A stretch of 64,000 nt of DNA, from NCBI RefSeq assembly GCF_900199635.1, contig NZ_LT962687.1, positions 494,863 through 558,862 on the forward strand, in the 5' to 3' direction. This DNA comes from Anaerotruncus massiliensis (ex Togo et al. 2026). Lineage in GTDB: Bacteria > Bacillota > Clostridia > Oscillospirales > Ruminococcaceae. Below, in pieces: positions 1 to 64,000 of the stretch; position 1 is the first letter of the stretch; each line of letters opens with the position of its first letter. The notes beneath the pieces are model-generated. The model was given only the letters and a program-made list of their open reading frames with translations, had not been told where the DNA came from and did no database searches. Position numbers and translations under genes: made by a program.

Positions 1-416
1 ATGAGCTGGCTCCGGGCGCGGCCCCCGCCGCTCCGGCTCCGGCTCCCGCTCCCGTCTACGCCGCCCCGGCTCCGGCCGCGATGCCTTACGCCGTGCCCTC
101 CCCGATCCCGTCTCCCGTGGCCGCTCCGGTCGCCGCTCCGGCGCCCGCTCCGGCTCCCGCGGCCGCCCCGGCTCCCGCGCCTGCCGCCGCTCCCGCCGCC
201 GGCTCGACCAAGATCAACGCGCCGATGCCCGGCAACATCCTCGATGTGAAGGTCAACGTCGGCGACCATGTCGAGGCCAACCAGCTCGTGCTCATGCTCG
301 AGGCGATGAAGATGGAAAACGAGATTTTCACCCCTGTTGCCGGTACGGTTGTGGGCGTCCATGTCAAGAAGGGCGATTCGGTCAACTCGGACGATCTGCT
401 CATCTCCATCGGTTAA
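1..416 (+). CDS. Biotin carboxyl carrier subunit, 5' truncated by window edge
   Basis: This is the biotin carrier subunit of a decarboxylase/carboxylase complex (oxaloacetate, methylmalonyl-CoA or glutaconyl-CoA decarboxylase type). The reading frame is open from base 3, so the gene begins upstream. An Ala/Pro-rich flexible linker fills roughly the first 70 visible residues. A lipoyl/biotinyl domain follows, with the biotinylation motif EAMKMEN; the acceptor lysine codon is 309-311. The biotin swings between carboxyltransferase and decarboxylase sites. The next gene, 13 bases downstream, encodes the carboxyltransferase, which supports a shared complex. Which substrate the complex uses cannot be decided without the upstream membrane subunits. 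Confidence 0.88.
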   Translation, partial: ELAPGAAPAAPAPAPAPVYAAPAPAAMPYAVPSPIPSPVAAPVAAPAPAPAPAAAPAPAPAAAPAAGSTKINAPMPGNILDVKVNVGDHVEANQLVLMLEAMKMENEIFTPVAGTVVGVHVKKGDSVNSDDLLISIG

Positions 417-429
417 GGGGGAATGATCC

Positions 430-1833
430 ATGGCTCAAAAGGTTAAAATTTGCGAGACCATCCTGCGCGATGCGCACCAGTCGCTGATCGCGACGCGCAT
501 GCGCCTGGATGAGATGCTCCCTATCCTGCCCGCGATGGACGAGGTCGGCTTCTACTCCTGCGAGTGCTGGGGCGGCGCGACCTTCGACGCGTGCATCCGG
601 TTCCTCGACGAGGACCCGTGGGAGCGTCTGCGGACGATCCGCCGCGAAATGCCCAACACCAAGCTGCAGATGCTCTACCGCGGCCAGAACATGCTGGGCT
701 ACCGCCATTACGCCGACGACATGGTCGAGTATTTCGTCCAGAAGTCGGTCGACAACGGCATCGACATCATCCGCGTGTTCGACGCGCTCAACGACATCCG
801 CAACCTCGAAGCGTCGATCCGCGCGGCCAAGAAGTCGGGCTGCCACCTCCAGGCGGCGATGTCCTATACCCTCAGCCCGGTGCACAACATCGACTATTTC
901 GTGGACTACGCCAAGCAGCTTGAGAGCGCGGGCGCGGATTCCATCTGCATCAAGGACATGGCGGCGCTCATCACGCCGTCCGCGGCCTTTGAACTGACCT
1001 CCGCCCTCAAAAAGGCGGTCAAAATCCCGATCAACCTGCACACCCACTACACCTCCGGCCTCGCTTCGATGGCGCTGCTCAAGAGCATCGAGGCGGGCGT
1101 GGACATCATCGACACGGCGATGTCCCCGCTGGCGATGGGCACCTCCCACGCCGCCACCGAGTCGATGGTCGCAGCGCTGCAGGGCACTCCCTACGACACC
1201 GGCCTCGACCTCAAGAAGCTGGACGTCGTGCGCGCCCACTTCGCCAAGCTGCGCCAGAAATACCTCGACGCGGGCCTGCTCAATCCGAAGGTCATGGGCG
1301 TCGACGCGAACACGCTGATCTACCAGGTGCCGGGCGGCATGCTCTCCAACCTCGTTTCCCAGCTCAAGCAGGCCGGGAAGGAGGACCAGTTCGAGGATGT
1401 GCTCCGCGAGGTCCCGAACGTCCGCAAGGACGCGGGCTACCCGCCGCTGGTCACCCCGACCTCCCAGATCGTCGGCACCCAGGCGGTGTTCAACGTCATC
1501 ATGGGCGAGCGGTACAAGATGGTCACCAAGGAGTTCAAGGGCCTCGTGAAGGGCGAGTACGGCAAGACCCCGGTCGAGATCGACCCCGCCTTCCGCAAGA
1601 AGATCATCGGCGACGAAAAGCCGATCGACTGCCGTCCGGCCGACCTGCTCGAGCCGGAGATGGAGAAGATGCGCGCCGAGTTCCCTGCCGAGTACCTCGA
1701 GCAGGAGGAGGATATCCTCACGATGGCGATGTTCCCGCAGGTCGCGCCCAAATTCTTCGAGTCCCGCAAGAACAAGAAGTACGGAGTCGACGGCAAGCAC
1801 GCCGACAAGGCCAGCAAGGTCCATCCCGTCTGA
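430..1833 (+). CDS. oadA: Oxaloacetate decarboxylase alpha / pyruvate carboxylase subunit B-like carboxyltransferase
   Basis: A 467-residue carboxyltransferase that moves CO2 between the 2-oxo acid and biotin. It has the DRE-TIM-like start motif LRDAHQS (residues 12-18), the catalytic lysine in CIKDMAAL (K175) and the metal-binding HTH pair (residues 204 and 206). A conserved C-terminal carboxylase region follows. At 467 residues it lacks a fused biotin domain, matching the separate carrier gene just upstream. The GGGGG at 417-421 serves as ribosome binding site. A terminator follows directly, so this is the last gene of the operon. The pyruvate carboxylase B annotation is equally possible from sequence alone. 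Confidence 0.88.
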   Translation: MAQKVKICETILRDAHQSLIATRMRLDEMLPILPAMDEVGFYSCECWGGATFDACIRFLDEDPWERLRTIRREMPNTKLQMLYRGQNMLGYRHYADDMVEYFVQKSVDNGIDIIRVFDALNDIRNLEASIRAAKKSGCHLQAAMSYTLSPVHNIDYFVDYAKQLESAGADSICIKDMAALITPSAAFELTSALKKAVKIPINLHTHYTSGLASMALLKSIEAGVDIIDTAMSPLAMGTSHAATESMVAALQGTPYDTGLDLKKLDVVRAHFAKLRQKYLDAGLLNPKVMGVDANTLIYQVPGGMLSNLVSQLKQAGKEDQFEDVLREVPNVRKDAGYPPLVTPTSQIVGTQAVFNVIMGERYKMVTKEFKGLVKGEYGKTPVEIDPAFRKKIIGDEKPIDCRPADLLEPEMEKMRAEFPAEYLEQEEDILTMAMFPQVAPKFFESRKNKKYGVDGKHADKASKVHPV

Positions 1834-1846
1834 TTGTTTCCCGAAA

Positions 1847-1875
1847 GCCGCCGGTCGAAAGACCGGCGGCTTTTT
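1847..1875 (+). terminator. Rho-independent terminator after oadA
   Basis: A perfect 10-bp stem (GCCGCCGGTC / GACCGGCGGC) with a GAAA tetraloop is followed by TTTTT. It lies 14 bases after the stop codon of the carboxyltransferase gene. Confidence 0.92.
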
Positions 1876-1908
1876 GCGCTTCCGAAAGGCTATGAAGCCA
1901 TCCGGAAA

Positions 1909-1937
1909 TTGACAAAGGGGACGATATGGGGTAAAAT
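1909..1937 (+). promoter_or_regulatory. Sigma-A type promoter for the yicC-remA-gmk-rpoZ operon
   Basis: TTGACA at 1909-1914 and TAAAAT at 1932-1937 are separated by exactly 17 bases. They lie about 60 bases before the yicC start and just after the oadA terminator. The match to the vegetative consensus is 11 of 12. Confidence 0.85.
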
Positions 1938-1996
1938 ATCAAGATACGGAAATGTGCGGCGGCGCACGCCAAAACGACGTGGAGGATGGGACGCGG

Positions 1997-2875
1997 ATGG
2001 TCAAAAGCATGACGGGCTACGGACGCGCGCAGCAGATGCTGGGCGGCCGGGACATTACGGTGGAGATCAAGTCGGTCAACCACAGGTTTTTTGAATTTTC
2101 GGCGCGGGTGCCCCGGGCATACGGATATTTGGAGGAGCGCCTCAAAAGCTACGTGCAGGGGCAGATCTCCCGCGGCAAGGTGGAGGTCGGCGTCACCATC
2201 CTGACGGTCGAGGGGCAGAACGCGGTTGTCGAGGCCAACCGGGAGCTGGCGGGCGCCTATGTGGACGCGCTGCGTAAGATCGGCGAAGAGGCGGGGCTCA
2301 AGGACGACCTCACCCTCTCCACCCTCACGCGGTTCTCCGACATCTTCACCGTGCGCCGCGAGGCGGAGGACGAGGAGGAGATTTGGGCGGCGGTCAGGAC
2401 GGTCGCGGACGAGGCGGTGAACCGCTTTGTCGCCATGCGCGCCGCCGAGGGCGAACGCCTGAGGGCCGACCTGCTGAGCCGGCTCGAGAGCATCGGGCGG
2501 GGCGTGGCGTTCGTCAAGGAGCAGTCCCCCCGCACGGTGGAGGCCTACCGCGAGCGGCTGGCCGCGAAGATCCGCGAGGTGCTCGCCGACCGCCAGATCG
2601 ACGAGGCCCGCATCGTGACCGAGGCGGCGATCTTTGCCGACCGGGTCGCGGTGGACGAGGAGACGGTGCGGCTCGAAAGCCACCTCGTCCAGTTCCGCGA
2701 GATCCTCGGCTACGACTACCCGATCGGGCGGAAGCTCGACTTTTTGGTGCAGGAGATCAACCGCGAGGCCAACACGATCGGCTCCAAGGCGCAGGACGTG
2801 GCGGTCGCGCAGGTGGTGGTCGACATCAAGAGCGACGTGGAAAAAATTCGTGAACAGATACAGAATATCGAATAA
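1997..2875 (+). CDS. yicC: YicC/YloC family endoribonuclease
   Basis: A 292-residue YicC family protein. It starts with the diagnostic N-terminal motif MVKSMTGYGRA and ends with the DUF1732 region containing REANTIGSKAQD. Family members are oligomeric endoribonucleases linked to RNA turnover and stress survival. The ATG at 1997 was chosen over an upstream in-frame ATG at 1952 because GGAGGA at 1981-1986 is well placed and the conserved family start coincides with it. It is the first gene of the operon with remA, gmk and rpoZ, an order conserved in Clostridia. Confidence 0.92.
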   Translation: MVKSMTGYGRAQQMLGGRDITVEIKSVNHRFFEFSARVPRAYGYLEERLKSYVQGQISRGKVEVGVTILTVEGQNAVVEANRELAGAYVDALRKIGEEAGLKDDLTLSTLTRFSDIFTVRREAEDEEEIWAAVRTVADEAVNRFVAMRAAEGERLRADLLSRLESIGRGVAFVKEQSPRTVEAYRERLAAKIREVLADRQIDEARIVTEAAIFADRVAVDEETVRLESHLVQFREILGYDYPIGRKLDFLVQEINREANTIGSKAQDVAVAQVVVDIKSDVEKIREQIQNIE

Positions 2876-2887
2876 GGAGAACGCAAG

Positions 2888-3148
2888 ATGAAGCTCATCA
2901 ACATCGGTTTTGGCAACATGGTGTGCGCCAACCGCCTGGTGGCGATTGTCAGCCCCGAAAGCGCCCCGATCAAGCGGATCATCCAGGACGCGCGCGACCG
3001 CGGCACGCTGGTCGACGCGACCTACGGCCGCCGGACCCGCGCGGTCATCATCACCGACTCCGACCATGTGATCCTCTCGGCGGTGCAGCCGGAGACGGTC
3101 GCCAACCGCATGGTGGATGAGGACGACGAGGTCGAGGACGATGAGTGA
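2888..3148 (+). CDS. remA: RemA-like extracellular matrix / DNA-binding regulator (DUF370)
   Basis: An 86-residue RemA family protein beginning [16 protein letters not shown], the family signature. In Bacillus subtilis RemA forms ring-shaped oligomers that bind DNA and activate matrix and osmoprotection genes. The C-terminus is strongly acidic ([10 protein letters not shown]), which is normal for the clostridial forms. It is placed between yicC and gmk as in many Firmicutes, and its last bases overlap the gmk start, implying translational coupling. Confidence 0.9.
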
Positions 3149-3758
3149 GGGTACGCTGATCGTCTATTCGGGGCCGTCGGGCGTCGGCAAGGGCACGATC
3201 CTGCGGCCCTATCTTGAAAGCCACCCGGAGGCGGTGCTTTCGGTGTCGGTGACGACGCGCGCCCCACGGCCCGGAGAGACGGACGGAGTGGAATACCATT
3301 TCATCACGCGCGAGGAATTCGACCGGCTGGCCAAAAGCGACGGCCTGCTGGAGCACGCGGAGTACAGCGGCAACTGCTATGGCACGCCGCGCGCCGCGGT
3401 GGAGCGCCACATCTCCGATGGGCGGGACGTGGTGCTCGAAATCGAGGTGCAGGGCGCGATGAAGATCCGGGAGAGCTTTCCCGAGGCGGTCTTCGTCTTC
3501 ATCCTGCCCCCCTCCTATGGGACGCTCCACGAGCGGCTCGCCGGAAGGGGCACCGAGACGCCGGAGGCGATGGAAGCCCGGCTGCGCACGGCGCGGTTTG
3601 AGCTCTCCCACGCCGCGGAATACGACTATGTGATCGTCAACGACGATGTGGAAAAGGCGCGCGAACAGCTGGGCGCGATCATCACGGCGGCCAAGTGCCG
3701 CACCCGCAATATGAAAAAATTTATCGATAAGGTGTGTGAGTTTCATGAGTATGCTTAG
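3141..3758 (+). CDS. gmk: Guanylate kinase
   Basis: A 205-residue guanylate kinase (GMP + ATP to GDP + ADP). It has the P-loop [10 protein letters not shown] near the N-terminus, the GMP-binding segment TTRAPRPGE and the conserved lid region. The start at 3141 ([11 protein letters not shown]) is preferred to an in-frame ATG at 3117 because it fits family length, has GAGG just upstream, and overlaps the remA stop by a few bases as is typical of coupled genes. The 3' end overlaps the start of rpoZ. Confidence 0.95.
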
Positions 3759-3954
3759 GCCGTCGATCACCTCCATCATCAAGCCGGGCGACAGCTACTA
3801 TGCCTTTGTGGTCGCGGTTGCCAAACGCGCCCGCGACATCGCGCAGGAGCAGGAGGAGGACCACGCGATCACCGAGGAAAAGCCGGTGCAGAAGGCGGTC
3901 GAGGAGTTTGCCGCCGGGAAGTATAAGATGGGGAACCCCCATCCGAAGGAATAA
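3745..3954 (+). CDS. rpoZ: RNA polymerase omega subunit
   Basis: A small omega subunit (about 69 residues) that helps RNA polymerase assembly. It contains the typical MLRPSI start and the region YAFVVAVAKRARDIA followed by an EEKPVQKAVEEF segment. In-frame starts are GTG 3736, ATG 3745 and ATG 3751; 3745 is chosen because AAGG at 3729-3732 lies at a workable distance. It overlaps gmk and ends the operon before a strong terminator. Confidence 0.88.
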   Translation: MSMLRPSITSIIKPGDSYYAFVVAVAKRARDIAQEQEEDHAITEEKPVQKAVEEFAAGKYKMGNPHPKE

Positions 3955-3963
3955 CGGCAAAGC

Positions 3964-3995
3964 GGCCCTGCTCTGACAGGGCCTGTTTTGTTTTT
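3964..3995 (+). terminator. Rho-independent terminator after rpoZ
   Basis: GGCCCTG and CAGGGCC pair around a six-base loop and are followed by TGTTTTGTTTTT. It closes the yicC-rpoZ operon. Confidence 0.9.
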
Positions 3996-4015
3996 CACGC
4001 CCGGGAGGCGATGTT

Positions 4016-5401
4016 GTGAAAAAGATGAAGATACGCCTGCTCGCGCTGGCGGCGGCGCTGGCGCTGCTGCTGCCCGGGTGCGCGCCGCGCGGCGGAGAAA
4101 CGCCGTCCGCGCCCTCTTCCTCTCCGGAAGAGCCGCCCGCCCTGAGCGGGCCCGGCGCGGAAGAACCGGCGGAGCCCGTCTACTACGACGCGGATTTCTA
4201 CGCCCGCCCCGCGTGGAACGCGGCGGGCACCGGGACGGCGATCAAAAACGGCGCGGCCCTCACCTGGGTGGGGCTCGACAATGAAGTCCTGCGCACCGCC
4301 GCCTTCGGGGACCCGGCGGCCGGCCCCGGCCTTTCGCCGGAGGACATCACCCTCACGATCGGCGAGGGCTGGGTGCTGCGCACCGTCCCCGGCACCCGCG
4401 CGGCGCTGCGGGAGGGGAAGTGGACGCTTCTGAACGCCGCGCTCTACGACCTGGACGGAACGCTGCTGCACGCCTTCCCCGACGCCTCCCCGGAGGAGGT
4501 GGAGGCCGCCACGGGCGACTATGAAAAGCAATCCGCCTATGTGAACGCCTACCCGCTCGGCAGCGGGCACATCGCGCTCGAGACGGGCGCAATGCTGCTG
4601 CTCTATGACATCGCGGCCGACGCCCTTTCCCTTGTGGACGACTACCGTGACGTGCGCTGGCAGGGCTTCACCGTCTACGACGCGGGCGCCTACGGGATCT
4701 ACCAGTGCTGGCCGTTCGGGGAGAGCCTCTACTACATGGCGAGCATCGACCCGCCGCCCGGCGAGCCCCGCCGGGTGCTCTACCGCCTCGACACGGCGGG
4801 GGAGCGGGAGCTTTTCTGCGACGACACGGGCTTTTTCCGCTACAAGCCGGTGGAGGGGGGCCTCTACGGCTTTCGGGAGTGGAACAACGGGATCTTTACC
4901 GACGAGGGCTACGAGTGGGGGATCGAGGCGTGGTTCCTCCCCGACGGGGGCGAATGGCGGCTCGTCGCGAAGGACAACACCGCCTCCGGGGACGCGCTTC
5001 CCCTCGACGCGTCCCATTACGACTACATCTGGATGGATAAGCGGGACGGCGAGGCGTGGCCGAGCTTCCGCCGCCACGACCTCGCGACGGGGGAGGAGAT
5101 CTCCTTTTCCCCGCGCGACTACGACGGGCGCAAGCTCTATGACGGCGGCTACGGGTTCGGGCTTTACTGCACCCGCGCGGTCGAGGGCGGCGTGCAGTTT
5201 GTCTACGTCGTCTCCGACGTTGCGGAGACGGCGGACGGGGACCTGGTGGAAAAGCGGGAATGCTGGCTCTACGACACGCGGGAGGACGCCCCGCGCAGGC
5301 TCGACCGCCTGGACGGCGCGTCGATCTGGGGGATCAACCCGCAGGGGACCCACGCGATCGAAGGCGGCGGACCGCCCTGGCGGGTGGTTCCGCTGGAATG
5401 A
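4016..5401 (+). CDS. Large putative lipoprotein of unknown function
   Basis: A 461-residue protein with a basic, hydrophobic signal peptide and a lipobox (LLPGC, Cys about residue 22), so it is probably anchored to the outer face of the membrane. A Ser/Pro/Glu-rich linker follows, then a long region rich in aromatic and acidic residues with repeated short YD/DG motifs, suggestive of a beta-propeller-like fold. The GTG start at 4016 follows GGGAGG at 4004-4009. It sits between rpoZ and coaBC, which are usually neighbours, so it looks like a lineage-specific insertion in a conserved operon. I do not recognise a family. Confidence 0.75.
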   Translation: MKKMKIRLLALAAALALLLPGCAPRGGETPSAPSSSPEEPPALSGPGAEEPAEPVYYDADFYARPAWNAAGTGTAIKNGAALTWVGLDNEVLRTAAFGDPAAGPGLSPEDITLTIGEGWVLRTVPGTRAALREGKWTLLNAALYDLDGTLLHAFPDASPEEVEAATGDYEKQSAYVNAYPLGSGHIALETGAMLLLYDIAADALSLVDDYRDVRWQGFTVYDAGAYGIYQCWPFGESLYYMASIDPPPGEPRRVLYRLDTAGERELFCDDTGFFRYKPVEGGLYGFREWNNGIFTDEGYEWGIEAWFLPDGGEWRLVAKDNTASGDALPLDASHYDYIWMDKRDGEAWPSFRRHDLATGEEISFSPRDYDGRKLYDGGYGFGLYCTRAVEGGVQFVYVVSDVAETADGDLVEKRECWLYDTREDAPRRLDRLDGASIWGINPQGTHAIEGGGPPWRVVPLE

Positions 5402-5413
5402 GGAGGAATCGGA

Positions 5414-6628
5414 ATGTTTGAGGGAAAAACGATCGTCGTCGGCGTATCGGGCGGCATCGCGGCCTACAAGGCCGCGCAGCTTGTGAGCGACCTTGCCAAG
5501 ACGGATGCCGACGTGCATGTGCTGATGACGGAAAACGCGGCCGAGTTCGTGTCGGCGCTCACCTTTGAGACGCTCTCCAAAAACCGCGTCGCGGCGGACA
5601 CCTTCGACCGCAATTACGAATACGACGTCGAGCATGTGGCGCTCGCAAAAAAGGCGGACGTCATGCTGATCGCGCCCGCGACCGCCAACGTGATCGCCAA
5701 ATTCGCGGCGGGCGTCGCGGACGACATGCTCACGACGACAGTGCTGGCGGCGCGCTGCCCCAAGATCGTCGCCCCGGCGATGAACACCGGCATGTACGAC
5801 AATCCCGTCACCCAGCGCAACCTGGAGACGCTGCGCGGCTTCGGCTTCACGGTGCTCGAGCCGGACAGCGGCCTGCTCGCCTGCGGCGACACCGGCCGCG
5901 GGCGGCTGCCCGACCCCGCCGTGCTCTTTGAGGCGGTGCGCGCGGCGCTCACCGAGCGGGACCTGGAGGGGATGCGCCTGCTCGTCACCGCCGGCCCGAC
6001 CCGGGAGGCGATCGACCCGGTGCGGTTCGTCACCAACCACTCGACCGGGCGGATGGGGTACGAGCTCGCCGCCGCCGCGCGCAGGCGCGGCGCGGCCGTC
6101 ACCCTCGTCTCCGGCCCGGTCTCGCTCGCGCCGCCGCTCGGAGTGGCGGTGGTGCCCGTCGTCTCGGCGGCGGAGATGTACGACGCGGTCGTCTCCCGCG
6201 CGTCCGGACAGGACATCATCATCAAATGCGCCGCGGTGGCCGACTACCGCCCGGCCGAAGTCGCCAGCCACAAGATTAAGAAGGCGGAGGGCGGCCTCAC
6301 GCTCGCGCTCGAGCGCACGCAGGACATCCTCTCCCACCTCGGCCACAACCGGACGCCGGGGCAGGTGATCTGCGGCTTTTCGATGGAGACGCGCGACCTT
6401 CTGGAAAATTCGCGCGCCAAGCTCTCCAAAAAGAATGTGGACATGATCGTCGCCAACGATCTGGGCACCCACGGCGCGGGCTTCGGCACCGCCACCAACC
6501 TCGTGACCATCCTCACGCGGGAGGGGGCCGAGTGCCTGCCGCTCATGGGCAAGGACGCGGTGGCGGAAAAGATCCTCGACCGCCTGCGCGACCTCTACCG
6601 CGCCCGGGAGGAGAGAGGGGAGGCGTGA
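5414..6628 (+). CDS. coaBC: Bifunctional phosphopantothenoylcysteine decarboxylase / phosphopantothenate-cysteine ligase
   Basis: A 404-residue CoaBC (Dfp) enzyme that makes 4'-phosphopantetheine for coenzyme A. The N-terminal flavin-dependent CoaC half shows VSGGIAAYKA, an active-site His in VEHVALA, the PAMN motif and the substrate-lid Cys in GLLACGDTGRGR. The C-terminal CoaB half shows VTAGPTREAIDPVRF, AAVADYRP and the conserved KIKK. AGGAGG lies 8 bases upstream of the ATG. Full length and all key motifs are present. Confidence 0.96.
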   Translation: MFEGKTIVVGVSGGIAAYKAAQLVSDLAKTDADVHVLMTENAAEFVSALTFETLSKNRVAADTFDRNYEYDVEHVALAKKADVMLIAPATANVIAKFAAGVADDMLTTTVLAARCPKIVAPAMNTGMYDNPVTQRNLETLRGFGFTVLEPDSGLLACGDTGRGRLPDPAVLFEAVRAALTERDLEGMRLLVTAGPTREAIDPVRFVTNHSTGRMGYELAAAARRRGAAVTLVSGPVSLAPPLGVAVVPVVSAAEMYDAVVSRASGQDIIIKCAAVADYRPAEVASHKIKKAEGGLTLALERTQDILSHLGHNRTPGQVICGFSMETRDLLENSRAKLSKKNVDMIVANDLGTHGAGFGTATNLVTILTREGAECLPLMGKDAVAEKILDRLRDLYRAREERGEA

Positions 6629-6632
6629 CGGC

Positions 6633-7259
6633 ATGGAGTGGATCGATCTGGAGACATGGCCCCGGCGGGAGCAGTACCGGTATTTCCGTTCGCTCGACCG
6701 CCCGCAGTACGACCTCTGCGCGCGGCTCGACGTGACCCGCTTTTGCGCGTTCATGAAGGCGCGGGGCGGGTCCTCCTACCACGCGATGGGGTATTTCGTC
6801 GTCCGCGCCGCAAACGGGGTCCCCGCCTTCCGGATGCGCATCCGGGAGGGGCGGCCGCTGCTGCACGAGCGGGTCAACCCCTCCTTCACCGAGCCGCGCG
6901 CGGACGGCGAGCTCTTCAAGTGCGTCGGGGTCGAGTGGTGCGAGGACCTCGGCGAGTTCCTGCGCCGCTGCGGCGAGGCGTCGGCGCGGCAGGGGGACCG
7001 CTTCCTGCTCGACTCGGAGGAGGCGCGGGACGACTACCTCTACCTCTCCTGCCTGCCGTGGGTCGACTTCACGTCGGTTTCGCAGGCGGGCAGCTTCGAC
7101 CGCGACGACGCGGTCCCCCACATCACCTGGGGGAAATACGCCCGCGAGGGCGGGCGGGTGACAATGCCGCTTTCGGTGACGGCGCACCACGCCTTCTGCG
7201 ACGGCATCCATGTGGGGCGGTTTTTCGACGCGCTCCAGCGGATGCTGGACGCGCTCTGA
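6633..7259 (+). CDS. CatA-like O-acetyltransferase
   Basis: A 208-residue protein of the chloramphenicol acetyltransferase fold. The catalytic signature HHAFCDGIH (HHxxxDG) is near the C-terminus, and the order of regions (RSLDRPQYDLCARLDV at the start, ITWGKY before the His motif) matches class A CATs. The family transfers acetyl from acetyl-CoA to hydroxyl groups. Chromosomal copies in gut Clostridia are usually divergent and not proven resistance genes, so chloramphenicol resistance should not be assumed. It starts 5 bases after coaBC, is likely cotranscribed, and is followed closely by priA. Confidence 0.82.
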   Translation: MEWIDLETWPRREQYRYFRSLDRPQYDLCARLDVTRFCAFMKARGGSSYHAMGYFVVRAANGVPAFRMRIREGRPLLHERVNPSFTEPRADGELFKCVGVEWCEDLGEFLRRCGEASARQGDRFLLDSEEARDDYLYLSCLPWVDFTSVSQAGSFDRDDAVPHITWGKYAREGGRVTMPLSVTAHHAFCDGIHVGRFFDALQRMLDAL

Positions 7260-7295
7260 ATCCGGACATCCATCCGTGCGAAGGGAGGGACCCCC

Positions 7296-9740
7296 ATGCC
7301 GCTAGTGGCGCGCGTCGTCGTGGAGAACGCGGCGCAGAGCTTTGATAAAATCTACAGCTACCGCGTGCCGGAGGGGATGCCCGTCCGTCCCGGCTGCCGG
7401 GTGACCGCGCCCTTCGGCGCGGGCAACCGCACCCGGTTCGGCCTGGCCGTCGCGGTGGAGGAGGAGCCGGACGCGGCGGGGCTCAAGCCGCTGGCGACCC
7501 TCGTCGACCCCGAACCGCTCCTGTCGGACAAACTGCTGTCGCTCGTCTTCTGGCTGCGGGACAACACCTTCTGCACCTATTTCGACGCGGTGAAAGCCCT
7601 GCTGCCCCCCGGCATCGGGGTGGAGCTGGAATATACCTACGAGCTTTCCAAGGACGCGCCCGCCCCCGAAGACCCGGAGGAACGCCGGGTTTACGACTAC
7701 CTCGCGGGGCGGGGGAAGCCGGTGCGGGAGGAGGCGCTCCTCGCCGCGCTCGGATTCGAGCGGGACGCGCCCGTTCTGCGGGAACTCTGCGCGCGGGGGA
7801 CGCTTCAGAAGGCGCAGGAGGTGCGCCGGCGGGTGCTCGACGGAAAGCTCGTCATGGTGCGGCTCGACGGGGAGATCGGGGAGCTCTCCGACGTGCGGGT
7901 GAAGCTCACGTCCAAGCAGAAGGCGGTCGTCGAGCTGCTGCTGCAGGTGGGCGAGGCGTCCCTCAAGGAGGTCTGCTATTTCGCCGCCGTCGGGAAATCG
8001 GTCGTGGACCGGCTGGTTTCGGCGGGGGCGGCGCGGCTTTTCACGCGGGAGATCTACCGCAGCCCCTACGCGGAGGGCCCGGCGCGGGAGGACGCGGCGG
8101 CGATCGTGCTGACGGAGGAGCAGAACGCCGCCTTTGAGCGGCTGTGCGGGCTGGCGGACAGCCGGGAGGCGCGCACCGCGCTCCTCTACGGCGTGACCGG
8201 CTCGGGCAAGACGGAGGTCTTCCTGCGCACCATCCGCCACGTGCTCGACGGCGGGCGCGGGGTGATCATGATGGTGCCGGAAATTTCCCTCACCCCCCAG
8301 ATGATCGACCGGTTCCGCCGGTATTTCGGCGGGCGGGTCGCGGTGCTGCACAGCGGGCTTTCGATGACCGAACGGCTCGACGAGTGGAAGCGGATCAAAA
8401 ACGGCGGCGCCTCGATCGTCGTGGGGACACGCAGCGCGGTGTTCGCGCCGATGGAGAACATCGGGCTCATCGTCATCGACGAGGAGCAGGAGGGCACCTA
8501 TAAGTCGGAGATGTCCCCGCGCTACCACGCGCGGGACGTGGCGCGCTTCCGCGCGGCGCAGGAGGGGGCGCTGCTGCTGCTTGCCTCGGCCACCCCGAGC
8601 GTCGAGAGCTTTTACCGCGCCCGGGAGGGGCGCTATGAGCTGCTCACGCTGAAAAACCGCTACGGCGCGGCCAGGCTGCCCGACGTGGCGATCCTCGACA
8701 TGGCGGCGCAGCCGCTCGGCGCGCAGAGCGCGTCCCTCTCGGAGCAGCTCATCGCCGAGCTGCAAAGGAACCTCGACGCGGGGGAGCAGAGCATCCTGCT
8801 GCTCAACCGGCGCGGCTACAACACCCTCGTCAAATGCGCCGTCTGCTCGACCGTCGCCACCTGTCCCAACTGCTCGGTGGCGCTCACCTACCACAGCGCC
8901 AACGGGCACCTCATGTGCCACTACTGCGGCTACACCGCCCGCCCGGACGAGAGCTGCCCCACCTGCGGCAACAAGTTCCGGCGGTTTTCGGGCGCCGGGA
9001 CCCAGAAGGTGGAGCAGGAGCTTTGCGAGCTTTTCCCCGACGCGCGCGTCCTGCGGATGGATATGGATACGACGATGGCGCGTTTTTCCCATGAAAAGCA
9101 TTTTTCCGATATTTTAGCCGGAAAATATGATATAATAATCGGGACGCAGATGGTCGCCAAGGGCCTCGATTTCCCGAACGTCACCCTCGTGGGGGTGCTG
9201 TCGGCCGATTCGGCCCTCTACGCGCAGGACTACCGCAGCTTTGAACGGGCGTTTTCCCTCTTCACACAGGTGGTCGGGCGGTCGGGCCGCGCCGAAAAGG
9301 CGGGCCGCGCCTATATCCAGACCTTCACGCCGGAAAACCCGGTGATCGCGCTGGCCGCCGCGCAGGACTACGACGGGTTCTACGCGGAGGAGATCGACAG
9401 CCGCCGCATCCACCTCTACCCGCCCTTCTGCGACATGGTGGGGATCGGCTTCTCCGGCCTTGCGTACGCGAAGACGAAGGAGGCCGCCCGGCAGTTCCTC
9501 GCGGAATTTGCCCGCCGGGCGAAGGCGGACTACGCCGGGCTCCCGCTGCGGGTGCTCGGCCCCTGCGAAAGCCAGATCGTCAAGCTCGCGGGCAAGTACC
9601 GCTTTCGCATGGCGGTCAAATGCCGTTACGACAAACGCACCCGCGCGCTGCTGCGCGGCACGGCGGACTGGTATTTCTCCCAGCCGGCCCTGCGCGGCGT
9701 GACGCTTACCGTCGACCCGAAATATGAAAGCTCGATCTGA
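7296..9740 (+). CDS. priA: Primosomal protein N' (replication restart helicase PriA)
   Basis: An 814-residue superfamily 2 helicase that reloads the replisome at stalled forks. It has an N-terminal 3'-DNA-end binding domain, Walker A GVTGSGKTEV, Walker B IVIDEEQ (DEEQ in place of DEAH is normal here), a zinc domain with eight cysteines in four CxxC pairs (from CAVCSTVATCPNC to CPTCGNKF) and the C-terminal helicase lobe with QMVAKGLDFPNV. AGGGAGG lies just before the ATG. Confidence 0.96.
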   Translation: MPLVARVVVENAAQSFDKIYSYRVPEGMPVRPGCRVTAPFGAGNRTRFGLAVAVEEEPDAAGLKPLATLVDPEPLLSDKLLSLVFWLRDNTFCTYFDAVKALLPPGIGVELEYTYELSKDAPAPEDPEERRVYDYLAGRGKPVREEALLAALGFERDAPVLRELCARGTLQKAQEVRRRVLDGKLVMVRLDGEIGELSDVRVKLTSKQKAVVELLLQVGEASLKEVCYFAAVGKSVVDRLVSAGAARLFTREIYRSPYAEGPAREDAAAIVLTEEQNAAFERLCGLADSREARTALLYGVTGSGKTEVFLRTIRHVLDGGRGVIMMVPEISLTPQMIDRFRRYFGGRVAVLHSGLSMTERLDEWKRIKNGGASIVVGTRSAVFAPMENIGLIVIDEEQEGTYKSEMSPRYHARDVARFRAAQEGALLLLASATPSVESFYRAREGRYELLTLKNRYGAARLPDVAILDMAAQPLGAQSASLSEQLIAELQRNLDAGEQSILLLNRRGYNTLVKCAVCSTVATCPNCSVALTYHSANGHLMCHYCGYTARPDESCPTCGNKFRRFSGAGTQKVEQELCELFPDARVLRMDMDTTMARFSHEKHFSDILAGKYDIIIGTQMVAKGLDFPNVTLVGVLSADSALYAQDYRSFERAFSLFTQVVGRSGRAEKAGRAYIQTFTPENPVIALAAAQDYDGFYAEEIDSRRIHLYPPFCDMVGIGFSGLAYAKTKEAARQFLAEFARRAKADYAGLPLRVLGPCESQIVKLAGKYRFRMAVKCRYDKRTRALLRGTADWYFSQPALRGVTLTVDPKYESSI

Positions 9741-9759
9741 CATGCGACTGGAGGACAAG

Positions 9760-10428
9760 ATGAAAAAGGTTTTAGCGGGAATCCTCGCCATCCTGATGGC
9801 GCTATCCCTGGCCGCCTGCGGCCGGAAGACCGAGGCCGACCTCGTCAACGACGCGATGGAGCGGTTCGACGCGCTCCAGAACGGAGAGCTCACGGTGACG
9901 GTGACCCTCTCGAGCGAGCAGGGGATCGTCGAGGGATTCGACGCCGTGACGAAGGAGACGCTCACCTTCGTGCGCGACGGCAGGCAAACCGACGCGCTCT
10001 ACCGCTCGGAGACCGCGATGGGGGATGAGACCGTCGTCACCGAGATGAAGATGCAGGGCGGAAAGGTCTACTCCCTCGTCGAGGGCGCGTGGCAGGAGCA
10101 GGGGGACGCGGGCGGCAGCTTCGCGCCCTTCGGCGGCCGCCTGAAAAACGGGATCGCGGTCGTCACCACGACCGAGTGGGACACCGGCACCGAATACACG
10201 TTCGAGATGAACGAAAAGGCCCTTGCCGATCTCAATAAGCAGGCCCCCGAGGGCCAGCAGGTGCTTGAGAGCAGCGCGACCTACCTCGTCAATCCCGAAG
10301 GGCTGCTCGTCGGCCAGCGGGTGACCTCGCGTGCGAGCGTGACGGTGGACGGGAAAACCGACCAGCTCTTCTCCGAAACGGAAACGACGCTCACCGCGTG
10401 GAACCAGCCGGATGTCACGATTGAATAA
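9760..10428 (+). CDS. Small putative lipoprotein
   Basis: A 222-residue lipoprotein. It has a hydrophobic signal ending in a LAAC lipobox (Cys about residue 21) and a beta-rich body with alternating polar and hydrophobic residues, reminiscent of LolA/LppX-like lipid-handling folds, although I cannot assign a family. The ATG at 9760 is preferred to two upstream in-frame ATGs because GGAGGAC precedes it and the signal peptide then starts with MKK. It sits between priA and def, a second lipoprotein inside this housekeeping cluster. Confidence 0.72.
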   Translation: MKKVLAGILAILMALSLAACGRKTEADLVNDAMERFDALQNGELTVTVTLSSEQGIVEGFDAVTKETLTFVRDGRQTDALYRSETAMGDETVVTEMKMQGGKVYSLVEGAWQEQGDAGGSFAPFGGRLKNGIAVVTTTEWDTGTEYTFEMNEKALADLNKQAPEGQQVLESSATYLVNPEGLLVGQRVTSRASVTVDGKTDQLFSETETTLTAWNQPDVTIE

Positions 10429-10473
10429 ACTATAAGGAAATATTTCCACACAGATTACAAAGGGGATAGAATC

Positions 10474-10944
10474 ATGGCGCTACGGACGATTATCAAGGAG
10501 GGGGACGAGCGGCTGCGCAAAAAGAGCCGCCCGGTCACCGAGTTCAACGAGCGGCTGTGGACGCTGCTCGACGATATGTATGAGACGATGAAGGGAGACG
10601 GCGTGGGCATCGCCGCCCCGCAGGTGGGCATCCTGCGCCGCGCGGTCGTCATCGATGTGGGCGAGGGACGGCATGAACTCGTCAATCCCGAGATCGTCGA
10701 GCAGGAGGGGGACCAGTACGGCGGCGAGGGCTGCCTTTCGGTGCCCGGCCAGTACGGCATGGTCCACCGCCCCCAGAAGCTCAGGGTGCGGGCGCAGGAC
10801 CGCTACGGCAAGCCGTTCGAGCTGGAGGCCGAGGGGTACCTCGCGGTGGCGGTCTGCCACGAGACCGACCACCTCGACGGCGTCCTCTTCATCGACAAGG
10901 CCGACCGGATGCTCGACCCCGAGGAGCTCGAGGAGACCGAATGA
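10474..10944 (+). CDS. def: Peptide deformylase
   Basis: A 156-residue metalloenzyme that removes the N-formyl group from nascent proteins. All three family motifs are present: GVGIAAPQVG, EGCLSVP and the metal-binding HETDHLDG. AAAGGGG precedes the ATG. It is followed after 13 bases by fmt, the enzyme that adds the formyl group to initiator tRNA, a classic pairing. Confidence 0.96.
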   Translation: MALRTIIKEGDERLRKKSRPVTEFNERLWTLLDDMYETMKGDGVGIAAPQVGILRRAVVIDVGEGRHELVNPEIVEQEGDQYGGEGCLSVPGQYGMVHRPQKLRVRAQDRYGKPFELEAEGYLAVAVCHETDHLDGVLFIDKADRMLDPEELEETE

Positions 10945-10957
10945 CGGAGGGATCGCG

Positions 10958-11896
10958 ATGAGAATCGTTTTCATGGGGACCCCCGATTTCGCGGTGCCCT
11001 GCCTGGCGCGCCTGCTGGACGACGGGCACGAGGTGGCCGGGGTGTTCACCCAGCCGGATAAGCCCAGGGGCCGCGGCTACAAGCTGATGCCGCCGCCCGT
11101 CAAGGAGCTGGCGCTCGAACGCGGGCTGCCGGTTTACCAGCCCGCCAAAATGCGGGACGGCGAGGCGCTCTCGATCCTGCGGGAGCTTTCTCCCGAACTG
11201 GTCGTCGTCGTCGCCTACGGCAAAATCCTGCCGAAGGAGATCCTGGAGCTGCCGAAGTACGGCTGCGTCAACGTGCACGGCTCGCTGCTGCCCCGCTGGC
11301 GGGGCGCGGCGCCCATCCAGTGGAGCGTGATCGCCGGGGACGCCGAAGGGGGCGTCACGACGATGTATATGGCCGAGGGGCTGGACACGGGGGATATGAT
11401 CCTGCGCCGCGCGACCCCCATCGGCCCCGACGAGACGTCGGACGAGCTCTACGAGCGGCTGGCGGCCCTCGGCGCGCAGGCCCTCTCCGAGACGGTAACG
11501 CTCATCGCCGCGGGGCGGGCCCCGCGCGAACCGCAGGACGACGCGGCCTCCTGTTACGCGCCGATGCTCTCCAAGGAGCTGGCGGAGATCGACTTTTCAA
11601 AGCCCGCGCGGGAGGTGCACAACCTCGTGCGCGGCATGAATTCCTGGCCGGTCGCGCACACGACGCTCGGCGGGAAGCTGCTCAAGGTCTACCGCACCCG
11701 CGCCGCGCAGGGAAAGGGCGCGCCGGGCGAGCTGCTCGGCGGAAAGTCCTTCACCGTGGCATGCGGCGAGGGGGCGGTCGAACTGGTGGAAATCCAGGCC
11801 GAGGGCGGCCGCCGGATGAACGCCGCCGACTACCTGCGGGGACATCCCGTCGCCGCGGGGACCAGGCTGGGGGAATCCCCCAACGAAAGGGAGTAA
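10958..11896 (+). CDS. fmt: Methionyl-tRNA formyltransferase
   Basis: A 312-residue enzyme that formylates Met-tRNA(fMet) using 10-formyltetrahydrofolate. It begins MRIVFMGTPDFAV and carries the catalytic SLLPRWRGAAPIQW region, with the Asn-His-Asp active-site context (NVHGS, GLDTGD). The C-terminal OB-like domain is complete. The reading frame stays open far upstream, but the start at 10958 is fixed by the conserved N-terminus and GGAGGG at 10946-10951. Confidence 0.96.
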   Translation: MRIVFMGTPDFAVPCLARLLDDGHEVAGVFTQPDKPRGRGYKLMPPPVKELALERGLPVYQPAKMRDGEALSILRELSPELVVVVAYGKILPKEILELPKYGCVNVHGSLLPRWRGAAPIQWSVIAGDAEGGVTTMYMAEGLDTGDMILRRATPIGPDETSDELYERLAALGAQALSETVTLIAAGRAPREPQDDAASCYAPMLSKELAEIDFSKPAREVHNLVRGMNSWPVAHTTLGGKLLKVYRTRAAQGKGAPGELLGGKSFTVACGEGAVELVEIQAEGGRRMNAADYLRGHPVAAGTRLGESPNERE

Positions 11897-11899
11897 CTG

Positions 11900-12589
11900 A
11901 TGTTTTATCCGTTTGACTACTACTATCTGATCCTCGTCGTGCCCGCGCTGCTCTTCGCGGCGTGGGCGCAGGCGCAGGTCTCGGGCGCGTACAACCGCTA
12001 TTCGCGGGTGCGCGTCTCCCGCGGGATGACGGGCGCGATGGCCGCCCGCCGCATCCTCGACGACAACGGCCTCACGGGCGTGCGCGTCGAGCGCGTCGCC
12101 GGCAAGCTCAGCGACCACTACGACCCCGGCGAACGGGTGGTGCGCCTCTCGGCCGGAGTGTACGACAGCGACTCGGTCGCCTCGCTCGGCGTGGCGGCCC
12201 ACGAGTGCGGCCACGCGGTGCAGCACGCGACCCACTACGCGCCGCTCACCTTCCGCAACGCGATCATCCCGATCACCAATTTCGGCTCCAAGCTGTCGAT
12301 CCCGCTCATCATCGTCGGGCTCTTCCTCTCGGGGACGCTTGTGGATATCGGGCTGCTGCTCTTTTCCCTCGTCGCCGTCTTCCAGCTCGTGACGCTGCCG
12401 GTCGAGTTCAACGCCTCCTCCCGTGCGCTTGCGACGCTCGAGAACGGAAATTTCCTCGACCGCCGGGAGCTGGAGGGGGCCCGCAAGGTGCTCCGCGCGG
12501 CGGCGCTGACCTATGTGGCGGCGCTGCTCGTCTCGGTGGCGCAGCTGATGCGGCTGATCCTTCTCTTCGGCAACCGCCGGCGCGACTGA
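11900..12589 (+). CDS. yugP: YugP-type membrane zinc metallopeptidase
   Basis: A 229-residue membrane protease with the zinc-binding HECGHAVQH motif flanked by hydrophobic segments. One N-terminal membrane helix (YYYLILVVPALLFA) and two or three downstream helices place the active site at the membrane. The family (DUF2227/YugP) is common in Firmicutes and its substrates are unknown. AAAGGGAG precedes the ATG, and the gene lies 3 bases after fmt. Confidence 0.9.
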   Translation: MFYPFDYYYLILVVPALLFAAWAQAQVSGAYNRYSRVRVSRGMTGAMAARRILDDNGLTGVRVERVAGKLSDHYDPGERVVRLSAGVYDSDSVASLGVAAHECGHAVQHATHYAPLTFRNAIIPITNFGSKLSIPLIIVGLFLSGTLVDIGLLLFSLVAVFQLVTLPVEFNASSRALATLENGNFLDRRELEGARKVLRAAALTYVAALLVSVAQLMRLILLFGNRRRD

Positions 12590-12602
12590 TCGGGACCGCG
12601 CC

Positions 12603-13883
12603 ATGAAGGATGCACGTACGGCGGCGGCGCAGGCGCTGATGCGGATGGAGGGGGCGGGGGCCTACTCCAACCTCGTGATCGATGCGCTGTCCGCCAAAAA
12701 CGGACTTTCCCCGCGCGACGGCGCATTTGCCGCCGCGCTCTTTTACGGTACGCTCGAGCGGATGCTCACGATCGACCACATCCTCGCGCGCTACTCCGCC
12801 AAGCCGCTTTCCGCGCTCACCCCGGCGGTGCGCGCTTCCCTGCGGATGGGGGTCTGCCAGCTCCTCTACATGGACGGCGTGGACGACTACGCCGCCGTGA
12901 GCGAGAGCGTCAACCTTGTAAAATCGCTCGGCTGCGCGCGCGCCTCGGGGTTCGTGAACGGGGTGCTGCGCGCCTTCCTGCGGGACGGCAAGGCCGTCCC
13001 GCCCGCGGGGGGCTCCCGCGCCGGACAGCTCGCGGTCGACTATTCCTGTCCCGCCTGGCTGGTGAAGGAGTGGCTCGCCTCCTACGGGGAGGAGGCCGCC
13101 CTGCGGATGCTCGCGGGCTCGCTCGGCAAGGCGCCCGTCTACCTGCGCGCCAACACCCTGCGGATCACGCCGGAGGCGCTCTGCGAGCGGCTCGCGGCGG
13201 AGGGGGCGGAAGCCGTCCCGGCCGCGCCGCCCGGCGGCTGCGTGGCGGTGCGGGGCAGGCTCGCCGTCGAGACGCTGTCCGCCTTCGCGGAGGGGCTCTT
13301 CCACGTGCAGGACCGCGCCTCCCAGCTCTGCGCCGAGGCGCTTGGCGCGCTGCCGGGCGAGCGGGTGCTCGACGCGTGCGCCGCGCCGGGCGGCAAGACC
13401 TTCACGATCGCCGAGCGGATGGAAAACCACGGCGAGGTGGTCGCGCGCGACCTGCACCAAAAGCGCGCCGATCTGGTGGCAAAGGGCGCGCGCCGCCTGG
13501 GCGTGTCGATCGTCACCGCCTCGGCGGGGGACGCGGGGGTGTACGACCCGGCGCTCGGGGAATTCGACCGGGTGCTCTGCGACGTGCCCTGCTCGGGGTT
13601 CGGGGTCATCCGCCGCAAGCCGGAGATCAAGTACAAGCCCCCCGGGAGCATCCAGAATCTGCCGGAAATCCAGTATAAAATCCTGCAAACCTCCTCACAA
13701 TACCTTAGGAGCGGCGGGCGGCTGGTCTATTCCACCTGCACGCTGCTTCCGGCGGAAAACGAGCGGGTCGTCGAGCGGTTCCTCGCGGAGAACGGGGGCT
13801 TCGGCCTGATCTCGCAAGAGACCCACACGGGGGAGCGGGAGGATACCGACGGCTTTTTCACCGCCTGCCTCGAGCGGCGGTGA
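12603..13883 (+). CDS. rsmB: 16S rRNA (cytosine-967-C5)-methyltransferase RsmB
   Basis: A 426-residue rRNA methyltransferase. The N-terminal 130 residues form a NusB-like RNA-binding domain (AAAQALMRMEG and following). The C-terminal Rossmann methyltransferase has the SAM-binding segment DACAAPGGKT, the release cysteine in DVPCSGFG and the catalytic nucleophile region STCTLLPAENE. It is full length. The spacing of 13 bases after yugP and its place before rlmN fit the clostridial operon order. Confidence 0.94.
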   Translation: MKDARTAAAQALMRMEGAGAYSNLVIDALSAKNGLSPRDGAFAAALFYGTLERMLTIDHILARYSAKPLSALTPAVRASLRMGVCQLLYMDGVDDYAAVSESVNLVKSLGCARASGFVNGVLRAFLRDGKAVPPAGGSRAGQLAVDYSCPAWLVKEWLASYGEEAALRMLAGSLGKAPVYLRANTLRITPEALCERLAAEGAEAVPAAPPGGCVAVRGRLAVETLSAFAEGLFHVQDRASQLCAEALGALPGERVLDACAAPGGKTFTIAERMENHGEVVARDLHQKRADLVAKGARRLGVSIVTASAGDAGVYDPALGEFDRVLCDVPCSGFGVIRRKPEIKYKPPGSIQNLPEIQYKILQTSSQYLRSGGRLVYSTCTLLPAENERVVERFLAENGGFGLISQETHTGEREDTDGFFTACLERR

Positions 13884-13919
13884 TCGGGCCAAACATTTTG
13901 ACTGCGGGGCGGTGAACGA

Positions 13920-14957
13920 ATGGGCGGGCTGGACCTGAAATCCTATACATTCCCGGAACTGGAAACGGCGGTCGCGGAGCTGGGGCTGCCGCGCTTTCGC
14001 GCGGGGCAGATTTTCGGCTGGCTGCACGAAAAAAGGGTGTCCACATTTGCCGAAATGAGCAATCTCCCGGCCTCCCTGCGCGGTCAGCTTGACGAAAAGT
14101 TCTACATAAACGCCATCCGTATCAAAAAAAGACTTGTTTCCAACATAGACGGTACGGTAAAATACCTGTATGAGCTGCGGGACGGAAACTGCGTCGAGGC
14201 GGTGCTGATGCGCTACCGCCACGGGAACTCCCTTTGCATCTCGACGCAGGTGGGCTGCCGGATGGGCTGCAAATTCTGCGCGTCGACGCTGGCGGGCCGG
14301 GTGCGCGATCTGACCGCCTCCGAGATGCTCGACGAGGTCTACACCGCGCAGGCGGACAGCGGCGAGCGGGTGGACGGCGTCGTGCTGATGGGCATCGGCG
14401 AGCCGCTCGACAACTTCGACAATGTCATGGCGTTTCTGGAGAACCTTTCGGACGCGCGGGGGCTCGGCCTCAGCCTGCGGCACGTCTCCCTCTCCACCTG
14501 CGGGCTGGTCGACCGGATCTACGAGCTAGCAAAGCGGAAATTGCAGCTCACCCTCTCGGTGTCGCTGCACGCGCCGAATGATACGATTCGGAATCTTTCC
14601 ATGCCAATCAACAAAAAGTATCATATCGACCGCCTGCTGGAGGCCTGCCGCGACTATTTTGAAGCCACCGGGCGGCGGATTTCGTTTGAATATGCACTGA
14701 TCGCCGGCGTGAACGACGCGCCGGAGCACGCGGCGGAGCTTGCCGCGCGGCTGCGCGGCATGGGCGCGCACGTCAACCTTATCCCGGTGAACCCCGTCGC
14801 GGAGACGGGCTACCGGCGGGGGGACCGCGCCGCGATCGAGCGGTTCCAGCACGAGCTGCAGCGGCTGGGGGTCAACGCGACCATCCGCCGGGAGCTGGGC
14901 GCGGACATCAGCGCGGCCTGCGGGCAGCTGCGGCGGCAGGACGCCGCGCGGGAATAG
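13920..14957 (+). CDS. rlmN: Dual-specificity rRNA/tRNA adenine-C2 methyltransferase RlmN
   Basis: A 345-residue radical SAM enzyme that methylates 23S rRNA A2503 and some tRNAs at A37. The iron-sulfur cluster motif CRMGCKFC (CxxxCxxC) is present, as are the GIGEPLDNFDNV motif and the downstream conserved cysteine in STCGLVDRI. The N-terminal RlmN accessory domain is intact. GGGCGG precedes the ATG. Confidence 0.95.
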   Translation: MGGLDLKSYTFPELETAVAELGLPRFRAGQIFGWLHEKRVSTFAEMSNLPASLRGQLDEKFYINAIRIKKRLVSNIDGTVKYLYELRDGNCVEAVLMRYRHGNSLCISTQVGCRMGCKFCASTLAGRVRDLTASEMLDEVYTAQADSGERVDGVVLMGIGEPLDNFDNVMAFLENLSDARGLGLSLRHVSLSTCGLVDRIYELAKRKLQLTLSVSLHAPNDTIRNLSMPINKKYHIDRLLEACRDYFEATGRRISFEYALIAGVNDAPEHAAELAARLRGMGAHVNLIPVNPVAETGYRRGDRAAIERFQHELQRLGVNATIRRELGADISAACGQLRRQDAARE

Positions 14958-15036
14958 GGCCGGGTCCGCGGGGCGGACATGAGCCGCGGCGGGCGATTCG
15001 AGGCAGGACGCCGCGCGCGGAAAAGGGGGATTTCAA

Positions 15037-15768
15037 TTGATACGGATATTTGGCGGCACCGACAAGGGTTGTGTGCGTGCGACGAACCAGGACGCCTATG
15101 TCCATGAGATCGTCGACGCGTCCACGGCCTATGTCGTGCTGTGCGACGGGATGGGCGGCGAAAACGGCGGCCACATCGCCTCCTCACGGGCGGTGGAGAT
15201 CATCGGCCAGGCGCTTTCGCGCGGGCTGGCGGCGCATCCCCTCCCGGCTTCGGTGAAGCCGCTGCTGCTCTCGGCGGTCACGGCGGCCAACGCGGTGATC
15301 TACGACATGGGCGCGGCGGACGAGGGGCTGCGCGGCATGGGGACCACGGTGGTCGCGGCGGTACTGCTGGGAGACATGCTCTATATCGCGCACGCGGGCG
15401 ACAGCCGCGCCTACCTGGCGGCGGAGGGCGGGCCCCTGAGGCGGATCACGCGGGACCACAGCGTGGTGCAGCTGCTCATCGAAAGCGGCGAGATCACCGA
15501 ACGGGAGGCGCGCAGCCACCCGAAACGCAACTATATCACCCGCGCGCTGGGCGTGGAGCGGACGGTGGAAGTGGAGTACATGGAACAGCCCTTCCCGTCG
15601 GGGAGGCTGCTGCTCTGTACCGACGGGCTCTATAACTACGCGCCGCCGGAGGAACATATGGAGCTCATTACCACGTGCGCAAGCGAGCAGGACATCTTCC
15701 TGCTGATCGACGAAGCGAATAAGGCGGGCGGGCCGGACAACATCACGGCCGTCGTTGTCGCGAAATAA
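15037..15768 (+). CDS. prpC: PP2C-type protein serine/threonine phosphatase
   Basis: A 243-residue metal-dependent phosphatase that opposes the adjacent kinase. PP2C motifs are visible in order: TNQDAY, CDGMGGENGGH, GDSRAYL, SHPKRN and PDNITAVVV, supplying the metal-binding aspartates. The start is a TTG at 15037, supported by AAAAGGGGG at 15021-15029 and by the conserved GxTDxGxxRxxNQDA beginning. The gene is 17 bases before prkC, the standard phosphatase-kinase pair controlling cell wall and growth signalling. Confidence 0.94.
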   Translation: MIRIFGGTDKGCVRATNQDAYVHEIVDASTAYVVLCDGMGGENGGHIASSRAVEIIGQALSRGLAAHPLPASVKPLLLSAVTAANAVIYDMGAADEGLRGMGTTVVAAVLLGDMLYIAHAGDSRAYLAAEGGPLRRITRDHSVVQLLIESGEITEREARSHPKRNYITRALGVERTVEVEYMEQPFPSGRLLLCTDGLYNYAPPEEHMELITTCASEQDIFLLIDEANKAGGPDNITAVVVAK

Positions 15769-15785
15769 GCGGGAGGACAATTCAG

Positions 15786-17738
15786 ATGGATAAATATCTG
15801 GGCAAGAAGCTCGACGGCAGATATGAGATCATGGAGATCATCGGCATCGGCGGGATGGCGAACGTCTACAAGGCGTACGACACCATCGAGGACCGGATCG
15901 TGGCCGTCAAGATTCTGCGCGAGGAATATATGGACAACGCCGACATGCGCCGCCGGTTCAAGAACGAATCGAAGGCGATGGCGGTGCTGAACCACCCCAA
16001 CATCATGCGGGTATACGACGTGAGCTTTTCCGACCGGCTCCAGTCGATCGTGATGGAGTTCATCGACGGCATCACTCTCAAGGAATACATCGAGCAGGAG
16101 AAGGTCCTCAAGTGGAAGGAGGCGGTGCATTTCACCGTCCAGATCCTGCGGGCCCTCCAGCACGCGCACGACAAGGGGATCGTCCACCGGGACATCAAGC
16201 CGCAGAACATCATGCTCCTCTCGGACGGCACGATCAAGATCACCGACTTCGGCATCGCGCGGTTCGCGCGCAGCGAGACGCGCACCCTCACCGACAAGGC
16301 GATCGGTTCGGTGCACTACATCTCCCCCGAGCAGGCGGCGGGCGACACGATCGACGCGCGCACCGACATCTATTCGGTGGGCGTGATGCTCTATGAGATG
16401 CTCACCGGCAAGGTGCCCTTCGAGGCGGACACGCCGGTGTCGGTGGCGCTCAAGCAGATCCAGTCCAAGGCGGTGCTCCCCCGCGAAGTGAACCCCTCGA
16501 TCCCCGAGGGCCTCCAGGAGATCACGATGCACGCGATGGAGAAGGACGCGGGCAAGCGCTACCAGTCGGCGGCGCAGATGCTCCGCGACATCGACGAATT
16601 CAAGCGCGACCCCTCCATCTCCTTCGAGTACAAGTACCTCAGCGCGCCCCTCGCGCACGACGACAGCAAATATTCCGACGCCATCCAGAACGCCCGCCGC
16701 GGCAAAAAGGAGAAAAAGAAAAAGGACAAGCCCCGCCGCGCCCCGGTCATCCCGGTGCTCGCGGGGGTGACGGCCGCCTTCGTCATCGTGTCGGCCGCCT
16801 TCATCGGTTGGATGATCTACCTCAACAACCCCTTCGCGAGCGTCGAGGACAAGAAGGTCCCCAACCTCGTGGGAGAAAAATACGACGTGGTGCGCGTCTC
16901 CCCCAAGTACGAGGAGTTCGAGATCGTCCCGGAGGACGACCCGGTCTACAACACCGACTATGACAAGGGCGTCATTTACGAGCAGAGCCCCAAGGAGGGC
17001 ACGACGGTCAAGGTCGGCTCGGAAATCCGCGTCAAGATCAGCAAGGGCAAGCAGATGGTCACGCTGCCCGACTTTTCGGGCCAGGACTACGAGCAGGTCG
17101 TCGCCAAGCTGACCGAGTGGGGGCTGACGGCCGACCCCAAGCAGATGTACAGCGACACCGTCCCGGCGGGCAGCGTCGTGCAGACGATCCCCTCCGAGGG
17201 GGACCAGGTGGCGGCGGGCGACATCGTCACCGTCTATAAGAGCATGGGCCGCGAGGAGAAGCTGGTGACGGTGCCCCCGCTCGAGGGGATCAGCCTCGAC
17301 GACGCCAAGCTTCTGCTCCAGCAGCGCAGCCTGCTGGTGGGCAAGATCACCTACGACGAGGACTACGAGGACGAGGCGATGAACGGCCTCGTCGTCAGCC
17401 AGAGCCCGGCGGAGGACTCCCAGGTGTCGCCGCGCACGCCGGTCGACATCACGATCGCGGGCACGGCGGAGTCGAACAAGCGCCTGCGCCTCATCATCCC
17501 GCTGCCCGCGGGGGTCGACCGGATGGTCGAGATGACGGCGGCGCAGGACGGCACCGAGGTGCAGAAGGAGACGGTCAACCCGGCTGAGCTGGGCAGGTGG
17601 CCCGCCTACTTCACCGGCGAGGGCTACGCGTCGGTCAAGATCTACTTCGACGGCGAGCTCTACCAGGTCTACGACCTCGATTTCGACGAGAACGGCTACT
17701 ACCTGCTGGACGACTACTCGTCCGACTTCGCGGAGTAA
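15786..17738 (+). CDS. prkC: PASTA-domain serine/threonine protein kinase
   Basis: A 650-residue transmembrane Hanks-type kinase. The cytoplasmic kinase domain (about 1-280) has the glycine loop GIGGMANVYKA, catalytic lysine in VAVKI (about residue 41), HRDIKPQN (about 133-140) and DFG. A Lys-rich juxtamembrane linker leads to one membrane helix (about 322-344). Three extracellular PASTA repeats begin near residues 357, 424 and 492 and would sense muropeptides or lipid II. A further C-terminal beta-rich segment of about 90 residues follows. In spore formers PrkC orthologues trigger germination in response to peptidoglycan fragments. Confidence 0.95.
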   Translation: MDKYLGKKLDGRYEIMEIIGIGGMANVYKAYDTIEDRIVAVKILREEYMDNADMRRRFKNESKAMAVLNHPNIMRVYDVSFSDRLQSIVMEFIDGITLKEYIEQEKVLKWKEAVHFTVQILRALQHAHDKGIVHRDIKPQNIMLLSDGTIKITDFGIARFARSETRTLTDKAIGSVHYISPEQAAGDTIDARTDIYSVGVMLYEMLTGKVPFEADTPVSVALKQIQSKAVLPREVNPSIPEGLQEITMHAMEKDAGKRYQSAAQMLRDIDEFKRDPSISFEYKYLSAPLAHDDSKYSDAIQNARRGKKEKKKKDKPRRAPVIPVLAGVTAAFVIVSAAFIGWMIYLNNPFASVEDKKVPNLVGEKYDVVRVSPKYEEFEIVPEDDPVYNTDYDKGVIYEQSPKEGTTVKVGSEIRVKISKGKQMVTLPDFSGQDYEQVVAKLTEWGLTADPKQMYSDTVPAGSVVQTIPSEGDQVAAGDIVTVYKSMGREEKLVTVPPLEGISLDDAKLLLQQRSLLVGKITYDEDYEDEAMNGLVVSQSPAEDSQVSPRTPVDITIAGTAESNKRLRLIIPLPAGVDRMVEMTAAQDGTEVQKETVNPAELGRWPAYFTGEGYASVKIYFDGELYQVYDLDFDENGYYLLDDYSSDFAE

Positions 17739-17743
17739 CGGCG

Positions 17744-18649
17744 ATGGACAAGCGCACAGGACTGATCGTCAAGGCGACGGGAGGCTTTTATTACGTGCAG
17801 GCGGACGGCGCCCTCCATGAGTGCCGCGCGCGCGGCCTCTTCCGCAAGGAGGGGGTGAGCCCGCTGGTCGGGGACCGCGTCGAGCTCGAGCCGACGGGGG
17901 AGGCGTCCGGATACGTCACGGCGATCCTGCCCCGCAAAAACGCCCTCGTGCGCCCGCCGCTGGCCAACGTCGACACCTTTGTGATCGTGGCCTCGGTCTC
18001 CGACCCCGCGCCCAACGCGCTCGTCATCGATAAATTGATGGCGATCGCCTGCCACAAGGAGATCCGCCCGATGCTCGTCATCACCAAGAGCGACCTCGGC
18101 GGACCCGACGCGCTCGAGGAGATCTACCGGACGGTCGGCATCCCGGTGTTCGCCGTCTCCCAGCAGAGCGACGAGGGCCTCGAAGAGATCCGCGCGGCGC
18201 TCTCCCACGGGATCAGCGCCTTTTCCGGCAACACGGGCGTGGGCAAATCGAGCTTACTCAACCGCATCGACGGGCGGCTGTCGATCGCGACGGGGGAGAC
18301 AAGCCGCAAGCTCGGCCGCGGCAGGCACACCACCCGCCACGTCGAGCTCTATCCCATCGGGGAGGACGGCTGGATCGCCGACACGCCGGGCTTTTCGGCG
18401 GTCGACCTCGAACGGTACGAGATCATCCGCAAGGAGGAGCTCGCCGGCTGCTTTCCGGAATTCGCTGAATTTTCGGGGAACTGCCGGTTTACCGGCTGCT
18501 CCCACACGGTGGAAAAGGGGTGCGCCGTGCTCGAGGCGCTGCGGGAGGGGAAGATCCACCCGTCGCGCCACGCGAGCTACCGCGCGCTCTATGAAGACGC
18601 GAAGAAGCTGAAGGAATGGGAACTGAAGGACCCACAGGAGAAAAAATGA
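17744..18649 (+). CDS. rsgA: Ribosome small-subunit-dependent GTPase A
   Basis: A 301-residue circularly permuted GTPase that assists late 30S maturation. An N-terminal OB-fold is followed by the permuted G motifs TKSD (G4), GNTGVGKSSLLN (G1) and DTPG (G3), then a zinc finger with the C...C..H...C pattern in NCRFTGCSHTVEKGC. The ATG at 17744 lies 5 bases after prkC. Its stop overlaps the start of the next gene (ATGA), implying coupling. The rpe gene that often follows is absent here. Confidence 0.95.
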   Translation: MDKRTGLIVKATGGFYYVQADGALHECRARGLFRKEGVSPLVGDRVELEPTGEASGYVTAILPRKNALVRPPLANVDTFVIVASVSDPAPNALVIDKLMAIACHKEIRPMLVITKSDLGGPDALEEIYRTVGIPVFAVSQQSDEGLEEIRAALSHGISAFSGNTGVGKSSLLNRIDGRLSIATGETSRKLGRGRHTTRHVELYPIGEDGWIADTPGFSAVDLERYEIIRKEELAGCFPEFAEFSGNCRFTGCSHTVEKGCAVLEALREGKIHPSRHASYRALYEDAKKLKEWELKDPQEKK

Positions 18650-19461
18650 TGCCGAAGAATCCCGACTGCGCCTGCCCGCGGGACTGCCCCCGCCACGGGG
18701 ACTGCGAAGCGTGCATCGCCTTCCATAAGACGCGCCCCAACCCGCCCGACTGCATGCGCGTAAAGAGACGGCCCGCCCCCAGGGGGACGGGCCGCTGTCT
18801 CCTGGTCGCGGGCGGGCCGTCCGGGGACCGCGCCGGCGTGGAACTGAAAGCCGCGCCGGGCGACCTCGTGATCGCGTGCGACGCGGGCTATCCCGCCGCG
18901 CTGCGGCTCGGGCTGAAGCCCGCCCTCGCGGTCGGGGACTTCGACTCCTACGGCGGGGAGATCGCCCCGGACGTCGAAGTGGTGCGCACCCCCGTGCGCA
19001 AGGACGACACCGACACGATGACGGGGCTGCGGCTGGGGCTGGGCCGCGGCTGCCGGGAGTTCGTGATCGTCGGCGCGCTGGGCGGCAGGCTCGACCACAC
19101 GGTCGCCAATTTGCAGGCCCTCTGCTGGCTCTGCACGCAGGGCGCGCGGGGAGTCATCCTTTCGGCGGATAACCGCGCCTGGGCGGTCAGGGACGGCGCG
19201 CTCGAGCTGCCCCGCATGGAGGGATGGTATCTGTCGGTCTTCGCCGCCGGGGAATGTGAGGGCGTGACGCTGCGCGGGGTGGAATACCCGCTCACCGGGG
19301 CGCGGCTCTCCCCGTCGATGCCGATCGGGGTGAGCAACGAGTTTTCCGCCGATACGGCGCGCATCGAGGTCGCGCGCGGCACCCTGATCGTGATCGCGTC
19401 GCGCCGGGAGGCCCGGGACACGGAGAAAAATGAAACCGCCCCCGCCGGGACGGCGGAATAA
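18646..19461 (+). CDS. thiN: Thiamine diphosphokinase with an extra N-terminal Cys-rich domain
   Basis: A 271-residue protein. From about residue 50 on it is a thiamine pyrophosphokinase: IACDAGYPAALRLG, AVGDFDS, KDDTDTMTGL and GALGGRLDHTVANL are the family's nucleotide and thiamine sites. The first about 35 residues carry seven cysteines (CACPRDCPRHGDCEAC and more), a pattern I know as a free-standing short protein rather than as part of this enzyme. A basic linker (VKRRPAPRGTG) joins them. No stop or start separates the two parts, so this looks like a genuine fusion; the start at 18646 follows CAGGAG. Confidence 0.88.
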   Translation: MMPKNPDCACPRDCPRHGDCEACIAFHKTRPNPPDCMRVKRRPAPRGTGRCLLVAGGPSGDRAGVELKAAPGDLVIACDAGYPAALRLGLKPALAVGDFDSYGGEIAPDVEVVRTPVRKDDTDTMTGLRLGLGRGCREFVIVGALGGRLDHTVANLQALCWLCTQGARGVILSADNRAWAVRDGALELPRMEGWYLSVFAAGECEGVTLRGVEYPLTGARLSPSMPIGVSNEFSADTARIEVARGTLIVIASRREARDTEKNETAPAGTAE

Positions 19462-19463
19462 AA

Positions 19464-19493
19464 AGCGGCCCGCCGTTTGGCGGGCTGCTTTAC
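19464..19493 (+). terminator. Probable terminator after thiN
   Basis: An imperfect GC-rich hairpin (GCCCGCC with GGCGGGC) is followed by a short TGCTTTACTTT tract. It lies directly after the thiN stop and overlaps the -35 of the next promoter. Confidence 0.6.
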
Positions 19494-19517
19494 TTTCCGG
19501 GCAAACGCGCCTATAAT
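19489..19517 (+). promoter_or_regulatory. Promoter for galM
   Basis: TTTACT at 19489-19494 and a perfect TATAAT at 19512-19517 are separated by 17 bases, about 50 bases upstream of the galM start. Confidence 0.7.
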
Positions 19518-19567
19518 AGAAGCATGTTCGCAGTCCATGACAGAGATGAGGAGAAGGAGCGGTAGAG

Positions 19568-20629
19568 ATGACAACGATCACCCAGGCCCCCTATTTGATG
19601 ACCGACTTGGGACAGTCGACCCTTTATACGATGCGGAACAAAAACGGCATGCAGGTGTCCGCGACCGACTTCGGCGGCCACCTCGTGTCGGTCCTCGCGC
19701 CCGACCGTGATGGAAAGCTGGCCGACGTCATTCTCGGCTACGGGGATTACGCGGGCTACAAGGTGAACAAATACTATCTCGGCGCGGCGGTGGGCCGCTG
19801 CGCGAACCGCATCGGCAAGGGCCGGTTCACCCTCAACGGGAAGGAGTACCAGCTCGCGCTCAACGACAACGGCGTCAACCACCTGCACGGCGGCACGGTC
19901 GGCTTTGACCAGAAGCTGTGGGCCGGTAAGGTGATCTCCTGCGAGGAGGGGCAGGCGCTGCGCCTGCGGCTGGTGAGCCCCGACGGGGAGGAACACTACC
20001 CCGGCGCCCTGAGCGTCACGATGACCTATACCCTCACCGACCGGAACGAGCTGGTCCTGCACTACGAGGCGGCGAGCGACGCGGACACCGTCTGCAACCT
20101 CACCAACCACGCCTACTTCAACCTCGCGGGCCACAACTCGGGCACGATCCTCGGCCAGCAGCTGAAAATTTACGCCGACCATTTCACCGAGGCGGACGCC
20201 GAGAGCATCCCGACCGGCAGGGTCCTGCCGGTGGAGGGCACGCCGATGGACTTCCGCGATTACCACAGGGTCGGGGAGCGGATCGACGCGGATTATCTCC
20301 CGCTCAACTACGGCGGCGGCTACGATCACAACTGGGTGCTCAATTCCCCCGCGGGCGAGCTCGGCCCCTGCGCCGAAATGTGGGACGAGGCGAGCGGAAG
20401 GCATATGACCTGTCTGACGACCCTGCCGGGCGTGCAGTTCTATTCGGGCAACTTCATCGACGGCACCCAGCTCGGCAAGGAGGGTTGCTACTATGAGAAA
20501 CGGGGAGGCCTCTGCCTCGAGACGCAGTTCGCGCCTGACTCGGTCAATCACCCCGAGTGGCCGAATCCCGTCCTGCGGGCGGGCGAGCTCTACGACCACA
20601 CGACCATCTACCGCTTCGACGTAAAATAG
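19568..20629 (+). CDS. galM: Aldose 1-epimerase (galactose mutarotase)
   Basis: A 353-residue mutarotase that interconverts alpha and beta anomers of galactose or glucose. Family sites are visible: GRCANRIGKGRF, the substrate-binding NHLHGG, the catalytic His in TNHAYFNLAG and the catalytic Glu in LCLETQFAPDSVNHPEW. AGGAGAAGGAG precedes the ATG. It has its own promoter and terminator and no sugar genes next to it, so it appears monocistronic. Confidence 0.95.
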   Translation: MTTITQAPYLMTDLGQSTLYTMRNKNGMQVSATDFGGHLVSVLAPDRDGKLADVILGYGDYAGYKVNKYYLGAAVGRCANRIGKGRFTLNGKEYQLALNDNGVNHLHGGTVGFDQKLWAGKVISCEEGQALRLRLVSPDGEEHYPGALSVTMTYTLTDRNELVLHYEAASDADTVCNLTNHAYFNLAGHNSGTILGQQLKIYADHFTEADAESIPTGRVLPVEGTPMDFRDYHRVGERIDADYLPLNYGGGYDHNWVLNSPAGELGPCAEMWDEASGRHMTCLTTLPGVQFYSGNFIDGTQLGKEGCYYEKRGGLCLETQFAPDSVNHPEWPNPVLRAGELYDHTTIYRFDVK

Positions 20630-20644
20630 TCCCCGGGAATCCAA

Positions 20645-20677
20645 AAGGCGGCCCGCCGAGCGCGGGCCGCCTTTTTT
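20645..20677 (+). terminator. Terminator between galM and the convergent repeat-protein gene
   Basis: AGGCGGCCCGC and GCGGGCCGCCT form a long stem followed by TTTTTT. It lies between two convergent genes; on the minus strand the T-tract is weaker. Confidence 0.85.
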
Positions 20678-20687
20678 CGTTCGTTTG

Positions 20688-21995
20688 TCAGCGGACGTTG
20701 ATCTTGATCTGTCCTTTGGTCCGGTCGTATTTGCTGCTGTCGGGATAGAAGTAGAAGCTGTAGTAGCCGCTCTTGGTGATCTTGGTGTCCTCGTCGACCC
20801 ACTCGAAATCGCCGTCCAGCCGGTCGTTGTCCGAATTGTAGGCGTGCACGTTGTCCTCGAGCTCGTCGTCGTACTCGTAGAGCCGGTCGTTCTTGTCCGC
20901 GCGGAAGGAGGAGGTGTTGAAGTGGACCGCGCCGCTGCCGCTGCCGCTGACTGTGATCTTAATCTGTCCGCGGGTCTTCTCGTACTTGCTGCTGTCGGGG
21001 ATGAAGTAGAAGTCGTAGCTGCCCGTCTTGGTGATCCGGGCGCTCTCGTCGACCCACTTGACCTTGCCGCTCACCTTGTCGCCGTCCCTGTTGCGGGCGG
21101 TGACGTTGTCCTCGAGTTTGTCCTCGTAGTAGTAGAGGCGGTCGTCCTTGTCGGCCTTGAAGCTGTCGGTTTTGAGGGTCAGCTTCTTGCTGCTCGAACT
21201 CGAGCCGCTGCCGTTGACGGTGATCTTGATCTCGTCGCGCACCCGGTCGTATTTGCTGCTGTCGGGGATGAAGTAGAACTCATAGTAGCCCGTCTTGGTC
21301 ACGCGGGTGGTGTCGGAGACCCATTTGACCTCGCCTCTGATGCGGTCGCCGTCGTCGTCGTAGGCGTCGACCTCGTCCTCAAGCTCGCTCACGAGGCTGC
21401 GCAGGCGGGTGGTGGTGTTCTTGACGTTGATCGAGCCGATGCGCAGCTCGACGTCGTCATCGCCGTCATCGTCATCGCCGTCCACGGTGATGCGGATGGT
21501 GCCGGTCGTGGTCTTATACCGGCTGCTGTCCGGCTCGAAGACGAATTTGTAGCTGCCGCTCTTCTTGACGACGGTGGAGCGGGAGGAATCCCAGCTCACC
21601 TCGCCCGAGATCGTCTTGCCGTCGTAGGTGGCCTTGACGTTGTCCTCGAGGTCGTCCTCCAGGTCGCGCAGACGGTCGCCCGAATCGGCGCGGATCGTCT
21701 TGGTGGTCAGCTTGACGCCGGTGCTGCTCGTGCTGCTGTCCTCATCGTCGTCGCCCCCGTCCACGTCGATGTAGATCGAGCCGTAGGTCTTTTTGTAGCT
21801 GCTGCTGTCGGGGGTGAAGAGGAAGCGCACGGTGCCGCTGCGGCGGATCGCGGTGCTGCCGGAGGAGACCCAGCTCACCCTGCCCGACACCTTGCGGCCG
21901 TTATAGGAGGCGGTGACGTTTTCCTCCAGGTCGTCCTGAAGCGAGCTGAGCCTGTCGCCGTAATCGGCGTCGATCGTCCGGGTGCTCAGCTTGAG
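20688..21995 (-). repeat. Five tandem about 235-bp coding repeats
   Basis: Repeat units lie at about 21762-21995, 21484-21717, 21213-21452, 20947-21183 and 20688-20926. Units 4 and 5 are the most alike (both with KADKDDRLY-like or RADKNDRLYEY-like openings), suggesting recent duplication at the C-terminal end. Units 1 to 3 are more diverged. Confidence 0.85.
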
Positions 21996-22559
21996 GGCGG
22001 AGGAACCGCTCGTGCTGTCCGAATCGCTGCCGCTTCCCGTCTTGAGGGAGCCGACGGTGCCCGAGACGGACGATTTGGTCACGGCGGTCACCGATTTGAC
22101 GCTGGAGCCGCTCGAAGCGGTCAGCTTGGCCTTGCTGCTGGTGAGCTTGGCGGTCGTGACCGTTGCGCCGCGCGAGACGGTGACCTTGTTGGCGCCCGCT
22201 ACGGTCAGCGTGCCGACCGTGCCGCCGATGGTCACCTGAACGTCGCTGTCAAGCGTCTTGGAGAGGGAAAGCGAGGGAAGCGAGCCGGTGACGCTCAGGT
22301 CGGACTGGCTGCCCAGCGTGATCCGGCGGGACTTTCCGGTCGAGTCGGTGAAGCAGACGAGCAGGTCGCCCTTGCTCGAGGTGAGGGACACCGCCCCGTC
22401 CTTGGAGAGATAGGACCCGGTGAGGCTTCCTCCCCTGTAAAACTGGACATACTTATTCTGGACCTTAAGGCTGTAGTTTGATGCCGCAGACGCGCCGACT
22501 GCCAGGGAGAGCATCATGACGAGCGCCAGGCAGATTGCGGTAATCCGTTTGACAGACAT
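20688..22559 (-). CDS. Secreted protein with five Ig-like repeats
   Basis: A 623-residue exported protein with a cleavable signal peptide (hydrophobic core, cleavage near GASA/A about residue 26). A Ser/Thr-rich region of about 160 residues resembling a right-handed beta structure comes first. Five repeats of about 78 residues follow, each starting with a LxTxT/DAD segment, containing a GxVxW strand and ending with PDSSxY...IxITV. The pattern resembles MBG/YDG-type bacterial Ig-like domains. Linkers are Asp- or Ser-rich. There is no sortase or SLH motif, so it is probably secreted or loosely bound. The ATG at 22559 is chosen because AAAGGA precedes it; an in-frame ATG at 22586 is possible. 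Confidence 0.85.
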   Translation of the reverse strand: MSVKRITAICLALVMMLSLAVGASAASNYSLKVQNKYVQFYRGGSLTGSYLSKDGAVSLTSSKGDLLVCFTDSTGKSRRITLGSQSDLSVTGSLPSLSLSKTLDSDVQVTIGGTVGTLTVAGANKVTVSRGATVTTAKLTSSKAKLTASSGSSVKSVTAVTKSSVSGTVGSLKTGSGSDSDSTSGSSALKLSTRTIDADYGDRLSSLQDDLEENVTASYNGRKVSGRVSWVSSGSTAIRRSGTVRFLFTPDSSSYKKTYGSIYIDVDGGDDDEDSSTSSTGVKLTTKTIRADSGDRLRDLEDDLEDNVKATYDGKTISGEVSWDSSRSTVVKKSGSYKFVFEPDSSRYKTTTGTIRITVDGDDDDGDDDVELRIGSINVKNTTTRLRSLVSELEDEVDAYDDDGDRIRGEVKWVSDTTRVTKTGYYEFYFIPDSSKYDRVRDEIKITVNGSGSSSSSKKLTLKTDSFKADKDDRLYYYEDKLEDNVTARNRDGDKVSGKVKWVDESARITKTGSYDFYFIPDSSKYEKTRGQIKITVSGSGSGAVHFNTSSFRADKNDRLYEYDDELEDNVHAYNSDNDRLDGDFEWVDEDTKITKSGYYSFYFYPDSSKYDRTKGQIKINVR

Positions 22560-22715
22560 TTTGATCGAAATCCTTTCTTTCTTCATGCTGCGGTGGTGTC
22601 GATTCGGGCGGGCGGGAACGCAAAGCCGTCCTCCGCGCCGCTTCTTTCTAATAGGTGTGCGGAAAGGCGCGTTTTGATGCACGATCCTTCCAGACGAGCC
22701 ACATATTTTAATCAC

Positions 22716-22744
22716 ATTCTGCATCATTTTGCCTGAAAAGTCAA
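22716..22744 (-). promoter_or_regulatory. Putative promoter of the Ig-repeat protein gene
   Basis: Read on the minus strand, TTGACT (22744-22739) and CAGAAT (22721-22716) are 17 bases apart, in an AT-rich stretch about 155 bases before the start codon. The long leader between them shows no clear ORF. Confidence 0.5.
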
Positions 22745-22772
22745 CCGCGGGAGGAAAGACCGCCCCCCGCCG

Positions 22773-22781
22773 TGCTATAAT
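22773..22781 (+). promoter_or_regulatory. Extended -10 promoter for the RNase Z-like gene
   Basis: TGC directly precedes a perfect TATAAT (22776-22781), an extended -10 arrangement. No good -35 is present. The start codon is 31 bases downstream. This promoter is divergent from the Ig-repeat gene promoter, whose -35 lies about 30 bases away. Confidence 0.65.
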
Positions 22782-22812
22782 AGGAATATCCGCGGAGAAA
22801 GGGGGAATTTGG

Positions 22813-23718
22813 ATGCTGTCGGTCTGTCTGCCGGGGACGGGCGGCTTCATGCCGCTGGGGAACCGCTGGCTCACCTGCTGCTGGATGGAATACCAGGGCC
22901 GCGCGCTGCTCATTGACTGCGGCGAGGGGACCCAGCTCGCGCTGCGGGCGGCCGGGTGCCGGCTGAGCCGGCTGGACACCCTGCTGATCACCCACTACCA
23001 CGCCGACCATGTCGCCGGGCTGCCCGGGCTGCTGCTCTCGGCGGGCAACAGCGGCAAGACCACCCCGCTCACGATCGCGGGGCCGCCCGGCCTGCGGTAC
23101 GTCGTGCCCGCCCTGATGATGATCGCGCCGGTGCCCTACCCGGTCGAGCTCGTCGAGCTGGGCGCCGGGGACGCGCTGGACGGCTGGGACGGCCTGACCG
23201 TCTCCAGCCTCCTCCTCAAGCACCGCATCCCCTGCTACGGCTACCGGGTGCGGGTGGCCCGCAAGCCGGTCTTCAACCCGCAAAAGGCCGAGGCGCTCGG
23301 AATCCCCAAACCGCTCTACCGCACGCTGCACGCGGGGGAGGCGGTGACGCTGCCGGACGGGCGGCGGATCGAGCCGGAGCAGGTGCTCGACGGCGCGCGC
23401 AGGCCGCTTTCCGTCTGCTACTGCACCGACACGCTGCCCATCCCGGCGATCGCTGAATTCGCGCGGGACGCGGACCTGATGATCGCCGAGGGGATGTACG
23501 GCGACGACGCGATGGAGGAAAAGCTCCGGGAAAAGATGCACAGCCTCTTTTCCCAGAGCGCGCGCCTGGCCGCGCGGGCGGACGTTCGGCGGCTGTGGCT
23601 GACCCACTACAGCCCCGCGCTCGCCGACCCGCAGGAGTGGATCGGCCGCGCGCGGGAGGAATTCCCCGGCGCGGTCGCCGCCCACGACGGCATCCGCATC
23701 ACGCTGGGCGGCGAATAA
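22813..23718 (+). CDS. rnz: Ribonuclease Z-like metallo-beta-lactamase hydrolase
   Basis: A 301-residue hydrolase of the RNase Z family, which trims tRNA 3' ends. It opens with a PGTGGFMPLGNRWLT segment, then LLIDCGEGTQ, and has the metal-binding motif THYHADH (HxHxDH). Later metal ligands occur in YCTDT and LTHYSP. GGGGGA precedes the ATG at 22813. Family members with this N-terminus are common in Clostridia; a related phosphodiesterase role is possible. Confidence 0.82.
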   Translation: MLSVCLPGTGGFMPLGNRWLTCCWMEYQGRALLIDCGEGTQLALRAAGCRLSRLDTLLITHYHADHVAGLPGLLLSAGNSGKTTPLTIAGPPGLRYVVPALMMIAPVPYPVELVELGAGDALDGWDGLTVSSLLLKHRIPCYGYRVRVARKPVFNPQKAEALGIPKPLYRTLHAGEAVTLPDGRRIEPEQVLDGARRPLSVCYCTDTLPIPAIAEFARDADLMIAEGMYGDDAMEEKLREKMHSLFSQSARLAARADVRRLWLTHYSPALADPQEWIGRAREEFPGAVAAHDGIRITLGGE

Positions 23719-23726
23719 TCCGGCCG

Positions 23727-23765
23727 AAAGGGGAGGGGCCCGCCCGGCGGGCCCCTCCCCTTTTG
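23727..23765 (+). terminator. Strong terminator after rnz
   Basis: AAAAGGGGAGGGGCCCGCC-type arms pair almost perfectly (AGGGGAGGGGCCCG with CGGGCCCCTCCCCT), followed by TTTTG. Confidence 0.88.
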
Positions 23766-23780
23766 CGCCAAAGCGGGCGC

Positions 23781-23812
23781 AAAAAGAGGGCCCCCGGTAA
23801 ACGGGGACCCTC
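23781..23812 (-). terminator. Terminator of the cotJC remnant (minus strand)
   Basis: On the minus strand GAGGGTCCCCG and CGGGGGCCCTC pair with one mismatch around TTTAC and are followed by TTTTT. It lies about 50 bases after the cotJC stop codon. Confidence 0.8.
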
Positions 23813-23863
23813 GGGGATATCGTAATTTGCCAAAGCAAAGAGCAGGCGCGCGGGGAAAGCGGG

Positions 23864-24733
23864 TCAGCCGCAGCCGCAGCCGCCGCGCTTATTGCGCTTG
23901 GCGTAGGGGGCGGGCTGGGGCGCGCAGCAGCAGTTGTTCATGCCGATCGGATTGGGCACAAAGGAGCTGTAGACCGGCGGGGTCTCCACACAGCCGCAGG
24001 CCGGCTTCTCGGGCATCGCGGCGGCGCATCCGCAGGCGGGGTCCGCAGCGGCGGCACAGCCGCAGGTCGTTTCCGTCACGACGGCCGCGCATCCGCAGAC
24101 GGTGTCCGGGATCGCGTTCGCGCATCCGCAGGCAGGCTCCGCGGCGGGAACCGCACATCCGCACCCGCAGGCGTTGTTGACCGGCGCGCAGGAGCGGGGC
24201 TGGGCGCAGGGCTGGCAGGGCTGGCAGGGTTGCGCCTGCTGGGCGCAGCCACAGGCGGGAGCAGCCACGGCGTCGGGCGTGCAGGGAGGCGAAAAGAGCT
24301 TCTGGGGCGGGTTGCATTTTTTATCGAAGCTCGGGTTGAACGCGTAGAAGTTCTTCGCGTCGAGGTTCTCCTGGGTAATGCGCAGCGCGTCGCCGAACCG
24401 CTGGAAATGCACGACTTCGCGTTCCCGCAGGAACTTGATCGGGTCGCGCACGTCGGGATCGTCGGCGAGGCGCAGGATGTTGTCGTAGGTCTTGCGGGCC
24501 TTCTGCTCGGCCGCGAGGTCCTCGTAAAGGTCGGCAAGGGTGTCGCCGGAGACCTGGAGCTCGGAGGTCGAGAAGGGGTAGCCCGAGGCGGCCTGCGGGT
24601 AGACGCCCGCGGTGTGGTCGACAAAGTAGGTGTCGAAGCCGCTGCGCTTGATCTCTTCGGGCGTCATGCAGCGGGTGAGCTGGTAGATGATCGCGGAAAC
24701 CATCTCGATGTGGGCGAGCTCTTTGGCGCAAGG
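23864..24733 (-). pseudogene. cotJC: 3' part of a CotJC-type spore coat Mn catalase, split by the prophage
   Basis: About 290 residues of a manganese-catalase-family spore coat protein remain. They begin inside the AKELAHIEM ligand motif, run through YDNILRLADDPDV and the second ligand motif REREVVHFQRFG, and end in NFYAFNPSFDK. About 65 N-terminal residues, including the first glutamate metal ligand of the family, are missing, so the remnant cannot be an active catalase. Upstream the frame runs into the serine recombinase gene, with no proper start. After the catalase part comes an unusual tail of about 130 residues with 26 cysteines in CGC motifs. In Bacillus cotJC belongs to a mother-cell coat operon. 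Confidence 0.85.
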
Positions 24734-24746
24734 ATTATATATATGA
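24716..24746. other. Probable prophage attachment junction (left end)
   Basis: CotJC similarity stops abruptly at about 24728, within the codons for AKE, while the recombinase stop codon is at 24747-24749. The crossover should lie in the about 20 bases between, around GGCGCAAGGATTATATATAT. The exact core cannot be fixed without the opposite junction or an empty site. Confidence 0.6.
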
Positions 24747-26309
24747 CTATGGAAGACGCATGAATAGGTCGACCTTGAAGTCGCTGGGATCACCGTGCCG
24801 CCCACCCCGCGCCTTGGTGTATACGATCTTGTCGATGACCTCTTTCAACAGCTGGTTCAGCTGCGCCGGATCCATGGTTGAATCAAATACATTTAGTAGA
24901 TTCTCTACTTTTGGTATAATCTTTTTACGTCCGGCCTCGGCTTGCCGATACGTATCGGCTTCATGCTGCAGCTCGTCGAGCTGGTTCTGTAATTCCTGCC
25001 TGCGGCTGGAGATGCTTTGGGTTCGAGACAGGAAGATCTCAACGCTGTATATTTCCTGCTCAAGCAGGTCGTGCGCCTTGCTCAGCTGGTGATCCAGCGT
25101 CGCCAGCTCCTTTTCAAGGCGGCGGACGCTCTTCTCTGCGGCCTCGATACCCGCGGGCTTTTTGTCATGGACTCCTTCGATCGACAAACGATATTCCTCC
25201 AACCATTCTTGGAGCGACGTCCGGACCTTCGCGAGGATAAGCGGCAAATCGGCGCTGACGTTCGGGCAACCGGGGTATTGGCAGATCATAGATGCTTGGC
25301 GATTTGCATATGGCCTCCGTACCATCATGTGGCCGCAAACACCGCAGACGAGGAGTCCCGCGAGGGGATTTCGCATTTGCTTATGCGCGTCAAACCGGAT
25401 AGGCGGGTTGTGTGCAATGTTCTCCTGGGCCGCATCCCATGTCTCCCGTGAGATGATCGGCTCGTGGCGGCCTTGCGTGACGATATAGTCGCGTTTTTTA
25501 GGACGCGAAATTTTCACATCGCCGCCCGAGATCGACTTGACGCCCGGCCGGCGGTTCCACCGGAGCTGCCCGCAGTAAACGGGGTTTTCCAGAATTGCCA
25601 CAACAGAGTTGTAGGTCCACAAACCGCCCTTCCGGGTCGGTATGTGCAGGTCGTTGAGCCGGTTTGCGATTTTCTTGGAGCCCAGCCTTGTGGTTGTTCC
25701 GTCAGAATCAGTGGCCCCGAGCGTGTAAAGCTCAAAAATGAGGCGAACGGTTTCAGCCTCGTCGGGATCGGGCTCGAGCGTCCATCCCTTTTCATTTTGC
25801 AGCTTTACGCGCGTATATCCATAGGGCGGTATGTTGCCGGTGTACTTCCCCTCCATGACGGAGGCAACCCGCCCGCGCTGCAGGCGACGGTTGATCGTTT
25901 TATACTCACGGCGGCTCATGAAAAGGCCGAACTCGAAATACTCTTCGTCGAACTCGTTGTTGGGGTCGTAGATCTTCGCTGGTGTGACGATCTTGGTGTG
26001 GCTCAGCTTGAATGCCTGCGCCACGATGCCCTGATCGATCGTATCCCCGCGCGCCAGACGTTCCACCTCAACGACCAGGACGCCCTCCCACATGCCGCGC
26101 TCGACCTCGTCGAGCAGCTGTTGCATGACGGGACGGGCGGCAATACTATCCCCGGAGACGATCTCTCGGTATATTTTCGAGACGGGCAGATTCAGGCGCT
26201 TTGCCGCTCGCAAAAGCTCATCCTGGTGGCGGGCGAGGGTATCCCCCGCTCCATGGGCCTCGGCCTCGACGTCTGCACGGGATTTTCTCAGGTACATCAG
26301 ATAGGGCAT
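24747..26309 (-). CDS. Large serine recombinase (phage integrase)
   Basis: A 520-residue serine integrase. The catalytic N-terminal resolvase domain has the nucleophile in YLRKSRAD (Ser10), with the conserved Arg and ERLARGD segments. A recombinase domain follows, then a zinc ribbon with cysteines in LLVCGVCG and MICQYPGC. A long coiled coil from about residue 370 controls directionality. AAGGAG lies 7 bases before the ATG. Its 3' end abuts the broken cotJC gene, so it acts at this site. Excision would need a separate directionality factor, which I could not identify. Confidence 0.95.
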   Translation of the reverse strand: MPYLMYLRKSRADVEAEAHGAGDTLARHQDELLRAAKRLNLPVSKIYREIVSGDSIAARPVMQQLLDEVERGMWEGVLVVEVERLARGDTIDQGIVAQAFKLSHTKIVTPAKIYDPNNEFDEEYFEFGLFMSRREYKTINRRLQRGRVASVMEGKYTGNIPPYGYTRVKLQNEKGWTLEPDPDEAETVRLIFELYTLGATDSDGTTTRLGSKKIANRLNDLHIPTRKGGLWTYNSVVAILENPVYCGQLRWNRRPGVKSISGGDVKISRPKKRDYIVTQGRHEPIISRETWDAAQENIAHNPPIRFDAHKQMRNPLAGLLVCGVCGHMMVRRPYANRQASMICQYPGCPNVSADLPLILAKVRTSLQEWLEEYRLSIEGVHDKKPAGIEAAEKSVRRLEKELATLDHQLSKAHDLLEQEIYSVEIFLSRTQSISSRRQELQNQLDELQHEADTYRQAEAGRKKIIPKVENLLNVFDSTMDPAQLNQLLKEVIDKIVYTKARGGRHGDPSDFKVDLFMRLP

Positions 26310-26328
26310 AACCGACTCCTTAAAAGTG

Positions 26329-26352
26329 ATGCCGCCCCAATCGAGGGCGGCA
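26329..26352 (-). terminator. Possible terminator between the lipoprotein and recombinase genes
   Basis: On the minus strand GCCGCCC and GGGCGGC pair around a short loop, followed only by ATCACTTTT. The weak T-tract means it may merely attenuate transcription into the recombinase gene. Confidence 0.4.
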
Positions 26353-26358
26353 TAATCA

Positions 26359-26904
26359 TTATCTTGCTATTTCATACGTTAGTGTTGTCTTCCCGTCATT
26401 CTTCTCAGAATCAAACTGCCCAATTACTATGTAAGAGTAGTTCGAAATATCCTCGTCAGTATAGTACAGCATATAAAGGCGATCATTTTCGGCATCACGC
26501 CATGCCCCAGAACTTAAATTATAATACTCATTCCCACTTTTATCGAACAGCTGGACAGTTCCCCGTTCTGACATGAATGCCTTTAAAGCATCAAAATCAC
26601 TAACGACTTCGACGGCAATGACATTTTTCAGGACTTTTTCCGTGACATCAAACTCGGGATGATACGCCACGCTTTCAATGCTTAATCCGCCTGATGGAGG
26701 GAGGAAGTAGGAATGCTGGAATTCGCCGATTCGAGAATTCTCACTGTCCGCAATGTCCTCGATTGTTTTTTCGGGATCGGCGGCAGGTACCGGCTCTGAT
26801 GCGGGTGAAGTCTGCTGGGGGGCGGCCTCCGCAGCCTCGCCGCAAGCAATAAGAGGGAAGGCTAAGCACAATGACAGAAGCAAAGCTGTAACAATTCTTC
26901 TCAT
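26359..26904 (-). CDS. Prophage-encoded putative lipoprotein
   Basis: A 181-residue protein with a signal peptide ending in the lipobox LIAC (Cys about residue 21), then a Pro/Ala/Glu-rich linker and a mixed alpha/beta body without a recognised family. AGGAGGG precedes the ATG. Placed between the recombinase and the repressor, on the strand used in lysogeny, it is a candidate lysogenic-conversion gene displayed on the host surface; superinfection exclusion is one possible role. That role is an inference from location only. Confidence 0.75.
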   Translation of the reverse strand: MRRIVTALLLSLCLAFPLIACGEAAEAAPQQTSPASEPVPAADPEKTIEDIADSENSRIGEFQHSYFLPPSGGLSIESVAYHPEFDVTEKVLKNVIAVEVVSDFDALKAFMSERGTVQLFDKSGNEYYNLSSGAWRDAENDRLYMLYYTDEDISNYSYIVIGQFDSEKNDGKTTLTYEIAR

Positions 26905-27010
26905 AAAATTCCCTCCTGATTTTATTGACTATCCTACGTTGTCCTTTGACGAATAAAGCAGCGCCTCCGGTGTCAGTCAAAGACCACAAAGATGATGTTT
27001 CCTTGCCGCC

Positions 27011-27373
27011 TTATCCGACACGCCCCGGCAAGACATCAGCCTCCTTAGCTTTGTCCTCCAGTCTTGCGAGGATCTTCCCACGCTCAAGTTCTGGCAGGGC
27101 ATTGTAGTACTTGAGCAGTTCGCGCTCGTCATCCCGGATGGGTGGTGAGCTTTTTTCTTTTCCGGTAATAAGATACTCCAGAGAGACGCCCAAAAATTCC
27201 GATATAAGAGCAAGCCTGTCAGATGATGGGTTGGTACCTTTTCTCTTCCAGTCACTGATGTTTCCGGTACTGATGTTGGCATATTTGCCTAGTGCGGCTG
27301 CAGTCAGGTGTTTCTCTTTCAGAATCTCATGGACGCGGTACCCTATATCAGCAATAAATTTCACCCCCAACAA
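27011..27373 (-). CDS. CI-like phage repressor (XRE family)
   Basis: A 120-residue protein with an N-terminal helix-turn-helix of the XRE/Cro-CI type (LGKYANISTGNISDWKRKG, about residues 28-46, followed by LALISEFLGVSLEYLITG) and a short C-terminal dimerisation region (LLKYYNALPELERGKILARLEDKA). It has no LexA-like peptidase domain, so induction would not be by simple RecA-stimulated autocleavage. The start is one of two adjacent TTG codons (27373 or 27370), unusual but preceded by AAAGAG. It faces a strong divergent promoter, the classical immunity layout. Confidence 0.85.
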   Translation of the reverse strand: MLGVKFIADIGYRVHEILKEKHLTAAALGKYANISTGNISDWKRKGTNPSSDRLALISEFLGVSLEYLITGKEKSSPPIRDDERELLKYYNALPELERGKILARLEDKAKEADVLPGRVG

Positions 27374-27384
27374 AACACTCTTTA

Positions 27385-27428
27385 ATCAGAATAAAAGTAT
27401 TGACAAAACTCTGATATAAGAATATAAT
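27385..27428 (+). promoter_or_regulatory. Strong early promoter with operator-like repeats
   Basis: TTGACA (27400-27405) and TATAAT (27423-27428) are both perfect and 17 bases apart. The half-sites ATCAGA (27385-27390) and TCTGAT (27410-27415) form an inverted repeat around the -35. CTGATATAAG (27411-27420) within the spacer differs in two places from the CTGATATCAG palindromes near 58785. This is the likely lytic promoter controlled by the adjacent repressor. Confidence 0.85.
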
Positions 27429-27434
27429 GCAATT

Positions 27435-27635
27435 GCACAGTAAAATATGCGACGAAAAAACAACCTGACCAGCGCCCTGCCAAAAGCTGCGGTCAAATTG
27501 TCCTCGTTGCGCGACCTGACGGGCCATTCCACACATCCGATTCGCCAGAAACAGCACCCCAAATACGTACTTCCCATACGTTGTAACGCCATGTTCTGTC
27601 AAACGCGGTCCGTCAGGTCTATTTTACTTTTTTTT
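27435..27635 (+). ncRNA. Candidate structured leader or small RNA
   Basis: About 280 bases lie between the early promoter and the first well-supported start codon. Within them GACCTGACGGGCC (27513-27525) and GGTCCGTCAGGTC (27607-27619) can pair with one mismatch and enclose about 80 bases. They are followed by a U-rich tract ending in eight T (27628-27635). A transcript from the promoter would then be about 200 nt. The frame is open here, but there is no ribosome binding site and the peptide looks random, so a regulatory RNA or attenuator is more likely than a protein. Confidence 0.35.
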
Positions 27636-27710
27636 GCCGAAAAAGTCAACAATTGTTACCTTTTATCGGCTTGGCGCATTGGCCAAAATCACGAAAGGAA
27701 GCGACAGCAT

Positions 27711-28115
27711 ATGAGAGTGGCCCTAGACATGGAGAAGCTCCAGATGATCATCTATTACACCAACAGCATCCGGATGTCCGCCGCGCGCCGTGAAGAGCTG
27801 CATCAGGTTGTCCTGCAGGGGATTCTGGTGGGGGAGGTCGATCTTGACTTGCTTTTCAGTGACGCGCCTCAGCTGACTGCCACGAATATTCGGACGTTTT
27901 TGCGGTCCTACGTTGAGGCCGGAGGCAACGAAGGAGAGGTTCGCGCACAGGAGTTGTACGACGCTTACGTCGAGTGGTGCGGCGATATGGCGGAACCTTC
28001 GGAGACCGTCTCGACGTTCGGCAGGTATTTGCGTGAAATCGGCATCCGGAAGATCAAGCGGGCGGATGCGAACTACTACCGTCTGCCTGCCGGCATGGAG
28101 GAGGATGACGGATGA
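27711..28115 (+). CDS. Early phage protein with winged-helix-like domain
   Basis: A 134-residue protein starting MRVALDMEKLQM, with GAAAGGAAG upstream. The C-terminal half (LYDAYVEWCGD ... FGRYLREIGIRKIKR ... YYRLP) resembles the winged-helix module found at the end of phage and plasmid primase-helicases. It may therefore bind DNA or the replication machinery. The frame is open further upstream, but no start there has a ribosome binding site. Its stop overlaps the next start (ATGA). Confidence 0.7.
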   Translation: MRVALDMEKLQMIIYYTNSIRMSAARREELHQVVLQGILVGEVDLDLLFSDAPQLTATNIRTFLRSYVEAGGNEGEVRAQELYDAYVEWCGDMAEPSETVSTFGRYLREIGIRKIKRADANYYRLPAGMEEDDG

Positions 28116-28336
28116 TCTCGTCTCCAGAGCTGCGCGGGGAGATCCGGAAGCAGATGGATATCCGCCGCTGGGACTCCGAAGATCTGGGGAGAGCGACCGG
28201 ATATGCCGGCAGCACCGTGCGCAAATACATGTGCGACACGACCAAGGCCGCTTCGGACGCATTTGAGCGAGCCGTCTGCAGGGCACTCCAGATCGATCCC
28301 CTCATGTACATATTATCGCACAAGGAGGCGGTTTAG
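28112..28336 (+). CDS. Small HTH-like phage protein
   Basis: A 74-residue protein. A helix-turn-helix-like stretch (SEDLGRATGYAGSTVRKYM) is followed by a segment typical of small XRE regulators (AFERAVCRALQIDP). It overlaps the preceding gene by 4 bases and precedes another HTH gene, so it belongs to the early regulatory operon. A Cro-like role is plausible but not shown. Confidence 0.65.
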   Translation: MISSPELRGEIRKQMDIRRWDSEDLGRATGYAGSTVRKYMCDTTKAASDAFERAVCRALQIDPLMYILSHKEAV

Positions 28337-28339
28337 GCC

Positions 28340-28819
28340 ATGAGCGACTGCTGCAAGAATTATTACAAGATGTGCAGGGAAAACGCCTCCCTGACGCAGG
28401 AGTATGCGGCCGGCGCGCTGGGGGTATCGGTCCGGCAGCTTAGCGATTACGAAAACGACAAGGCCCCGGTGCCGGACGACGTGGTGGACCGGATGTGCAC
28501 GGCGTACGACACGAAATACCTTGCCTTGTGGCATCTCAAAAACAAGACCCGCCTCGGCCAGTATCTTCCGGATTTTTTCGAGCCAGAGTCGGTGGGAGAC
28601 ATGATGTTTTCCCTTGCGCTCGCAGAGGACGGCGTTTCGGGGGCCTACGCGGCAATCAAAGAGATCTACCGTGACCGCCAGTTGAATCCGGAGGAACTGC
28701 CCGCCATGCGCAAAGCGGTGAGCGAGGCGCAGGAGGCTCTGAACAACCTGACATCCATTGTACTGTATGCGCAGCAGAGAATTGACGAGGTCGAAAAACA
28801 GCGGGACAGGCAAGATTGA
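28340..28819 (+). CDS. XRE-family regulator with C-terminal helical extension
   Basis: A 159-residue protein. The N-terminal XRE helix-turn-helix (SLTQEYAAGALGVSVRQLSDYENDKAPVPDDVV) is followed by about 80 residues of mainly helical sequence with a coiled-coil end. AAGGAGGCGG lies before the ATG. It is the third DNA-binding protein in the early operon after the CI-like repressor. It may be the antagonist or a replication regulator. Confidence 0.72.
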   Translation: MSDCCKNYYKMCRENASLTQEYAAGALGVSVRQLSDYENDKAPVPDDVVDRMCTAYDTKYLALWHLKNKTRLGQYLPDFFEPESVGDMMFSLALAEDGVSGAYAAIKEIYRDRQLNPEELPAMRKAVSEAQEALNNLTSIVLYAQQRIDEVEKQRDRQD

Positions 28820-28855
28820 GGAAGTCCACGTCATAACATAAAGCGAGGTGATGGC

Positions 28856-29101
28856 ATGGAAAAGCGGCCGCGCTCTGGACCGGAGCTGCTGGAGTATCTC
28901 TACTCGGGGAAAGTGGTCAAGGAAATGGCCGTGGGGTCGACGCAGGTGCGCTTTTTTGACACATGCTATCGAGACGCCTCGCCCGAAGAGCTTGAAAAGC
29001 GCAGGGCGCGGATCAACGCGGCTGCACTGAATTGCATCATGAGCTGGGGAAAGGATGAAAAAAAGGATGAACAAAGCAGTCATGACCGGGCGGCTGGTTG
29101 A
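28856..29101 (+). CDS. Small phage protein of unknown function
   Basis: An 81-residue hydrophilic protein with the segment MAVGSTQVRFFDTCYRDASP and a charged, helical C-terminus (EELEKRRARI). AAGCGAGGTGATGGC precedes the ATG. Its 3' end overlaps the ssb start by about 45 bases, indicating coupled translation. I do not recognise a family. Confidence 0.55.
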   Translation: MEKRPRSGPELLEYLYSGKVVKEMAVGSTQVRFFDTCYRDASPEELEKRRARINAAALNCIMSWGKDEKKDEQSSHDRAAG

Positions 29102-29507
29102 GACTCCGGAGCTGAGGCATACGCCCAACGGCATCTCGGTGTGCCGCTTCCGCCTGGCAGTGGACAGGCCCTACCTTGTGGATGGGAAACGCACAGCGGA
29201 TTTCTTCGACGTGATCGCCTGGCGGCAGTCGGCGGAATTCGTCTGTAAGTACTTCACAAAAGGCAAATTCATCATCGTCGAAGGTCGCTTTGAAACCCGC
29301 AGCTACGACGACCGCAACGGAGCCCGCCGCCGTGCGGTCGAGCTGATCGTCGATCACGTCGAATTTGGCGGCGACAGCAAGAGGGCGGACGACGGAAGGG
29401 GCTTGCCGGATCCGCCGCCTGAAACCAACGGACAAGCTACGCCGCCTGCCCCCGTGAGCGGTGATTTTTCAGAGATGTCCGCCCCCGCGGACGATCTACC
29501 ATTTTAA
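29055..29507 (+). CDS. ssb: Single-stranded DNA-binding protein
   Basis: A 150-residue SSB with the OB-fold core (MTGRLVETPELRHTPNG, FFDVIAWRQSAEFV, GKFIIVEGRFETRSY) and a Pro/Glu-rich tail ending in DDLPF, the acidic tip that recruits replication and repair proteins. Two in-frame ATGs (29055 and 29067) are possible; the second gives the more typical MNKAVMTGRL start. As part of the early operon it serves phage DNA replication. Confidence 0.92.
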   Translation: MKKRMNKAVMTGRLVETPELRHTPNGISVCRFRLAVDRPYLVDGKRTADFFDVIAWRQSAEFVCKYFTKGKFIIVEGRFETRSYDDRNGARRRAVELIVDHVEFGGDSKRADDGRGLPDPPPETNGQATPPAPVSGDFSEMSAPADDLPF

Positions 29508-29542
29508 ATGCGGCGGCAACGCCGTATCCGGGAGGAGACAAC

Positions 29543-30337
29543 ATGAGAGTCATCAGCATCATCAACCTCAAGGGCGGAGTGGGAAAGACGGTCAGCGCGA
29601 TCAACATTGCCCATATTCTGGCCGCGAACTACAAAGCCCGCGTCCTGCTGATCGACAACGACAAGCAGGGGAATGCCTCGAAGTTTTTTGAGCTGCACAG
29701 CTACGACCTGCCAAGCGTGGCCGACGTTCTCACCGGCCGCGCGATGCCGATTGCCGAGGTGGTGCGCCATTCCCAATACGACCGGCTCGATTTGGTGCCT
29801 GCAAACATGGGTCTGCTTACCGCCAACAGTTCGCTGCTGGTGGATACGAGCCGCACAAGGGATTATCGGATGCGCAGCTCCCTCGAGGCCGTCGCCGATC
29901 ATTACGACTGGTGCGTCATCGACAACGCGCCCGATATCAATATCAGCGTGATCAACGCGCTCATGGCCAGCGATGACGTCCTGATCCCGGTCAAGATCGA
30001 TCGGTTTGCATTCGACGGCCTGCAGGAGCTCGTCGAGCAGATCGACGACATACGCACCAGCAACGACCGTCTGCGGCTGGCGGGCTGCTTTTTCACCATG
30101 TACCAGCGTAATCGCGTCAGCCGGGAGGGGGACGACTGGATGCGGCAGGAACAGCCCTATCCCGTCTTTGAGACGCAGATCCGCAATACCGTCAAGGTGA
30201 CTGAAACCACCTATGCAGGGCGGCCGCTGCTGGATTACTCCCCCAATTGCACGGCTTCAAAGGACTACCTTCGATTGGTGGCCGAATATCTCGAGGGGAG
30301 GGACTGCGCATGGCAAAATTCAGTGTTCGGGACATGA
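29543..30337 (+). CDS. ParA-family ATPase
   Basis: A 264-residue ParA/Soj-type ATPase with the deviant Walker A KGGVGKT (residues 10-16), the LLIDNDKQGNAS switch region and WCVIDNAPD as Walker B. GGGAGGAG precedes the ATG. The next gene, a DUF3102 protein, overlaps its end and probably plays the ParB-like partner role. The pair is common on mobile elements of gut Clostridia. Here it suggests that the phage can replicate or segregate as a plasmid, or that the pair assists replication-focus positioning. Confidence 0.9.
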   Translation: MRVISIINLKGGVGKTVSAINIAHILAANYKARVLLIDNDKQGNASKFFELHSYDLPSVADVLTGRAMPIAEVVRHSQYDRLDLVPANMGLLTANSSLLVDTSRTRDYRMRSSLEAVADHYDWCVIDNAPDINISVINALMASDDVLIPVKIDRFAFDGLQELVEQIDDIRTSNDRLRLAGCFFTMYQRNRVSREGDDWMRQEQPYPVFETQIRNTVKVTETTYAGRPLLDYSPNCTASKDYLRLVAEYLEGRDCAWQNSVFGT

Positions 30338-31353
30338 TGGCGGCACCGGCCGATCCCCCTGCTCCTGTGGATGTTGGACAGCCCGCGCTGCGCACGATCG
30401 ATACGATCACGGCTGAGATCAATTACTATAAGCAGCAGACCGCGCAGAATATCATCGAGATCGGCCGCCGCCTCATCGAGGCGAAGCAAAAACTGCCACA
30501 TGGACAATGGACCAACTGGCTGAGGGATACCGTGGAGTTCAGCCAGCAGACGGCTACGAACTTTATGAACATCGCCATGCAGTATTCAAATTCCCAACCG
30601 GTTGGGAATTTGAGCTATACCAAGCTGGTGGCCCTTCTGCAGGTTCCCGACGCCGAGCGCGAAGATTTTCTTGCCAAGAAGCATGTTGTAAATGGCGAGG
30701 AAAAGACCGTCGACGAGATGAGCAAGCGGGAGTTTGAGGCAGTGGTGAAGGAGCGCAACAAAGCCGTCAAGCAGCTCGCCGACGAGAAACTTCGGGCCAG
30801 TCAGGCAGAGGAAAGTCTAAGGGCCTCGAGAACATTGGCGGGGGACCGAGCACGTCGGATTTTTGATTTGGAAAAACAGATAGAGGAGCTCAAAAATGCG
30901 CCTATCGAGGTCGCGGTCGCCGAGATTAGTGCCGAGGAACACGAGAATATCCGGCAGGAGGCGTTCGAGGCTGCACGGCATGAGATGAAGGAGGAGTACG
31001 ACCGAATCGACCAAGAGCTGACGGACAAGCTCAAGAGAGTTTTTGAACTGCGACGGGAAAATATGTCCTTGCGTAATCAACTCGAGGACGCGGAAAAAAA
31101 CAGTGTCGAGGCTCTGCCGGAGGAAGTAACCCGGGATGCGACTGCGGACTTCTTGGACGCGGTGGGATCCGCCTATCGAATCTATAAGTCGATCATCGAG
31201 CTCTCTGCCCCGGATTGCGCGGCCACGGGAATTAAGGCCTGCAGGAGGCGGCTGGACGAGCTGCAGGCGGAGCTGAGCCAGCTGGAAGCCCGTGCCGCCA
31301 ATCTGGCAATCGCCGGCGACGACGAACTGCCAGGGGAGGAAGACGATGATTAG
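30310..31353 (+). CDS. DUF3102 protein, candidate ParA partner
   Basis: A 347-residue protein. The N-terminal DUF3102 domain (NIIEIGRRLIEAKQKLPHGQW, SQQTATNFMNIAMQY) is followed by a long coiled coil from about residue 140 (ERNKAVKQLADEKLRASQ onward). Acidic residues (GEEDDD) end it. The start at 30310 has GAGGGGAGGG upstream and overlaps parA. DUF3102 proteins are regularly linked to ParA genes and are suspected DNA-binding partition proteins. A perfect palindrome lies inside this gene. Confidence 0.82.
   Translation: MAKFSVRDMMAAPADPPAPVDVGQPALRTIDTITAEINYYKQQTAQNIIEIGRRLIEAKQKLPHGQWTNWLRDTVEFSQQTATNFMNIAMQYSNSQPVGNLSYTKLVALLQVPDAEREDFLAKKHVVNGEEKTVDEMSKREFEAVVKERNKAVKQLADEKLRASQAEESLRASRTLAGDRARRIFDLEKQIEELKNAPIEVAVAEISAEEHENIRQEAFEAARHEMKEEYDRIDQELTDKLKRVFELRRENMSLRNQLEDAEKNSVEALPEEVTRDATADFLDAVGSAYRIYKSIIELSAPDCAATGIKACRRRLDELQAELSQLEARAANLAIAGDDELPGEEDDD
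30586..30613. repeat. 28-bp perfect palindrome inside the DUF3102 gene
   Basis: The half-site TCAAATTCCCAACC (30586-30599) is followed immediately by its exact reverse complement (30600-30613) with no spacer. It encodes SNSQPVGNLSY, so it is also coding. A perfect match of 14 per arm is far beyond chance and points to a protein-binding site, such as a centromere-like site for the ParA/DUF3102 pair, or a cruciform. Confidence 0.85.
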
Positions 31354-31444
31354 CTGCAGCACGATTCATACGCTTCCGCCAGAAAGGAAGGCGGGCCCTG
31401 CCGGCCACAAACCACAGAAGCGCGTCAAAAGGAGTGACAAATTT

Positions 31445-31618
31445 ATGAACTTCATGGTGTACTATTTCCTCGTGGGTATTTCTCTTTCATGTGGGATAGC
31501 GATTGTGCTTGCGGCAACTCACCTGGTGGCGGGATTGCTCCATCGGGAGAAGCCGCGATATAAGATCAAACTGATGCGCAGTTTGGGAGATGAGGTCAGA
31601 AATGAGCGCGGAGCGTAA
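31445..31618 (+). CDS. Small single-span membrane protein
   Basis: A 57-residue protein with one strong membrane helix (YYFLVGISLSCGIAIVLAA) and a basic tail (REKPRYKIKLMR). AAAAGGAGTG eight bases upstream makes ATG 31445 the best start. A longer form from ATG 31346, which overlaps the DUF3102 stop, would add 33 residues. Its end overlaps the next gene. Function unknown. Confidence 0.6.
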   Translation: MNFMVYYFLVGISLSCGIAIVLAATHLVAGLLHREKPRYKIKLMRSLGDEVRNERGA

Positions 31619-32663
31619 GGGTTGGGATCCGGACGAGGTCGTCAAACTGCGGCAGATGGTCGCCTTACATAAATCGGCGTCGGAGATCGCAGCCGACCTC
31701 GGTAGATCAGAGATATCGATCCGCTCGAAAGCGCAGGCTCTGGGGCTCGGTTTCCGCGCGAAAATTGAGCCGGAGCCTCACGGATGGGGAGGGAAGCACA
31801 TGATTTCATCGAAGGAAAGTACCGATATAAAGCCCTATAAAAAATCAGATAAAAATTTGAGAAGAAAAAAGGTGACGACCGGATGTGATACTGTGTATGA
31901 TAGAGTCCCAGAGGACTTGCGAAGCCTGCGCCAGTGGGTCTGCCACAGATTCCCAGACAAGGCCCCGCTCTGCCCCTTCCCGGACGAGCGCGGCGATTTG
32001 ACGTTTGCCTCCTGCAACAAGCCGGAGACATGGGGGAGTTTCGAGGCCGCGGTCAAGGCCGTTTCCCTCGGCTGGGCCAAAGGCATCGGGATCGAGTTTG
32101 CCAACGGCATCGCGGGGATCGACATCGATCACTGCGTCGACGGCGGGGAGCTATCTGAGCTGGCCAGGGAGATCGTCGAGACGTTTCGGAGTTATACGGA
32201 GATATCCCCTTCTGGTACCGGTGTGCATATCCTCTTTCGCGGCAAGCTGCCCGGGACCGGCTGCAAGCTGCCGATGCTCGGCCTCGAGGTCTACGACAGC
32301 GGCCGGTATTTTACCGTTACGGGCAACGCCTACCTTGATCCGGATGGCGACGCATATCCTCTGCGTGACTGCACCGAGGAGCTCGGCGCATTTTATAAGC
32401 GGTACTTCGATAATACTCTGTCCGAGGAGACGAAGTTGCAAGTAAAGTCCACTGCATCTCCTGCGGATGCTCAAAAGAGGGCGGCGTCAACTCAGCGGCA
32501 CTTGAAGCTCTTGAGTGCCATACAGGAGACATTGGGCAAGGCGGGAACGATGATGGCGGAAAACGCCGGCGCGCCCGAAGCATGGAGGCTATTTGGGCAG
32601 GTTCAGGCGGGGCTTGGATATCTTATGGATATGATACAGCAGGACGCATCGGAGGTGAGATAA
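31602..32663 (+). CDS. HTH plus primase-like domain protein (first copy, no helicase)
   Basis: A 353-residue protein. The first about 60 residues form an HTH-like segment (DEVVKLRQMVALHKSASEIAADLGR). Residues about 95-295 are an NrS-1-type primase-polymerase domain (QWVCHRFPDKAPLCPF, GIAGIDIDHCVDGGE, YTEISPSGTGVHILFRGKLP, YDSGRYFTVTGNAY), with the catalytic acidic IDIDH motif. This domain is almost identical to the N-terminus of the primase-helicase at 33045. Instead of a helicase it ends in about 55 unrelated residues. It may supply primase alone, or be a relic of duplication. Confidence 0.78.
   Translation: MSAERKGWDPDEVVKLRQMVALHKSASEIAADLGRSEISIRSKAQALGLGFRAKIEPEPHGWGGKHMISSKESTDIKPYKKSDKNLRRKKVTTGCDTVYDRVPEDLRSLRQWVCHRFPDKAPLCPFPDERGDLTFASCNKPETWGSFEAAVKAVSLGWAKGIGIEFANGIAGIDIDHCVDGGELSELAREIVETFRSYTEISPSGTGVHILFRGKLPGTGCKLPMLGLEVYDSGRYFTVTGNAYLDPDGDAYPLRDCTEELGAFYKRYFDNTLSEETKLQVKSTASPADAQKRAASTQRHLKLLSAIQETLGKAGTMMAENAGAPEAWRLFGQVQAGLGYLMDMIQQDASEVR
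31873..32495 (+). repeat. About 620-bp direct repeat, copy 1 (primase domain)
   Basis: Matches 33025-33645 at a constant offset of 1152 bases over most of its length with only a few percent substitutions, plus one 3-base difference near the end. It starts near the GGATGTGATACTGTGTA sequence and ends at GGCGGCGTCA-CTCAG. Confidence 0.9.
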
Positions 32664-33020
32664 GTGCTGCAGGACGGCAATCAGCTCGCTATCGTCACTG
32701 CCGCAAAATGTGAGGCCGGCCGCGGAAAAGCGGACGGTCTTACTGTATGCGAGCTGACTTGGATGATCATCGCGGGGGACCAGTCTGGTCAGAGCCTTGC
32801 AACGCGGTATTTCTACGAAGACCAGCTGCCACGCAGGCTGATGGACGACTTTCTGCGGCTTGGCCTTCGGGTGAGAGGCCCGGAGGAGGTCGACAAGGTG
32901 CGTGACCAGCTGGTTGGGCGTATCGCGCGCCTGACCCTCAAAACCGACGAGGGAAAACAGCGGGTCTTTGTCGGTAATTACGTGGGGTGCGGAGACCCCG
33001 CCCAATATCATCCCGCATGA
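32664..33020 (+). CDS. Putative DUF669-like phage replication protein
   Basis: A 118-residue protein with GTG start at 32664 after GGAGGTGAG. Its central part (VCELTWMIIAGDQSGQSLATRYFYEDQLP) and C-terminal RIARLTLKTDEGKQRVFVGNYVG look like DUF669-type single-strand DNA-associated proteins found beside phage primases. It is sandwiched between the two primase-domain copies. Assignment is tentative. Confidence 0.6.
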   Translation: MLQDGNQLAIVTAAKCEAGRGKADGLTVCELTWMIIAGDQSGQSLATRYFYEDQLPRRLMDDFLRLGLRVRGPEEVDKVRDQLVGRIARLTLKTDEGKQRVFVGNYVGCGDPAQYHPA

Positions 33021-33024
33021 CGAT

Positions 33025-33645
33025 AGACGATCGGATGTGATACTGTGTACGATAGAGTCCCAGAGGGCTTGCGAAGCCTGCGCCAGTGGGTCTGCCACAG
33101 ATTCCCCGACAAGGCCCCGCTCTGCCCCTTCCCGGACGAACGCGGCGATTTGACGTTTGCCTCCTGCAACAAGCCGGAGACATGGGGGAGTTTCGAGGCC
33201 GCGGTCAAGGCCGTTTCCCTCGGCTGGGCCAAAGGCATCGGGATCGAATTTGCCAACGGCATCGCGGGGATCGACATCGATCACTGCGTCGACGGCGGGG
33301 AGCTATCCGAGCTGGCCAGGGAGATCGTCGAGACGTTTCGGAGTTATACGGAGATATCCCCTTCCGGTACCGGCGTGCATATCCTCTTTCGCGGCAAGCT
33401 GCCCGGGACCGGCCGCAAGCTGCCGATGCTCGGCCTCGAGGTCTACGACAGCGGCCGGTATTTTACCGTTACGGGCAACGCCTACCTTGATCCGGATGGC
33501 GACGCATATCCTCTGCGCGACTGCACCGAGGAGCTCGGCGCATTTTATAAGCGGTACTTCGATGATACTCCGCCCGAGCAGACGAAGTTGCAAACAAAGT
33601 CTGCATCTCCTGCGGATACTCAAAAGAGGGCGGCGTCAGCTCAGG
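33025..33645 (+). repeat. About 620-bp direct repeat, copy 2 (primase domain)
   Basis: Second copy of the primase-domain repeat, here continuing in frame into the helicase. Scattered single-base differences from copy 1 show that both copies are real and not an assembly duplicate. Confidence 0.9.
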
Positions 33646-35495
33646 GGGAAGCGGTCCGCGATCTCTCGGACGAGGAGATCCTGGAGATCGCCTACAAATC
33701 CAGAAACGGAGAGGCATTCCGGCGGCTTTATGACGGGACCTATTCTGCTGCAGAGGTGCCACAGCGCAAGGACGGTACGCCCGATCAATCCTCAATCGAT
33801 ATGCGGCTGGCCAATCATCTGGCATTTTGGTACGGCGCGGACCCGGACCGGGTGGACCGTATGTTCCGTCGATCTGCGCTCTTTCGGCCCAAATGGGACC
33901 GTTCAGTCGGTGGAGGCAAGACTTACGGCCAGAGGACGGTGGAAATCGCCTGCAGGGGGCGTAAAGACGTGTTTGTTCCCTATGACCGGCCAAGTGATTC
34001 CCTGCAGCCGCCGATGCCGGACGAGCCGCCCCCGCCGTCCCCGGGCAAATCGGCCGCGGCGGCCTCCGACCTGCCTGCGGAGGAGGAAGACCAGGTCATC
34101 CCTCAAAATCCCACAAAGTATACGCACGACGACACCGGCAACGCGCATCGGTTCCGCGACGCCAACTACAAGGACCTGCGCTATGACCACGTTGATAAGG
34201 TGTGGTATTGCTGGACAGGGAAGCGATGGCAGGAGGACCAGACCGGGGAGGTCAAGCGGCGGGCCGACGAACTGCTCGACGAGATGGAGGGGGAGGCAAA
34301 GCGCAAACCAGACGACGAGGCCGCGCCGCTGCTCAAGCTCGTGCGGCGTACACGCAGCTCCAAGAGCAAGGAGGCCATGATCAAGGAGGCGCAGCACCTC
34401 GAGGGCATACCGGTGCTGCCCAACGAGTTTGACCGCTATAAGGATGCCCTCAATGTGCAGAACGGTGTGGTCAATCTCAAGACCGGCCGCCTGCGCCCGC
34501 ATAGCCGCAAGCTCATGCTGTCGATGCTGGCCGACGTAGACTTCAATCCGGACGCCAAGTGCCCCCGCTGGATCCACTTCCTCGAGGACGTCACGAGGGG
34601 AGATCAGGAACTTCAACTGTACCTGCAGCGCACGGTCGGTTACTGCCTGACCGGCTCGACGATCGAACAGTGTGTGTTTTTCCTCTTCGGCAACGGCAAA
34701 AACGGCAAAAGCACCTTCCTTGACACGATCAGCTCGATCATGGGGGACTACGCCAAGAACAGCCAAGCTGAAACGGTCATGCAAAAGGACCGTGGGAGCA
34801 GGGGCGCGAGCTCGGATGTCGCGCGGCTTAAAGGCGCGCGCCTCGTTACGACGAGCGAGCCCAACGACGGCTGCCGCCTCGACGAGGGGATCGTAAAGCA
34901 GATGACCGGCGGCGAAAAGATTACGGCCCGGATGCTCTATAAGGCCGAGATCGAATATCGCCCCGAGTTCAAGATCATGATGGGCACCAACGTCCGGCCA
35001 AAGATCACCGGCTCGGACGACGGTATCTGGAGGCGCGTCAAGATGATTCCTTTCACGGCACAGATCCCGGCGAACAAAATTGATCGGCGGCTGGGGGATA
35101 AGCTGCGCGAGGAAAAATCGGGTATCCTCAACTGGGCGATCGCCGGCGCGATCGGCTGGTATAACGAGGGGCTGCCGCCGTGCGCGGCGGTGGACTACGC
35201 CAACGAGGAGTATCGCAAGGATATGGACCGGATGCAGCAGTTTGTTGAGGACTGCCTGACACGCACACCGGGCAACTCGCTGCAGGCGATGGTTTTATAC
35301 GGGGTCTACCGGCGCTGGTGCGAGCAGAATGGAGAGCGATACCCGCTCTCCACAACCAAATTTTCAATGGAGTTGCAGGATCACTACGGATTCCGCAAGC
35401 AGAAAAACGCCCGCTTCAACGAGTACATGGACGTCGACTTTACGGAGGTCGGGCAGCAGTTCTGCCTTCTTTCCCCCGACTCCCCCCACCCCTGA
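33045..35495 (+). CDS. Phage primase-helicase (NrS-1-type primase, SF3/D5 helicase)
   Basis: An 816-residue replication protein. It has an N-terminal primase domain with IDIDHCVDG and SPSGTGVHILFRG, then a small helical region (residues about 205-310) and a D5-N-like domain. A superfamily 3 helicase follows, with Walker A GNGKNGKST near residue 549, a Walker B-like segment (ARLVTTSEPND) and sensor motif MMGTNVRP. A C-terminal winged helix ends it (VLYGVYRRWCEQNGERYPLS). The GTG start at 33045 lacks a good ribosome binding site and an in-frame stop lies at 33024. The original N-terminal HTH segment therefore now belongs only to the first copy. Confidence 0.88.
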   Translation: MYDRVPEGLRSLRQWVCHRFPDKAPLCPFPDERGDLTFASCNKPETWGSFEAAVKAVSLGWAKGIGIEFANGIAGIDIDHCVDGGELSELAREIVETFRSYTEISPSGTGVHILFRGKLPGTGRKLPMLGLEVYDSGRYFTVTGNAYLDPDGDAYPLRDCTEELGAFYKRYFDDTPPEQTKLQTKSASPADTQKRAASAQGEAVRDLSDEEILEIAYKSRNGEAFRRLYDGTYSAAEVPQRKDGTPDQSSIDMRLANHLAFWYGADPDRVDRMFRRSALFRPKWDRSVGGGKTYGQRTVEIACRGRKDVFVPYDRPSDSLQPPMPDEPPPPSPGKSAAAASDLPAEEEDQVIPQNPTKYTHDDTGNAHRFRDANYKDLRYDHVDKVWYCWTGKRWQEDQTGEVKRRADELLDEMEGEAKRKPDDEAAPLLKLVRRTRSSKSKEAMIKEAQHLEGIPVLPNEFDRYKDALNVQNGVVNLKTGRLRPHSRKLMLSMLADVDFNPDAKCPRWIHFLEDVTRGDQELQLYLQRTVGYCLTGSTIEQCVFFLFGNGKNGKSTFLDTISSIMGDYAKNSQAETVMQKDRGSRGASSDVARLKGARLVTTSEPNDGCRLDEGIVKQMTGGEKITARMLYKAEIEYRPEFKIMMGTNVRPKITGSDDGIWRRVKMIPFTAQIPANKIDRRLGDKLREEKSGILNWAIAGAIGWYNEGLPPCAAVDYANEEYRKDMDRMQQFVEDCLTRTPGNSLQAMVLYGVYRRWCEQNGERYPLSTTKFSMELQDHYGFRKQKNARFNEYMDVDFTEVGQQFCLLSPDSPHP

Positions 35496-35496
35496 T

Positions 35497-35598
35497 GGAG
35501 ACGATGCCAGCTTGGAGGATATCACCGGAACTTTCCCCTAGCATTGAAAAACGCTAGGAAAAGTTCGTCTGGTAGCCTCCAACGTTAGAAACGTCTCC
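35497..35598 (+). other. About 100-nt nested inverted repeat
   Basis: Three nested stems share one axis: GGAGACG (35497-35503) with CGTCTCC (35592-35598), TTGGAGG (35512-35518) with CCTCCAA (35576-35582), and GAACTTTCCCCTAGC (35528-35542) with GCTAGGAAAAGTTC (35553-35566). Internal loops are of nearly equal length on both sides. It starts two bases after the primase-helicase stop. No T-tract follows, so it is not a simple terminator; a structured RNA, cruciform or replication origin is possible. Confidence 0.7.
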
Positions 35599-35680
35599 AC
35601 AAATCCACTATCCATAGGCTTTTGTGTTGAATCTCCGCTCCATATCCCTTCCATACCATCCAATAGGAGGACTCTCTTTT

Positions 35681-36097
35681 ATGACGCTCGAAGAAAAGAA
35701 GAATAAGCTGAGGAAATATGCCATAGCGATTGATAGACTCGCGCGGAAGTGCAGAGAGGCGGACCGCTGGGATAGCATGGCCGAGGGCACGGGCGGCATC
35801 GTGCAGGCTGGGCGTCGGCGGGGAGAGCCAGACGTGATCAAGGAGACGGCGATCGCCGTGCGGCAGGAGTGCGAGCAGCTTGCCTCGGAGGCCAACGACC
35901 TGCGGCGGGAGCTGGTAACCGCGCTCGACCAGGTCGCTGACGATGAGCGGCGGGAGCTGCTCGAACGGAAGTACCTCGAGGGAAAGAGCAACGCCCAGCT
36001 CTCGGCAGAGTACGGTGTGTGCGAGCGTACCGTGCGCCGGCGGCTGGGCACCGCGATTCGAGACCTCGATCGATTCAGCGGGTATTTCATGGGGTAG
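35681..36097 (+). CDS. ArpU/sigma-70 region 4-like late transcription regulator
   Basis: A 138-residue protein. A helical N-terminal half is followed by a sigma-region-4-like helix-turn-helix at the C-terminus (LERKYLEGKSNAQLSAEYGVCERTVRRRLG). Such proteins sit at the end of the early region of Firmicute phages and activate late gene transcription. AGGAGG lies 10 bases before the ATG. Directly downstream are five 10-bp iterons and the late promoter, its likely targets. Confidence 0.82.
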   Translation: MTLEEKKNKLRKYAIAIDRLARKCREADRWDSMAEGTGGIVQAGRRRGEPDVIKETAIAVRQECEQLASEANDLRRELVTALDQVADDERRELLERKYLEGKSNAQLSAEYGVCERTVRRRLGTAIRDLDRFSGYFMG

Positions 36098-36098
36098 G

Positions 36099-36144
36099 TG
36101 TCCGCAAATGTCCGGAAATGTCCGGGTTTGTCCGCATTTGTCCA
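36099..36144. repeat. Five TGTCCG iterons spaced exactly 10 bp
   Basis: TGTCC starts at 36099, 36109, 36119, 36129 and 36139, once per helical turn; the first four read TGTCCG and the fifth TGTCCA. They lie immediately upstream of the late promoter -35 and immediately after the ArpU-like gene. Related TTTGTCCGCC occurs again at about 36478. Confidence 0.88.
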
Positions 36145-36145
36145 C

Positions 36146-36175
36146 TTGAATTCCATACCGTTCTTGACGTATAAT
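36146..36175 (+). promoter_or_regulatory. Late promoter
   Basis: TTGAAT (36146-36151) and a perfect TATAAT (36170-36175) are 18 bases apart. The iteron array abuts the -35, as expected for an activated promoter. It would drive the packaging, head, tail and lysis genes. Confidence 0.8.
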
Positions 36176-36184
36176 AATGCTTAG

Positions 36185-36217
36185 AGAGATGCGCTCGAAA
36201 GGGCGTGTCTCTTTTTT
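36185..36217 (+). terminator. Terminator/attenuator at the start of the late transcript
   Basis: AGAGATGCGCTC and GGGCGTGTCTCT pair over 12 bp (including G-U pairs) around a GAAA tetraloop and are followed by six T. It starts about 10 bases after the -10 element, so it would stop almost every transcript unless overridden. Confidence 0.82.
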
Positions 36218-36663
36218 GATGCCCAAATTCAAATTGGGCCGGATTCAAGTCTCCGGAATGGATTCAAATCGCCGCTCGAAAGTTATCCACCAGTCATCAA
36301 CGCTGAGGCCCCTGGGCGGGCGTTTTCCACCGTCTCCGAGCAGGAGCCGTCGCGATATTGCCAGCCTGCCGTATGCGTCAAGGTACTTCCCCGGGGGTAC
36401 CCCGCGCGCGGGTCTTGCGAGGCCCGGCAATCACCCGCATTAAAAACCAAAAAAGTGGTTTGAAATCTTGATCGGGGTTTGTCCGCCAGGTTACGTCCGA
36501 ATTTTGTGAAGAATGCCGAACGCCCGCGCGGCAGAACCGGCCCGGGGCCGGGGCGGCGGGAACCGGCAAAGTGACGAAAAATTGTCCTGTGGTGGTTGGC
36601 GCTGGATGGAATGGAAGAGGAATCGGACGGCACCGTCCCGGGGGACAGGGGAGGAGCGGAATA
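36218..36663. other. Non-coding late leader with candidate cos region
   Basis: About 445 bases without a supported gene between the attenuator and the small terminase gene. It holds a small GCCCAA/TTGGGC hairpin at about 36220-36239 and three overlapping GC palindromes at 36389-36412. It also has an AT-rich stretch with repeated AAA runs near 36442-36470, and the small terminase ribosome binding site at its end. Location and symmetry suggest the packaging (cos or pac) site. Confidence 0.5.
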
Positions 36664-37215
36664 ATGGCGGAAAAGGATGAGCTGTATTTCGAGGGTGGGG
36701 CGATTATCGCCTGTACGCGGCTCACGGCGGAGTATTTCGGTGTGACGCCGGCGACACTCTCCAACTGGATGCGTGCCGGGTGCCCGCGCTATAAGCATGG
36801 ATACTGGGACATCCGTGCGGTCACTGACTGGCGTGGCAAGCAGGAGGGGGAGAAGCTCGCGGCGGCTGCGGCAAGCGATCCCTCAAAGCTGACGCCTGCT
36901 CAGCAGAAGGTACACTACGAGGCACAGCTGAAAGAGGTACAGCTGGAGGCTGCGCGGCTGCGCAATCGGTTTAACAGCGGCATGTACCTGGAGCGGGCGA
37001 CGGTTGTGGATGAGCTTGCAAAGTACTTCATCGTGCTCAAACACTCGCTGCTCGGCTTGGGGCACGAACTGAGTCTGATGGTGTCTCCCTACGTCGACGC
37101 GGACCGGGGCCGCCAGATTGACAGGACGATTGACGAGCGCGTCAAGGATATGCTCGAGCAGATGGCGGTTGAGGGAGTGTACGACGCAAAGACCAGCACC
37201 ACGGAGGCGATTTGA
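36664..37215 (+). CDS. Terminase small subunit (Nu1-like)
   Basis: A 183-residue protein with an N-terminal winged-helix-like DNA-binding segment (LTAEYFGVTPATLSNWMRAGCPRYKHGYWDIRAVTDW), typical of lambda gpNu1 relatives, and a long helical C-terminus for oligomerisation. GGGGAGGAG precedes the ATG at 36664. It overlaps the large terminase gene. It would recognise the packaging site just upstream. Confidence 0.85.
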   Translation: MAEKDELYFEGGAIIACTRLTAEYFGVTPATLSNWMRAGCPRYKHGYWDIRAVTDWRGKQEGEKLAAAAASDPSKLTPAQQKVHYEAQLKEVQLEAARLRNRFNSGMYLERATVVDELAKYFIVLKHSLLGLGHELSLMVSPYVDADRGRQIDRTIDERVKDMLEQMAVEGVYDAKTSTTEAI

Positions 37216-39059
37216 TGCCAGACAGGATCATCCCGGACTGGATTATGGAGGCGCTGCAGGCGCTGCGCCCTCCGGGGCGGCTGACGGTAAGCGAGTGGGC
37301 CGACGCCAACCGTGTCCTGACTAGCGGGGAATCCAATAAGCCTGGGCGCTGGCGCACCGACTTTACCCCGTATCTGCGTGAGATCATGGACGCTTTTACA
37401 GCGCCGGACGTTGAAGAAATCATCCTGGTAAAGCCGACGCAGGTCGGCGGCACGGAAGCGATGCTCAATATGATGGGATACGCGATCTGCAACGATCCCG
37501 CGCCGATGCTGGTGGTCTATCCGCAAAAGGAATTGGCCGAATCAGTCAGCGATCACCGGATCCAGCCGATGATCCGGGCGTGTCCCGAGCTTCGCCGGCG
37601 CTACGACGAGAACAGCAAGCGGCTCGACCTCAACTTTACAGGCGGAGTCTACGTGGGGATCGTCGGCGCGAATTCGCCGAGCGACCTCGCGAGCCGCCCG
37701 GTCAAGAACGTCTTCCTCGACGAGGAGGATAAATTCCCCGCCCGGGCGGGCAAGGAGGCCTCGCCCGCCGCGCTGGCGATGGAGCGGCAAAAGACCTACC
37801 CGGCGAACCGCAAAACGATGCGTGCTTCGACGCCCGTCTTTGAGCAGGGGCCGATCTGGCAGAGCTGGCTGAAAGCCGACACGCAGATGGAGTGCCTTGT
37901 GGATTGTCCTCACTGCGGAACGAGCTGGGGCTTTGAGTTTAAGCAGCTCAAATGGCCGGAGGGCGCGGACGAAGAACGGGCACGCAAGGAGGCGGTCTAC
38001 TGCTGCCCGAATTGCGGCGCGGTTATCACCGAGACCGAAAAGGCAGACATGATCAGGAGTTGTCACTGGGAGGTCACGCGATCCAATGGGAGCCGGAAGC
38101 GCCTTGCGTTCCATTTCAATACCTTCTATTCTCCCTGGATAAAATTTGGGGATATCGCGGCGGAGTTCCTCAAGAGCAAGGATTATCCGGAGCTCCTGCA
38201 GAACTTCATCAACTCCTGGCTGGCGGAGCCCTACCGCGAGGTCGAAAGCCAGATGGATGCCGAGAAGCTGCTGCAACGGCAGAGCCAGTATCCCGCGATG
38301 ACGGTCCCGACAGGCGCAGCCATGCTGACGGGAGGAGTGGACGTGCAGCGAAAGAGCTTTTACTGGACGGTCCGCGCCTGGATGCCGAACATGACGAGCT
38401 TCAACGTTGCGCACGGGCAGGCGTTTACCTGGATGGAAATCGAGCAGGTCATGAACGCATGGTACCGTGATCCCGCAGGCGGTCGGTATCAGGTCAACCT
38501 CTGCTGCGTGGACTCAGGAGACCAGACGGACGACGTATACAATTTCTGTGCGATCAACCGCGAATGGGCGGTGCCGATCAAAGGCTCCTCAAACAGGATG
38601 CTGACCAAATATCGGGCGACGACGATTGACCGGGACGGGATCTCCCGGGGCATGACGCTGATCATGGTGGACACGGACTTTTACAAGGATATGATCTTTG
38701 CCCGCTTCTTCCGGGATGAGGAGAACGGTGGCTGGTACCTGCACGACAAATGCGACGCGGAGTATGCGGAAATGGTGACCGCCGAGCATAAGGTTATCGA
38801 GCGGGACCGCGGCCGGTTGGTGAGCCGCTGGAGGCCAAAGGTGACCGGAGCGGACAACCACTATCTGGACTGCGAAGTATATGCCGCCTGCGCCGCCGAC
38901 GTCTATGGGTTGCGCACTCTCAGCGCCAACCAGGCACGGCAGGAGCGGCAGCCCGCCGTGCAGCAGGAACCGCAGCATTATCAGCGCGCCGAATCGGCGC
39001 AGCACCGGCCGATGGGGAGCGGCAATACGTTCAGGCGCAGGAAATGGAGGGGATGGTAA
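37215..39059 (+). CDS. Terminase large subunit (lambda gpA family)
   Basis: A 614-residue packaging motor and nuclease of the GpA family. The ATPase has a Walker A-like KPTQVGGTE near residue 74 and Walker B VFLDEEDK near residue 166. Two CxxC pairs follow (CPHCG, CCPNCG), then the nuclease domain with acidic residues in GGVDVQRKSF and LDCEVYA. The ATG at 37215 overlaps the upstream stop. The lambda type predicts cos-based packaging. Confidence 0.93.
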   Translation: MPDRIIPDWIMEALQALRPPGRLTVSEWADANRVLTSGESNKPGRWRTDFTPYLREIMDAFTAPDVEEIILVKPTQVGGTEAMLNMMGYAICNDPAPMLVVYPQKELAESVSDHRIQPMIRACPELRRRYDENSKRLDLNFTGGVYVGIVGANSPSDLASRPVKNVFLDEEDKFPARAGKEASPAALAMERQKTYPANRKTMRASTPVFEQGPIWQSWLKADTQMECLVDCPHCGTSWGFEFKQLKWPEGADEERARKEAVYCCPNCGAVITETEKADMIRSCHWEVTRSNGSRKRLAFHFNTFYSPWIKFGDIAAEFLKSKDYPELLQNFINSWLAEPYREVESQMDAEKLLQRQSQYPAMTVPTGAAMLTGGVDVQRKSFYWTVRAWMPNMTSFNVAHGQAFTWMEIEQVMNAWYRDPAGGRYQVNLCCVDSGDQTDDVYNFCAINREWAVPIKGSSNRMLTKYRATTIDRDGISRGMTLIMVDTDFYKDMIFARFFRDEENGGWYLHDKCDAEYAEMVTAEHKVIERDRGRLVSRWRPKVTGADNHYLDCEVYAACAADVYGLRTLSANQARQERQPAVQQEPQHYQRAESAQHRPMGSGNTFRRRKWRGW

Positions 39060-39271
39060 TGACACTGGAGGAACTCAAGGCGCGACACACGGCTGTCCTG
39101 CGGGCGATCAATAAGATCGAAAACGGGGCACAGGAGTATCGGATTGGACAGAGGACGGTCCGGTATGGGGATTTGGCTACGCTCTACAAGCAGGAGTCCG
39201 ACCTGAGTAAAGAGATCTCACGGTTGGAGCGCCCGCGCTCGACAGTGGCCGTTTTGGGCCGGAGGAGGTGA
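39059..39271 (+). CDS. gpW-like head-tail joining protein
   Basis: A 70-residue protein of the lambda gpW family: two helices flanking a short beta hairpin (TLEELKARHTAVLRAI, QRTVRYGDLATLYKQESDL). It fills the connector between portal and tail. The ATG overlaps the terminase stop (TAATG). The position between terminase and portal is the same as in lambda. Confidence 0.85.
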   Translation: MTLEELKARHTAVLRAINKIENGAQEYRIGQRTVRYGDLATLYKQESDLSKEISRLERPRSTVAVLGRRR

Positions 39272-39275
39272 TGAT

Positions 39276-41039
39276 TTGGCAAAGGATATGGGTCTTCTGA
39301 AACGGATGGCTTATGGAGTCGCGCCAAAATGGGCATACCACCGCGATGTCTACCGCCAGCTGGGGCGCGGCTTTTACACGGCCGCCGACCGCGGCCCGCG
39401 CAGTGCGAACTGGACCACGGTCAACGCAACGGGTGAACAGGCCAACAGCGCATCGCGGGACATCGTCCGGACGCGAAGCCGCGACCTCGAGCGGAACTCG
39501 GACATTATGGGCGCGGAGATCCTGGCATTTGAGCGCAACGTTGTCGGGACGGGAATCGTGTTGCAGGCGAAGGTGCTCGGATCCAACGGAAAAGAGGACG
39601 AGGATCTCAATACGCAAATCGAGACACTTTGGCGGGAGTGGAGCCGGCCGGGCAACTGCGAGATCACAGGGCGGTTTGGCATGGGCGAAATCGAGGCAAT
39701 GATCGTTCGCCGGCGCTTTGTCGACGGTGGGATCCTGATACTCAAAGTATTTGACAAAGGCGCGTTTAAGCTGCAGCTGCTGGAAGTGGATGATCTGGAC
39801 GGCACGCTGCCGATGTGCAACGGGAATCGTGTGATAGGCGGGATTGAAGTGGATGAGTATCGACGCCCAGTCGCCTATCATATCCAAGTTTTTAACGCAT
39901 GGGGGATGCGTGTGCGGACTGAGCGGGTACCCGCGGATCGCGTCATCTACCTGCCCTATCTCACACGGCCCAGTCAGACGCGGGAGATGACGCCGGCTGC
40001 GGCGTCGCTGCCGCGCATCGATGACGTGAACGAGCTGGTCGACGCCGCGGTCGAAAAAGAGCGCGTGCTGGCGCATCTTTCTGTGGTCGTCGAATCGGAC
40101 GGAGGCGGCGGGATCGGCATCTCCGCGCTTGGACGCGGCGGGGGAGATCCGGTGCCCGGGAGGAACGAGGAAGCCGATCCGGAGATCCTCGAGCAGGGGA
40201 CGGTCACCTACCTGCGACCCGGGGAGAAGGTATCAACCATCGCGCCGGCCGGCACGAGCTCCACCGTCGATCCAATGGTCAAGACAACGCAGCGCCTCGT
40301 CGGCGGCGGAGTTGGGCTCAGCTATGAATCCGTCTCCCGGGACATGTCGCAGGTCAACTACTCCTCGGCACGCCAAGGGCTGCTCGAGGACCAGAAAACA
40401 TACAGGATGCTGCAGCGATATTTGATCGATCACTTTTGCGACGAGGTCTATGGAGAGTGGCTTGACTGGATGATCCTGAGCGGGCAGCTGCAGATACCCG
40501 GCTACTTCTCAGACCGGGATCGGTACTTGCGGCACATCTGGATCGCCAGCGGGTGGGACTGGATCGATCCGCTCAAGGAAGCGAACGCCAATAAACAGGC
40601 GCTCGACAGCTGCCAGACGACGCTGCAGGAGATCTGTGCAAGCAAGGGTAAGGATTACCGCGATGTCCTGCGCCAGCGGGCCGTGGAACTGGAGCTGACA
40701 CAATCCCTTTTGGAGTGGCATGGAAAACAGGAGGAGACTTCGGAAGAAGAGGATATCGAGCCGGAAGAGTCCAGCAAGGAAACGAAGGCTTCGGACGAGT
40801 CCACAGCGGCGGAGGTGGCCTCGCAGGGCGATTCTATTCAGAGCATCTCGCTCAACGGAGCGCAGATCGAAAGCCTGATCGCGATCGTTCAGCTGGTGGT
40901 CACTGGAGCGTTCCCGTATGAGTCCGCGCTGGCGATCCTGACCGCGGCGTTTCCCTTTGATGAAGAGCAGGCCAAAAAGGTCCTGAATAATGGGAAACAG
41001 ATACCAACCAAAAAGGAGGACGAAAGCGATGCCGAATAA
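39276..41039 (+). CDS. Portal protein (lambda gpB family)
   Basis: A 587-residue portal. Lambda-family features include WTTVNATGEQANSASRD near the N-terminus, NVVGTGIVLQAKV, the RVPADRVIYL segment and SYESVSRDMSQVNYSSARQG. The C-terminal 100 residues are acidic and low complexity, then helical. The start is TTG at 39276 with GGAGGAGG seven bases upstream. It overlaps the next gene slightly. Confidence 0.93.
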   Translation: MAKDMGLLKRMAYGVAPKWAYHRDVYRQLGRGFYTAADRGPRSANWTTVNATGEQANSASRDIVRTRSRDLERNSDIMGAEILAFERNVVGTGIVLQAKVLGSNGKEDEDLNTQIETLWREWSRPGNCEITGRFGMGEIEAMIVRRRFVDGGILILKVFDKGAFKLQLLEVDDLDGTLPMCNGNRVIGGIEVDEYRRPVAYHIQVFNAWGMRVRTERVPADRVIYLPYLTRPSQTREMTPAAASLPRIDDVNELVDAAVEKERVLAHLSVVVESDGGGGIGISALGRGGGDPVPGRNEEADPEILEQGTVTYLRPGEKVSTIAPAGTSSTVDPMVKTTQRLVGGGVGLSYESVSRDMSQVNYSSARQGLLEDQKTYRMLQRYLIDHFCDEVYGEWLDWMILSGQLQIPGYFSDRDRYLRHIWIASGWDWIDPLKEANANKQALDSCQTTLQEICASKGKDYRDVLRQRAVELELTQSLLEWHGKQEETSEEEDIEPEESSKETKASDESTAAEVASQGDSIQSISLNGAQIESLIAIVQLVVTGAFPYESALAILTAAFPFDEEQAKKVLNNGKQIPTKKEDESDAE

Positions 41040-43020
41040 AAAGCGCCCGCCCACCGCCAACACCCCGATGTACCGCAGCGCAAACCTGATGTGCCGCGCC
41101 GTGGACGGGCAGACAAACCGGTACGAGCTTGCCTTTTCGAGCGAGGAGCCTTATGCGAGATGGGGAGATGTCGAGGTCCTGCTGCACGAACCCGGCGCGG
41201 TTGACCTGAGCAGATTTGGAGACGTCGGAACGCTGCTCTTCTCCCATGGGAACGACCCCAATTACGGGCGGGTGCCGATCGGCAGAGTCTTGCGCGCATG
41301 GCTTGACGAGACCGACCGCGTCTGCCGCGCTGAGATTGAATTTGACGAGGAGGATGAATCCTGCAAGCGCCTCAAATCCAAACTCGACCGGGGGATGCTC
41401 AACGGGGTGTCCGTGGGCTACTCGGTCAGGGCATGGACGCGGCTCGAACCGGGGCAGAGGAGTGTAGACGGCCGGTTTACCGGCCCGATGTACCTGGCGG
41501 CGCAATGGACGCCGCATGAAATCAGTCTGGAGCCGGTGCCGGCCGATCCTACGGTCGGGCTCGGTAAAAATTTTGATCATGAGGAGGACAATCAAATGAA
41601 TGAAAACGAGATGAACAATGGCATCAGGGGAGCGGCGGCACCGGCGAACCAGCCCACCGCAGAGCAGCCCGCAGTTGCCCCCGCAGTACCGGCAGCGCCG
41701 GAAGGGGCTGCGAGATCCGTAGAACCCAATGCACCCAATCCGGATCCGATCGCAGAGGAGCGCACCCGCGCGGCGGGTATCGTGGCCCTCTGTGGCCGTT
41801 TCGGCCTCGATTCGACGGAGTATATCCGCGGCGGAGAATCGCTGGAGCGGGTGCAGACCAGCGTACTGGAGGCACTGGCAAGGCGGCCCGGCGGCCAGCC
41901 GGTTGCGACCGGCGCGCGTGGCGTGGAAATCGTCGCCGATGAAGTGGATAAGACCAGGGCGGCGGCTGTCGACGGGCTGCTGATGCGCGAGGGGCTCGCT
42001 GTAAAGAATCCGGCCCCGGGCGCGGAAGAGTTCCGCGGTATGAGCCTGCAGGCGATCGCGGCCGAATGCCTGATGCGTTCCGGAGTCAGCGGCGCGAACC
42101 GTATGAGCCGGGACGAACTCTGGAAACGTTCGTTGACTCCGGACAGCGCGTTCTCCGCGATCGCGGCCAACGTCGCTGATCGGGTGGTGCTGGCAGCGCA
42201 CGAGGCGGCCCCGACGACCTTCCAGTACTGGACGACGAAGGGAAGCCTGACGGATTTCCGGCCGACCGACGTCTACGAGATCAGCGAGTCGGGCGAACTG
42301 GATGAGATCAAGCAGACCGGCGAATTTAAGGAGGCGCGCCTTTCCGACAAGAAAGTCGCGCAGAAAAAACTGCTTACCTTCGGCAAAATGGTGACCTTCT
42401 CCCGACAGATGTTTATCAATGACGACATCGGCATGGTCACCCGCACGTTGACGGCGTTGACGATGGCATTCCAGCGGGGCATCAATAAGGCGGTTTACGG
42501 GCTGCTCAAGGATAATCCGACGATGTACGACGGCAACACACTTTTCAGCGCGGCGCACAAGAACCTCTGCACGGGCGCGGCGCCTGGCACGGCCGCATTC
42601 GCAGAGGCCCGCAAGCTCATGCGCCGCCAGAAGGATCTCGGCGGCAAGGTCACGATGAACATTTCGCCGGCGTACGTGCTTACAAGCTCGGCAGACGAAA
42701 CCACAATCGAGGCACTGCTCGCTTCGCTGGCAGATCCGAGCGGCAGCAATTCGGGCGTGGCCAACGTATTCCGCAACAAAATGCAGATGGTCGTAGACGC
42801 GGAACTCGATGTCGATTCGGGCGCGCAGCCCTTTTACTTCGCGGCAGATCCCCGGATGGCAGATACGGTCGAGGTTGATTACCTCAACGGCGTCGAGACG
42901 CCGGCGGTTGAGATGCAGGCCGACTTTGACCGGCTCGGATTCCGCTACCGCATCTACGGCGACCGCGGGATTACGCTGCTTGGCTATCGGGGTCTTGTCA
43001 AAAATCCGGGAAAGGAATAA
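41029..43020 (+). CDS. Fused prohead protease and major capsid protein
   Basis: A 663-residue fusion. Residues about 1-185 form a prohead serine protease (YRSANLMCRAVD, LLFSHGNDPNYGRVPIGRV, GMLNGVSVGY with a catalytic-type Ser, WTPHEISLEPVPAD). A Pro/Ala-rich delta-like linker follows (about 195-250). The rest is a Mu gpT-like major capsid protein (TFGKMVTFSRQMFINDD, GNTLFSAAHKNL, RIYGDRGITLLGYRGLVKNPGKE). AAAGGAGG precedes ATG 41029. An internal ATG at 41596 has its own ribosome binding site, so the capsid part may also be made alone. Confidence 0.9.
   Translation: MPNKKRPPTANTPMYRSANLMCRAVDGQTNRYELAFSSEEPYARWGDVEVLLHEPGAVDLSRFGDVGTLLFSHGNDPNYGRVPIGRVLRAWLDETDRVCRAEIEFDEEDESCKRLKSKLDRGMLNGVSVGYSVRAWTRLEPGQRSVDGRFTGPMYLAAQWTPHEISLEPVPADPTVGLGKNFDHEEDNQMNENEMNNGIRGAAAPANQPTAEQPAVAPAVPAAPEGAARSVEPNAPNPDPIAEERTRAAGIVALCGRFGLDSTEYIRGGESLERVQTSVLEALARRPGGQPVATGARGVEIVADEVDKTRAAAVDGLLMREGLAVKNPAPGAEEFRGMSLQAIAAECLMRSGVSGANRMSRDELWKRSLTPDSAFSAIAANVADRVVLAAHEAAPTTFQYWTTKGSLTDFRPTDVYEISESGELDEIKQTGEFKEARLSDKKVAQKKLLTFGKMVTFSRQMFINDDIGMVTRTLTALTMAFQRGINKAVYGLLKDNPTMYDGNTLFSAAHKNLCTGAAPGTAAFAEARKLMRRQKDLGGKVTMNISPAYVLTSSADETTIEALLASLADPSGSNSGVANVFRNKMQMVVDAELDVDSGAQPFYFAADPRMADTVEVDYLNGVETPAVEMQADFDRLGFRYRIYGDRGITLLGYRGLVKNPGKE
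41581..41598 (+). promoter_or_regulatory. Internal ribosome binding site and start in the protease-capsid gene
   Basis: GAGGAGGA at 41581-41588 lies 7 bases before an in-frame ATG (41596-41598), between the protease and the linker. Initiation here would give a 474-residue scaffold-capsid protein, as the nested lambda C/Nu3 genes do for scaffold. Confidence 0.5.
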
Positions 43021-43035
43021 GAGGGGAGGATTAGA

Positions 43036-43368
43036 ATGATGGCGACTTATGTTCAGAAGGGCGAAAACATCAATTACAAGAATGGCGGATCGGAAAAAAT
43101 CGCGTACGGTGATGTCGTGGTCATCTCCGACCGGATCGGAGTTGCCTCTGTGGATATTTCCGCAGGAGAGACCGGCGTCATAAGCTTGGAGGGCGTCTAT
43201 GAGATGCCTGCCGAGGCAACTGCGGCATTTGAGGTCGGGCAGACAGTGTATTGGGACACCACCAATAAACGCCTCACGGCGACGAAGCCTGCCTCCGGGG
43301 CGATCGTCGCAGGTGTTGCGATCGAGCCGAAAGCAACCGCGGCCGCGCTGGCGCTCGTCAAGCTGTGA
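43036..43368 (+). CDS. Capsid decoration-type protein (DUF2190)
   Basis: A 110-residue DUF2190 family protein (TYVQKGENINYKN, GDVVVISDRIGVASVDI, VGQTVYWDTTNKRLTAT, IVAGVAIEPKA). The beta-rich fold caps or decorates the capsid surface. GGGAGGA precedes the ATG (43036; ATG 43039 is also possible). It lies directly after the capsid gene. Confidence 0.85.
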   Translation: MMATYVQKGENINYKNGGSEKIAYGDVVVISDRIGVASVDISAGETGVISLEGVYEMPAEATAAFEVGQTVYWDTTNKRLTATKPASGAIVAGVAIEPKATAAALALVKL

Positions 43369-43377
43369 GGTGCGGCG

Positions 43378-43629
43378 ATGATTAGATTGACAAACCCGCT
43401 GATCCACGACGGAAGAGTTTGCCCTGCCGGCGAAATGATCATACTGGATGAAGAATTCGAGCGCGCGATCGTCGCTGCCGGCAACGCGGAGCAGGTCGGC
43501 CCGAGCGAGGCGGGAGCGGCCCTCCCGGAACCTGAGCCGGATGGCGAGACACCAGAAGAACGGGAGCCGCAGGAAGAATCGGAGGACTTAGAAATACGGC
43601 TGGGCCGTCCCGGCCGTGGAGGGTTCTGA
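43378..43629 (+). CDS. Small head-region protein
   Basis: An 83-residue protein beginning MIRLTNPLIHDGRVCPAG, with an acidic, Pro/Glu-rich second half. It overlaps the following start by one base. Similar short proteins occur between the capsid and connector genes of Clostridia phages; no function can be assigned. Confidence 0.6.
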   Translation: MIRLTNPLIHDGRVCPAGEMIILDEEFERAIVAAGNAEQVGPSEAGAALPEPEPDGETPEEREPQEESEDLEIRLGRPGRGGF

Positions 43630-43949
43630 TGAGCTTGCGGGACCAGGTGCTTGAGGATTTGAAGACGATCTTCAACCTTGATGAGATGGCCTCCGAGCAC
43701 AGCTTCGCGGGCCGGGTACTGCAGCTGGTCGTTGATAACGACCAGTTGCAAAAGAACGCCCTGCAGGCCCCCGGAGGCCTCTACGACGGGGATGTTCTGA
43801 TCTTTGCAAAGGCTGGGCAGCTCGCCGGCCTGCAGCTCACGCCCGGCCGCGCGGTGGACTTCGACGGCAGGCCATACGTGATCGCGGGAATTATCGATGA
43901 GGACGGGGTGACGCAGATCACGCTGACGGCAGCTCAGGGAGGCTATTGA
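43629..43949 (+). CDS. Head-tail connector-like protein
   Basis: A 106-residue protein with an N-terminal helix (LRDQVLEDLKTIFNLDEMASEH) and beta-rich remainder (GRAVDFDGRPYVIAGIIDEDGVTQITL). It resembles the lambda FII/attachment class that links connector to tail. Position between capsid and tail genes fits. Confidence 0.65.
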   Translation: MSLRDQVLEDLKTIFNLDEMASEHSFAGRVLQLVVDNDQLQKNALQAPGGLYDGDVLIFAKAGQLAGLQLTPGRAVDFDGRPYVIAGIIDEDGVTQITLTAAQGGY

Positions 43950-43950
43950 A

Positions 43951-44670
43951 GTGGAAAGCATTGTCTATGCCAATACGGATCAGCTGGATAAGGTTGCGGA
44001 ACTGCTCAAGGGATATCCGGTCAGTGCGGTAAAAACCCTGAACCATGTGTTTGCCCGGGCAGGGGATACCGTCCGTGTCGAGCTGGGCCGACAGATTCCA
44101 AAGGTGTTTGGCGCGCCGCAGAAGGAGATCAAGGATGCCTTGAACAGCGGAAGACGAAAAGTGCGTACCGTGCAGGGAGCGGTCGGTGAAGGGACGGTCT
44201 CTGTGGAGGTTGTCGGGCGGCCGCTTACAGCTGTGAGGTTTAAGCACACACCCTCGGTCCCGCCCTCAGTTGCCGCGAAGGAGCGGGCGGCAAGCGGCAA
44301 AAAGTCACGAAACCCGCGCAGGTACCAAGCGAGGGTCATGATCTACCGCGACCGCGGGATGCTTACGCTGGGTCCAGTGGCGGGTTCGGACGGCAAGAAT
44401 AAATCAGTATTTCTGGCGAGCACGGGCACGAAAAATCCGGTAAAAGTGCCTTACATCTTCTTTTACCGCACGGGGCAAATAGAGGGTGGTGGCCGCGAGG
44501 GCATAAAGCCGGTAGTCAGTCTGTCGGTCCCCCAGATGGTAACCAATGAAAAGGTGGCTAAGCCCCTGACCGAGAAGGTAAACGAAACGATCAGTAAACG
44601 CCTGTTGCACGAGCTAGACCAGGAGTTTGGAAATCTTGGGACAAATCTCAAGGCGGGAGGCACGTTATGA
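43951..44670 (+). CDS. Minor tail protein (gpZ-like)
   Basis: A 239-residue protein with GTG start. The N-terminal helix pattern VAELLKGYPVSAVKTLNHVF is followed by the assembly of basic and beta segments (RRKVRTVQGAVGEGTVSVEV, VPYIFFYRTGQ) typical of lambda gpZ-like tail completion proteins. It overlaps the next gene by 4 bases. Confidence 0.65.
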   Translation: MESIVYANTDQLDKVAELLKGYPVSAVKTLNHVFARAGDTVRVELGRQIPKVFGAPQKEIKDALNSGRRKVRTVQGAVGEGTVSVEVVGRPLTAVRFKHTPSVPPSVAAKERAASGKKSRNPRRYQARVMIYRDRGMLTLGPVAGSDGKNKSVFLASTGTKNPVKVPYIFFYRTGQIEGGGREGIKPVVSLSVPQMVTNEKVAKPLTEKVNETISKRLLHELDQEFGNLGTNLKAGGTL

Positions 44671-45203
44671 CGGTTTCAGCGTTGCGGGAAATCAAAGAAT
44701 GGGCGGAGGATGCGTTGAGGGACGTTCAGCTCCAACGGCCAGCCGATGGGGAGCGGCTGGACCAATATGAGCTGGTGACGCCAGCGGTGCATATTGGGTG
44801 GGTGCCTCCCGGAAGTATTTTGCCGTCTGGATCGGGCGACCGGATCCGCGTCCCCTGCGTCGTGGTCGGCGCCGATGAGGTCGACGCAGACGAGGAATCG
44901 ACGGAGATCCAGCTGATGTTCACGGCGGTGGTCTTTGACCCGGGACATCAGGTCAGAGGGGAGAACGGCAGCCTTGGCTGGGCGGCCAACTTTGACGGCT
45001 ATGTGAACCTGCTTAATCTCTTGGATCGCCTCCGGGCGAGGATCCTCCGGGACCGAAGAATTGCAGTCAAATACCGCGTGGCCTCCACGGTTGTCCTTAA
45101 AACCTACGAGGAGCAGCCGTGGCCATACTGGTATGGTTATCTAAAGCTGACAGCGACGTGTGAGCCATACCCCGCAAGTGGGTATGCGGAATTTTTGGAA
45201 TAG
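44667..45203 (+). CDS. Tail terminator-like protein
   Basis: A 178-residue protein starting TVSALREIKEWAEDALRD, with a central RIRVPCVVVGADEVDADEE and the repeated pattern of beta strands seen in tail terminators that cap the tube before head joining. It directly precedes the sheath gene, the usual place for this function. Family assignment is by position and general pattern. Confidence 0.6.
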   Translation: MTVSALREIKEWAEDALRDVQLQRPADGERLDQYELVTPAVHIGWVPPGSILPSGSGDRIRVPCVVVGADEVDADEESTEIQLMFTAVVFDPGHQVRGENGSLGWAANFDGYVNLLNLLDRLRARILRDRRIAVKYRVASTVVLKTYEEQPWPYWYGYLKLTATCEPYPASGYAEFLE

Positions 45204-45213
45204 GAGTGATAGC

Positions 45214-46647
45214 ATGAGCGAATACCGGCATGGTGCATATGCCGATCCGGAGGCCTCGCGGGACTATGTATCGCCCCCCGGAATCGGGACGATCCCGGTG
45301 TACGTTGGCCGTGCGCCGGTGCATCAACTGGCGGATTACGCCGGCAGGAAAGATGTCCCCTTGCTGATCAACAGCTACAATGATGCGATCCAGCAAATCG
45401 GATACAGCGACGACTGGGAGAATTACGAGCTTTCCGAGGCAGTTTACGCCCACTTCAAGAACAACGTCCAGAGCGTAGGACCGATCGTCGTGATCAATGC
45501 CATGGATCCGGAAACCGGGAAGGGCGCGCAGACCAAGAGCGTCGAAGTACAGTTCAGCAAGCGCCGGGCGACGATTCGGACAAGCACGGCGATTCTGTCT
45601 ACCCTGGCGCTCGCCGACAAGACCGCCGATGTGGACTACACTGCGGTTTACTCTGCCGATGGCATGAGCGTGCAGCTGACGGATCTCAAGGGCGGCCTGT
45701 CCTCGGTCACGGTCACCTACTCGGAGGTGGATCCGGCGAGCGTCACCGAAGAGGATGTCGTCGACGCGCTGGTGTTGGGCCTCAAGCGGGTCTACTACGA
45801 TCTGGGTGAGGTCCCGACCATTCTCTGCGCCCCCGGGTGGAGTGAGAAAAAGGTAGTGTATGAGGCGCTGGTCGCCTCGGCAGAGAAGGTCAATGGGCAT
45901 TGGTACGCCTATGTTAACGCCGATCTGGACTGCAGGACGGCCAAGACGATCTCTGCGGCGATCGATGCCAAGGCGGCGTATGAAACCGAGGCAGGGACGG
46001 TCTCGCTTCTGTGGCCGCGTGGGAAAAAGGGCACGCGGGTTTTTCACGCGAGCGTCCTCAACACGGTTACGATGCAGCGCGTTGACTACGGGAACGGCAA
46101 CGTGCCCTATGAGACGCCCTCCAATAAGCGGGTCGATATTGACTCGATGTGCCTGGCGGATGGAACCCCGATCCAGTACGATCAGGAGGATGCCAATCTC
46201 CTCAACGCGGCGGGTATCGATACGATGACCTTCTGGGAGGGAACCTGGCGGATGTGGGGATCCCACACGGCGGCCTTTTCTCATGACAAAGTCATGAACG
46301 ACCGGCGGGACATCTTCGACGTCAACGTGCGAATGGTGCGGTACGTCGCCAATCTCTTCCAGCGGCGGTATGGTGATGAGGTTGATAAGCCGATGAAACG
46401 CAGCCGAAAGGACACGATGCTCAATGACTTCCAGGCCCAGCTGGATGCGATGATCTCGGATGGCGCGCTGCTCCTCGGCACGATCGAATTCGAGGAGGGT
46501 AAGAACAGCCTCGACGATATGGTTGAAGGGAACTTTGTGTTTACCACGGAGATCAGCAACCCCGTCCCAGGCAAGAACCTGACGACGTCGGTGCGCTGGA
46601 CCTCCGAGGGTCTGCTACTGATCTTTGGAGGTGACGAGAATGAGTAA
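45214..46647 (+). CDS. Contractile tail sheath protein
   Basis: A 477-residue sheath protein. It starts MSEYRHGAYADPEA, has the conserved IPVYVGRAPVH segment and a C-terminal domain with RRYGDEVDKPMKRSRKD and GNFVFTTEISNPVPGKNLT. The ATG at 45214 has TAGGAGTG upstream. Its presence shows a contractile (myovirus) tail even though head and packaging genes are lambda-like. Confidence 0.92.
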   Translation: MSEYRHGAYADPEASRDYVSPPGIGTIPVYVGRAPVHQLADYAGRKDVPLLINSYNDAIQQIGYSDDWENYELSEAVYAHFKNNVQSVGPIVVINAMDPETGKGAQTKSVEVQFSKRRATIRTSTAILSTLALADKTADVDYTAVYSADGMSVQLTDLKGGLSSVTVTYSEVDPASVTEEDVVDALVLGLKRVYYDLGEVPTILCAPGWSEKKVVYEALVASAEKVNGHWYAYVNADLDCRTAKTISAAIDAKAAYETEAGTVSLLWPRGKKGTRVFHASVLNTVTMQRVDYGNGNVPYETPSNKRVDIDSMCLADGTPIQYDQEDANLLNAAGIDTMTFWEGTWRMWGSHTAAFSHDKVMNDRRDIFDVNVRMVRYVANLFQRRYGDEVDKPMKRSRKDTMLNDFQAQLDAMISDGALLLGTIEFEEGKNSLDDMVEGNFVFTTEISNPVPGKNLTTSVRWTSEGLLLIFGGDENE

Positions 46648-47152
46648 GGTGATTACCGGCGCGGTCGGTGCGATGAACATACTTGCCGGGGGCCGGGAGA
46701 TTGGAGACGCGACGAGCGTCACGCTGCCGGATATCGAGCGCCCGACGACGGAGATTAAGGGTGCGGGGATCATGGGGACCTTTGCTATGCCGATCTCCGG
46801 GCAGGTCAACGCGATGACGGCGTCGGTCGCGGTGCGCGCGGCCAACGCGGACAAGCGGTATCTGGTGGGCAACAACGTCGACCTGGAAATCCGGTTCGCT
46901 TTCGACTGCCGCGCCAGTGACGGAACTCTGTTTGTCGCCGGCACAAAAATTTTTCTACGCGGACACACGACAAAGATCGGCAGCGGAAAGGCCGAGCCCG
47001 GGAGCACGCGGGATGAGACGTACGATTACTCGGTCGTGCGCTACCGTGAGGTCGTGGACGGTGAGGAAACGCTGCTGGTCGACCAGATCGCCGGCCGTTT
47101 TGTCGTCGGTGGAAAGGATCTCATGGGTGGGGTCAGCAGGATTATTAAATAA
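46640..47152 (+). CDS. Major tail tube protein
   Basis: A 170-residue tube protein of the P2 FII type: SVTLPDIERPTTEIKGAGIMGTF-like N-terminal loop, then beta strands (VNAMTASVAVRAAN, GKAEPGSTRDETYDYSV). It forms the inner tube through which DNA passes. GGAGGTGA precedes ATG 46640, and the start overlaps the sheath stop. Confidence 0.9.
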   Translation: MSKVITGAVGAMNILAGGREIGDATSVTLPDIERPTTEIKGAGIMGTFAMPISGQVNAMTASVAVRAANADKRYLVGNNVDLEIRFAFDCRASDGTLFVAGTKIFLRGHTTKIGSGKAEPGSTRDETYDYSVVRYREVVDGEETLLVDQIAGRFVVGGKDLMGGVSRIIK

Positions 47153-47163
47153 GGAGGATCTAT

Positions 47164-47687
47164 ATGGACGAAAACCGTACAATGGGTGATCTTGGAGGAG
47201 AGGCGGAAGAGACCGCAACGGAGAACGTGCTGGAACTAAAACACCCGCTTAAGGTCGACGGTGAGGAAATTGACAAGATTGAGTACGATTTTGACGTGCT
47301 GACCGCGAAGGATCTGCATGAAGCATCAAAGTACCTCAAGCAGCTGGGCATTCCCGTGAGCGTGCCCGCTCTCGATATGGATTACCAGTTGACGGTCTTT
47401 GGCAAGGCCGTCAAAAAGCGGATGCCGCGGGTTACGCTCAATGACCTCATGCGGCTTTCCAGTGCCGACGCCATGAAAGCGACAGGTCTCACGAGGGATT
47501 TTTTGCTCGATTTGGATCCCGGGCAGAGGGAGCTTGGATCCGACGAGTAATCGCTCAGCTCACGATGACCACGGCAAATTCCGCCCGGGAACTTGCCGAA
47601 ATGCCGCTTGAAGATCTCTTTGAGTATTATGAGGCGGTAGCCTTTGAACTGGAACAATTCGCGAAGGGCAAGGAGGCGCAGGAATGA
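47164..47687 (+). CDS. Tail assembly chaperone, with -1 frameshift product
   Basis: The zero-frame product (47164-47550, 128 residues) is a tail assembly chaperone with KHPLKVDGEEIDKIEYDFDVLTAKDLHEA. A slippery TTTTTTG sits 14 codons before its stop. From there the -1 frame is open to TGA 47685-47687 and encodes AWIRRVIAQLTMTTANSARE and then AEMPLEDLFEYYEAV. This reproduces the G/GT arrangement of lambda and E/E' of P2, in which a small fraction of ribosomes make the extended protein. The fusion guides tube assembly on the tape measure encoded immediately after. Confidence 0.82.
47499..47505 (+). promoter_or_regulatory. Slippery heptamer T_TTT_TTG
   Basis: Codons GAT TTT TTG place T_TTT_TTG exactly in the X_XXY_YYZ register for -1 slippage in the tail chaperone gene. 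The shifted frame is open for 61 codons and contains the conserved downstream peptide. Confidence 0.82.
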
Positions 47688-49330
47688 ATAAAAAGGAGTT
47701 ACGCGCGCTGATCACCATCGCGGGGAAGGTGGACCCCTCTCTGCAGGTGGCTATGCTCAAGGCGAGCGGAGAGAGCATGAAAACCTCCGGAAAAATAGGG
47801 AAGATGTGGGGCAGTCTGGGCACAAAACTCAAATCTGGAGCGGTGGGACTGCTCAAAGGTCTGGGGACGACCATACTCGCCGTGGGCACTGCCGCAGCCG
47901 TAACCTTCGGGGCGATGGGAGTTGCGGGCCTTGAGTACGCGAGCGACCTGCAGGAAGTCCAGAACGTCGTCGACAAGACCTTCGCGGAAAACAGCGCAAT
48001 CATTGACGACTTCGCGGCCCGTTCGCTCGAGGCCTACGGCCTGAACGCGCTTGAGGCGAAAAAGTACAGCTCGACGGTGGGCGCGATGCTCAAATCCATG
48101 GGGCTGACCAGCGATGAAACGCTGGTCATGTCCCAGAACCTCACGGCCCTCGCGGGGGATGTTGCGAGCTTTTACAACCTCTCGGGCGACGAGGCGTTTG
48201 AGAAGATCCGCGCCGGGATCTCGGGAGAGACGGAGCCGCTCAAGCAGCTCGGCATCAATATGTCGGTGGCCAATCTGGAAGCCTACGCGCTCAGTCAGGG
48301 CATTTCGACGGCGTACAATAAGATGTCGCAGGCGGATCAGGCCGTGCTACGCTACAACTACCTTCTTTCTGCGACAGCGGATGCGCAGGGGGATTTCGCG
48401 GATACCTCCGACAGCTTCGCCAATCAGCAAAAGCTGCTGAAGGCAAATATCCAGCAGACGGCAGGCGAGATCATGCAAAACATGCTGCCGGCGCTCGCCG
48501 GTGCGATGAAGGAGGCCAATGGCTTTATCAAGAGCCTTGATACGGCGGCGATCGGACAGTTTGTCGGCAGCCTTGCAGACATGGCTGTGGCGTTTATGCC
48601 GCTCGTGATGGATCTGATGCCGCTCTTCGGCAACCTGATCGGAATGATCATGCCGCCGCTGCTGCAGATCGGTCAGGCAATTATTCCAATCATCGTGCAG
48701 GTGGTGCAGACCCTGATGCAGGTGCTTGAGCCGTTGATTCCTCCGGTCATGCAATTTGTCCAGGTGCTTCTGCCGCCTCTGCAGACGTTGCTCACGGCAA
48801 TCTCTCCGCTCCTTACGGCGTTGGCAAATCTGCTGGGCAACGTGCTCGGCCCGGTGCTCAAGGTGGTTGGAGCAATTTTTCAGGCGATCTGCGACCTGAT
48901 CGCGGCCTTTGCAAAGCCAATTACTGACTTTATCAATGGGATTGTCAATTTCTTTGGGGGCGGAGGTAAGGCGCAGGAGCAACTATCGAATGTATCTGCA
49001 TCCGACCTGGAGATGCAAAACTATGCGCTTGGCGGCTTCTCTGCCCGGCCAGCGATTTTCGGTGAAGCGGGACTTGAGGCGGCGATCCCGATTAAGCCCG
49101 GCAACCCGCGCAGCATTGGCCTTCTGCAGCGCACCGCGCAGCTGCTTGGAATAGGGACCCTCAATGAGGGCGACGACCAAAAGCAGGAAATCAACTTTAC
49201 TTATGCGCCGGTCATTTACGCGGAGGGCGACACGGGCCCCGTCGAGCAGATGCTGCGCCGCGGCGCGGCGGAGATGCGGCGGATGATCGAGGACTTTTTC
49301 TCTGATAGGGGGCGGCTGGCATGGGAGTAG
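47684..49330 (+). CDS. Tail tape measure protein
   Basis: A 548-residue protein. It has a helical N-terminus, Ala/Gly-rich amphipathic segments (GTTILAVGTAAAVTFGAMGV), a TP901-type tape measure core (DNVVDKTF-like QNVVDKTFAENS, YSSTVGAMLKSMGL) and a very hydrophobic region between about residues 300 and 420 (LVMDLMPLFGNLIGMIMPPL). It ends with ALGGFSARPAIFGEAGLEAAIP. Length sets tail length; at roughly 1.5 angstrom per residue this predicts a short tail of about 80 nm. It overlaps the chaperone stop. Confidence 0.9.
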   Translation: MNKKELRALITIAGKVDPSLQVAMLKASGESMKTSGKIGKMWGSLGTKLKSGAVGLLKGLGTTILAVGTAAAVTFGAMGVAGLEYASDLQEVQNVVDKTFAENSAIIDDFAARSLEAYGLNALEAKKYSSTVGAMLKSMGLTSDETLVMSQNLTALAGDVASFYNLSGDEAFEKIRAGISGETEPLKQLGINMSVANLEAYALSQGISTAYNKMSQADQAVLRYNYLLSATADAQGDFADTSDSFANQQKLLKANIQQTAGEIMQNMLPALAGAMKEANGFIKSLDTAAIGQFVGSLADMAVAFMPLVMDLMPLFGNLIGMIMPPLLQIGQAIIPIIVQVVQTLMQVLEPLIPPVMQFVQVLLPPLQTLLTAISPLLTALANLLGNVLGPVLKVVGAIFQAICDLIAAFAKPITDFINGIVNFFGGGGKAQEQLSNVSASDLEMQNYALGGFSARPAIFGEAGLEAAIPIKPGNPRSIGLLQRTAQLLGIGTLNEGDDQKQEINFTYAPVIYAEGDTGPVEQMLRRGAAEMRRMIEDFFSDRGRLAWE

Positions 49331-49533
49331 AGGGCTTCGACTATGTCACGATGCAGGGGGACACCTTCGACATGCTGGCGCTTGATGCCTATAATGATGA
49401 GTTTCAGGCGGTAGAACTCATCCGGGCAAACCCGAAGCATGCCGGGGTGGTCGTGTTCGACGCCGGCACAACCCTCCGCATTCCCTATCTGCAGGCGGCC
49501 CCGCCGGAATCTCTGCCGCCTTGGAAGAAGTGA
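49321..49533 (+). CDS. Tail protein X (LysM-like)
   Basis: A 70-residue gpX-like protein (DYVTMQGDTFDMLALDAYND, VVVFDAGTTLRIPYL), the LysM-like fold used at the baseplate of P2-type tails. It overlaps the tape measure end and precedes the gpD-like hub. Confidence 0.85.
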   Translation: MGVEGFDYVTMQGDTFDMLALDAYNDEFQAVELIRANPKHAGVVVFDAGTTLRIPYLQAAPPESLPPWKK

Positions 49534-49538
49534 CCGAA

Positions 49539-50453
49539 ATGGCAAAGGTGCTTTATAATGGCAAGGACATTTCCGCTGACGTCGAGATCGGCGTACTCGA
49601 CGTCAGCGACAGCTGCGGAGATCAGATCGACGCAATCGATGCTGTGTTCGCGGACAGTCGGGGACAGTGGAGCGGCTGGAAGCCGCAGAAAGGCGAGACG
49701 CTGGACGTCGAGCAGGACGGATACCGGGCCGGCCAGATGTGGATCGACCGGATCCGGCAGCAGAATGGCAAGCTGGCGCTGGGGGCGATCAGTCTGCCTC
49801 CGGCCGGACGGACGCCCCGGACGAAGGTGTGGGAAAATGTAACGCTTCTCACGCTGGCCGCGGAGAAGGCGGCGCTCTACGGCCTGACGCCCGAGTTTTA
49901 TGGGGTGCCGTCCTATCCGTACGCACGAGTCGATCAGATTTCCCGCAAGGACTTCGGATTCCTGCAGGAGCGTGCGAGACTCGAGGGGTGCACGATGAAA
50001 CTCAGTGACGGGAAGCTCGTCATCTACTCGGACGCCTATATGGAGTCTCTGCCAGCGGCCCGCAGGATCGATGCGTCCGAGTTCTATGGGCCTCCAAACT
50101 TTGACGATTCGGCCGGGCAGACCTATAGCAGCTGTACAGTGAGCTGGGGAGATTTCTCCGCAACGCACACGGACCCCGGCTGCCTTGGCCCGGAAAGGAT
50201 CGTCAGCAATATCCCGGTCAGCTCGATCGGCGAGGCGCAACGGTTTGCGCGATACCTCCTGCGGGACGCCAACAAACGAGAGACGCGAGGGGAGATTTCC
50301 GTGCTGCTTGATACAACGATCGCAGGGGGCAGCGTCGTGGAGGTGACCGGGATGGGACTCAGCGACGGCCGGTATTTCGTGGAGCTCGCCCGGCACAGCT
50401 TTGCCGAGCAGGTCACGACCCTGCAGATACGCAGGTGCTTTGAGAGGTATTGA
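49539..50453 (+). CDS. Baseplate hub protein (late control gene D family)
   Basis: A 304-residue gpD-like hub protein with DVSDSCGDQIDAIDAVF, GETLDVEQDGYRAGQMWIDR and a C-terminal VVEVTGMGLSDGRYFV. It forms the central hub under the tail tube. The start at 49539 is used since GGAAGAAG lies upstream. The P2-like order X-D is conserved. Confidence 0.85.
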   Translation: MAKVLYNGKDISADVEIGVLDVSDSCGDQIDAIDAVFADSRGQWSGWKPQKGETLDVEQDGYRAGQMWIDRIRQQNGKLALGAISLPPAGRTPRTKVWENVTLLTLAAEKAALYGLTPEFYGVPSYPYARVDQISRKDFGFLQERARLEGCTMKLSDGKLVIYSDAYMESLPAARRIDASEFYGPPNFDDSAGQTYSSCTVSWGDFSATHTDPGCLGPERIVSNIPVSSIGEAQRFARYLLRDANKRETRGEISVLLDTTIAGGSVVEVTGMGLSDGRYFVELARHSFAEQVTTLQIRRCFERY

Positions 50454-50454
50454 C

Positions 50455-50685
50455 ATGACAGTCATTGGGACGGTATCCACTGCCGCGGGCGGGCTCTATC
50501 AGGTGATCGTAGGCGGCCGGCTTTCGGCGAAGATTCCTGCCGTGCGCAGCGCGTACCGGCTGGATATCGACTTTGAGGCAAAGAGTTGGGAGGAAAAGTC
50601 CCCGCAGGTTGGGGATCGCGTTCTGTGCATCTTTCCCGGAGAGGCGTATGTAGACGGCTGGATCGTCGGCATTTTGGAGGGATAG
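50455..50685 (+). CDS. Short OB-fold baseplate protein
   Basis: A 76-residue beta-rich protein (IGTVSTAAGGLYQVIVGG, VGDRVLCIFPGEAYVDGWIVGIL), similar in pattern to the OB-fold of gpV-type spike proteins but without the helix or spike. It lies between hub and baseplate genes and overlaps neither. A role at the hub-spike interface is likely. Confidence 0.6.
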   Translation: MTVIGTVSTAAGGLYQVIVGGRLSAKIPAVRSAYRLDIDFEAKSWEEKSPQVGDRVLCIFPGEAYVDGWIVGILEG

Positions 50686-50688
50686 ATT

Positions 50689-51222
50689 ATGGTAGTCGGC
50701 AAGTTTGGCAGCCAGCAATTTGTGGTCAGCTCCTCGACGATCCTGCCGATCGGGGACATTACGATCAGCGCCGGCACGGGAACGTCGACCGAGAGCGCCG
50801 CTCAGGGAAAGAAAGGCGCGACAAAAGTCAGCGGTCCGAGCCTGCGTAAGGTAAGGCTGACCCTCCAGCTCAACGCCTCGCTGGGCGTCGAGGTCCGGAC
50901 GGCGATCGACAGCTGGATGCAGCTGGCTGAGGCTGGAACGCCAAATCCGCTGATTATCTGCGGACAGGCGGTCAGCGCCAACAAGTTCCTGCTGAAATCG
51001 TGCAGTGCGAGTGACATTACAATCGTCAGATCCAAGGGGGCTGCAAAAATGGCGATCGCGAAAATGTCATTGGAGTTCGAGGAATACCTGCCGCCCGGGG
51101 CACAGACCGCGGCGTCCGGTAAAAAAACAGGATCATCCATCGCAGTGAATAATGCCTATGACATGCCGACCTCAGAGGAGAAGGGCGACATGAAGCGGGT
51201 GAATCCGGGAATGGGAGGATGA
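50689..51222 (+). CDS. Baseplate-region protein, GpU-like
   Basis: A 177-residue protein. The central part (RKVRLTLQLNASLGVEVRTAID, NPLIICGQAVSANKFLLKSC) and following AKMSLEFEEYLP resemble proteins of the P2 GpU class found between tape measure and baseplate genes. The last 40 residues are low complexity. Assignment is tentative. Confidence 0.55.
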   Translation: MVVGKFGSQQFVVSSSTILPIGDITISAGTGTSTESAAQGKKGATKVSGPSLRKVRLTLQLNASLGVEVRTAIDSWMQLAEAGTPNPLIICGQAVSANKFLLKSCSASDITIVRSKGAAKMAIAKMSLEFEEYLPPGAQTAASGKKTGSSIAVNNAYDMPTSEEKGDMKRVNPGMGG

Positions 51223-51228
51223 TGGATT

Positions 51229-51516
51229 GTGGTTGTCTCCAGCGCGGGATGGATCGATTGGAGCGTCAAGGGGCGCGACCGCATCGCGCAGAACGTGCGG
51301 AACCTGATCAATACCTACCGCTATGAGGTCGCTTACCACCGAACGATGGGGCTGCCGGCGGAGATTATCGACGCACCAACGCCGGAGGCAATGGCGGAAT
51401 TGGGCGTCGAAGTCCGGGCGCTGATCGCGCGTTATGAGCCGCGGGCAAGGGTAGAGGACGTCGTCTGCACCCCGGGCGAAGATGGAGAGATACAGGTGGA
51501 GGTGATACTGGCTTGA
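51229..51516 (+). CDS. Baseplate wedge protein (gp25/GpW-like)
   Basis: A 95-residue gp25-type protein: GRDRIAQNVRNLINTYRYEV, then an ALIARYEPRARVEDV segment ending in EVIL. The family forms the sheath initiator at the baseplate. GTG start with GGGAGG upstream. It overlaps the baseplate J gene. Confidence 0.8.
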   Translation: MVVSSAGWIDWSVKGRDRIAQNVRNLINTYRYEVAYHRTMGLPAEIIDAPTPEAMAELGVEVRALIARYEPRARVEDVVCTPGEDGEIQVEVILA

Positions 51517-52604
51517 TCAGTTTTTTGACGACGGATCCCAAGCAGCTGCTGGCTGAGGCGGTGAGCAGATATGAAGGGTATTCGGGCGAGTCCCTGATGC
51601 CGGGCGACGAGCACTACATCTTTCTGGCCCAACAGGTGGAGCTGGTGGTGGCCGCGCGTGAGGAGATCAACCGAATCGCGAACCAGAACCTGCTGCGGTA
51701 TGCCGAGGGCGAAATCCTTGACGCCTATGGGGAACAGTTCGACGTGGAGCGCCGGCCGGCGAGTCATGCGACGGTAACGCTGGAATTTCGGCTTATGGCC
51801 GCATTGAGTTTTGACGTCCAGATCCCGCGCGGTGCACGGGTGACACCGGACGGCAAGCTGAATTTCATCGTCCAGGACGGTGCGGTAATCCCGGCCGGGG
51901 ATACCGCGGCCCGGGCGGATGCTGTCGCCGAGGAGGCGGGAGCGTTGTACAACGGCTTTTTGCCAAACCAGATCCGCAGCATTGTGGATCCGATCGAGTA
52001 CGTCGACAGCGTGACCAACGTAACGGCCAGTGCCGGAGGAGCCGACGTTCAGGACGACGACAGCTACCGGGAGCAGATTCGTTTGAGTTGGGAAGCGATC
52101 TCCACCTGCGGATGCAAAGAGGGATATGAATACTGGGCGCGGACGGCACCCTGGGATATTGTGGACGTTGAGGCAGTCAGCAATGCGAACAGCGAGATCA
52201 CGATCTACGTCCTGATGGAAGACGCGTCAACTCCATCTCAGAAGGTGCTGGATGACGTGCTCGCAGCGACATCGGCGGATAAACGCCGCCCCTTGACTGA
52301 TAAGGTCACTGCGCAGGCGGCGGTGACAAAAGCATACAACGTCCGCTTGACATACTACATCGATCAAAACGACGCAACTGACGAAGCAAAGATCAAAAAA
52401 GCAGTGGAGTCCGCGGTGTCAGATTACGTGGCCACGCAGAAAAGGTCGCTTGGAGGGAACCTGAACCCGGATATGCTGAGGAGGGCGATCCTGCGGGCGG
52501 GCGGATATCGGATCGACATCACCGAACCAGTGTTTACCGAGCTGCAGCCGCAGGAGGTGGCCGTGCCGGGTACCATCTCCATTACCTATGGGGGGCTGCT
52601 GTGA
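51513..52604 (+). CDS. Baseplate protein J
   Basis: A 363-residue baseplate wedge protein of the gpJ family: AEGEILDAYGEQFDVER, IPRGARVTPDGKLNF, GALYNGFLPNQI and the acidic DDDSYREQIRLSWE. It begins with TTG overlapping the stop of the previous gene. It is full length. Confidence 0.93.
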   Translation: MISFLTTDPKQLLAEAVSRYEGYSGESLMPGDEHYIFLAQQVELVVAAREEINRIANQNLLRYAEGEILDAYGEQFDVERRPASHATVTLEFRLMAALSFDVQIPRGARVTPDGKLNFIVQDGAVIPAGDTAARADAVAEEAGALYNGFLPNQIRSIVDPIEYVDSVTNVTASAGGADVQDDDSYREQIRLSWEAISTCGCKEGYEYWARTAPWDIVDVEAVSNANSEITIYVLMEDASTPSQKVLDDVLAATSADKRRPLTDKVTAQAAVTKAYNVRLTYYIDQNDATDEAKIKKAVESAVSDYVATQKRSLGGNLNPDMLRRAILRAGGYRIDITEPVFTELQPQEVAVPGTISITYGGLL

Positions 52605-53182
52605 TGATGAATTTGAAAAACCTTGACCTGTTGGGCCTTCAGACCGCATATATGCGCCGAGATTTGATCACGCAGGCGACGTGCTACGCACTCGAGCCGT
52701 TCTGGATTAGCCTGTCGGAGGTCATCAACATGGTTCTGGTCCTGCCGATGATCGACCACTTACCTGAAGCGGCGCTTGATGAGCTCGCTTGGCAATATCA
52801 CGTCGATGCCTATGATGCGACAGCAGCACCGGCCGAAAAACGCAGGATGATCAAAAGCAGCTTTACGGTTCATAAGTACAAGGGCAGCGTATATGCCGTT
52901 AAACAGCTGGTGGACAGCGTGTTTGGCGCGCAGGCAAATATCGTCGAATGGTTCGATTACGATGGGCAGCCATATCATTTCAAGGTTGAGGTCTACTGTA
53001 TTGACCGTGGAGCAGGGGAAGCTGATATCCGCCGCGCGGAACAGCTTGTCGAGGCGGGGAAAAATCTGCGCTCGATTCTGGATGAGATCCGGCTGGTTCT
53101 GATCGGCGTCGCGCAAACTGGAATTGCCGCAGCTGCAATTCAAAGCGAGGCCGTGACGGTCTACCCAAAGGAGGCGGTCTGA
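52604..53182 (+). CDS. Tail protein I (baseplate)
   Basis: A 192-residue gpI family protein: LPMIDHLPEAALDELAWQYHVDAYD, KSSFTVHKYKGSVYAVKQLV and VEWFDYDG. gpI links the wedge to the tail fibres. ATG 52604 is preferred (GGGGGG upstream), overlapping the J stop; GTG 52601 and ATG 52607 are alternatives. Confidence 0.9.
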   Translation: MMNLKNLDLLGLQTAYMRRDLITQATCYALEPFWISLSEVINMVLVLPMIDHLPEAALDELAWQYHVDAYDATAAPAEKRRMIKSSFTVHKYKGSVYAVKQLVDSVFGAQANIVEWFDYDGQPYHFKVEVYCIDRGAGEADIRRAEQLVEAGKNLRSILDEIRLVLIGVAQTGIAAAAIQSEAVTVYPKEAV

Positions 53183-54030
53183 TGGCGGAGCAGTATTATA
53201 CGATTACGACCAACGCCGGTGATGAAGCGATCGCGGCGGCGTTGGCATCCGGAACCACGAAGACGTTTGTATATGGTGCTGTGGGTGACGGTGGTGGGAA
53301 TTATTACGAGTTGACGAAAGACCAGACAGCACTGCGGGGTGAAAAATGGCGCGGCAACTGTGAAGTCTCCAAGGATCCCGGGAATTCCAAGCGAGTGATC
53401 GTCACGTTCTCAATCCCTTCGACGGTCGGTGGCTTTCAGGTGCGCGAGGCGGGCGTCTTTGACGCTGACGGCGTGCTGATGGGTGTGTCGAAGCAGCCGC
53501 TTTCGGATAAAGTTGCGCCAGACTCGGGCGCAAGCAAGGATATGTCGATTCGCCTGTATTTCGAGGTCGTCGATCCTGGTGCGGTGACGATCACGGTGGA
53601 TTCGTCAGCGCAATATGTGCCGCGCTCGGAATTCGATGATCATGTAAGCGATACCGACATTCACATGGAGGTTGGAGAAAAGGCGAGCATTGCGACACAC
53701 TTGGCAGATAAGATCGCCCATATCACAGGTGATGAGCGCAGAGGATGGAACAGCAAGGCCTCGGCCGCAACCTACACCGTCTCCCTTCCCGCTTCCGGAT
53801 GGACGGGAAACGGCCCTTACACGCAGGCGGTATCCGTTGCGGGAATCCTCGCGGACGACCGGCCCATCTTCGGCCCCGTCTACTCGGGGACGAATGACGA
53901 GAAGATCGAGCAGTCGATCATGGCGGGGTTCGTGTCCTCCTGTGAGACGGCGGCGGGAAGCGTGACCTTTACGGCCCTGCTGGCGAAACCGGAGGTTGAC
54001 CTGACGATGCAGTTAGAGGTGATCCGGTAA
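53182..54030 (+). CDS. Tail collar/fibre protein
   Basis: A 282-residue protein with the N-terminal tail-collar pattern (YYTITTNAGDEAIAAALASG, TKTFVYGAVGDGGG, GGFQVREAGVFDADG). A DHVSDTDIHMEVGEKASI linker, typical of phage fibres, comes next, followed by a C-terminal beta domain that may carry a receptor or assembly function. It attaches the fibre to the baseplate. Confidence 0.85.
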   Translation: MAEQYYTITTNAGDEAIAAALASGTTKTFVYGAVGDGGGNYYELTKDQTALRGEKWRGNCEVSKDPGNSKRVIVTFSIPSTVGGFQVREAGVFDADGVLMGVSKQPLSDKVAPDSGASKDMSIRLYFEVVDPGAVTITVDSSAQYVPRSEFDDHVSDTDIHMEVGEKASIATHLADKIAHITGDERRGWNSKASAATYTVSLPASGWTGNGPYTQAVSVAGILADDRPIFGPVYSGTNDEKIEQSIMAGFVSSCETAAGSVTFTALLAKPEVDLTMQLEVIR

Positions 54031-55058
54031 TGGCACAGGGTATCCCTATCCTGAAAGACGCGCCATACAACGTCCTGACGGTGCCGAACTATGTCCGCAG
54101 CCTCGTGGTGACGACGAAACCGGCGCAGGTCATCGCGGCATACACGGCCCCGCCCGGTGTGGAGGCATGGACGGTCTACCGTCCCTCTGCGGAAGGGGTC
54201 CCGGCGCATCCCTATGACGGCTGGCGCGTGGTGACGCCGCTCTCCGGGGACGCGGAAACGACCGTCGCGGTGACGCTCACGGAACATATCGTGAACGACA
54301 CCGAATATGTCGTGCGGGTATTCATCCGGGGGAGGTTGGGGTTCCAGACGAGGGTTGGGGGAGCGGTGGCAACGGCGACGCCGGTTGCGGGAATCCCTCT
54401 TGGAGAATGGGAGCTGGGTTCGATGATCAATGTTTCGCGCGGCGGTGCAACTTGCTTATGGCGTAAGGTATCAAACAGTTATAACGGCAACGTCGAAATC
54501 ATCCCACTTTGGTTAGAAACCATTACAGAGTCCCGCGCTGCAAAATATAACAGTATTTCCACGAGCAATGGGGTCAACACATCGGCGTGGGAACAATCGG
54601 ATAACAGGACTTATCTAAATGGAGACTTCTATAATGCTTTTGATCGCAAAGATTTGATCGTATCCACCCGCGTTCCTTCCACATCGTTTTATGGCACCGG
54701 AGGGACGAACAACGACGCAAGCAAACGGCAGATTGTATACACAGATGACTTCGTTTTTCTCCCGTCCTCTACGGAAATAGACGGAAGTACCCCTAATTAC
54801 GGTAAAACTGAGGGTGCTCAATTTGCGTTTCTTACCAACACGCAAAGGCGCGCCCCAGTTGGGGCGCAAAATTACCAGCTTCGCACGCGATATCCCTACG
54901 GCCCATCCTCTTATGACGGAATGGTGGACGCGAGCGGAACGGTCAGCGGTAACGGCTCGGGGAAAACGCTGGGTATCCGCCCGGTCATCTGCCTGCCAGC
55001 AAGCACGTTGATCTCCCCGGAACCCAACCCCGACGGCAGCTACAGTCCAATACTGTGA
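54030..55058 (+). CDS. Fibre-tip protein 1 (Ig/Fn3-like plus DUF6273-like domain)
   Basis: A 342-residue protein. The N-terminal about 110 residues form an Fn3-like domain (VPAHPYDGWRVVTPLS, VNDTEYVVRVFIRGRLGFQT). The C-terminal about 210 residues resemble DUF6273-type, lectin-like domains (NRTYLNGDFYNAFDRKD, VFLPSSTEIDG, GKTLGIRPVICLPAS). It is probably a receptor-binding tip. The base composition of the C-terminal domain is more AT-rich than its flanks, suggesting domain exchange. Confidence 0.7.
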   Translation: MAQGIPILKDAPYNVLTVPNYVRSLVVTTKPAQVIAAYTAPPGVEAWTVYRPSAEGVPAHPYDGWRVVTPLSGDAETTVAVTLTEHIVNDTEYVVRVFIRGRLGFQTRVGGAVATATPVAGIPLGEWELGSMINVSRGGATCLWRKVSNSYNGNVEIIPLWLETITESRAAKYNSISTSNGVNTSAWEQSDNRTYLNGDFYNAFDRKDLIVSTRVPSTSFYGTGGTNNDASKRQIVYTDDFVFLPSSTEIDGSTPNYGKTEGAQFAFLTNTQRRAPVGAQNYQLRTRYPYGPSSYDGMVDASGTVSGNGSGKTLGIRPVICLPASTLISPEPNPDGSYSPIL

Positions 55059-55067
55059 GGTGACATG

Positions 55068-56012
55068 ATGGCAAACTACAACGTCTTAACCCTGTCGGAG
55101 CCGGTGACGGACTTCGTTGCGACGACCTCCCCGGAAACGATCAACGTACAATGCAGCCTCACGGAGGACGCACAGCGCAAGAGAGTGTGGGCGGTCTGCA
55201 AGGCCGGGGGAGTACCGGCGCATCCGTATGACGGGGTGCGGGTGCTCATGACCGGGGATTCCCTCGTGACGGCGATGATCTCGGGCCTCGTCAACGACAC
55301 CGAATACGGCGTGCGGTTATTCGTGGAAGGCAAATTCGGATACCAGACGGCATTGGAGGGGGCCACGGCGGCGGCGACACCGAGGGCGGGGCAGTACTTG
55401 GGGGACATGCCAACAGAAACGGTAATCAATTTGCCATACACGGACGCAGGCTACTTCCAAGGTGTCTTGATTACGATGGATCATGCCGGGTTCCCCGCAG
55501 ATTCAGTGACGTTATGGGGAACCGCTGTATATGAAAAGATATCAACCACCTATAGCAATCTGGTTGATACACTTAATACGGCATTGGACGCTTTCAGTGA
55601 CCGGCTTGCCTGCGCGGATAAAATCATGCCCACCACTTCAAGATGGTCTTCGTACGTAACTGCCGACCGGACATTTCGCGCATTCCTCTTATCGAGCACT
55701 GAGATTGCAGCGAACTGGTCATCCAGTGATCCGGTAAACGGCACCCTTATTGACTATTTCTCTGGAGATGCTTCGGCGGCGAAGGCGAAGCGCGTAAGAG
55801 GACAAACATATTACACACGAAACCTCGGACCGACATCGACATCGGGAAAATACTACAGCTGCGTAGTCACCTCGGACGGAGGGGCGGTACTGAACGGCGG
55901 TCAATCCGGTTCGACAAGTACGAGTAATTGGATTGTACCCGCGCTCAATCTCCCAAAATCTACACTGGTAAAAACTGAGCCCAATGCGGACGGGTCTTAT
56001 GATCTGCTTTAA
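55068..56012 (+). CDS. Fibre-tip protein 2, paralogue of fibre-tip protein 1
   Basis: A 314-residue protein with the same layout: an Fn3-like start (VPAHPYDGVRVLMTG, VNDTEYGVRLFVEGKFGYQT) that is clearly homologous to the previous gene, then a much more diverged C-terminal lectin-like domain (FRAFLLSSTEIAANW, WIVPALNLPKSTLVKTEPNADG). ATG 55068 has the better spacing to GAGGTG; ATG 55065 is possible. Conserved stems with different tips suggest two receptor specificities. Confidence 0.7.
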   Translation: MANYNVLTLSEPVTDFVATTSPETINVQCSLTEDAQRKRVWAVCKAGGVPAHPYDGVRVLMTGDSLVTAMISGLVNDTEYGVRLFVEGKFGYQTALEGATAAATPRAGQYLGDMPTETVINLPYTDAGYFQGVLITMDHAGFPADSVTLWGTAVYEKISTTYSNLVDTLNTALDAFSDRLACADKIMPTTSRWSSYVTADRTFRAFLLSSTEIAANWSSSDPVNGTLIDYFSGDASAAKAKRVRGQTYYTRNLGPTSTSGKYYSCVVTSDGGAVLNGGQSGSTSTSNWIVPALNLPKSTLVKTEPNADGSYDLL

Positions 56013-56024
56013 GGAGGCATCCAC

Positions 56025-56417
56025 ATGATCTACACAAACACCGGGACCACCATCCCGGCGACCCTCACCGACGCGCCAACGGCCTACAAGGACGGCGTGA
56101 CAGACGCCCTCTGGCACCCGGCAATTACCCTGACCTTCGACCGCGAGATCACCGACGCCGAAATCGCGGCCCTGCTCGCGGGAGCGGTGAGCATCCAACA
56201 GGACGACGGACGGTATCTCACGGTCTACACCCTCGACGGGCGGCGTATCCGGCATCACCCCACATCGGTGACACTGCCCTACATGGCAAAGGCCACACAG
56301 GAGAGCCCCACGGGCTTGCAGCGGGAGATCACCGGACGGGAGCTGGCCCTCGCGGCGGCAGAACAGCGGTACACAGCCGCAGTGCTCCACGCGGCGGCGG
56401 AAGGAGGAACGACATGA
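56025..56417 (+). CDS. Tail-associated protein of unknown function
   Basis: A 130-residue protein with YTNTGTTIPATLTDAP, a central FDREITDAEIAALLAG and an Ala-rich helical end. GGAGGCATC precedes the ATG, and its stop overlaps the next start. Found downstream of fibre genes, possibly a fibre chaperone or linker. Confidence 0.6.
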   Translation: MIYTNTGTTIPATLTDAPTAYKDGVTDALWHPAITLTFDREITDAEIAALLAGAVSIQQDDGRYLTVYTLDGRRIRHHPTSVTLPYMAKATQESPTGLQREITGRELALAAAEQRYTAAVLHAAAEGGTT

Positions 56418-56638
56418 CCTACGATGAGATCAGCGGGAGGTATGGCAAACGCTACCTGACGGACAAGCAGCTTGACGGGATGGGGGCCGCAGAGGGCGAC
56501 CCGGAGATCACCGAGAACTGCGTGGCCGTCGGGTGGATCACGCAGGCGCAGGCGGACGCAATCCGGGCGGGGGCCGCCGACCCGGAGAAAGCGGACATGC
56601 GGGCGGCAATTGATATCTACGAAGGAGGCGGTCAGTGA
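56414..56638 (+). CDS. XkdX-like small phage protein
   Basis: A 74-residue protein (TYDEISGRYGKRYLTDKQL, VAVGWITQAQADAIRAG). The short form with WITxxxAxxIxxG is typical of XkdX-type proteins found near lysis modules. Overlaps both neighbours. Confidence 0.6.
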   Translation: MTYDEISGRYGKRYLTDKQLDGMGAAEGDPEITENCVAVGWITQAQADAIRAGAADPEKADMRAAIDIYEGGGQ

Positions 56639-57042
56639 TGTATGCGGAGAGGGCGGCGGCCACGATGGCAAGATACCGGCAGACGGCGGCGACGGCCACG
56701 GACGAGGCGGCGGTAAAGTCCCCCGAGCTCTTCCCCGTGTGGGACGCGGGCGGCGCTTCCTATGCCGTGGGCGACCGGGTGCGGTATGGCGAACTTCTGT
56801 ACAGGTGCCTGACGGCGCATACCTCGCAGGAGAGCTGGACGCCCGACGCGGCCCCGAGCCTGTGGGTGCGCATCGACGACCCGGCGGTCGAGTGGCCGGA
56901 GTGGCGGCAGCCTGCCGGGAGCACGGACGCATACCCGAAGGGGTCGAAAGTGTCCCATAAGGGTAAGCATTATATCAGCCAGATCGACGCGAACACCACC
57001 GAACCGGGGACGGACGAGCGGTGGTGGAAGGAAGCAGAATAA
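56638..57042 (+). CDS. Protein with two carbohydrate-binding-like modules
   Basis: A 134-residue protein. A helical N-terminus is followed by two copies of a chitin-binding type 3-like (CBM5/12) motif: PVWDAGGASYAVGDRVRYGELLYRCL..., and AYPKGSKVSHKGKHYISQID with a final ERWWKE. Such modules bind surface glycans, so it may be an auxiliary adhesin or tail-tip factor. ATG 56638 follows GAAGGAGGCGG. Confidence 0.7.
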   Translation: MYAERAAATMARYRQTAATATDEAAVKSPELFPVWDAGGASYAVGDRVRYGELLYRCLTAHTSQESWTPDAAPSLWVRIDDPAVEWPEWRQPAGSTDAYPKGSKVSHKGKHYISQIDANTTEPGTDERWWKEAE

Positions 57043-57045
57043 CGC

Positions 57046-57068
57046 AAAAATGCCGCCCTTTGGCGGCA
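57046..57068 (-). terminator. Minus-oriented terminator before the holin gene
   Basis: TGCCGCC and GGCGGCA pair around CTTT. On the minus strand the hairpin is followed by TTTTTGC; on the plus strand no T-tract follows, so plus transcripts should read through into the lysis genes. Confidence 0.45.
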
Positions 57069-57090
57069 CATGTGAAAGGAGCTGCTACAT

Positions 57091-57384
57091 ATGAAAATCA
57101 ACTGGACAGTCCGAATCAAGAACCCGCTCTGGTGGGCGCAGATGGCCTGCGCCGTCGTCCTGCCCATCCTCGCATACTTCGGCCTCGCGTGGGAGGACAT
57201 GACGACATGGGCGTCGATCGGCGGCGTGCTCCTGCGCGCGGTACAGAATCCCGTTGTGGTGGTGTCCGTGCTCGTCAGCGTGTTCAATGCCCTGACCGAC
57301 CCGACCACCGCAGGCGTGAACGACAGCGTGAGGGCCATGACCTACGAGACGCCGCACAAGGATACGGAGGCGGGCAATGGCTGA
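57091..57384 (+). CDS. Phage holin (phiLC3 type)
   Basis: A 97-residue membrane protein with two hydrophobic helices (WWAQMACAVVLPILAYFGLAW and VVVVSVLVSVFNALTDP) and the LTDPTTAGVNDS signature of phiLC3-family holins. It forms the membrane lesions that release or activate the endolysin encoded next. AAAGGAGC precedes the ATG. Confidence 0.92.
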   Translation: MKINWTVRIKNPLWWAQMACAVVLPILAYFGLAWEDMTTWASIGGVLLRAVQNPVVVVSVLVSVFNALTDPTTAGVNDSVRAMTYETPHKDTEAGNG

Positions 57385-58171
57385 TGTGATCGCACGGGGG
57401 ATTGATATCTCGTCCCACCAGGGCGATATCGACTTTACCAAGGTCAAGGCGGCGGGCTACAGCTATGTGATCATCAAGGCGGGGCAAGGGCTGCGGGAGA
57501 TGCAAACCTTCAAGGGCAGGTATCTCCCCGCCGTACTCGCGGCCGGTCTCGATTGGGGCGCGTACTGGTGGAGCGATGCGGTGACGGTTGACGAGGCCGG
57601 GACGGAGGCGCGGGCATTCGTCAAGGTGCTTGACGGCCTCCGCCCCACATACCCGGTGTACATGGACCAGGAATACGAGTCCCCCTGCGGCAACGCTTGG
57701 GGCGTGGGTAGGGGAAAGCAGCTTCGCACCGACATGGCAAAGGCGTTTTTGGGCGTGCTCCAGGACGCGGGTTATTATGCGGGGCTGTACGCCTCGAAGG
57801 ATTGGCTCGATTACTGGGTGGACGCGGGGCAGCTTACCGCCTATGACAAGTGGGTGGCGCAATACGCGCCCTGCTGCACCTACCAGGGAGTGTATGGCAT
57901 GTGGCAGCGGACAGGCGGAGGGACGTGCCCGGGGATCAGCGTGCCGGTGGATATCAACGAGTGCTACCGGGATTACCCCGGGATCATGCGGGCGCACCGG
58001 CTCAACGGATGGACACCGCCCAGCACGCAGGACAAGCCCGCAGAGGCCCCGGAGGAAGAGACGGTAAGAATCCCGACAGAAGAGCTGAAGGCCGCTTACT
58101 CAGCCTTGCAAGCCGCTCACGACGCAACCGGGGAGGCAATCGAAAAGTTAAAGAAGATGCTGGGGGTGTAG
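57377..58171 (+). CDS. GH25 lysozyme endolysin
   Basis: A 264-residue muramidase. GIDISSHQGDIDFTKVKAAG supplies the first catalytic Asp region and YMDQEYES the DxE acidic pair. Conserved WWSDAVTVDEAG and WVAQYAPCCTYQG segments also match the family. A short C-terminal helical tail (EELKAAYSALQAAHDAT) follows a Pro/Glu linker and no classical wall-binding repeat is seen. It overlaps the holin gene. Confidence 0.93.
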   Translation: MADVIARGIDISSHQGDIDFTKVKAAGYSYVIIKAGQGLREMQTFKGRYLPAVLAAGLDWGAYWWSDAVTVDEAGTEARAFVKVLDGLRPTYPVYMDQEYESPCGNAWGVGRGKQLRTDMAKAFLGVLQDAGYYAGLYASKDWLDYWVDAGQLTAYDKWVAQYAPCCTYQGVYGMWQRTGGGTCPGISVPVDINECYRDYPGIMRAHRLNGWTPPSTQDKPAEAPEEETVRIPTEELKAAYSALQAAHDATGEAIEKLKKMLGV

Positions 58172-58173
58172 GC

Positions 58174-58485
58174 ATGGACGACATCGAGCGCCGGGTGATC
58201 GAAACGGAAGCGCGCAGTAAATCCAACTGCAAGCGGCTGGATAAGCTCGAGGAAAACACCGAGGCGGTACAGAGGCTGGCGACATCGGTTGAACTGCTGG
58301 CGCAGAATATGCGACAGATGACGGATGAACAGGTCAGACAGGGTGAGCGCCTCACGGCACTTGAGATGCAGCCCGCGAAGCAGTGGAACACCATGAAACG
58401 GACCATTTTTACCACGGTGGTGTCGACGATTGCGGGCGGGATTGTCGGAGCGATGGTCACCTTGCTTGCGGGTGTGATGGGTTAA
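58174..58485 (+). CDS. XhlA-like lysis-associated membrane protein
   Basis: A 103-residue protein: a coiled-coil N-terminus (NCKRLDKLEENTEAVQRLA, MRQMTDEQVRQGERLTALE) followed by a single C-terminal membrane helix (VVSTIAGGIVGAMVTLLAGV). The form fits XhlA-type accessory holins. ATG 58174 lies 3 bases after the endolysin stop. Confidence 0.78.
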   Translation: MDDIERRVIETEARSKSNCKRLDKLEENTEAVQRLATSVELLAQNMRQMTDEQVRQGERLTALEMQPAKQWNTMKRTIFTTVVSTIAGGIVGAMVTLLAGVMG

Positions 58486-58490
58486 GAAAA

Positions 58491-58532
58491 CGGGGCGGCT
58501 TCTGGTTATTCCGGTTGCTGCCCCGCTGTTTT
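58491..58532. terminator. Convergent terminator after the lysis genes
   Basis: CGGGGCGGC and GCTGCCCCG pair with one mismatch; TGTTTTC follows on the plus strand and GTTTTC on the minus strand. It separates the late operon from the convergent ribbon-helix-helix gene. Confidence 0.6.
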
Positions 58533-58715
58533 CATATCCTCGTCGATCAGCTTATTGATGTACTCGTTTCGGCTCATGCCCCTCGCTCGGGCATAGGCTG
58601 TTATTATGTCGCCCTTTCCCTTTTCAACCGTAAGAAGAAAGCGATCAAATTTTAGCCGGTTATAATCATCCTTTGATAACCTTTGGCCATCTACAACATA
58701 GGGCTTATCTACCAT
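58506..58715 (-). CDS. Arc-like ribbon-helix-helix protein
   Basis: A 69-residue protein. The C-terminal half (FLLTVEKGKGDIITAYARARGMSRNEYINKLIDED) matches the strand-helix-helix layout of Arc/MetJ-type DNA-binding proteins. GAGGTGATAAAC precedes the ATG at 58715. No toxin gene adjoins, so a stand-alone regulator is more likely than an antitoxin. Palindromes just upstream could be its operators. Confidence 0.75.
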   Translation of the reverse strand: MVDKPYVVDGQRLSKDDYNRLKFDRFLLTVEKGKGDIITAYARARGMSRNEYINKLIDEDMKTAGQQPE

Positions 58716-58753
58716 GTTTATCACCTCAAAGCTATTATAGCACATTCGCGCCG

Positions 58754-58838
58754 ATACTGATATCACTAAAATACACAAATCTGATATCAGTATTTCGGTG
58801 TTTTGTCAATAGGCAATTACTGATATCAGTAGTATAAT
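58754..58838. promoter_or_regulatory. Operator region with three TGATATCA palindromes
   Basis: TGATATCA cores lie at 58758-58765, 58782-58789 and 58821-58828. The third is part of a 14-bp perfect palindrome (TACTGATATCAGTA, 58818-58831) that runs into a TATAAT at 58833-58838 on the plus strand. The region lies between the divergent ribbon-helix-helix gene and the small plus-strand genes. Confidence 0.75.
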
Positions 58839-58882
58839 ATAGACAAGAGGTAAGGCAAGGGGCCATGAAAGGAGGATGGCCC

Positions 58883-58978
58883 GTGACGAGCAAAGAGTTT
58901 GACCGGCTCCCACAGGATGATCGGCAAAGGCTCTGGCAAGAGGCAAAAAATAAAGCGGCCAGTTGCGCTAACAACTAA
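58883..58978 (+). CDS. 31-residue phage peptide
   Basis: GTG at 58883 has GGAGGA six bases upstream. The peptide (TSKEFDRLPQDDRQRLWQEA and a short tail) is charged and helical, and its form recalls tiny ORFs seen in other Firmicute phages. It would be expressed from the TGATATCA-controlled promoter region. Size alone would also fit a recombination directionality factor, but there is no direct support. Confidence 0.45.
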   Translation: MTSKEFDRLPQDDRQRLWQEAKNKAASCANN

Positions 58979-59061
58979 CCGCATAGCAAAGACCCAGTAG
59001 CACGACCAACTAAGCCCCTTGCCTTGCTTCTATTATATCAGACCGCACGATGAAATACAAG

Positions 59062-59085
59062 CCCGCCCCGGAGGAACGAGGGCAG
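59062..59085 (+). repeat. Intergenic cassette repeat, copy 1
   Basis: CCCGCCCCGGAGG-AACGAGGGCAG, lying upstream of the 159-residue gene. It matches copies at 59603 and 59785 in all but the two to three central bases. Confidence 0.75.
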
Positions 59086-59115
59086 TACGATTGATAATTT
59101 GAGGAGGACACGAAA

Positions 59116-59595
59116 ATGAAAAGAGAGCAGTTTTTAAGAAACCGTCTGGAGATGGCCTCGCATAACCTCATGTGCTATTCTGCGAACTATTCAATGACGG
59201 AGCCAAAGGAGGGGTTCGAGGCGGAATACAAAGAAGCCTCCGAAGAAGTGGAAATGCTTCAAGCGTGGCTCAAGGAGTTCCGCGCTGATCGGATTGATGC
59301 TATGAGAGAGTTCATCGGGCATATCAACGGCACCCAATATGGTAAGACATGGGACGGCGAACCCTGCGCAACAGAAATTGAGTTCGAGGTTGACACCGGT
59401 GATTGGTACACTAGAGGCGATGTGCGGCTTTTCCATCTTGGCGTGGAAGTGCAGGGCTGGTTCATCGGAGAACACAACGCCTGTGGAAAATACGACATCG
59501 AAAAGGACCGCAGAGACAGCCGCCTGCTGAAAATCACGGTAGACTCCATCAACTGCGTCCGCTACATCGAATGGGTTGTCAACGAAGAACAGTAA
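59116..59595 (+). CDS. Accessory phage protein of unknown function
   Basis: A 159-residue soluble protein with a helical first half (EYKEASEEVEMLQAWLKEFRAD) and a second half rich in aromatic residues (GDVRLFHLGVEVQGWFIG, INCVRYIEWVVNEEQ). TGAGGAGGA precedes the ATG. It is first in a row of short genes each preceded by the same 24-base repeat. No family recognised. Confidence 0.65.
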   Translation: MKREQFLRNRLEMASHNLMCYSANYSMTEPKEGFEAEYKEASEEVEMLQAWLKEFRADRIDAMREFIGHINGTQYGKTWDGEPCATEIEFEVDTGDWYTRGDVRLFHLGVEVQGWFIGEHNACGKYDIEKDRRDSRLLKITVDSINCVRYIEWVVNEEQ

Positions 59596-59602
59596 AGTTC
59601 AC

Positions 59603-59628
59603 CCCGCCCCGGAGGTCACGAGGGCAGA
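59603..59628 (+). repeat. Intergenic cassette repeat, copy 2
   Basis: CCCGCCCCGGAGG-TCACGAGGGCAGA, immediately before the ribosome binding site of the 44-residue gene. Confidence 0.75.
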
Positions 59629-59641
59629 AAAGGAGATTACC

Positions 59642-59776
59642 ATGGATTACAAGCGCACAATAACGGAACCAGACGGCACGCACATCATCATCTATCAGGA
59701 CAACGGATGGGAGCAGCATATCAAGGTCTGCGACGACGGGAGCCGCGAGGAGTGGCTGGAGCCAGACCACCAGTAA
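59642..59776 (+). CDS. 44-residue phage protein
   Basis: A short protein (DYKRTITEPDGTHIIIYQDN, then CDDGSREEWLEPDHQ) that should form a small beta sheet. AAAAGGAG six bases upstream fixes the start at 59642. Unknown function. Confidence 0.55.
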   Translation: MDYKRTITEPDGTHIIIYQDNGWEQHIKVCDDGSREEWLEPDHQ

Positions 59777-59784
59777 CAAGACAA

Positions 59785-59812
59785 CCCGCCCCGGAGGTTA
59801 CGAGGGCAGAAA
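59785..59812 (+). repeat. Intergenic cassette repeat, copy 3
   Basis: CCCGCCCCGGAGG-TTACGAGGGCAGAAA, immediately before the ribosome binding site of the 68-residue gene. Confidence 0.75.
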
Positions 59813-59822
59813 GGATAAGACG

Positions 59823-60029
59823 ATGAAAGTAAGAGAGCTTATAAGCAAATGTCATTTGTACCCCGGGCAGCACACCACGATCCATGACCGTGGTGGAACC
59901 AAAAAGAAGTATGTTAGCACAAACCGCTATGCTTTTAAGTTGGGCAGTGACATCACCGAGTACCTGCTCGGTTTGAAGGTCAATAGCTTTGAGTGCAACG
60001 AATCTGGGTTGACCATTAACGCAGAGTGA
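59823..60029 (+). CDS. 68-residue phage protein
   Basis: A basic small protein (MKVRELISKCHLYPGQHTTI ... SDITEYLLGLKVNSFEC). The start at 59823 follows GAAAGGATAAG. It is the last plus-strand gene before a terminator and the convergent repair cluster. Unknown function. Confidence 0.55.
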   Translation: MKVRELISKCHLYPGQHTTIHDRGGTKKKYVSTNRYAFKLGSDITEYLLGLKVNSFECNESGLTINAE

Positions 60030-60035
60030 AAACAT

Positions 60036-60062
60036 GCCGCCCTTCGGGGCGGCTTTCATTTT
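60036..60062. terminator. Convergent terminator with UUCG loop
   Basis: GCCGCCC (60036-60042) and GGGCGGC (60047-60053) flank the stable TTCG tetraloop, with TTTCATTTT on the plus side and ATGTTTTC on the minus side. It ends both the small-gene row and the ligase operon. Confidence 0.88.
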
Positions 60063-61000
60063 ACCACTTTGCATTCATGAGCGGCTTTGTCGTCGCGCAA
60101 TCCCTTGAACACCGGCTGCCGCATCCCTCCGTTTGCGGTCCGCTCCATGAACTTCACCGTGCATACGAGGTCGGGGGTTATCCACTCCGCCTGTTCGTTT
60201 CCGTGGCCCGCCGGTACTTCCATAGCGGGCGCGGCGACGGTATTGTGCGCCTCGATGCGGCGGAAATCCTCCCCGGACACCCCAAGCGTCACATGGCCCT
60301 TGTAGACGAGCGCGGGGCCGTCGTACTGCCCCAGCACGATGCTCGTCATGTGGTCGGATTTGCGGATGTATCCGCACACGACGAAATCGTCGTCCAGCAG
60401 GTTCTTGCACTTGATCCAATCCTTTGTCCGCTTGTCAAGATAGTACCGGCTGTCCCGGCGCTTCGCGACGATGCCCTCCAGCCCCGCCCGCTCGGTGAGC
60501 TTATACAGCTCGACGCCGCCCCGCTCGACGACGCGCGAAACCGCCATGCGCCCGCTTTCAGAAACCGTCCCGCGCAGGATGTCCTTGCGTTCGGTGAGCG
60601 GCAGGCCGGTGAGCTGCGCCCCGTCCAGATAGAGGATATCGAACGCGACAAAAGAGGCCGGCAGCTTGTCGGCGGCCAGCCTGATTTTGAAGGGATTGGA
60701 CATGAGCGAGCGCCGCTGCACCTCGGAGAAGTTCGGCTTCCCGTCTTTGAGAACGATGTATTCCCCGTCGAGGATGCACCGGCCCTTCGCCTGCCGGTGG
60801 AGTTCCGACAGCTCGGGAAAGATCGGGAGCATCCGCTTGTTGCGCTTGTTGCGCAGCTCGGTTCCGTGCTTTGGGTCGAGATAGACGATCGCCCGTTCGC
60901 CATCCAGCTTCAATTCGTAGAGGAAATCGGGGTCGTCGAACGCTTCCGCATCGGCGCCGATCAGCATCGGCTTGACGTCCTTCTCGTCGAAGATATCCAT
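60056..61000 (-). CDS. ATP-dependent DNA ligase (LigD ligase-domain type)
   Basis: A 314-residue ligase that seals DNA ends for non-homologous end joining. Motif I is KLDGER, with the adenylated lysine at residue 31; motif III-like CILDGEYIV, motif IV EGIVAKR and motif V DWIKCKN follow, then an OB-fold. No polymerase or phosphoesterase domains of full LigD are present. Its start overlaps the Ku stop (TAATG), indicating coupled production with Ku. SPbeta carries a comparable stand-alone ligase. Confidence 0.92.
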   Translation of the reverse strand: MDIFDEKDVKPMLIGADAEAFDDPDFLYELKLDGERAIVYLDPKHGTELRNKRNKRMLPIFPELSELHRQAKGRCILDGEYIVLKDGKPNFSEVQRRSLMSNPFKIRLAADKLPASFVAFDILYLDGAQLTGLPLTERKDILRGTVSESGRMAVSRVVERGGVELYKLTERAGLEGIVAKRRDSRYYLDKRTKDWIKCKNLLDDDFVVCGYIRKSDHMTSIVLGQYDGPALVYKGHVTLGVSGEDFRRIEAHNTVAAPAMEVPAGHGNEQAEWITPDLVCTVKFMERTANGGMRQPVFKGLRDDKAAHECKVVK

Positions 61001-61800
61001 TACGCGCCCTTCTTCGGCCTGCCGCGCTTCGGCTTTGCGGGAGGCTCGGCCTGTTCAATGCTCGCCTTGAGCGCGTCCATGAGGTCGATGACGTTGCCCT
61101 GCTGCTCCGCTGCGGTGGCGACGATCTCCTGGCCGGCGATCTTCTTCGCGATCAGGTCGCGCAGGCGTTCCTGATACTCGTCTTTGTAAGCGGCGGGTTC
61201 AAACGGCTTCTCCATCGAACCGATGAGCGTCTTGGCCATCGTCAGTTCCGCGTCGCTGACTTCCGGATGCGTAAACTCCTTGGGCAGCTCCTTGATCTCG
61301 GCGGCGTAGAACATCGTCTCGATCAGGATGCCGTCGTCGGTGGGGATGATGCAGAGCAGCGTCTCGCTGTTTCCCATGACGGTCTTTGCGATCGCCACCT
61401 TATTCTCGTCCCTCATCGCGCGGCGGAGCAGCTCGAACGCCTTTTCCCCGCCCGTCTCAGGGACCGCGTGGTAGGTCTTGTCGTAGTAGATGGGGCGGAT
61501 GCTCGAAAGATCGCAGAAGTGAAGGATCTGGATGCTTTTGTCCTTCTCGGTTTTGATGCGCTCAAACTCGTCGTCGGTGACGACCACGTATTTATCCGGC
61601 TCATACTGGAAGCCCTTGACGATATCCGAGCTGTTAATCTCCTTGCCGCAGGAGGCACAGACCTTCTTGTAACGCACCCGGCTCATATCGTCCTTGCACA
61701 ACTGGTTGAAACGGACGTCGACGTCCTGCGTGGCCGTGTACAGGCCGACGGGGATGTGCACCAGCCCGAAGCTGATAGCGCCTTTGTGGGATACTGCCAT
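61000..61800 (-). CDS. ku: Ku DNA end-binding protein
   Basis: A 266-residue bacterial Ku that encircles double-strand ends and recruits the ligase. The family start SHKGAISFGLVHIPVGLY is intact, followed by YKKVCASCGKEI, FCDLSSIRPIYYDKTY and ETMFYAAEI. The C-terminus ends in a basic, AT-hook-like KPKRGRPKKGA, which in other Ku proteins adds DNA contact. ATG 61800 has GAGGTGATC upstream. In Bacillus subtilis Ku and LigD act in the forespore and spore. Confidence 0.94.
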   Translation of the reverse strand: MAVSHKGAISFGLVHIPVGLYTATQDVDVRFNQLCKDDMSRVRYKKVCASCGKEINSSDIVKGFQYEPDKYVVVTDDEFERIKTEKDKSIQILHFCDLSSIRPIYYDKTYHAVPETGGEKAFELLRRAMRDENKVAIAKTVMGNSETLLCIIPTDDGILIETMFYAAEIKELPKEFTHPEVSDAELTMAKTLIGSMEKPFEPAAYKDEYQERLRDLIAKKIAGQEIVATAAEQQGNVIDLMDALKASIEQAEPPAKPKRGRPKKGA

Positions 61801-61835
61801 ACGATCACCTCGGGCATATTTTACCCGGATGAATA

Positions 61836-61866
61836 TCAAAAATCCTCCCGCTTTTGCGGGAGGATT
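61836..61866 (-). terminator. Terminator between SRAP and Ku genes
   Basis: AATCCTCCCGC and GCGGGAGGATT form a perfect 11-bp stem; on the minus strand TTTTTGAT follows. Ku and ligase thus probably have their own promoter in the about 40 bases before ku, though no clear consensus is visible there. Confidence 0.85.
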
Positions 61867-61869
61867 GAT

Positions 61870-62433
61870 TTATGAGGCGGTCCGTTCCAGCATTGGCGGA
61901 ACCGCGCGGAGGATCTCCATCGCGGCCCCGAGGCCGCCGATCCACTCCGCGATTCTCGCGCGGGGGAGCACCACCGGCATCCGGTTGTGGACGTCGGCAA
62001 TGGATTCGTTCGCGGCGGTGGTCAGGATGACATAGCGGGGTTCCCCGGCAAACTCGTTGTAAAGTCCCGCCATGTAAAGCGCATCCTCGCCGGGCAGGCG
62101 GAAGCGGTATTTGGTCTTGTCCGCCGCCCACTCGTAGAAGCCGGTGGACGGGATCACACAGCGGCGCTGCTCGAGGCACTTGCGGAACATCGGCTTGTCC
62201 GGGGCCGTCTCGGCGCGGGCGTTGATGACCACTCCCTTTTTATCGAAGCGCGGGAACCCCCACGCCAGCAGCTCGGGCACGGGTCGGTCGTCCCCGGCGA
62301 CGAGCACCGGGGCGACGTTGGTCGGGTAGATTTCACCCATCTTGAATTCCCCGCGCTGCCGCCGCTCGACCTCCCGGACGATCTCCCGGATTTCGTCGCT
62401 CTCTTCCTGACTGAAATTGTACCGTCCGCACAT
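61870..62433 (-). CDS. SOS response-associated peptidase (SRAP, YedK/HMCES type)
   Basis: A 187-residue SRAP protein that crosslinks to abasic sites in single-stranded DNA. The catalytic cysteine is residue 2 (MCGRYNFS), exposed after Met removal. Other active-site segments are PTNVAPV, FPRFDKKGVVINARAETA, STGFYEWA and DVHNRMPVVL. The reading frame extends upstream, but MCGR fixes the start at 62433. SPbeta encodes a homologue (YoqW). Confidence 0.92.
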   Translation of the reverse strand: MCGRYNFSQEESDEIREIVREVERRQRGEFKMGEIYPTNVAPVLVAGDDRPVPELLAWGFPRFDKKGVVINARAETAPDKPMFRKCLEQRRCVIPSTGFYEWAADKTKYRFRLPGEDALYMAGLYNEFAGEPRYVILTTAANESIADVHNRMPVVLPRARIAEWIGGLGAAMEILRAVPPMLERTAS

Positions 62434-62434
62434 A

Positions 62435-62713
62435 TCAGTTCTTCGCCTCCACAAACCATTTATTGTCGTCCTCCCGCCAGACGTAGCTGACGGCGTATGC
62501 GGGCTGCCCTTCGGGCGTGTCCCACACGACCCGCACCTGATAACGGATGCCGCTGCCGCCCGCCCGCATGGACGCGGCGCGGCGCACATCGAGGACGCGT
62601 TCCACCTGATATTGTGTCCCGTCCTCCCATTCGATAACCTCGGGGGAGATGCTTCCGTCCGTGCCGAAGGTGGCGTTGACACGCACGTAGACCTTACGCG
62701 CCAGATCGTTCAT
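62435..62713 (-). CDS. Small protein coupled to the Y-family polymerase (possibly DUF6504-like)
   Basis: A 92-residue beta-rich protein (VIEWEDGTQYQVERVLDVRR, YAVSYVWREDDNKWFVEA). The layout recalls the short DUF6504-type proteins encoded next to DinB polymerases in other bacteria; it occupies the place YolD has beside UvrX in SPbeta, without clear similarity to YolD. It starts 15 bases after the polymerase gene and ends 1 base before SRAP, so the three are one operon. Confidence 0.6.
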   Translation of the reverse strand: MNDLARKVYVRVNATFGTDGSISPEVIEWEDGTQYQVERVLDVRRAASMRAGGSGIRYQVRVVWDTPEGQPAYAVSYVWREDDNKWFVEAKN

Positions 62714-62728
62714 TGCACAGCGTCTCCT

Positions 62729-63970
62729 TTAAAAATATCCGACCGGATGGATGATGTGGTCGGCCTTCGGGTCGAAGCCGGTCAGGTCCGTGTCCTGCAG
62801 CAGGGCTGCCCGCCGCACGCAGCCGTTGCCGAACCGCCGCCGCAGGCCGTCGACCGTCCGCTCGATCTCGGCCAGGTCCTCCCGCTTTTGATAATCGTCG
62901 TACATGTCGAGCTGCACCGGGATATCGTCGTGCGAAAAATCCGTCACCGAGACGCCGATGCTTCTGACCGGTTCATCCCACCGGTAGTTTGCCCGGAAAA
63001 TCTCCATGGCGGCGGCGGTGATCTCAGAAGACAGGCAGGTGGGACGCGGTAGCTTCCGCTGCCGGGTGAAGCTCTGCAAACCGCGGTCGCGGACGCTGAT
63101 GCACACCGTCTGCCCCACGAACCCCTGTTCCCTCATCCTTGCGGCGACGCTCTCGGCCAGCACCCACAGGACCAGTCCGACGTCCCCGTCGTCCTCGAGG
63201 TCGCGGGGGGTGGTGCAGCTGTTGCCGATGGATTTGATCACGGCCAGTTCGTCGAATTCCGCGACGGCGGCGCGGTCCTCGCCGTTGGCAAACGCCCAGA
63301 GTACGTCGCCCCACTTGCCGAACCACCTGCGCAGGTTCGCGGGATCGACGGCGGCAAGCCTGCCGATGGTGGTGATCTGCCGGGACGCCAGCTTGCGGCT
63401 GGTAGCCGGGCCGACATACAGCAGGTCGGAGGCGGGGAGGGGCCACGCGATTTCCCTGTAGTTGTCCCGGCTGATGACCGTGACCGCGTCCGGCTTTTTG
63501 TAGTCGCTGCCGAGCTTTGCGAAAATCTTGTTCCAGCTCACGCCGATGCTGACGGTGATTCCCAGCTCGAACCGGATGCGGCGGCGGATTTCCTCCGCGA
63601 TCTGCGGCCCGCCGCCGAAAATGCCGGTGCTTCCACTCACGTCGAGCCATGCCTCGTCGATGCCGAAGGGCTCCACCTGCGAGGTGTACTCCATAAAGAT
63701 TTCCCGGCAGAGCCTGCTGTACCGCAGGTAGAGCGGATAGTCGGGCGGGACGATGACCAGACCGGGGCATTTCTGCCGCGCCTGCCAGAGCGCCTCCCCG
63801 GTCTTGACGCCATACCGTTTGGCGCGGTCGTTTTTGGCGAGGATGATGCCGTGGCGCTGCTCGACGTCGCCGCCGACCGCAAGGGGTTTCTCGCGCAGGG
63901 CGGGCCGGTGGAGCGCCTCCACCGACGCATAGAAGGAATTGCAGTCGCAGTGTAAAATCGTGCGGTCCAT
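62729..63970 (-). CDS. Y-family translesion DNA polymerase (UvrX/UmuC-like)
   Basis: A 413-residue lesion-bypass polymerase. The catalytic acidic residues lie in DCNSFYASVE (motif I) and GIDEAWLDVSG (motif III); the finger region GVKTGEALWQARQKCP, the IGVSWNKIFAKLGSDYKKPD loop and the little-finger domain (FTRQRKLPRPTC, RSIGVSVTDF) are all present. GAGGAGGTGA precedes the ATG at 63970. A LexA-box-like sequence begins 20 bases upstream at the window edge, consistent with SOS control. Confidence 0.93.
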   Translation of the reverse strand: MDRTILHCDCNSFYASVEALHRPALREKPLAVGGDVEQRHGIILAKNDRAKRYGVKTGEALWQARQKCPGLVIVPPDYPLYLRYSRLCREIFMEYTSQVEPFGIDEAWLDVSGSTGIFGGGPQIAEEIRRRIRFELGITVSIGVSWNKIFAKLGSDYKKPDAVTVISRDNYREIAWPLPASDLLYVGPATSRKLASRQITTIGRLAAVDPANLRRWFGKWGDVLWAFANGEDRAAVAEFDELAVIKSIGNSCTTPRDLEDDGDVGLVLWVLAESVAARMREQGFVGQTVCISVRDRGLQSFTRQRKLPRPTCLSSEITAAAMEIFRANYRWDEPVRSIGVSVTDFSHDDIPVQLDMYDDYQKREDLAEIERTVDGLRRRFGNGCVRRAALLQDTDLTGFDPKADHIIHPVGYF

Positions 63971-63990
63971 CGGGTCACCTCCTCGAATCG

Positions 63991-64000
63991 GAACGTATGT
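63991..64000 (-). promoter_or_regulatory. Partial LexA (DinR) box at the window edge
   Basis: GAACGTATGT fits every visible position of the Gram-positive SOS box GAACRNRYGTTC; the last two bases fall outside the window. It is 20 bases before the polymerase start codon. Confidence 0.45.

Follow-up and report, generated by a model that had tools for sequence, protein, structure and literature searches.

The window, a stretch of 64,000 nucleotides that corresponds to C7:494863-558862 of the 3.1-Mb host assembly, contains a Mn-catalase/CotJC open reading frame at 23864-24730 on the minus strand that lacks the first 63 positions of the family profile (PF05067, 5.7e-26, profile about 63/64-198). 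Next to it is a large serine recombinase gene, whose stop codon lies 23 bases from the core at which the gene breaks off (Table 1). A preliminary description of this DNA had recognized both genes; it put the missing part at about 65 residues and the distance to the recombinase at about 15 bases, which was right to within a few units. A search of the host assembly with the Mn-catalase family located the N-terminal half of cotJC (profile 1-68) at C7:559237-559437 on the minus strand, or 64375-64575 in window numbering. This half starts 375 bases past the window, at the other prophage end, where it had been expected. Besides the two halves, the same search returned one uninterrupted Mn-catalase paralog and a weak fourth match. 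Both halves are present on a single 3.03-Mb contig, and the prophage that splits them measures about 39.66 kb. The DNA between them has PHROG matches to the small and large terminase subunits, tail sheath, tape measure, baseplate and endolysin, and because these cover packaging, tail and lysis, the intervening DNA can be considered a tailed prophage, as had been proposed. With the gene set of a temperate tailed phage, the element looks, by its PHROG matches, like a complete temperate phage. Two of its open reading frames (31590-32663 and 33045-35495) have a near-identical primase-like N-terminal segment in their translations, an internal duplication. The host also has spoIVA.

Table 1. Features of the split cotJC gene and of the prophage, in window positions
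Feature	Position	Strand	Evidence
cotJC 3' part, core (codon 64-65) through stop codon	23864..24723	-	PF05067 5.7e-26; joined frame
attR core AAGA, repeated at 64382-64385 just beyond the window	24720..24723	-	comparison of the ends, joined frame, dyad
Prophage between the cotJC halves, runs on to about 64385	24724..64000		both halves, join, PHROG
Large serine recombinase (integrase), 520 aa	24747..26309	-	PF00239, PF07508; phrog_95, 3e-102
CI-type HTH repressor	27011..27373	-	PF01381, PF07022
Candidate recombination directionality factor, 81 aa (inferred)	28856..29101	+	family member, E 4.8e-15; co-occurs with the recombinase type
Single-strand binding protein	29055..29507	+	PF00436
Terminase small and large subunits, two genes	36571..39059	+	phrog_57, phrog_15
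Tail sheath	45160..46647	+	phrog_23
Tape measure protein	47684..49330	+	phrog_1535
Baseplate wedge protein	51513..52604	+	phrog_6
Endolysin	57377..58171	+	phrog_291

The two halves can be joined at a 4-base core, AAGA (TCTT on the plus strand), which is repeated at both ends of the element, so that the matching att core that had been called for is present. The joined frame, ...KGMLTDIGTEELAHIEMVSAII..., has no stop and no indel and runs through the motif GTEELAH. Recombination between the two short direct copies of the core would thus restore the frame, and precise excision, as predicted in the preliminary description, would rebuild a conserved CotJC. The longest in-register run shared by the window pair is just these 4 bases, which 7% of shifted registers equal, and the in-register matches amount to 16 of 42 bases, above all 70 shifted registers. 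We propose GA as the exchanged dinucleotide within the core. When the phage ends are joined at the core, the inferred attP has a 50-bp dyad centred on GA with 16 of 25 pairs (4 of 500 shuffles were as good), and the attP of a relative, L036, has a dyad centred on GA too (17 of 25 pairs; 0 of 500 shuffles). Viral contigs of related phage show both forms of this end. Three of them (L036, L038 and L067) are identical in their overlaps and continue beyond the core into DNA other than cotJC, which reaches holin and endolysin genes, with three more open reading frames there that have no PHROG match; a further contig, L037, is identical to this group and stops at the core. Five further contigs continue into cotJC; their identity at the recombinase end is 86-91% for L039, L041 and L042 and about 82-83% for L040 and L066. 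The L036 group and this integrated kin separate exactly at the core. L036, L038 and L067 probably represent the unintegrated phage form. The exact attP of the window phage, free of host DNA, was not found among the viral contigs. Related genomes with an empty site, also anticipated, do exist: cotJC is continuous across the break of the window in three congeners (G064, G225 and G278), and in a fourth, G157, it is split there too.

With the joined CotJC (199 aa) as a query, a match was obtained in 199 of the 297 genomes of the host's family. We picked by hand 96 genomes with partial or multiple matches and searched them again; 94 have cotJC-like pieces and two (G022 and G056) have the paralog only. 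After removal by hand of full-length matches of about 32-37% identity, which are the paralogous Mn-catalase, and of weak low-identity matches, two or more abutting pieces are present in at least 76 of the 297 genomes. Nearly all breaks fall at four sites: site A around codon 30-34 (29 genomes), site B around codon 61-66, which is the site in the window (41 genomes), site C around codon 134-137 (10 genomes) and site D around codon 172-177 (19 genomes). Two sites are occupied in 13 genomes and three sites in five (G005, G112, G129, G219 and G239). A few pieces end elsewhere, for example at 114 in G034, 85 in G121 and 97 in G253, and some of these ends are perhaps contig ends. When pieces lie on the same contig, 36 of the 42 pairs are collinear, separate and 2-91 kb apart; the remaining pairs are out of order (G132 and G145), result from a frameshift (one pair in G027) or skip a piece (one pair in G239). 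On G100:C83 and for one pair on G005:C23, the pieces lie on opposite strands of one contig, possibly by inversions between inserts. The control gene spoIVA had a match in 250 of the same 297 genomes and more than one match in 11, a rough comparison, as spoIVA was searched once at E 0.001 and cotJC was searched again at E 0.1. The Mn-catalase paralog (roughly 34% identical) appears as one piece in the lists of those re-searched genomes. Seven of the 11 genomes with multiple spoIVA matches also have a split cotJC (G157, G278, G150, G273, G268, G007 and G027), and in these spoIVA may likewise be interrupted, or it may be duplicated.

Split cotJC also recurs in other families of the class. A class-wide draw gave a cotJC match in 195 of 293 genomes, and 55 of these, again hand-picked as partial or multi-match, were searched a second time. 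At least 46 of the 55 have a split cotJC, in at least 24 families besides that of the host; G302, G353, G413 and G446 are doubtful under the lenient split rule, and without them the numbers are at least 42 genomes and at least 22 families. In Blautia parvula NBRC 113351, whose chromosome is complete, cotJC is present in four pieces, in order and on one strand (94485, 87515, 6233340 and 6210334; about 131 kb across the record start). This genome has a second, intact copy of cotJC, and the site-A join of the split copy is in frame. The gene in pieces is a recurrent, multi-site target, also beyond the host's family, and the preliminary description, which had treated cotJC as an isolated case, was wrong about the scale.

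Sites A to D fall at the motifs GGPDGE, GTEELAH, AAEQKA and HFQRFG, respectively, which we take from Mn-catalase structures to be the Mn-ligand motifs; the window is split at the second. When non-overlapping 42-bp stretches are ranked by conservation over 226 distinct pieces, the top five are those with the four motifs and the gene start; stretches centred on the breaks proper rank lower, at the 78th-89th percentile of conservation. Large serine recombinases adjoin the breaks at all four sites (Pfam, nine proteins). Three recombinases at site B are 42-52% identical to that of the window, and the other matches, which come from all four sites, are 20-31% identical, indicating that several lineages are involved. 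For the relatives, joins cut at the longest in-register run resulted in an uninterrupted CotJC in 26 of 31 junctions, and in 23 of the 31 this run beats at least 95% of the shifted registers. The automatic in-register join fails in five (G013, G027, G140, G225 and G228), of which G027 is visibly degenerate, with stops and a frameshift in the host cotJC. In a second set, five of seven joins succeed; those at site B of G469 and of G318 fail, perhaps due to stacked inserts or degeneration.

The pattern of substitutions argues that the split gene is still in use. The congeners G111 and G190 share the same site-B element (4,950 bases at 94% identity), with recombinases that are 96% identical (pN 0.025, pS 0.281, dS 0.35). 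Over the 133 codons of the cotJC 3' piece, pN is 0.003 (dN 0.003), pS 0.393 and dS 0.56. Divergence is slightly lower in the element than in the host DNA (dS 0.35 versus 0.56; identity 94% versus 88%), and therefore a later exchange of the element in these genomes is possible. The same pair provides a natural empty site at D, where the gene is continuous in G111 and has a 5.8-kb insert in G190. Another insert, at site A, is shared by G416, G469 and G503, with dS values of 0.64, 0.66 and 0.27 for the recombinase, 0.47, 0.45 and 0.18 for a GH44 gene, and 0.46, 0.42 and 0.16 for the cotJC 3' piece, of which the dN values are 0.017, 0.017 and 0. Judged from these values, this insert has come down with the chromosome and the changes in cotJC were almost all silent, although the join at site B of G469 fails. 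Since nearly all changes in cotJC are silent where sister species share an insert, the split gene is very probably still rebuilt. With G225, the nearest relative of the window, dN/dS is 0.06 and 0.03 for the two cotJC halves; as G225 is split elsewhere, at site C, these low values show past constraint but do not demonstrate selection after the insertion in the window's own lineage.

Relatives of the window recombinase were also found next to other genes. In 52 of 80 named genome loci with such a relative, a cotJC piece broken at site B lies within 2.3 kb of the recombinase; in the other 28, no cotJC piece was found in the flank, even with 150 diverse cotJC queries. Among the viral loci a cotJC piece is present in 15 of 72, and many others end within 500 bases of the recombinase. 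Ten right-flank open reading frames of the loci without cotJC comprise five LysM/GH18 or GH18 fragments, two asparagine synthases, one ATP synthase-type subunit, one with a sub-threshold CBM77 match and one without a match. In L250, L258, L268, L274 and L277, the recombinase adjoins LysM-GH18 or GH18 genes that are broken inside the GH18 domain. Such genes include spore-lytic members, and they may be a second split sporulation gene. In L247 (4530-5267) and L260 (4698-5432), it adjoins the C-terminal part of an asparagine synthase gene, and open reading frames in L224, L263 and L267 resemble this piece by eye. AsnO-type genes are sporulation linked in B. subtilis.

Some inserts carry other genes as well. 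In G416 (L341), which resembles Ruminiclostridium cellulolyticum, the gene order is resolvase, GH5-CBM17/28-SLH and GH44-dockerin. This order matches the cel5I locus of R. cellulolyticum, which, in the available part of its description, has cel44O and a resolvase on either side (PMC4976890), and the GH5 and GH44 genes of G416 can therefore be read as cel5I and cel44O. The GH44 gene is within the site-A insert, common to the three species mentioned above (G416, G469 and G503), and the GH5 gene is within the site-B insert. R. cellulolyticum, a laboratory organism for which gene disruption is reported in the same text (PMC4976890), appears to carry two cotJC inserts with well-studied cellulases. 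Two small site-A inserts contain an Amidase_3 cell wall amidase (L160:3748-4491, by Pfam; L179:1431-2174, by eye).

For excision, a serine recombinase needs a directionality factor, and one gene in the window is a candidate. An iterative profile search from one seed defined a small-protein family, with lengths mostly of about 50-80 aa, that has a member at 28856-29101 (Table 1). Of 109 distinct loci that have this recombinase type and an upstream stretch of 3.3 kb or more, 68 contain a member; of 166 loci that lack the recombinase type, most of which are not phage early regions, none (0) does. The gene is on the recombinase strand in 9 of 69 instances. In L207, from an Alkaliphilus assembly, a 3.2-kb insert consists of the recombinase, a protein of this small family and about 1.2 kb more. 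For six members of the family, neither PHROG nor Pfam gave a match better than E 0.03, and three had no NCBIfam match at 0.01. The clustering of small open reading frames was done with masking, as unmasked clusters were mostly recombinase reverse strands and cotJC itself. A 68-aa open reading frame in the 2-kb insert of G194 had no relative among the other loci. We infer that the window protein is a candidate recombination directionality factor that would be made in the mother cell. Promoters were inspected by looking for CATANNNTA-type -10 boxes upstream of the candidate factor at 19 places (18 usable) and upstream of the genes of the window. These AT-rich regions have scattered -10 matches, and CATAACATA in the window overlaps the ribosome-binding region and has no matching -35. 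For these reasons we claim no promoter; upstream of neither the recombinase nor the candidate factor did a convincing mother-cell promoter turn up.

Taken together, we think it likely that the prophage entered an attB in cotJC by means of its serine recombinase and that it leaves precisely, with cotJC back in frame, in the sporulating mother cell. The recombinase would integrate attP into attB within the stretch that codes for the second Mn-ligand motif, and the same enzyme, together with a directionality factor such as the candidate in Table 1, would reverse the reaction so that the prophage can exit precisely. By analogy with sigK and spsM, excision would occur in the mother cell during sporulation, the genome bound for the spore would stay lysogenic, and the doomed mother cell would make intact CotJC. 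In B. subtilis, the cotJ operon depends on sigma-E. The cost of an insertion is low when the gene serves a terminal cell only and the insert can be removed in that cell, and this may be why cotJC elsewhere tolerates as many as three inserts.

The proposal has to be weighed against other explanations. Many of the relatives are fragmented draft or metagenome assemblies, and the split could be an artefact of assembly. The halves in the window, however, are on one 3.03-Mb contig, pieces are collinear in complete or single-contig chromosomes (Blautia parvula, G416, G469, G318 and G117), and the breaks cluster at four sites; we therefore rejected this idea, to which we give practically no chance. 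Alternatively, ordinary prophage integration may have killed a dispensable coat gene, of which the pieces are relics. This would fit the mild phenotypes that the accessible text of two papers describes for CotJC-type mutants (PMC11222575, PMC12122855), the stops or frameshifts in some split copies (G027) and the intact second cotJC copy in Blautia parvula and in Clostridium sp. KNHs205. We consider it quite improbable, as dN/dS is far below 1 on split pieces where sister species share the insert, 26 of 31 tested junctions join in frame and even inserts as small as 2-4 kb have kept the recombinase at their junction.

It is also conceivable that cotJC is restored by plain prophage induction, or by random excision at low frequency, without control by sporulation. 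The resemblance of the window element to a complete temperate phage would agree with this, and so would the outcome of the promoter inspection before the recombinase and the candidate factor. Moreover, in C. botulinum the excised yin element was seen at every time point, according to the sections of that report available (PMC10747680). On the other hand, some inserts consist of the recombinase and one or a few other genes, and for inserts with hardly more than a recombinase, phage induction is not the reason for excision. Selection on cotJC also implies regular use. We regard excision without sporulation control as possible but rather unlikely, and excision in the sporulating mother cell as the better description of the system.

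The literature on cotJC, phage and excision, on Mn catalase and on sporulation-gene insertions, to the extent that its text was accessible, contains no split cotJC; Mageeney et al. 2020, whose subject is regulated gene integrity and whose abstract reportedly does not name cotJC, was outside its scope. The term 'cotJ' is absent from the main texts of four papers (PMC5595907, PMC4191935, PMC10747680, PMC13141910). As in the skin element in sigK of B. subtilis and C. difficile, which a large serine recombinase excises, prophage-like DNA with such a recombinase splits a presumed mother-cell gene here, and for the C. difficile element the available text describes a 72-aa directionality factor under sigma-E and SpoIIID (PMC5025042). 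In contrast to skin, the target here is a gene for a coat enzyme and not for a sigma factor, there are four attB sites, several inserts may be present at once, and excision from cotJC is a prediction from sequence. SP-beta of B. subtilis is, in the part of the paper seen, also a complete temperate prophage in a spore-envelope gene (PMC4191935), but its target is spsM and not cotJC. The elements vfbin, vrin, gin and yin follow the same principle in other sporulation genes (spoVFB, spoVR, gerE and yabG), and gin illustrates that inserts need not be phages (PMC5595907, PMC4191935, PMC10747680). As far as these texts describe them, there is one insertion per gene, whereas cotJC has up to three. 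An att site of phi027 of C. difficile borders a CotJC-type gene, cotG, as well (PMC11222575, PMC12122855); unlike the prophage studied here, it is described in the accessible text as adjoining cotG without splitting it, and not as a rearrangement.

Programmed rearrangements during sporulation have so far concerned a handful of genes, with one insert per gene in the described cases available to us. New here is one recurrent gene with four attB sites at active-site codons and up to three inserts, and no less than a quarter of the genomes sampled in the host's family have one or more of these sites occupied. We are inclined to believe that, over much of the Clostridia as a class, cotJC exists effectively as a gene in pieces at the DNA level, where several distant serine recombinase lineages would each use one of four Mn-ligand motifs, and where up to three inserts per genome, of 2 to about 100 kb, would all need excision. 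The clade of the window recombinase would be partly specialized for terminal mother-cell genes, as it also borders LysM-GH18 and asparagine synthase, types with sporulation members, and in cellulolytic clostridia the inserts would be long-lived homes of cel5I and cel44O. Spore formers may then routinely rebuild cotJC from pieces. Questions that can now be put to the test are what makes terminal-cell genes safe harbours, by what means a cell coordinates more than one excision, and how a phage is worn down to a minimal excision unit. The candidate directionality factors, with their paired recombinases, could serve as tools for genome engineering.

Two observations concern the host side of the window. 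The CotJC protein of the host has a long, Cys-rich C-terminal tail with repeated CGC motifs (23864-24300). Farther along, at 20688-22991 on the minus strand, there is a 767-aa repeat-containing open reading frame that has no Pfam match and is mirrored by a long open frame on the plus strand.
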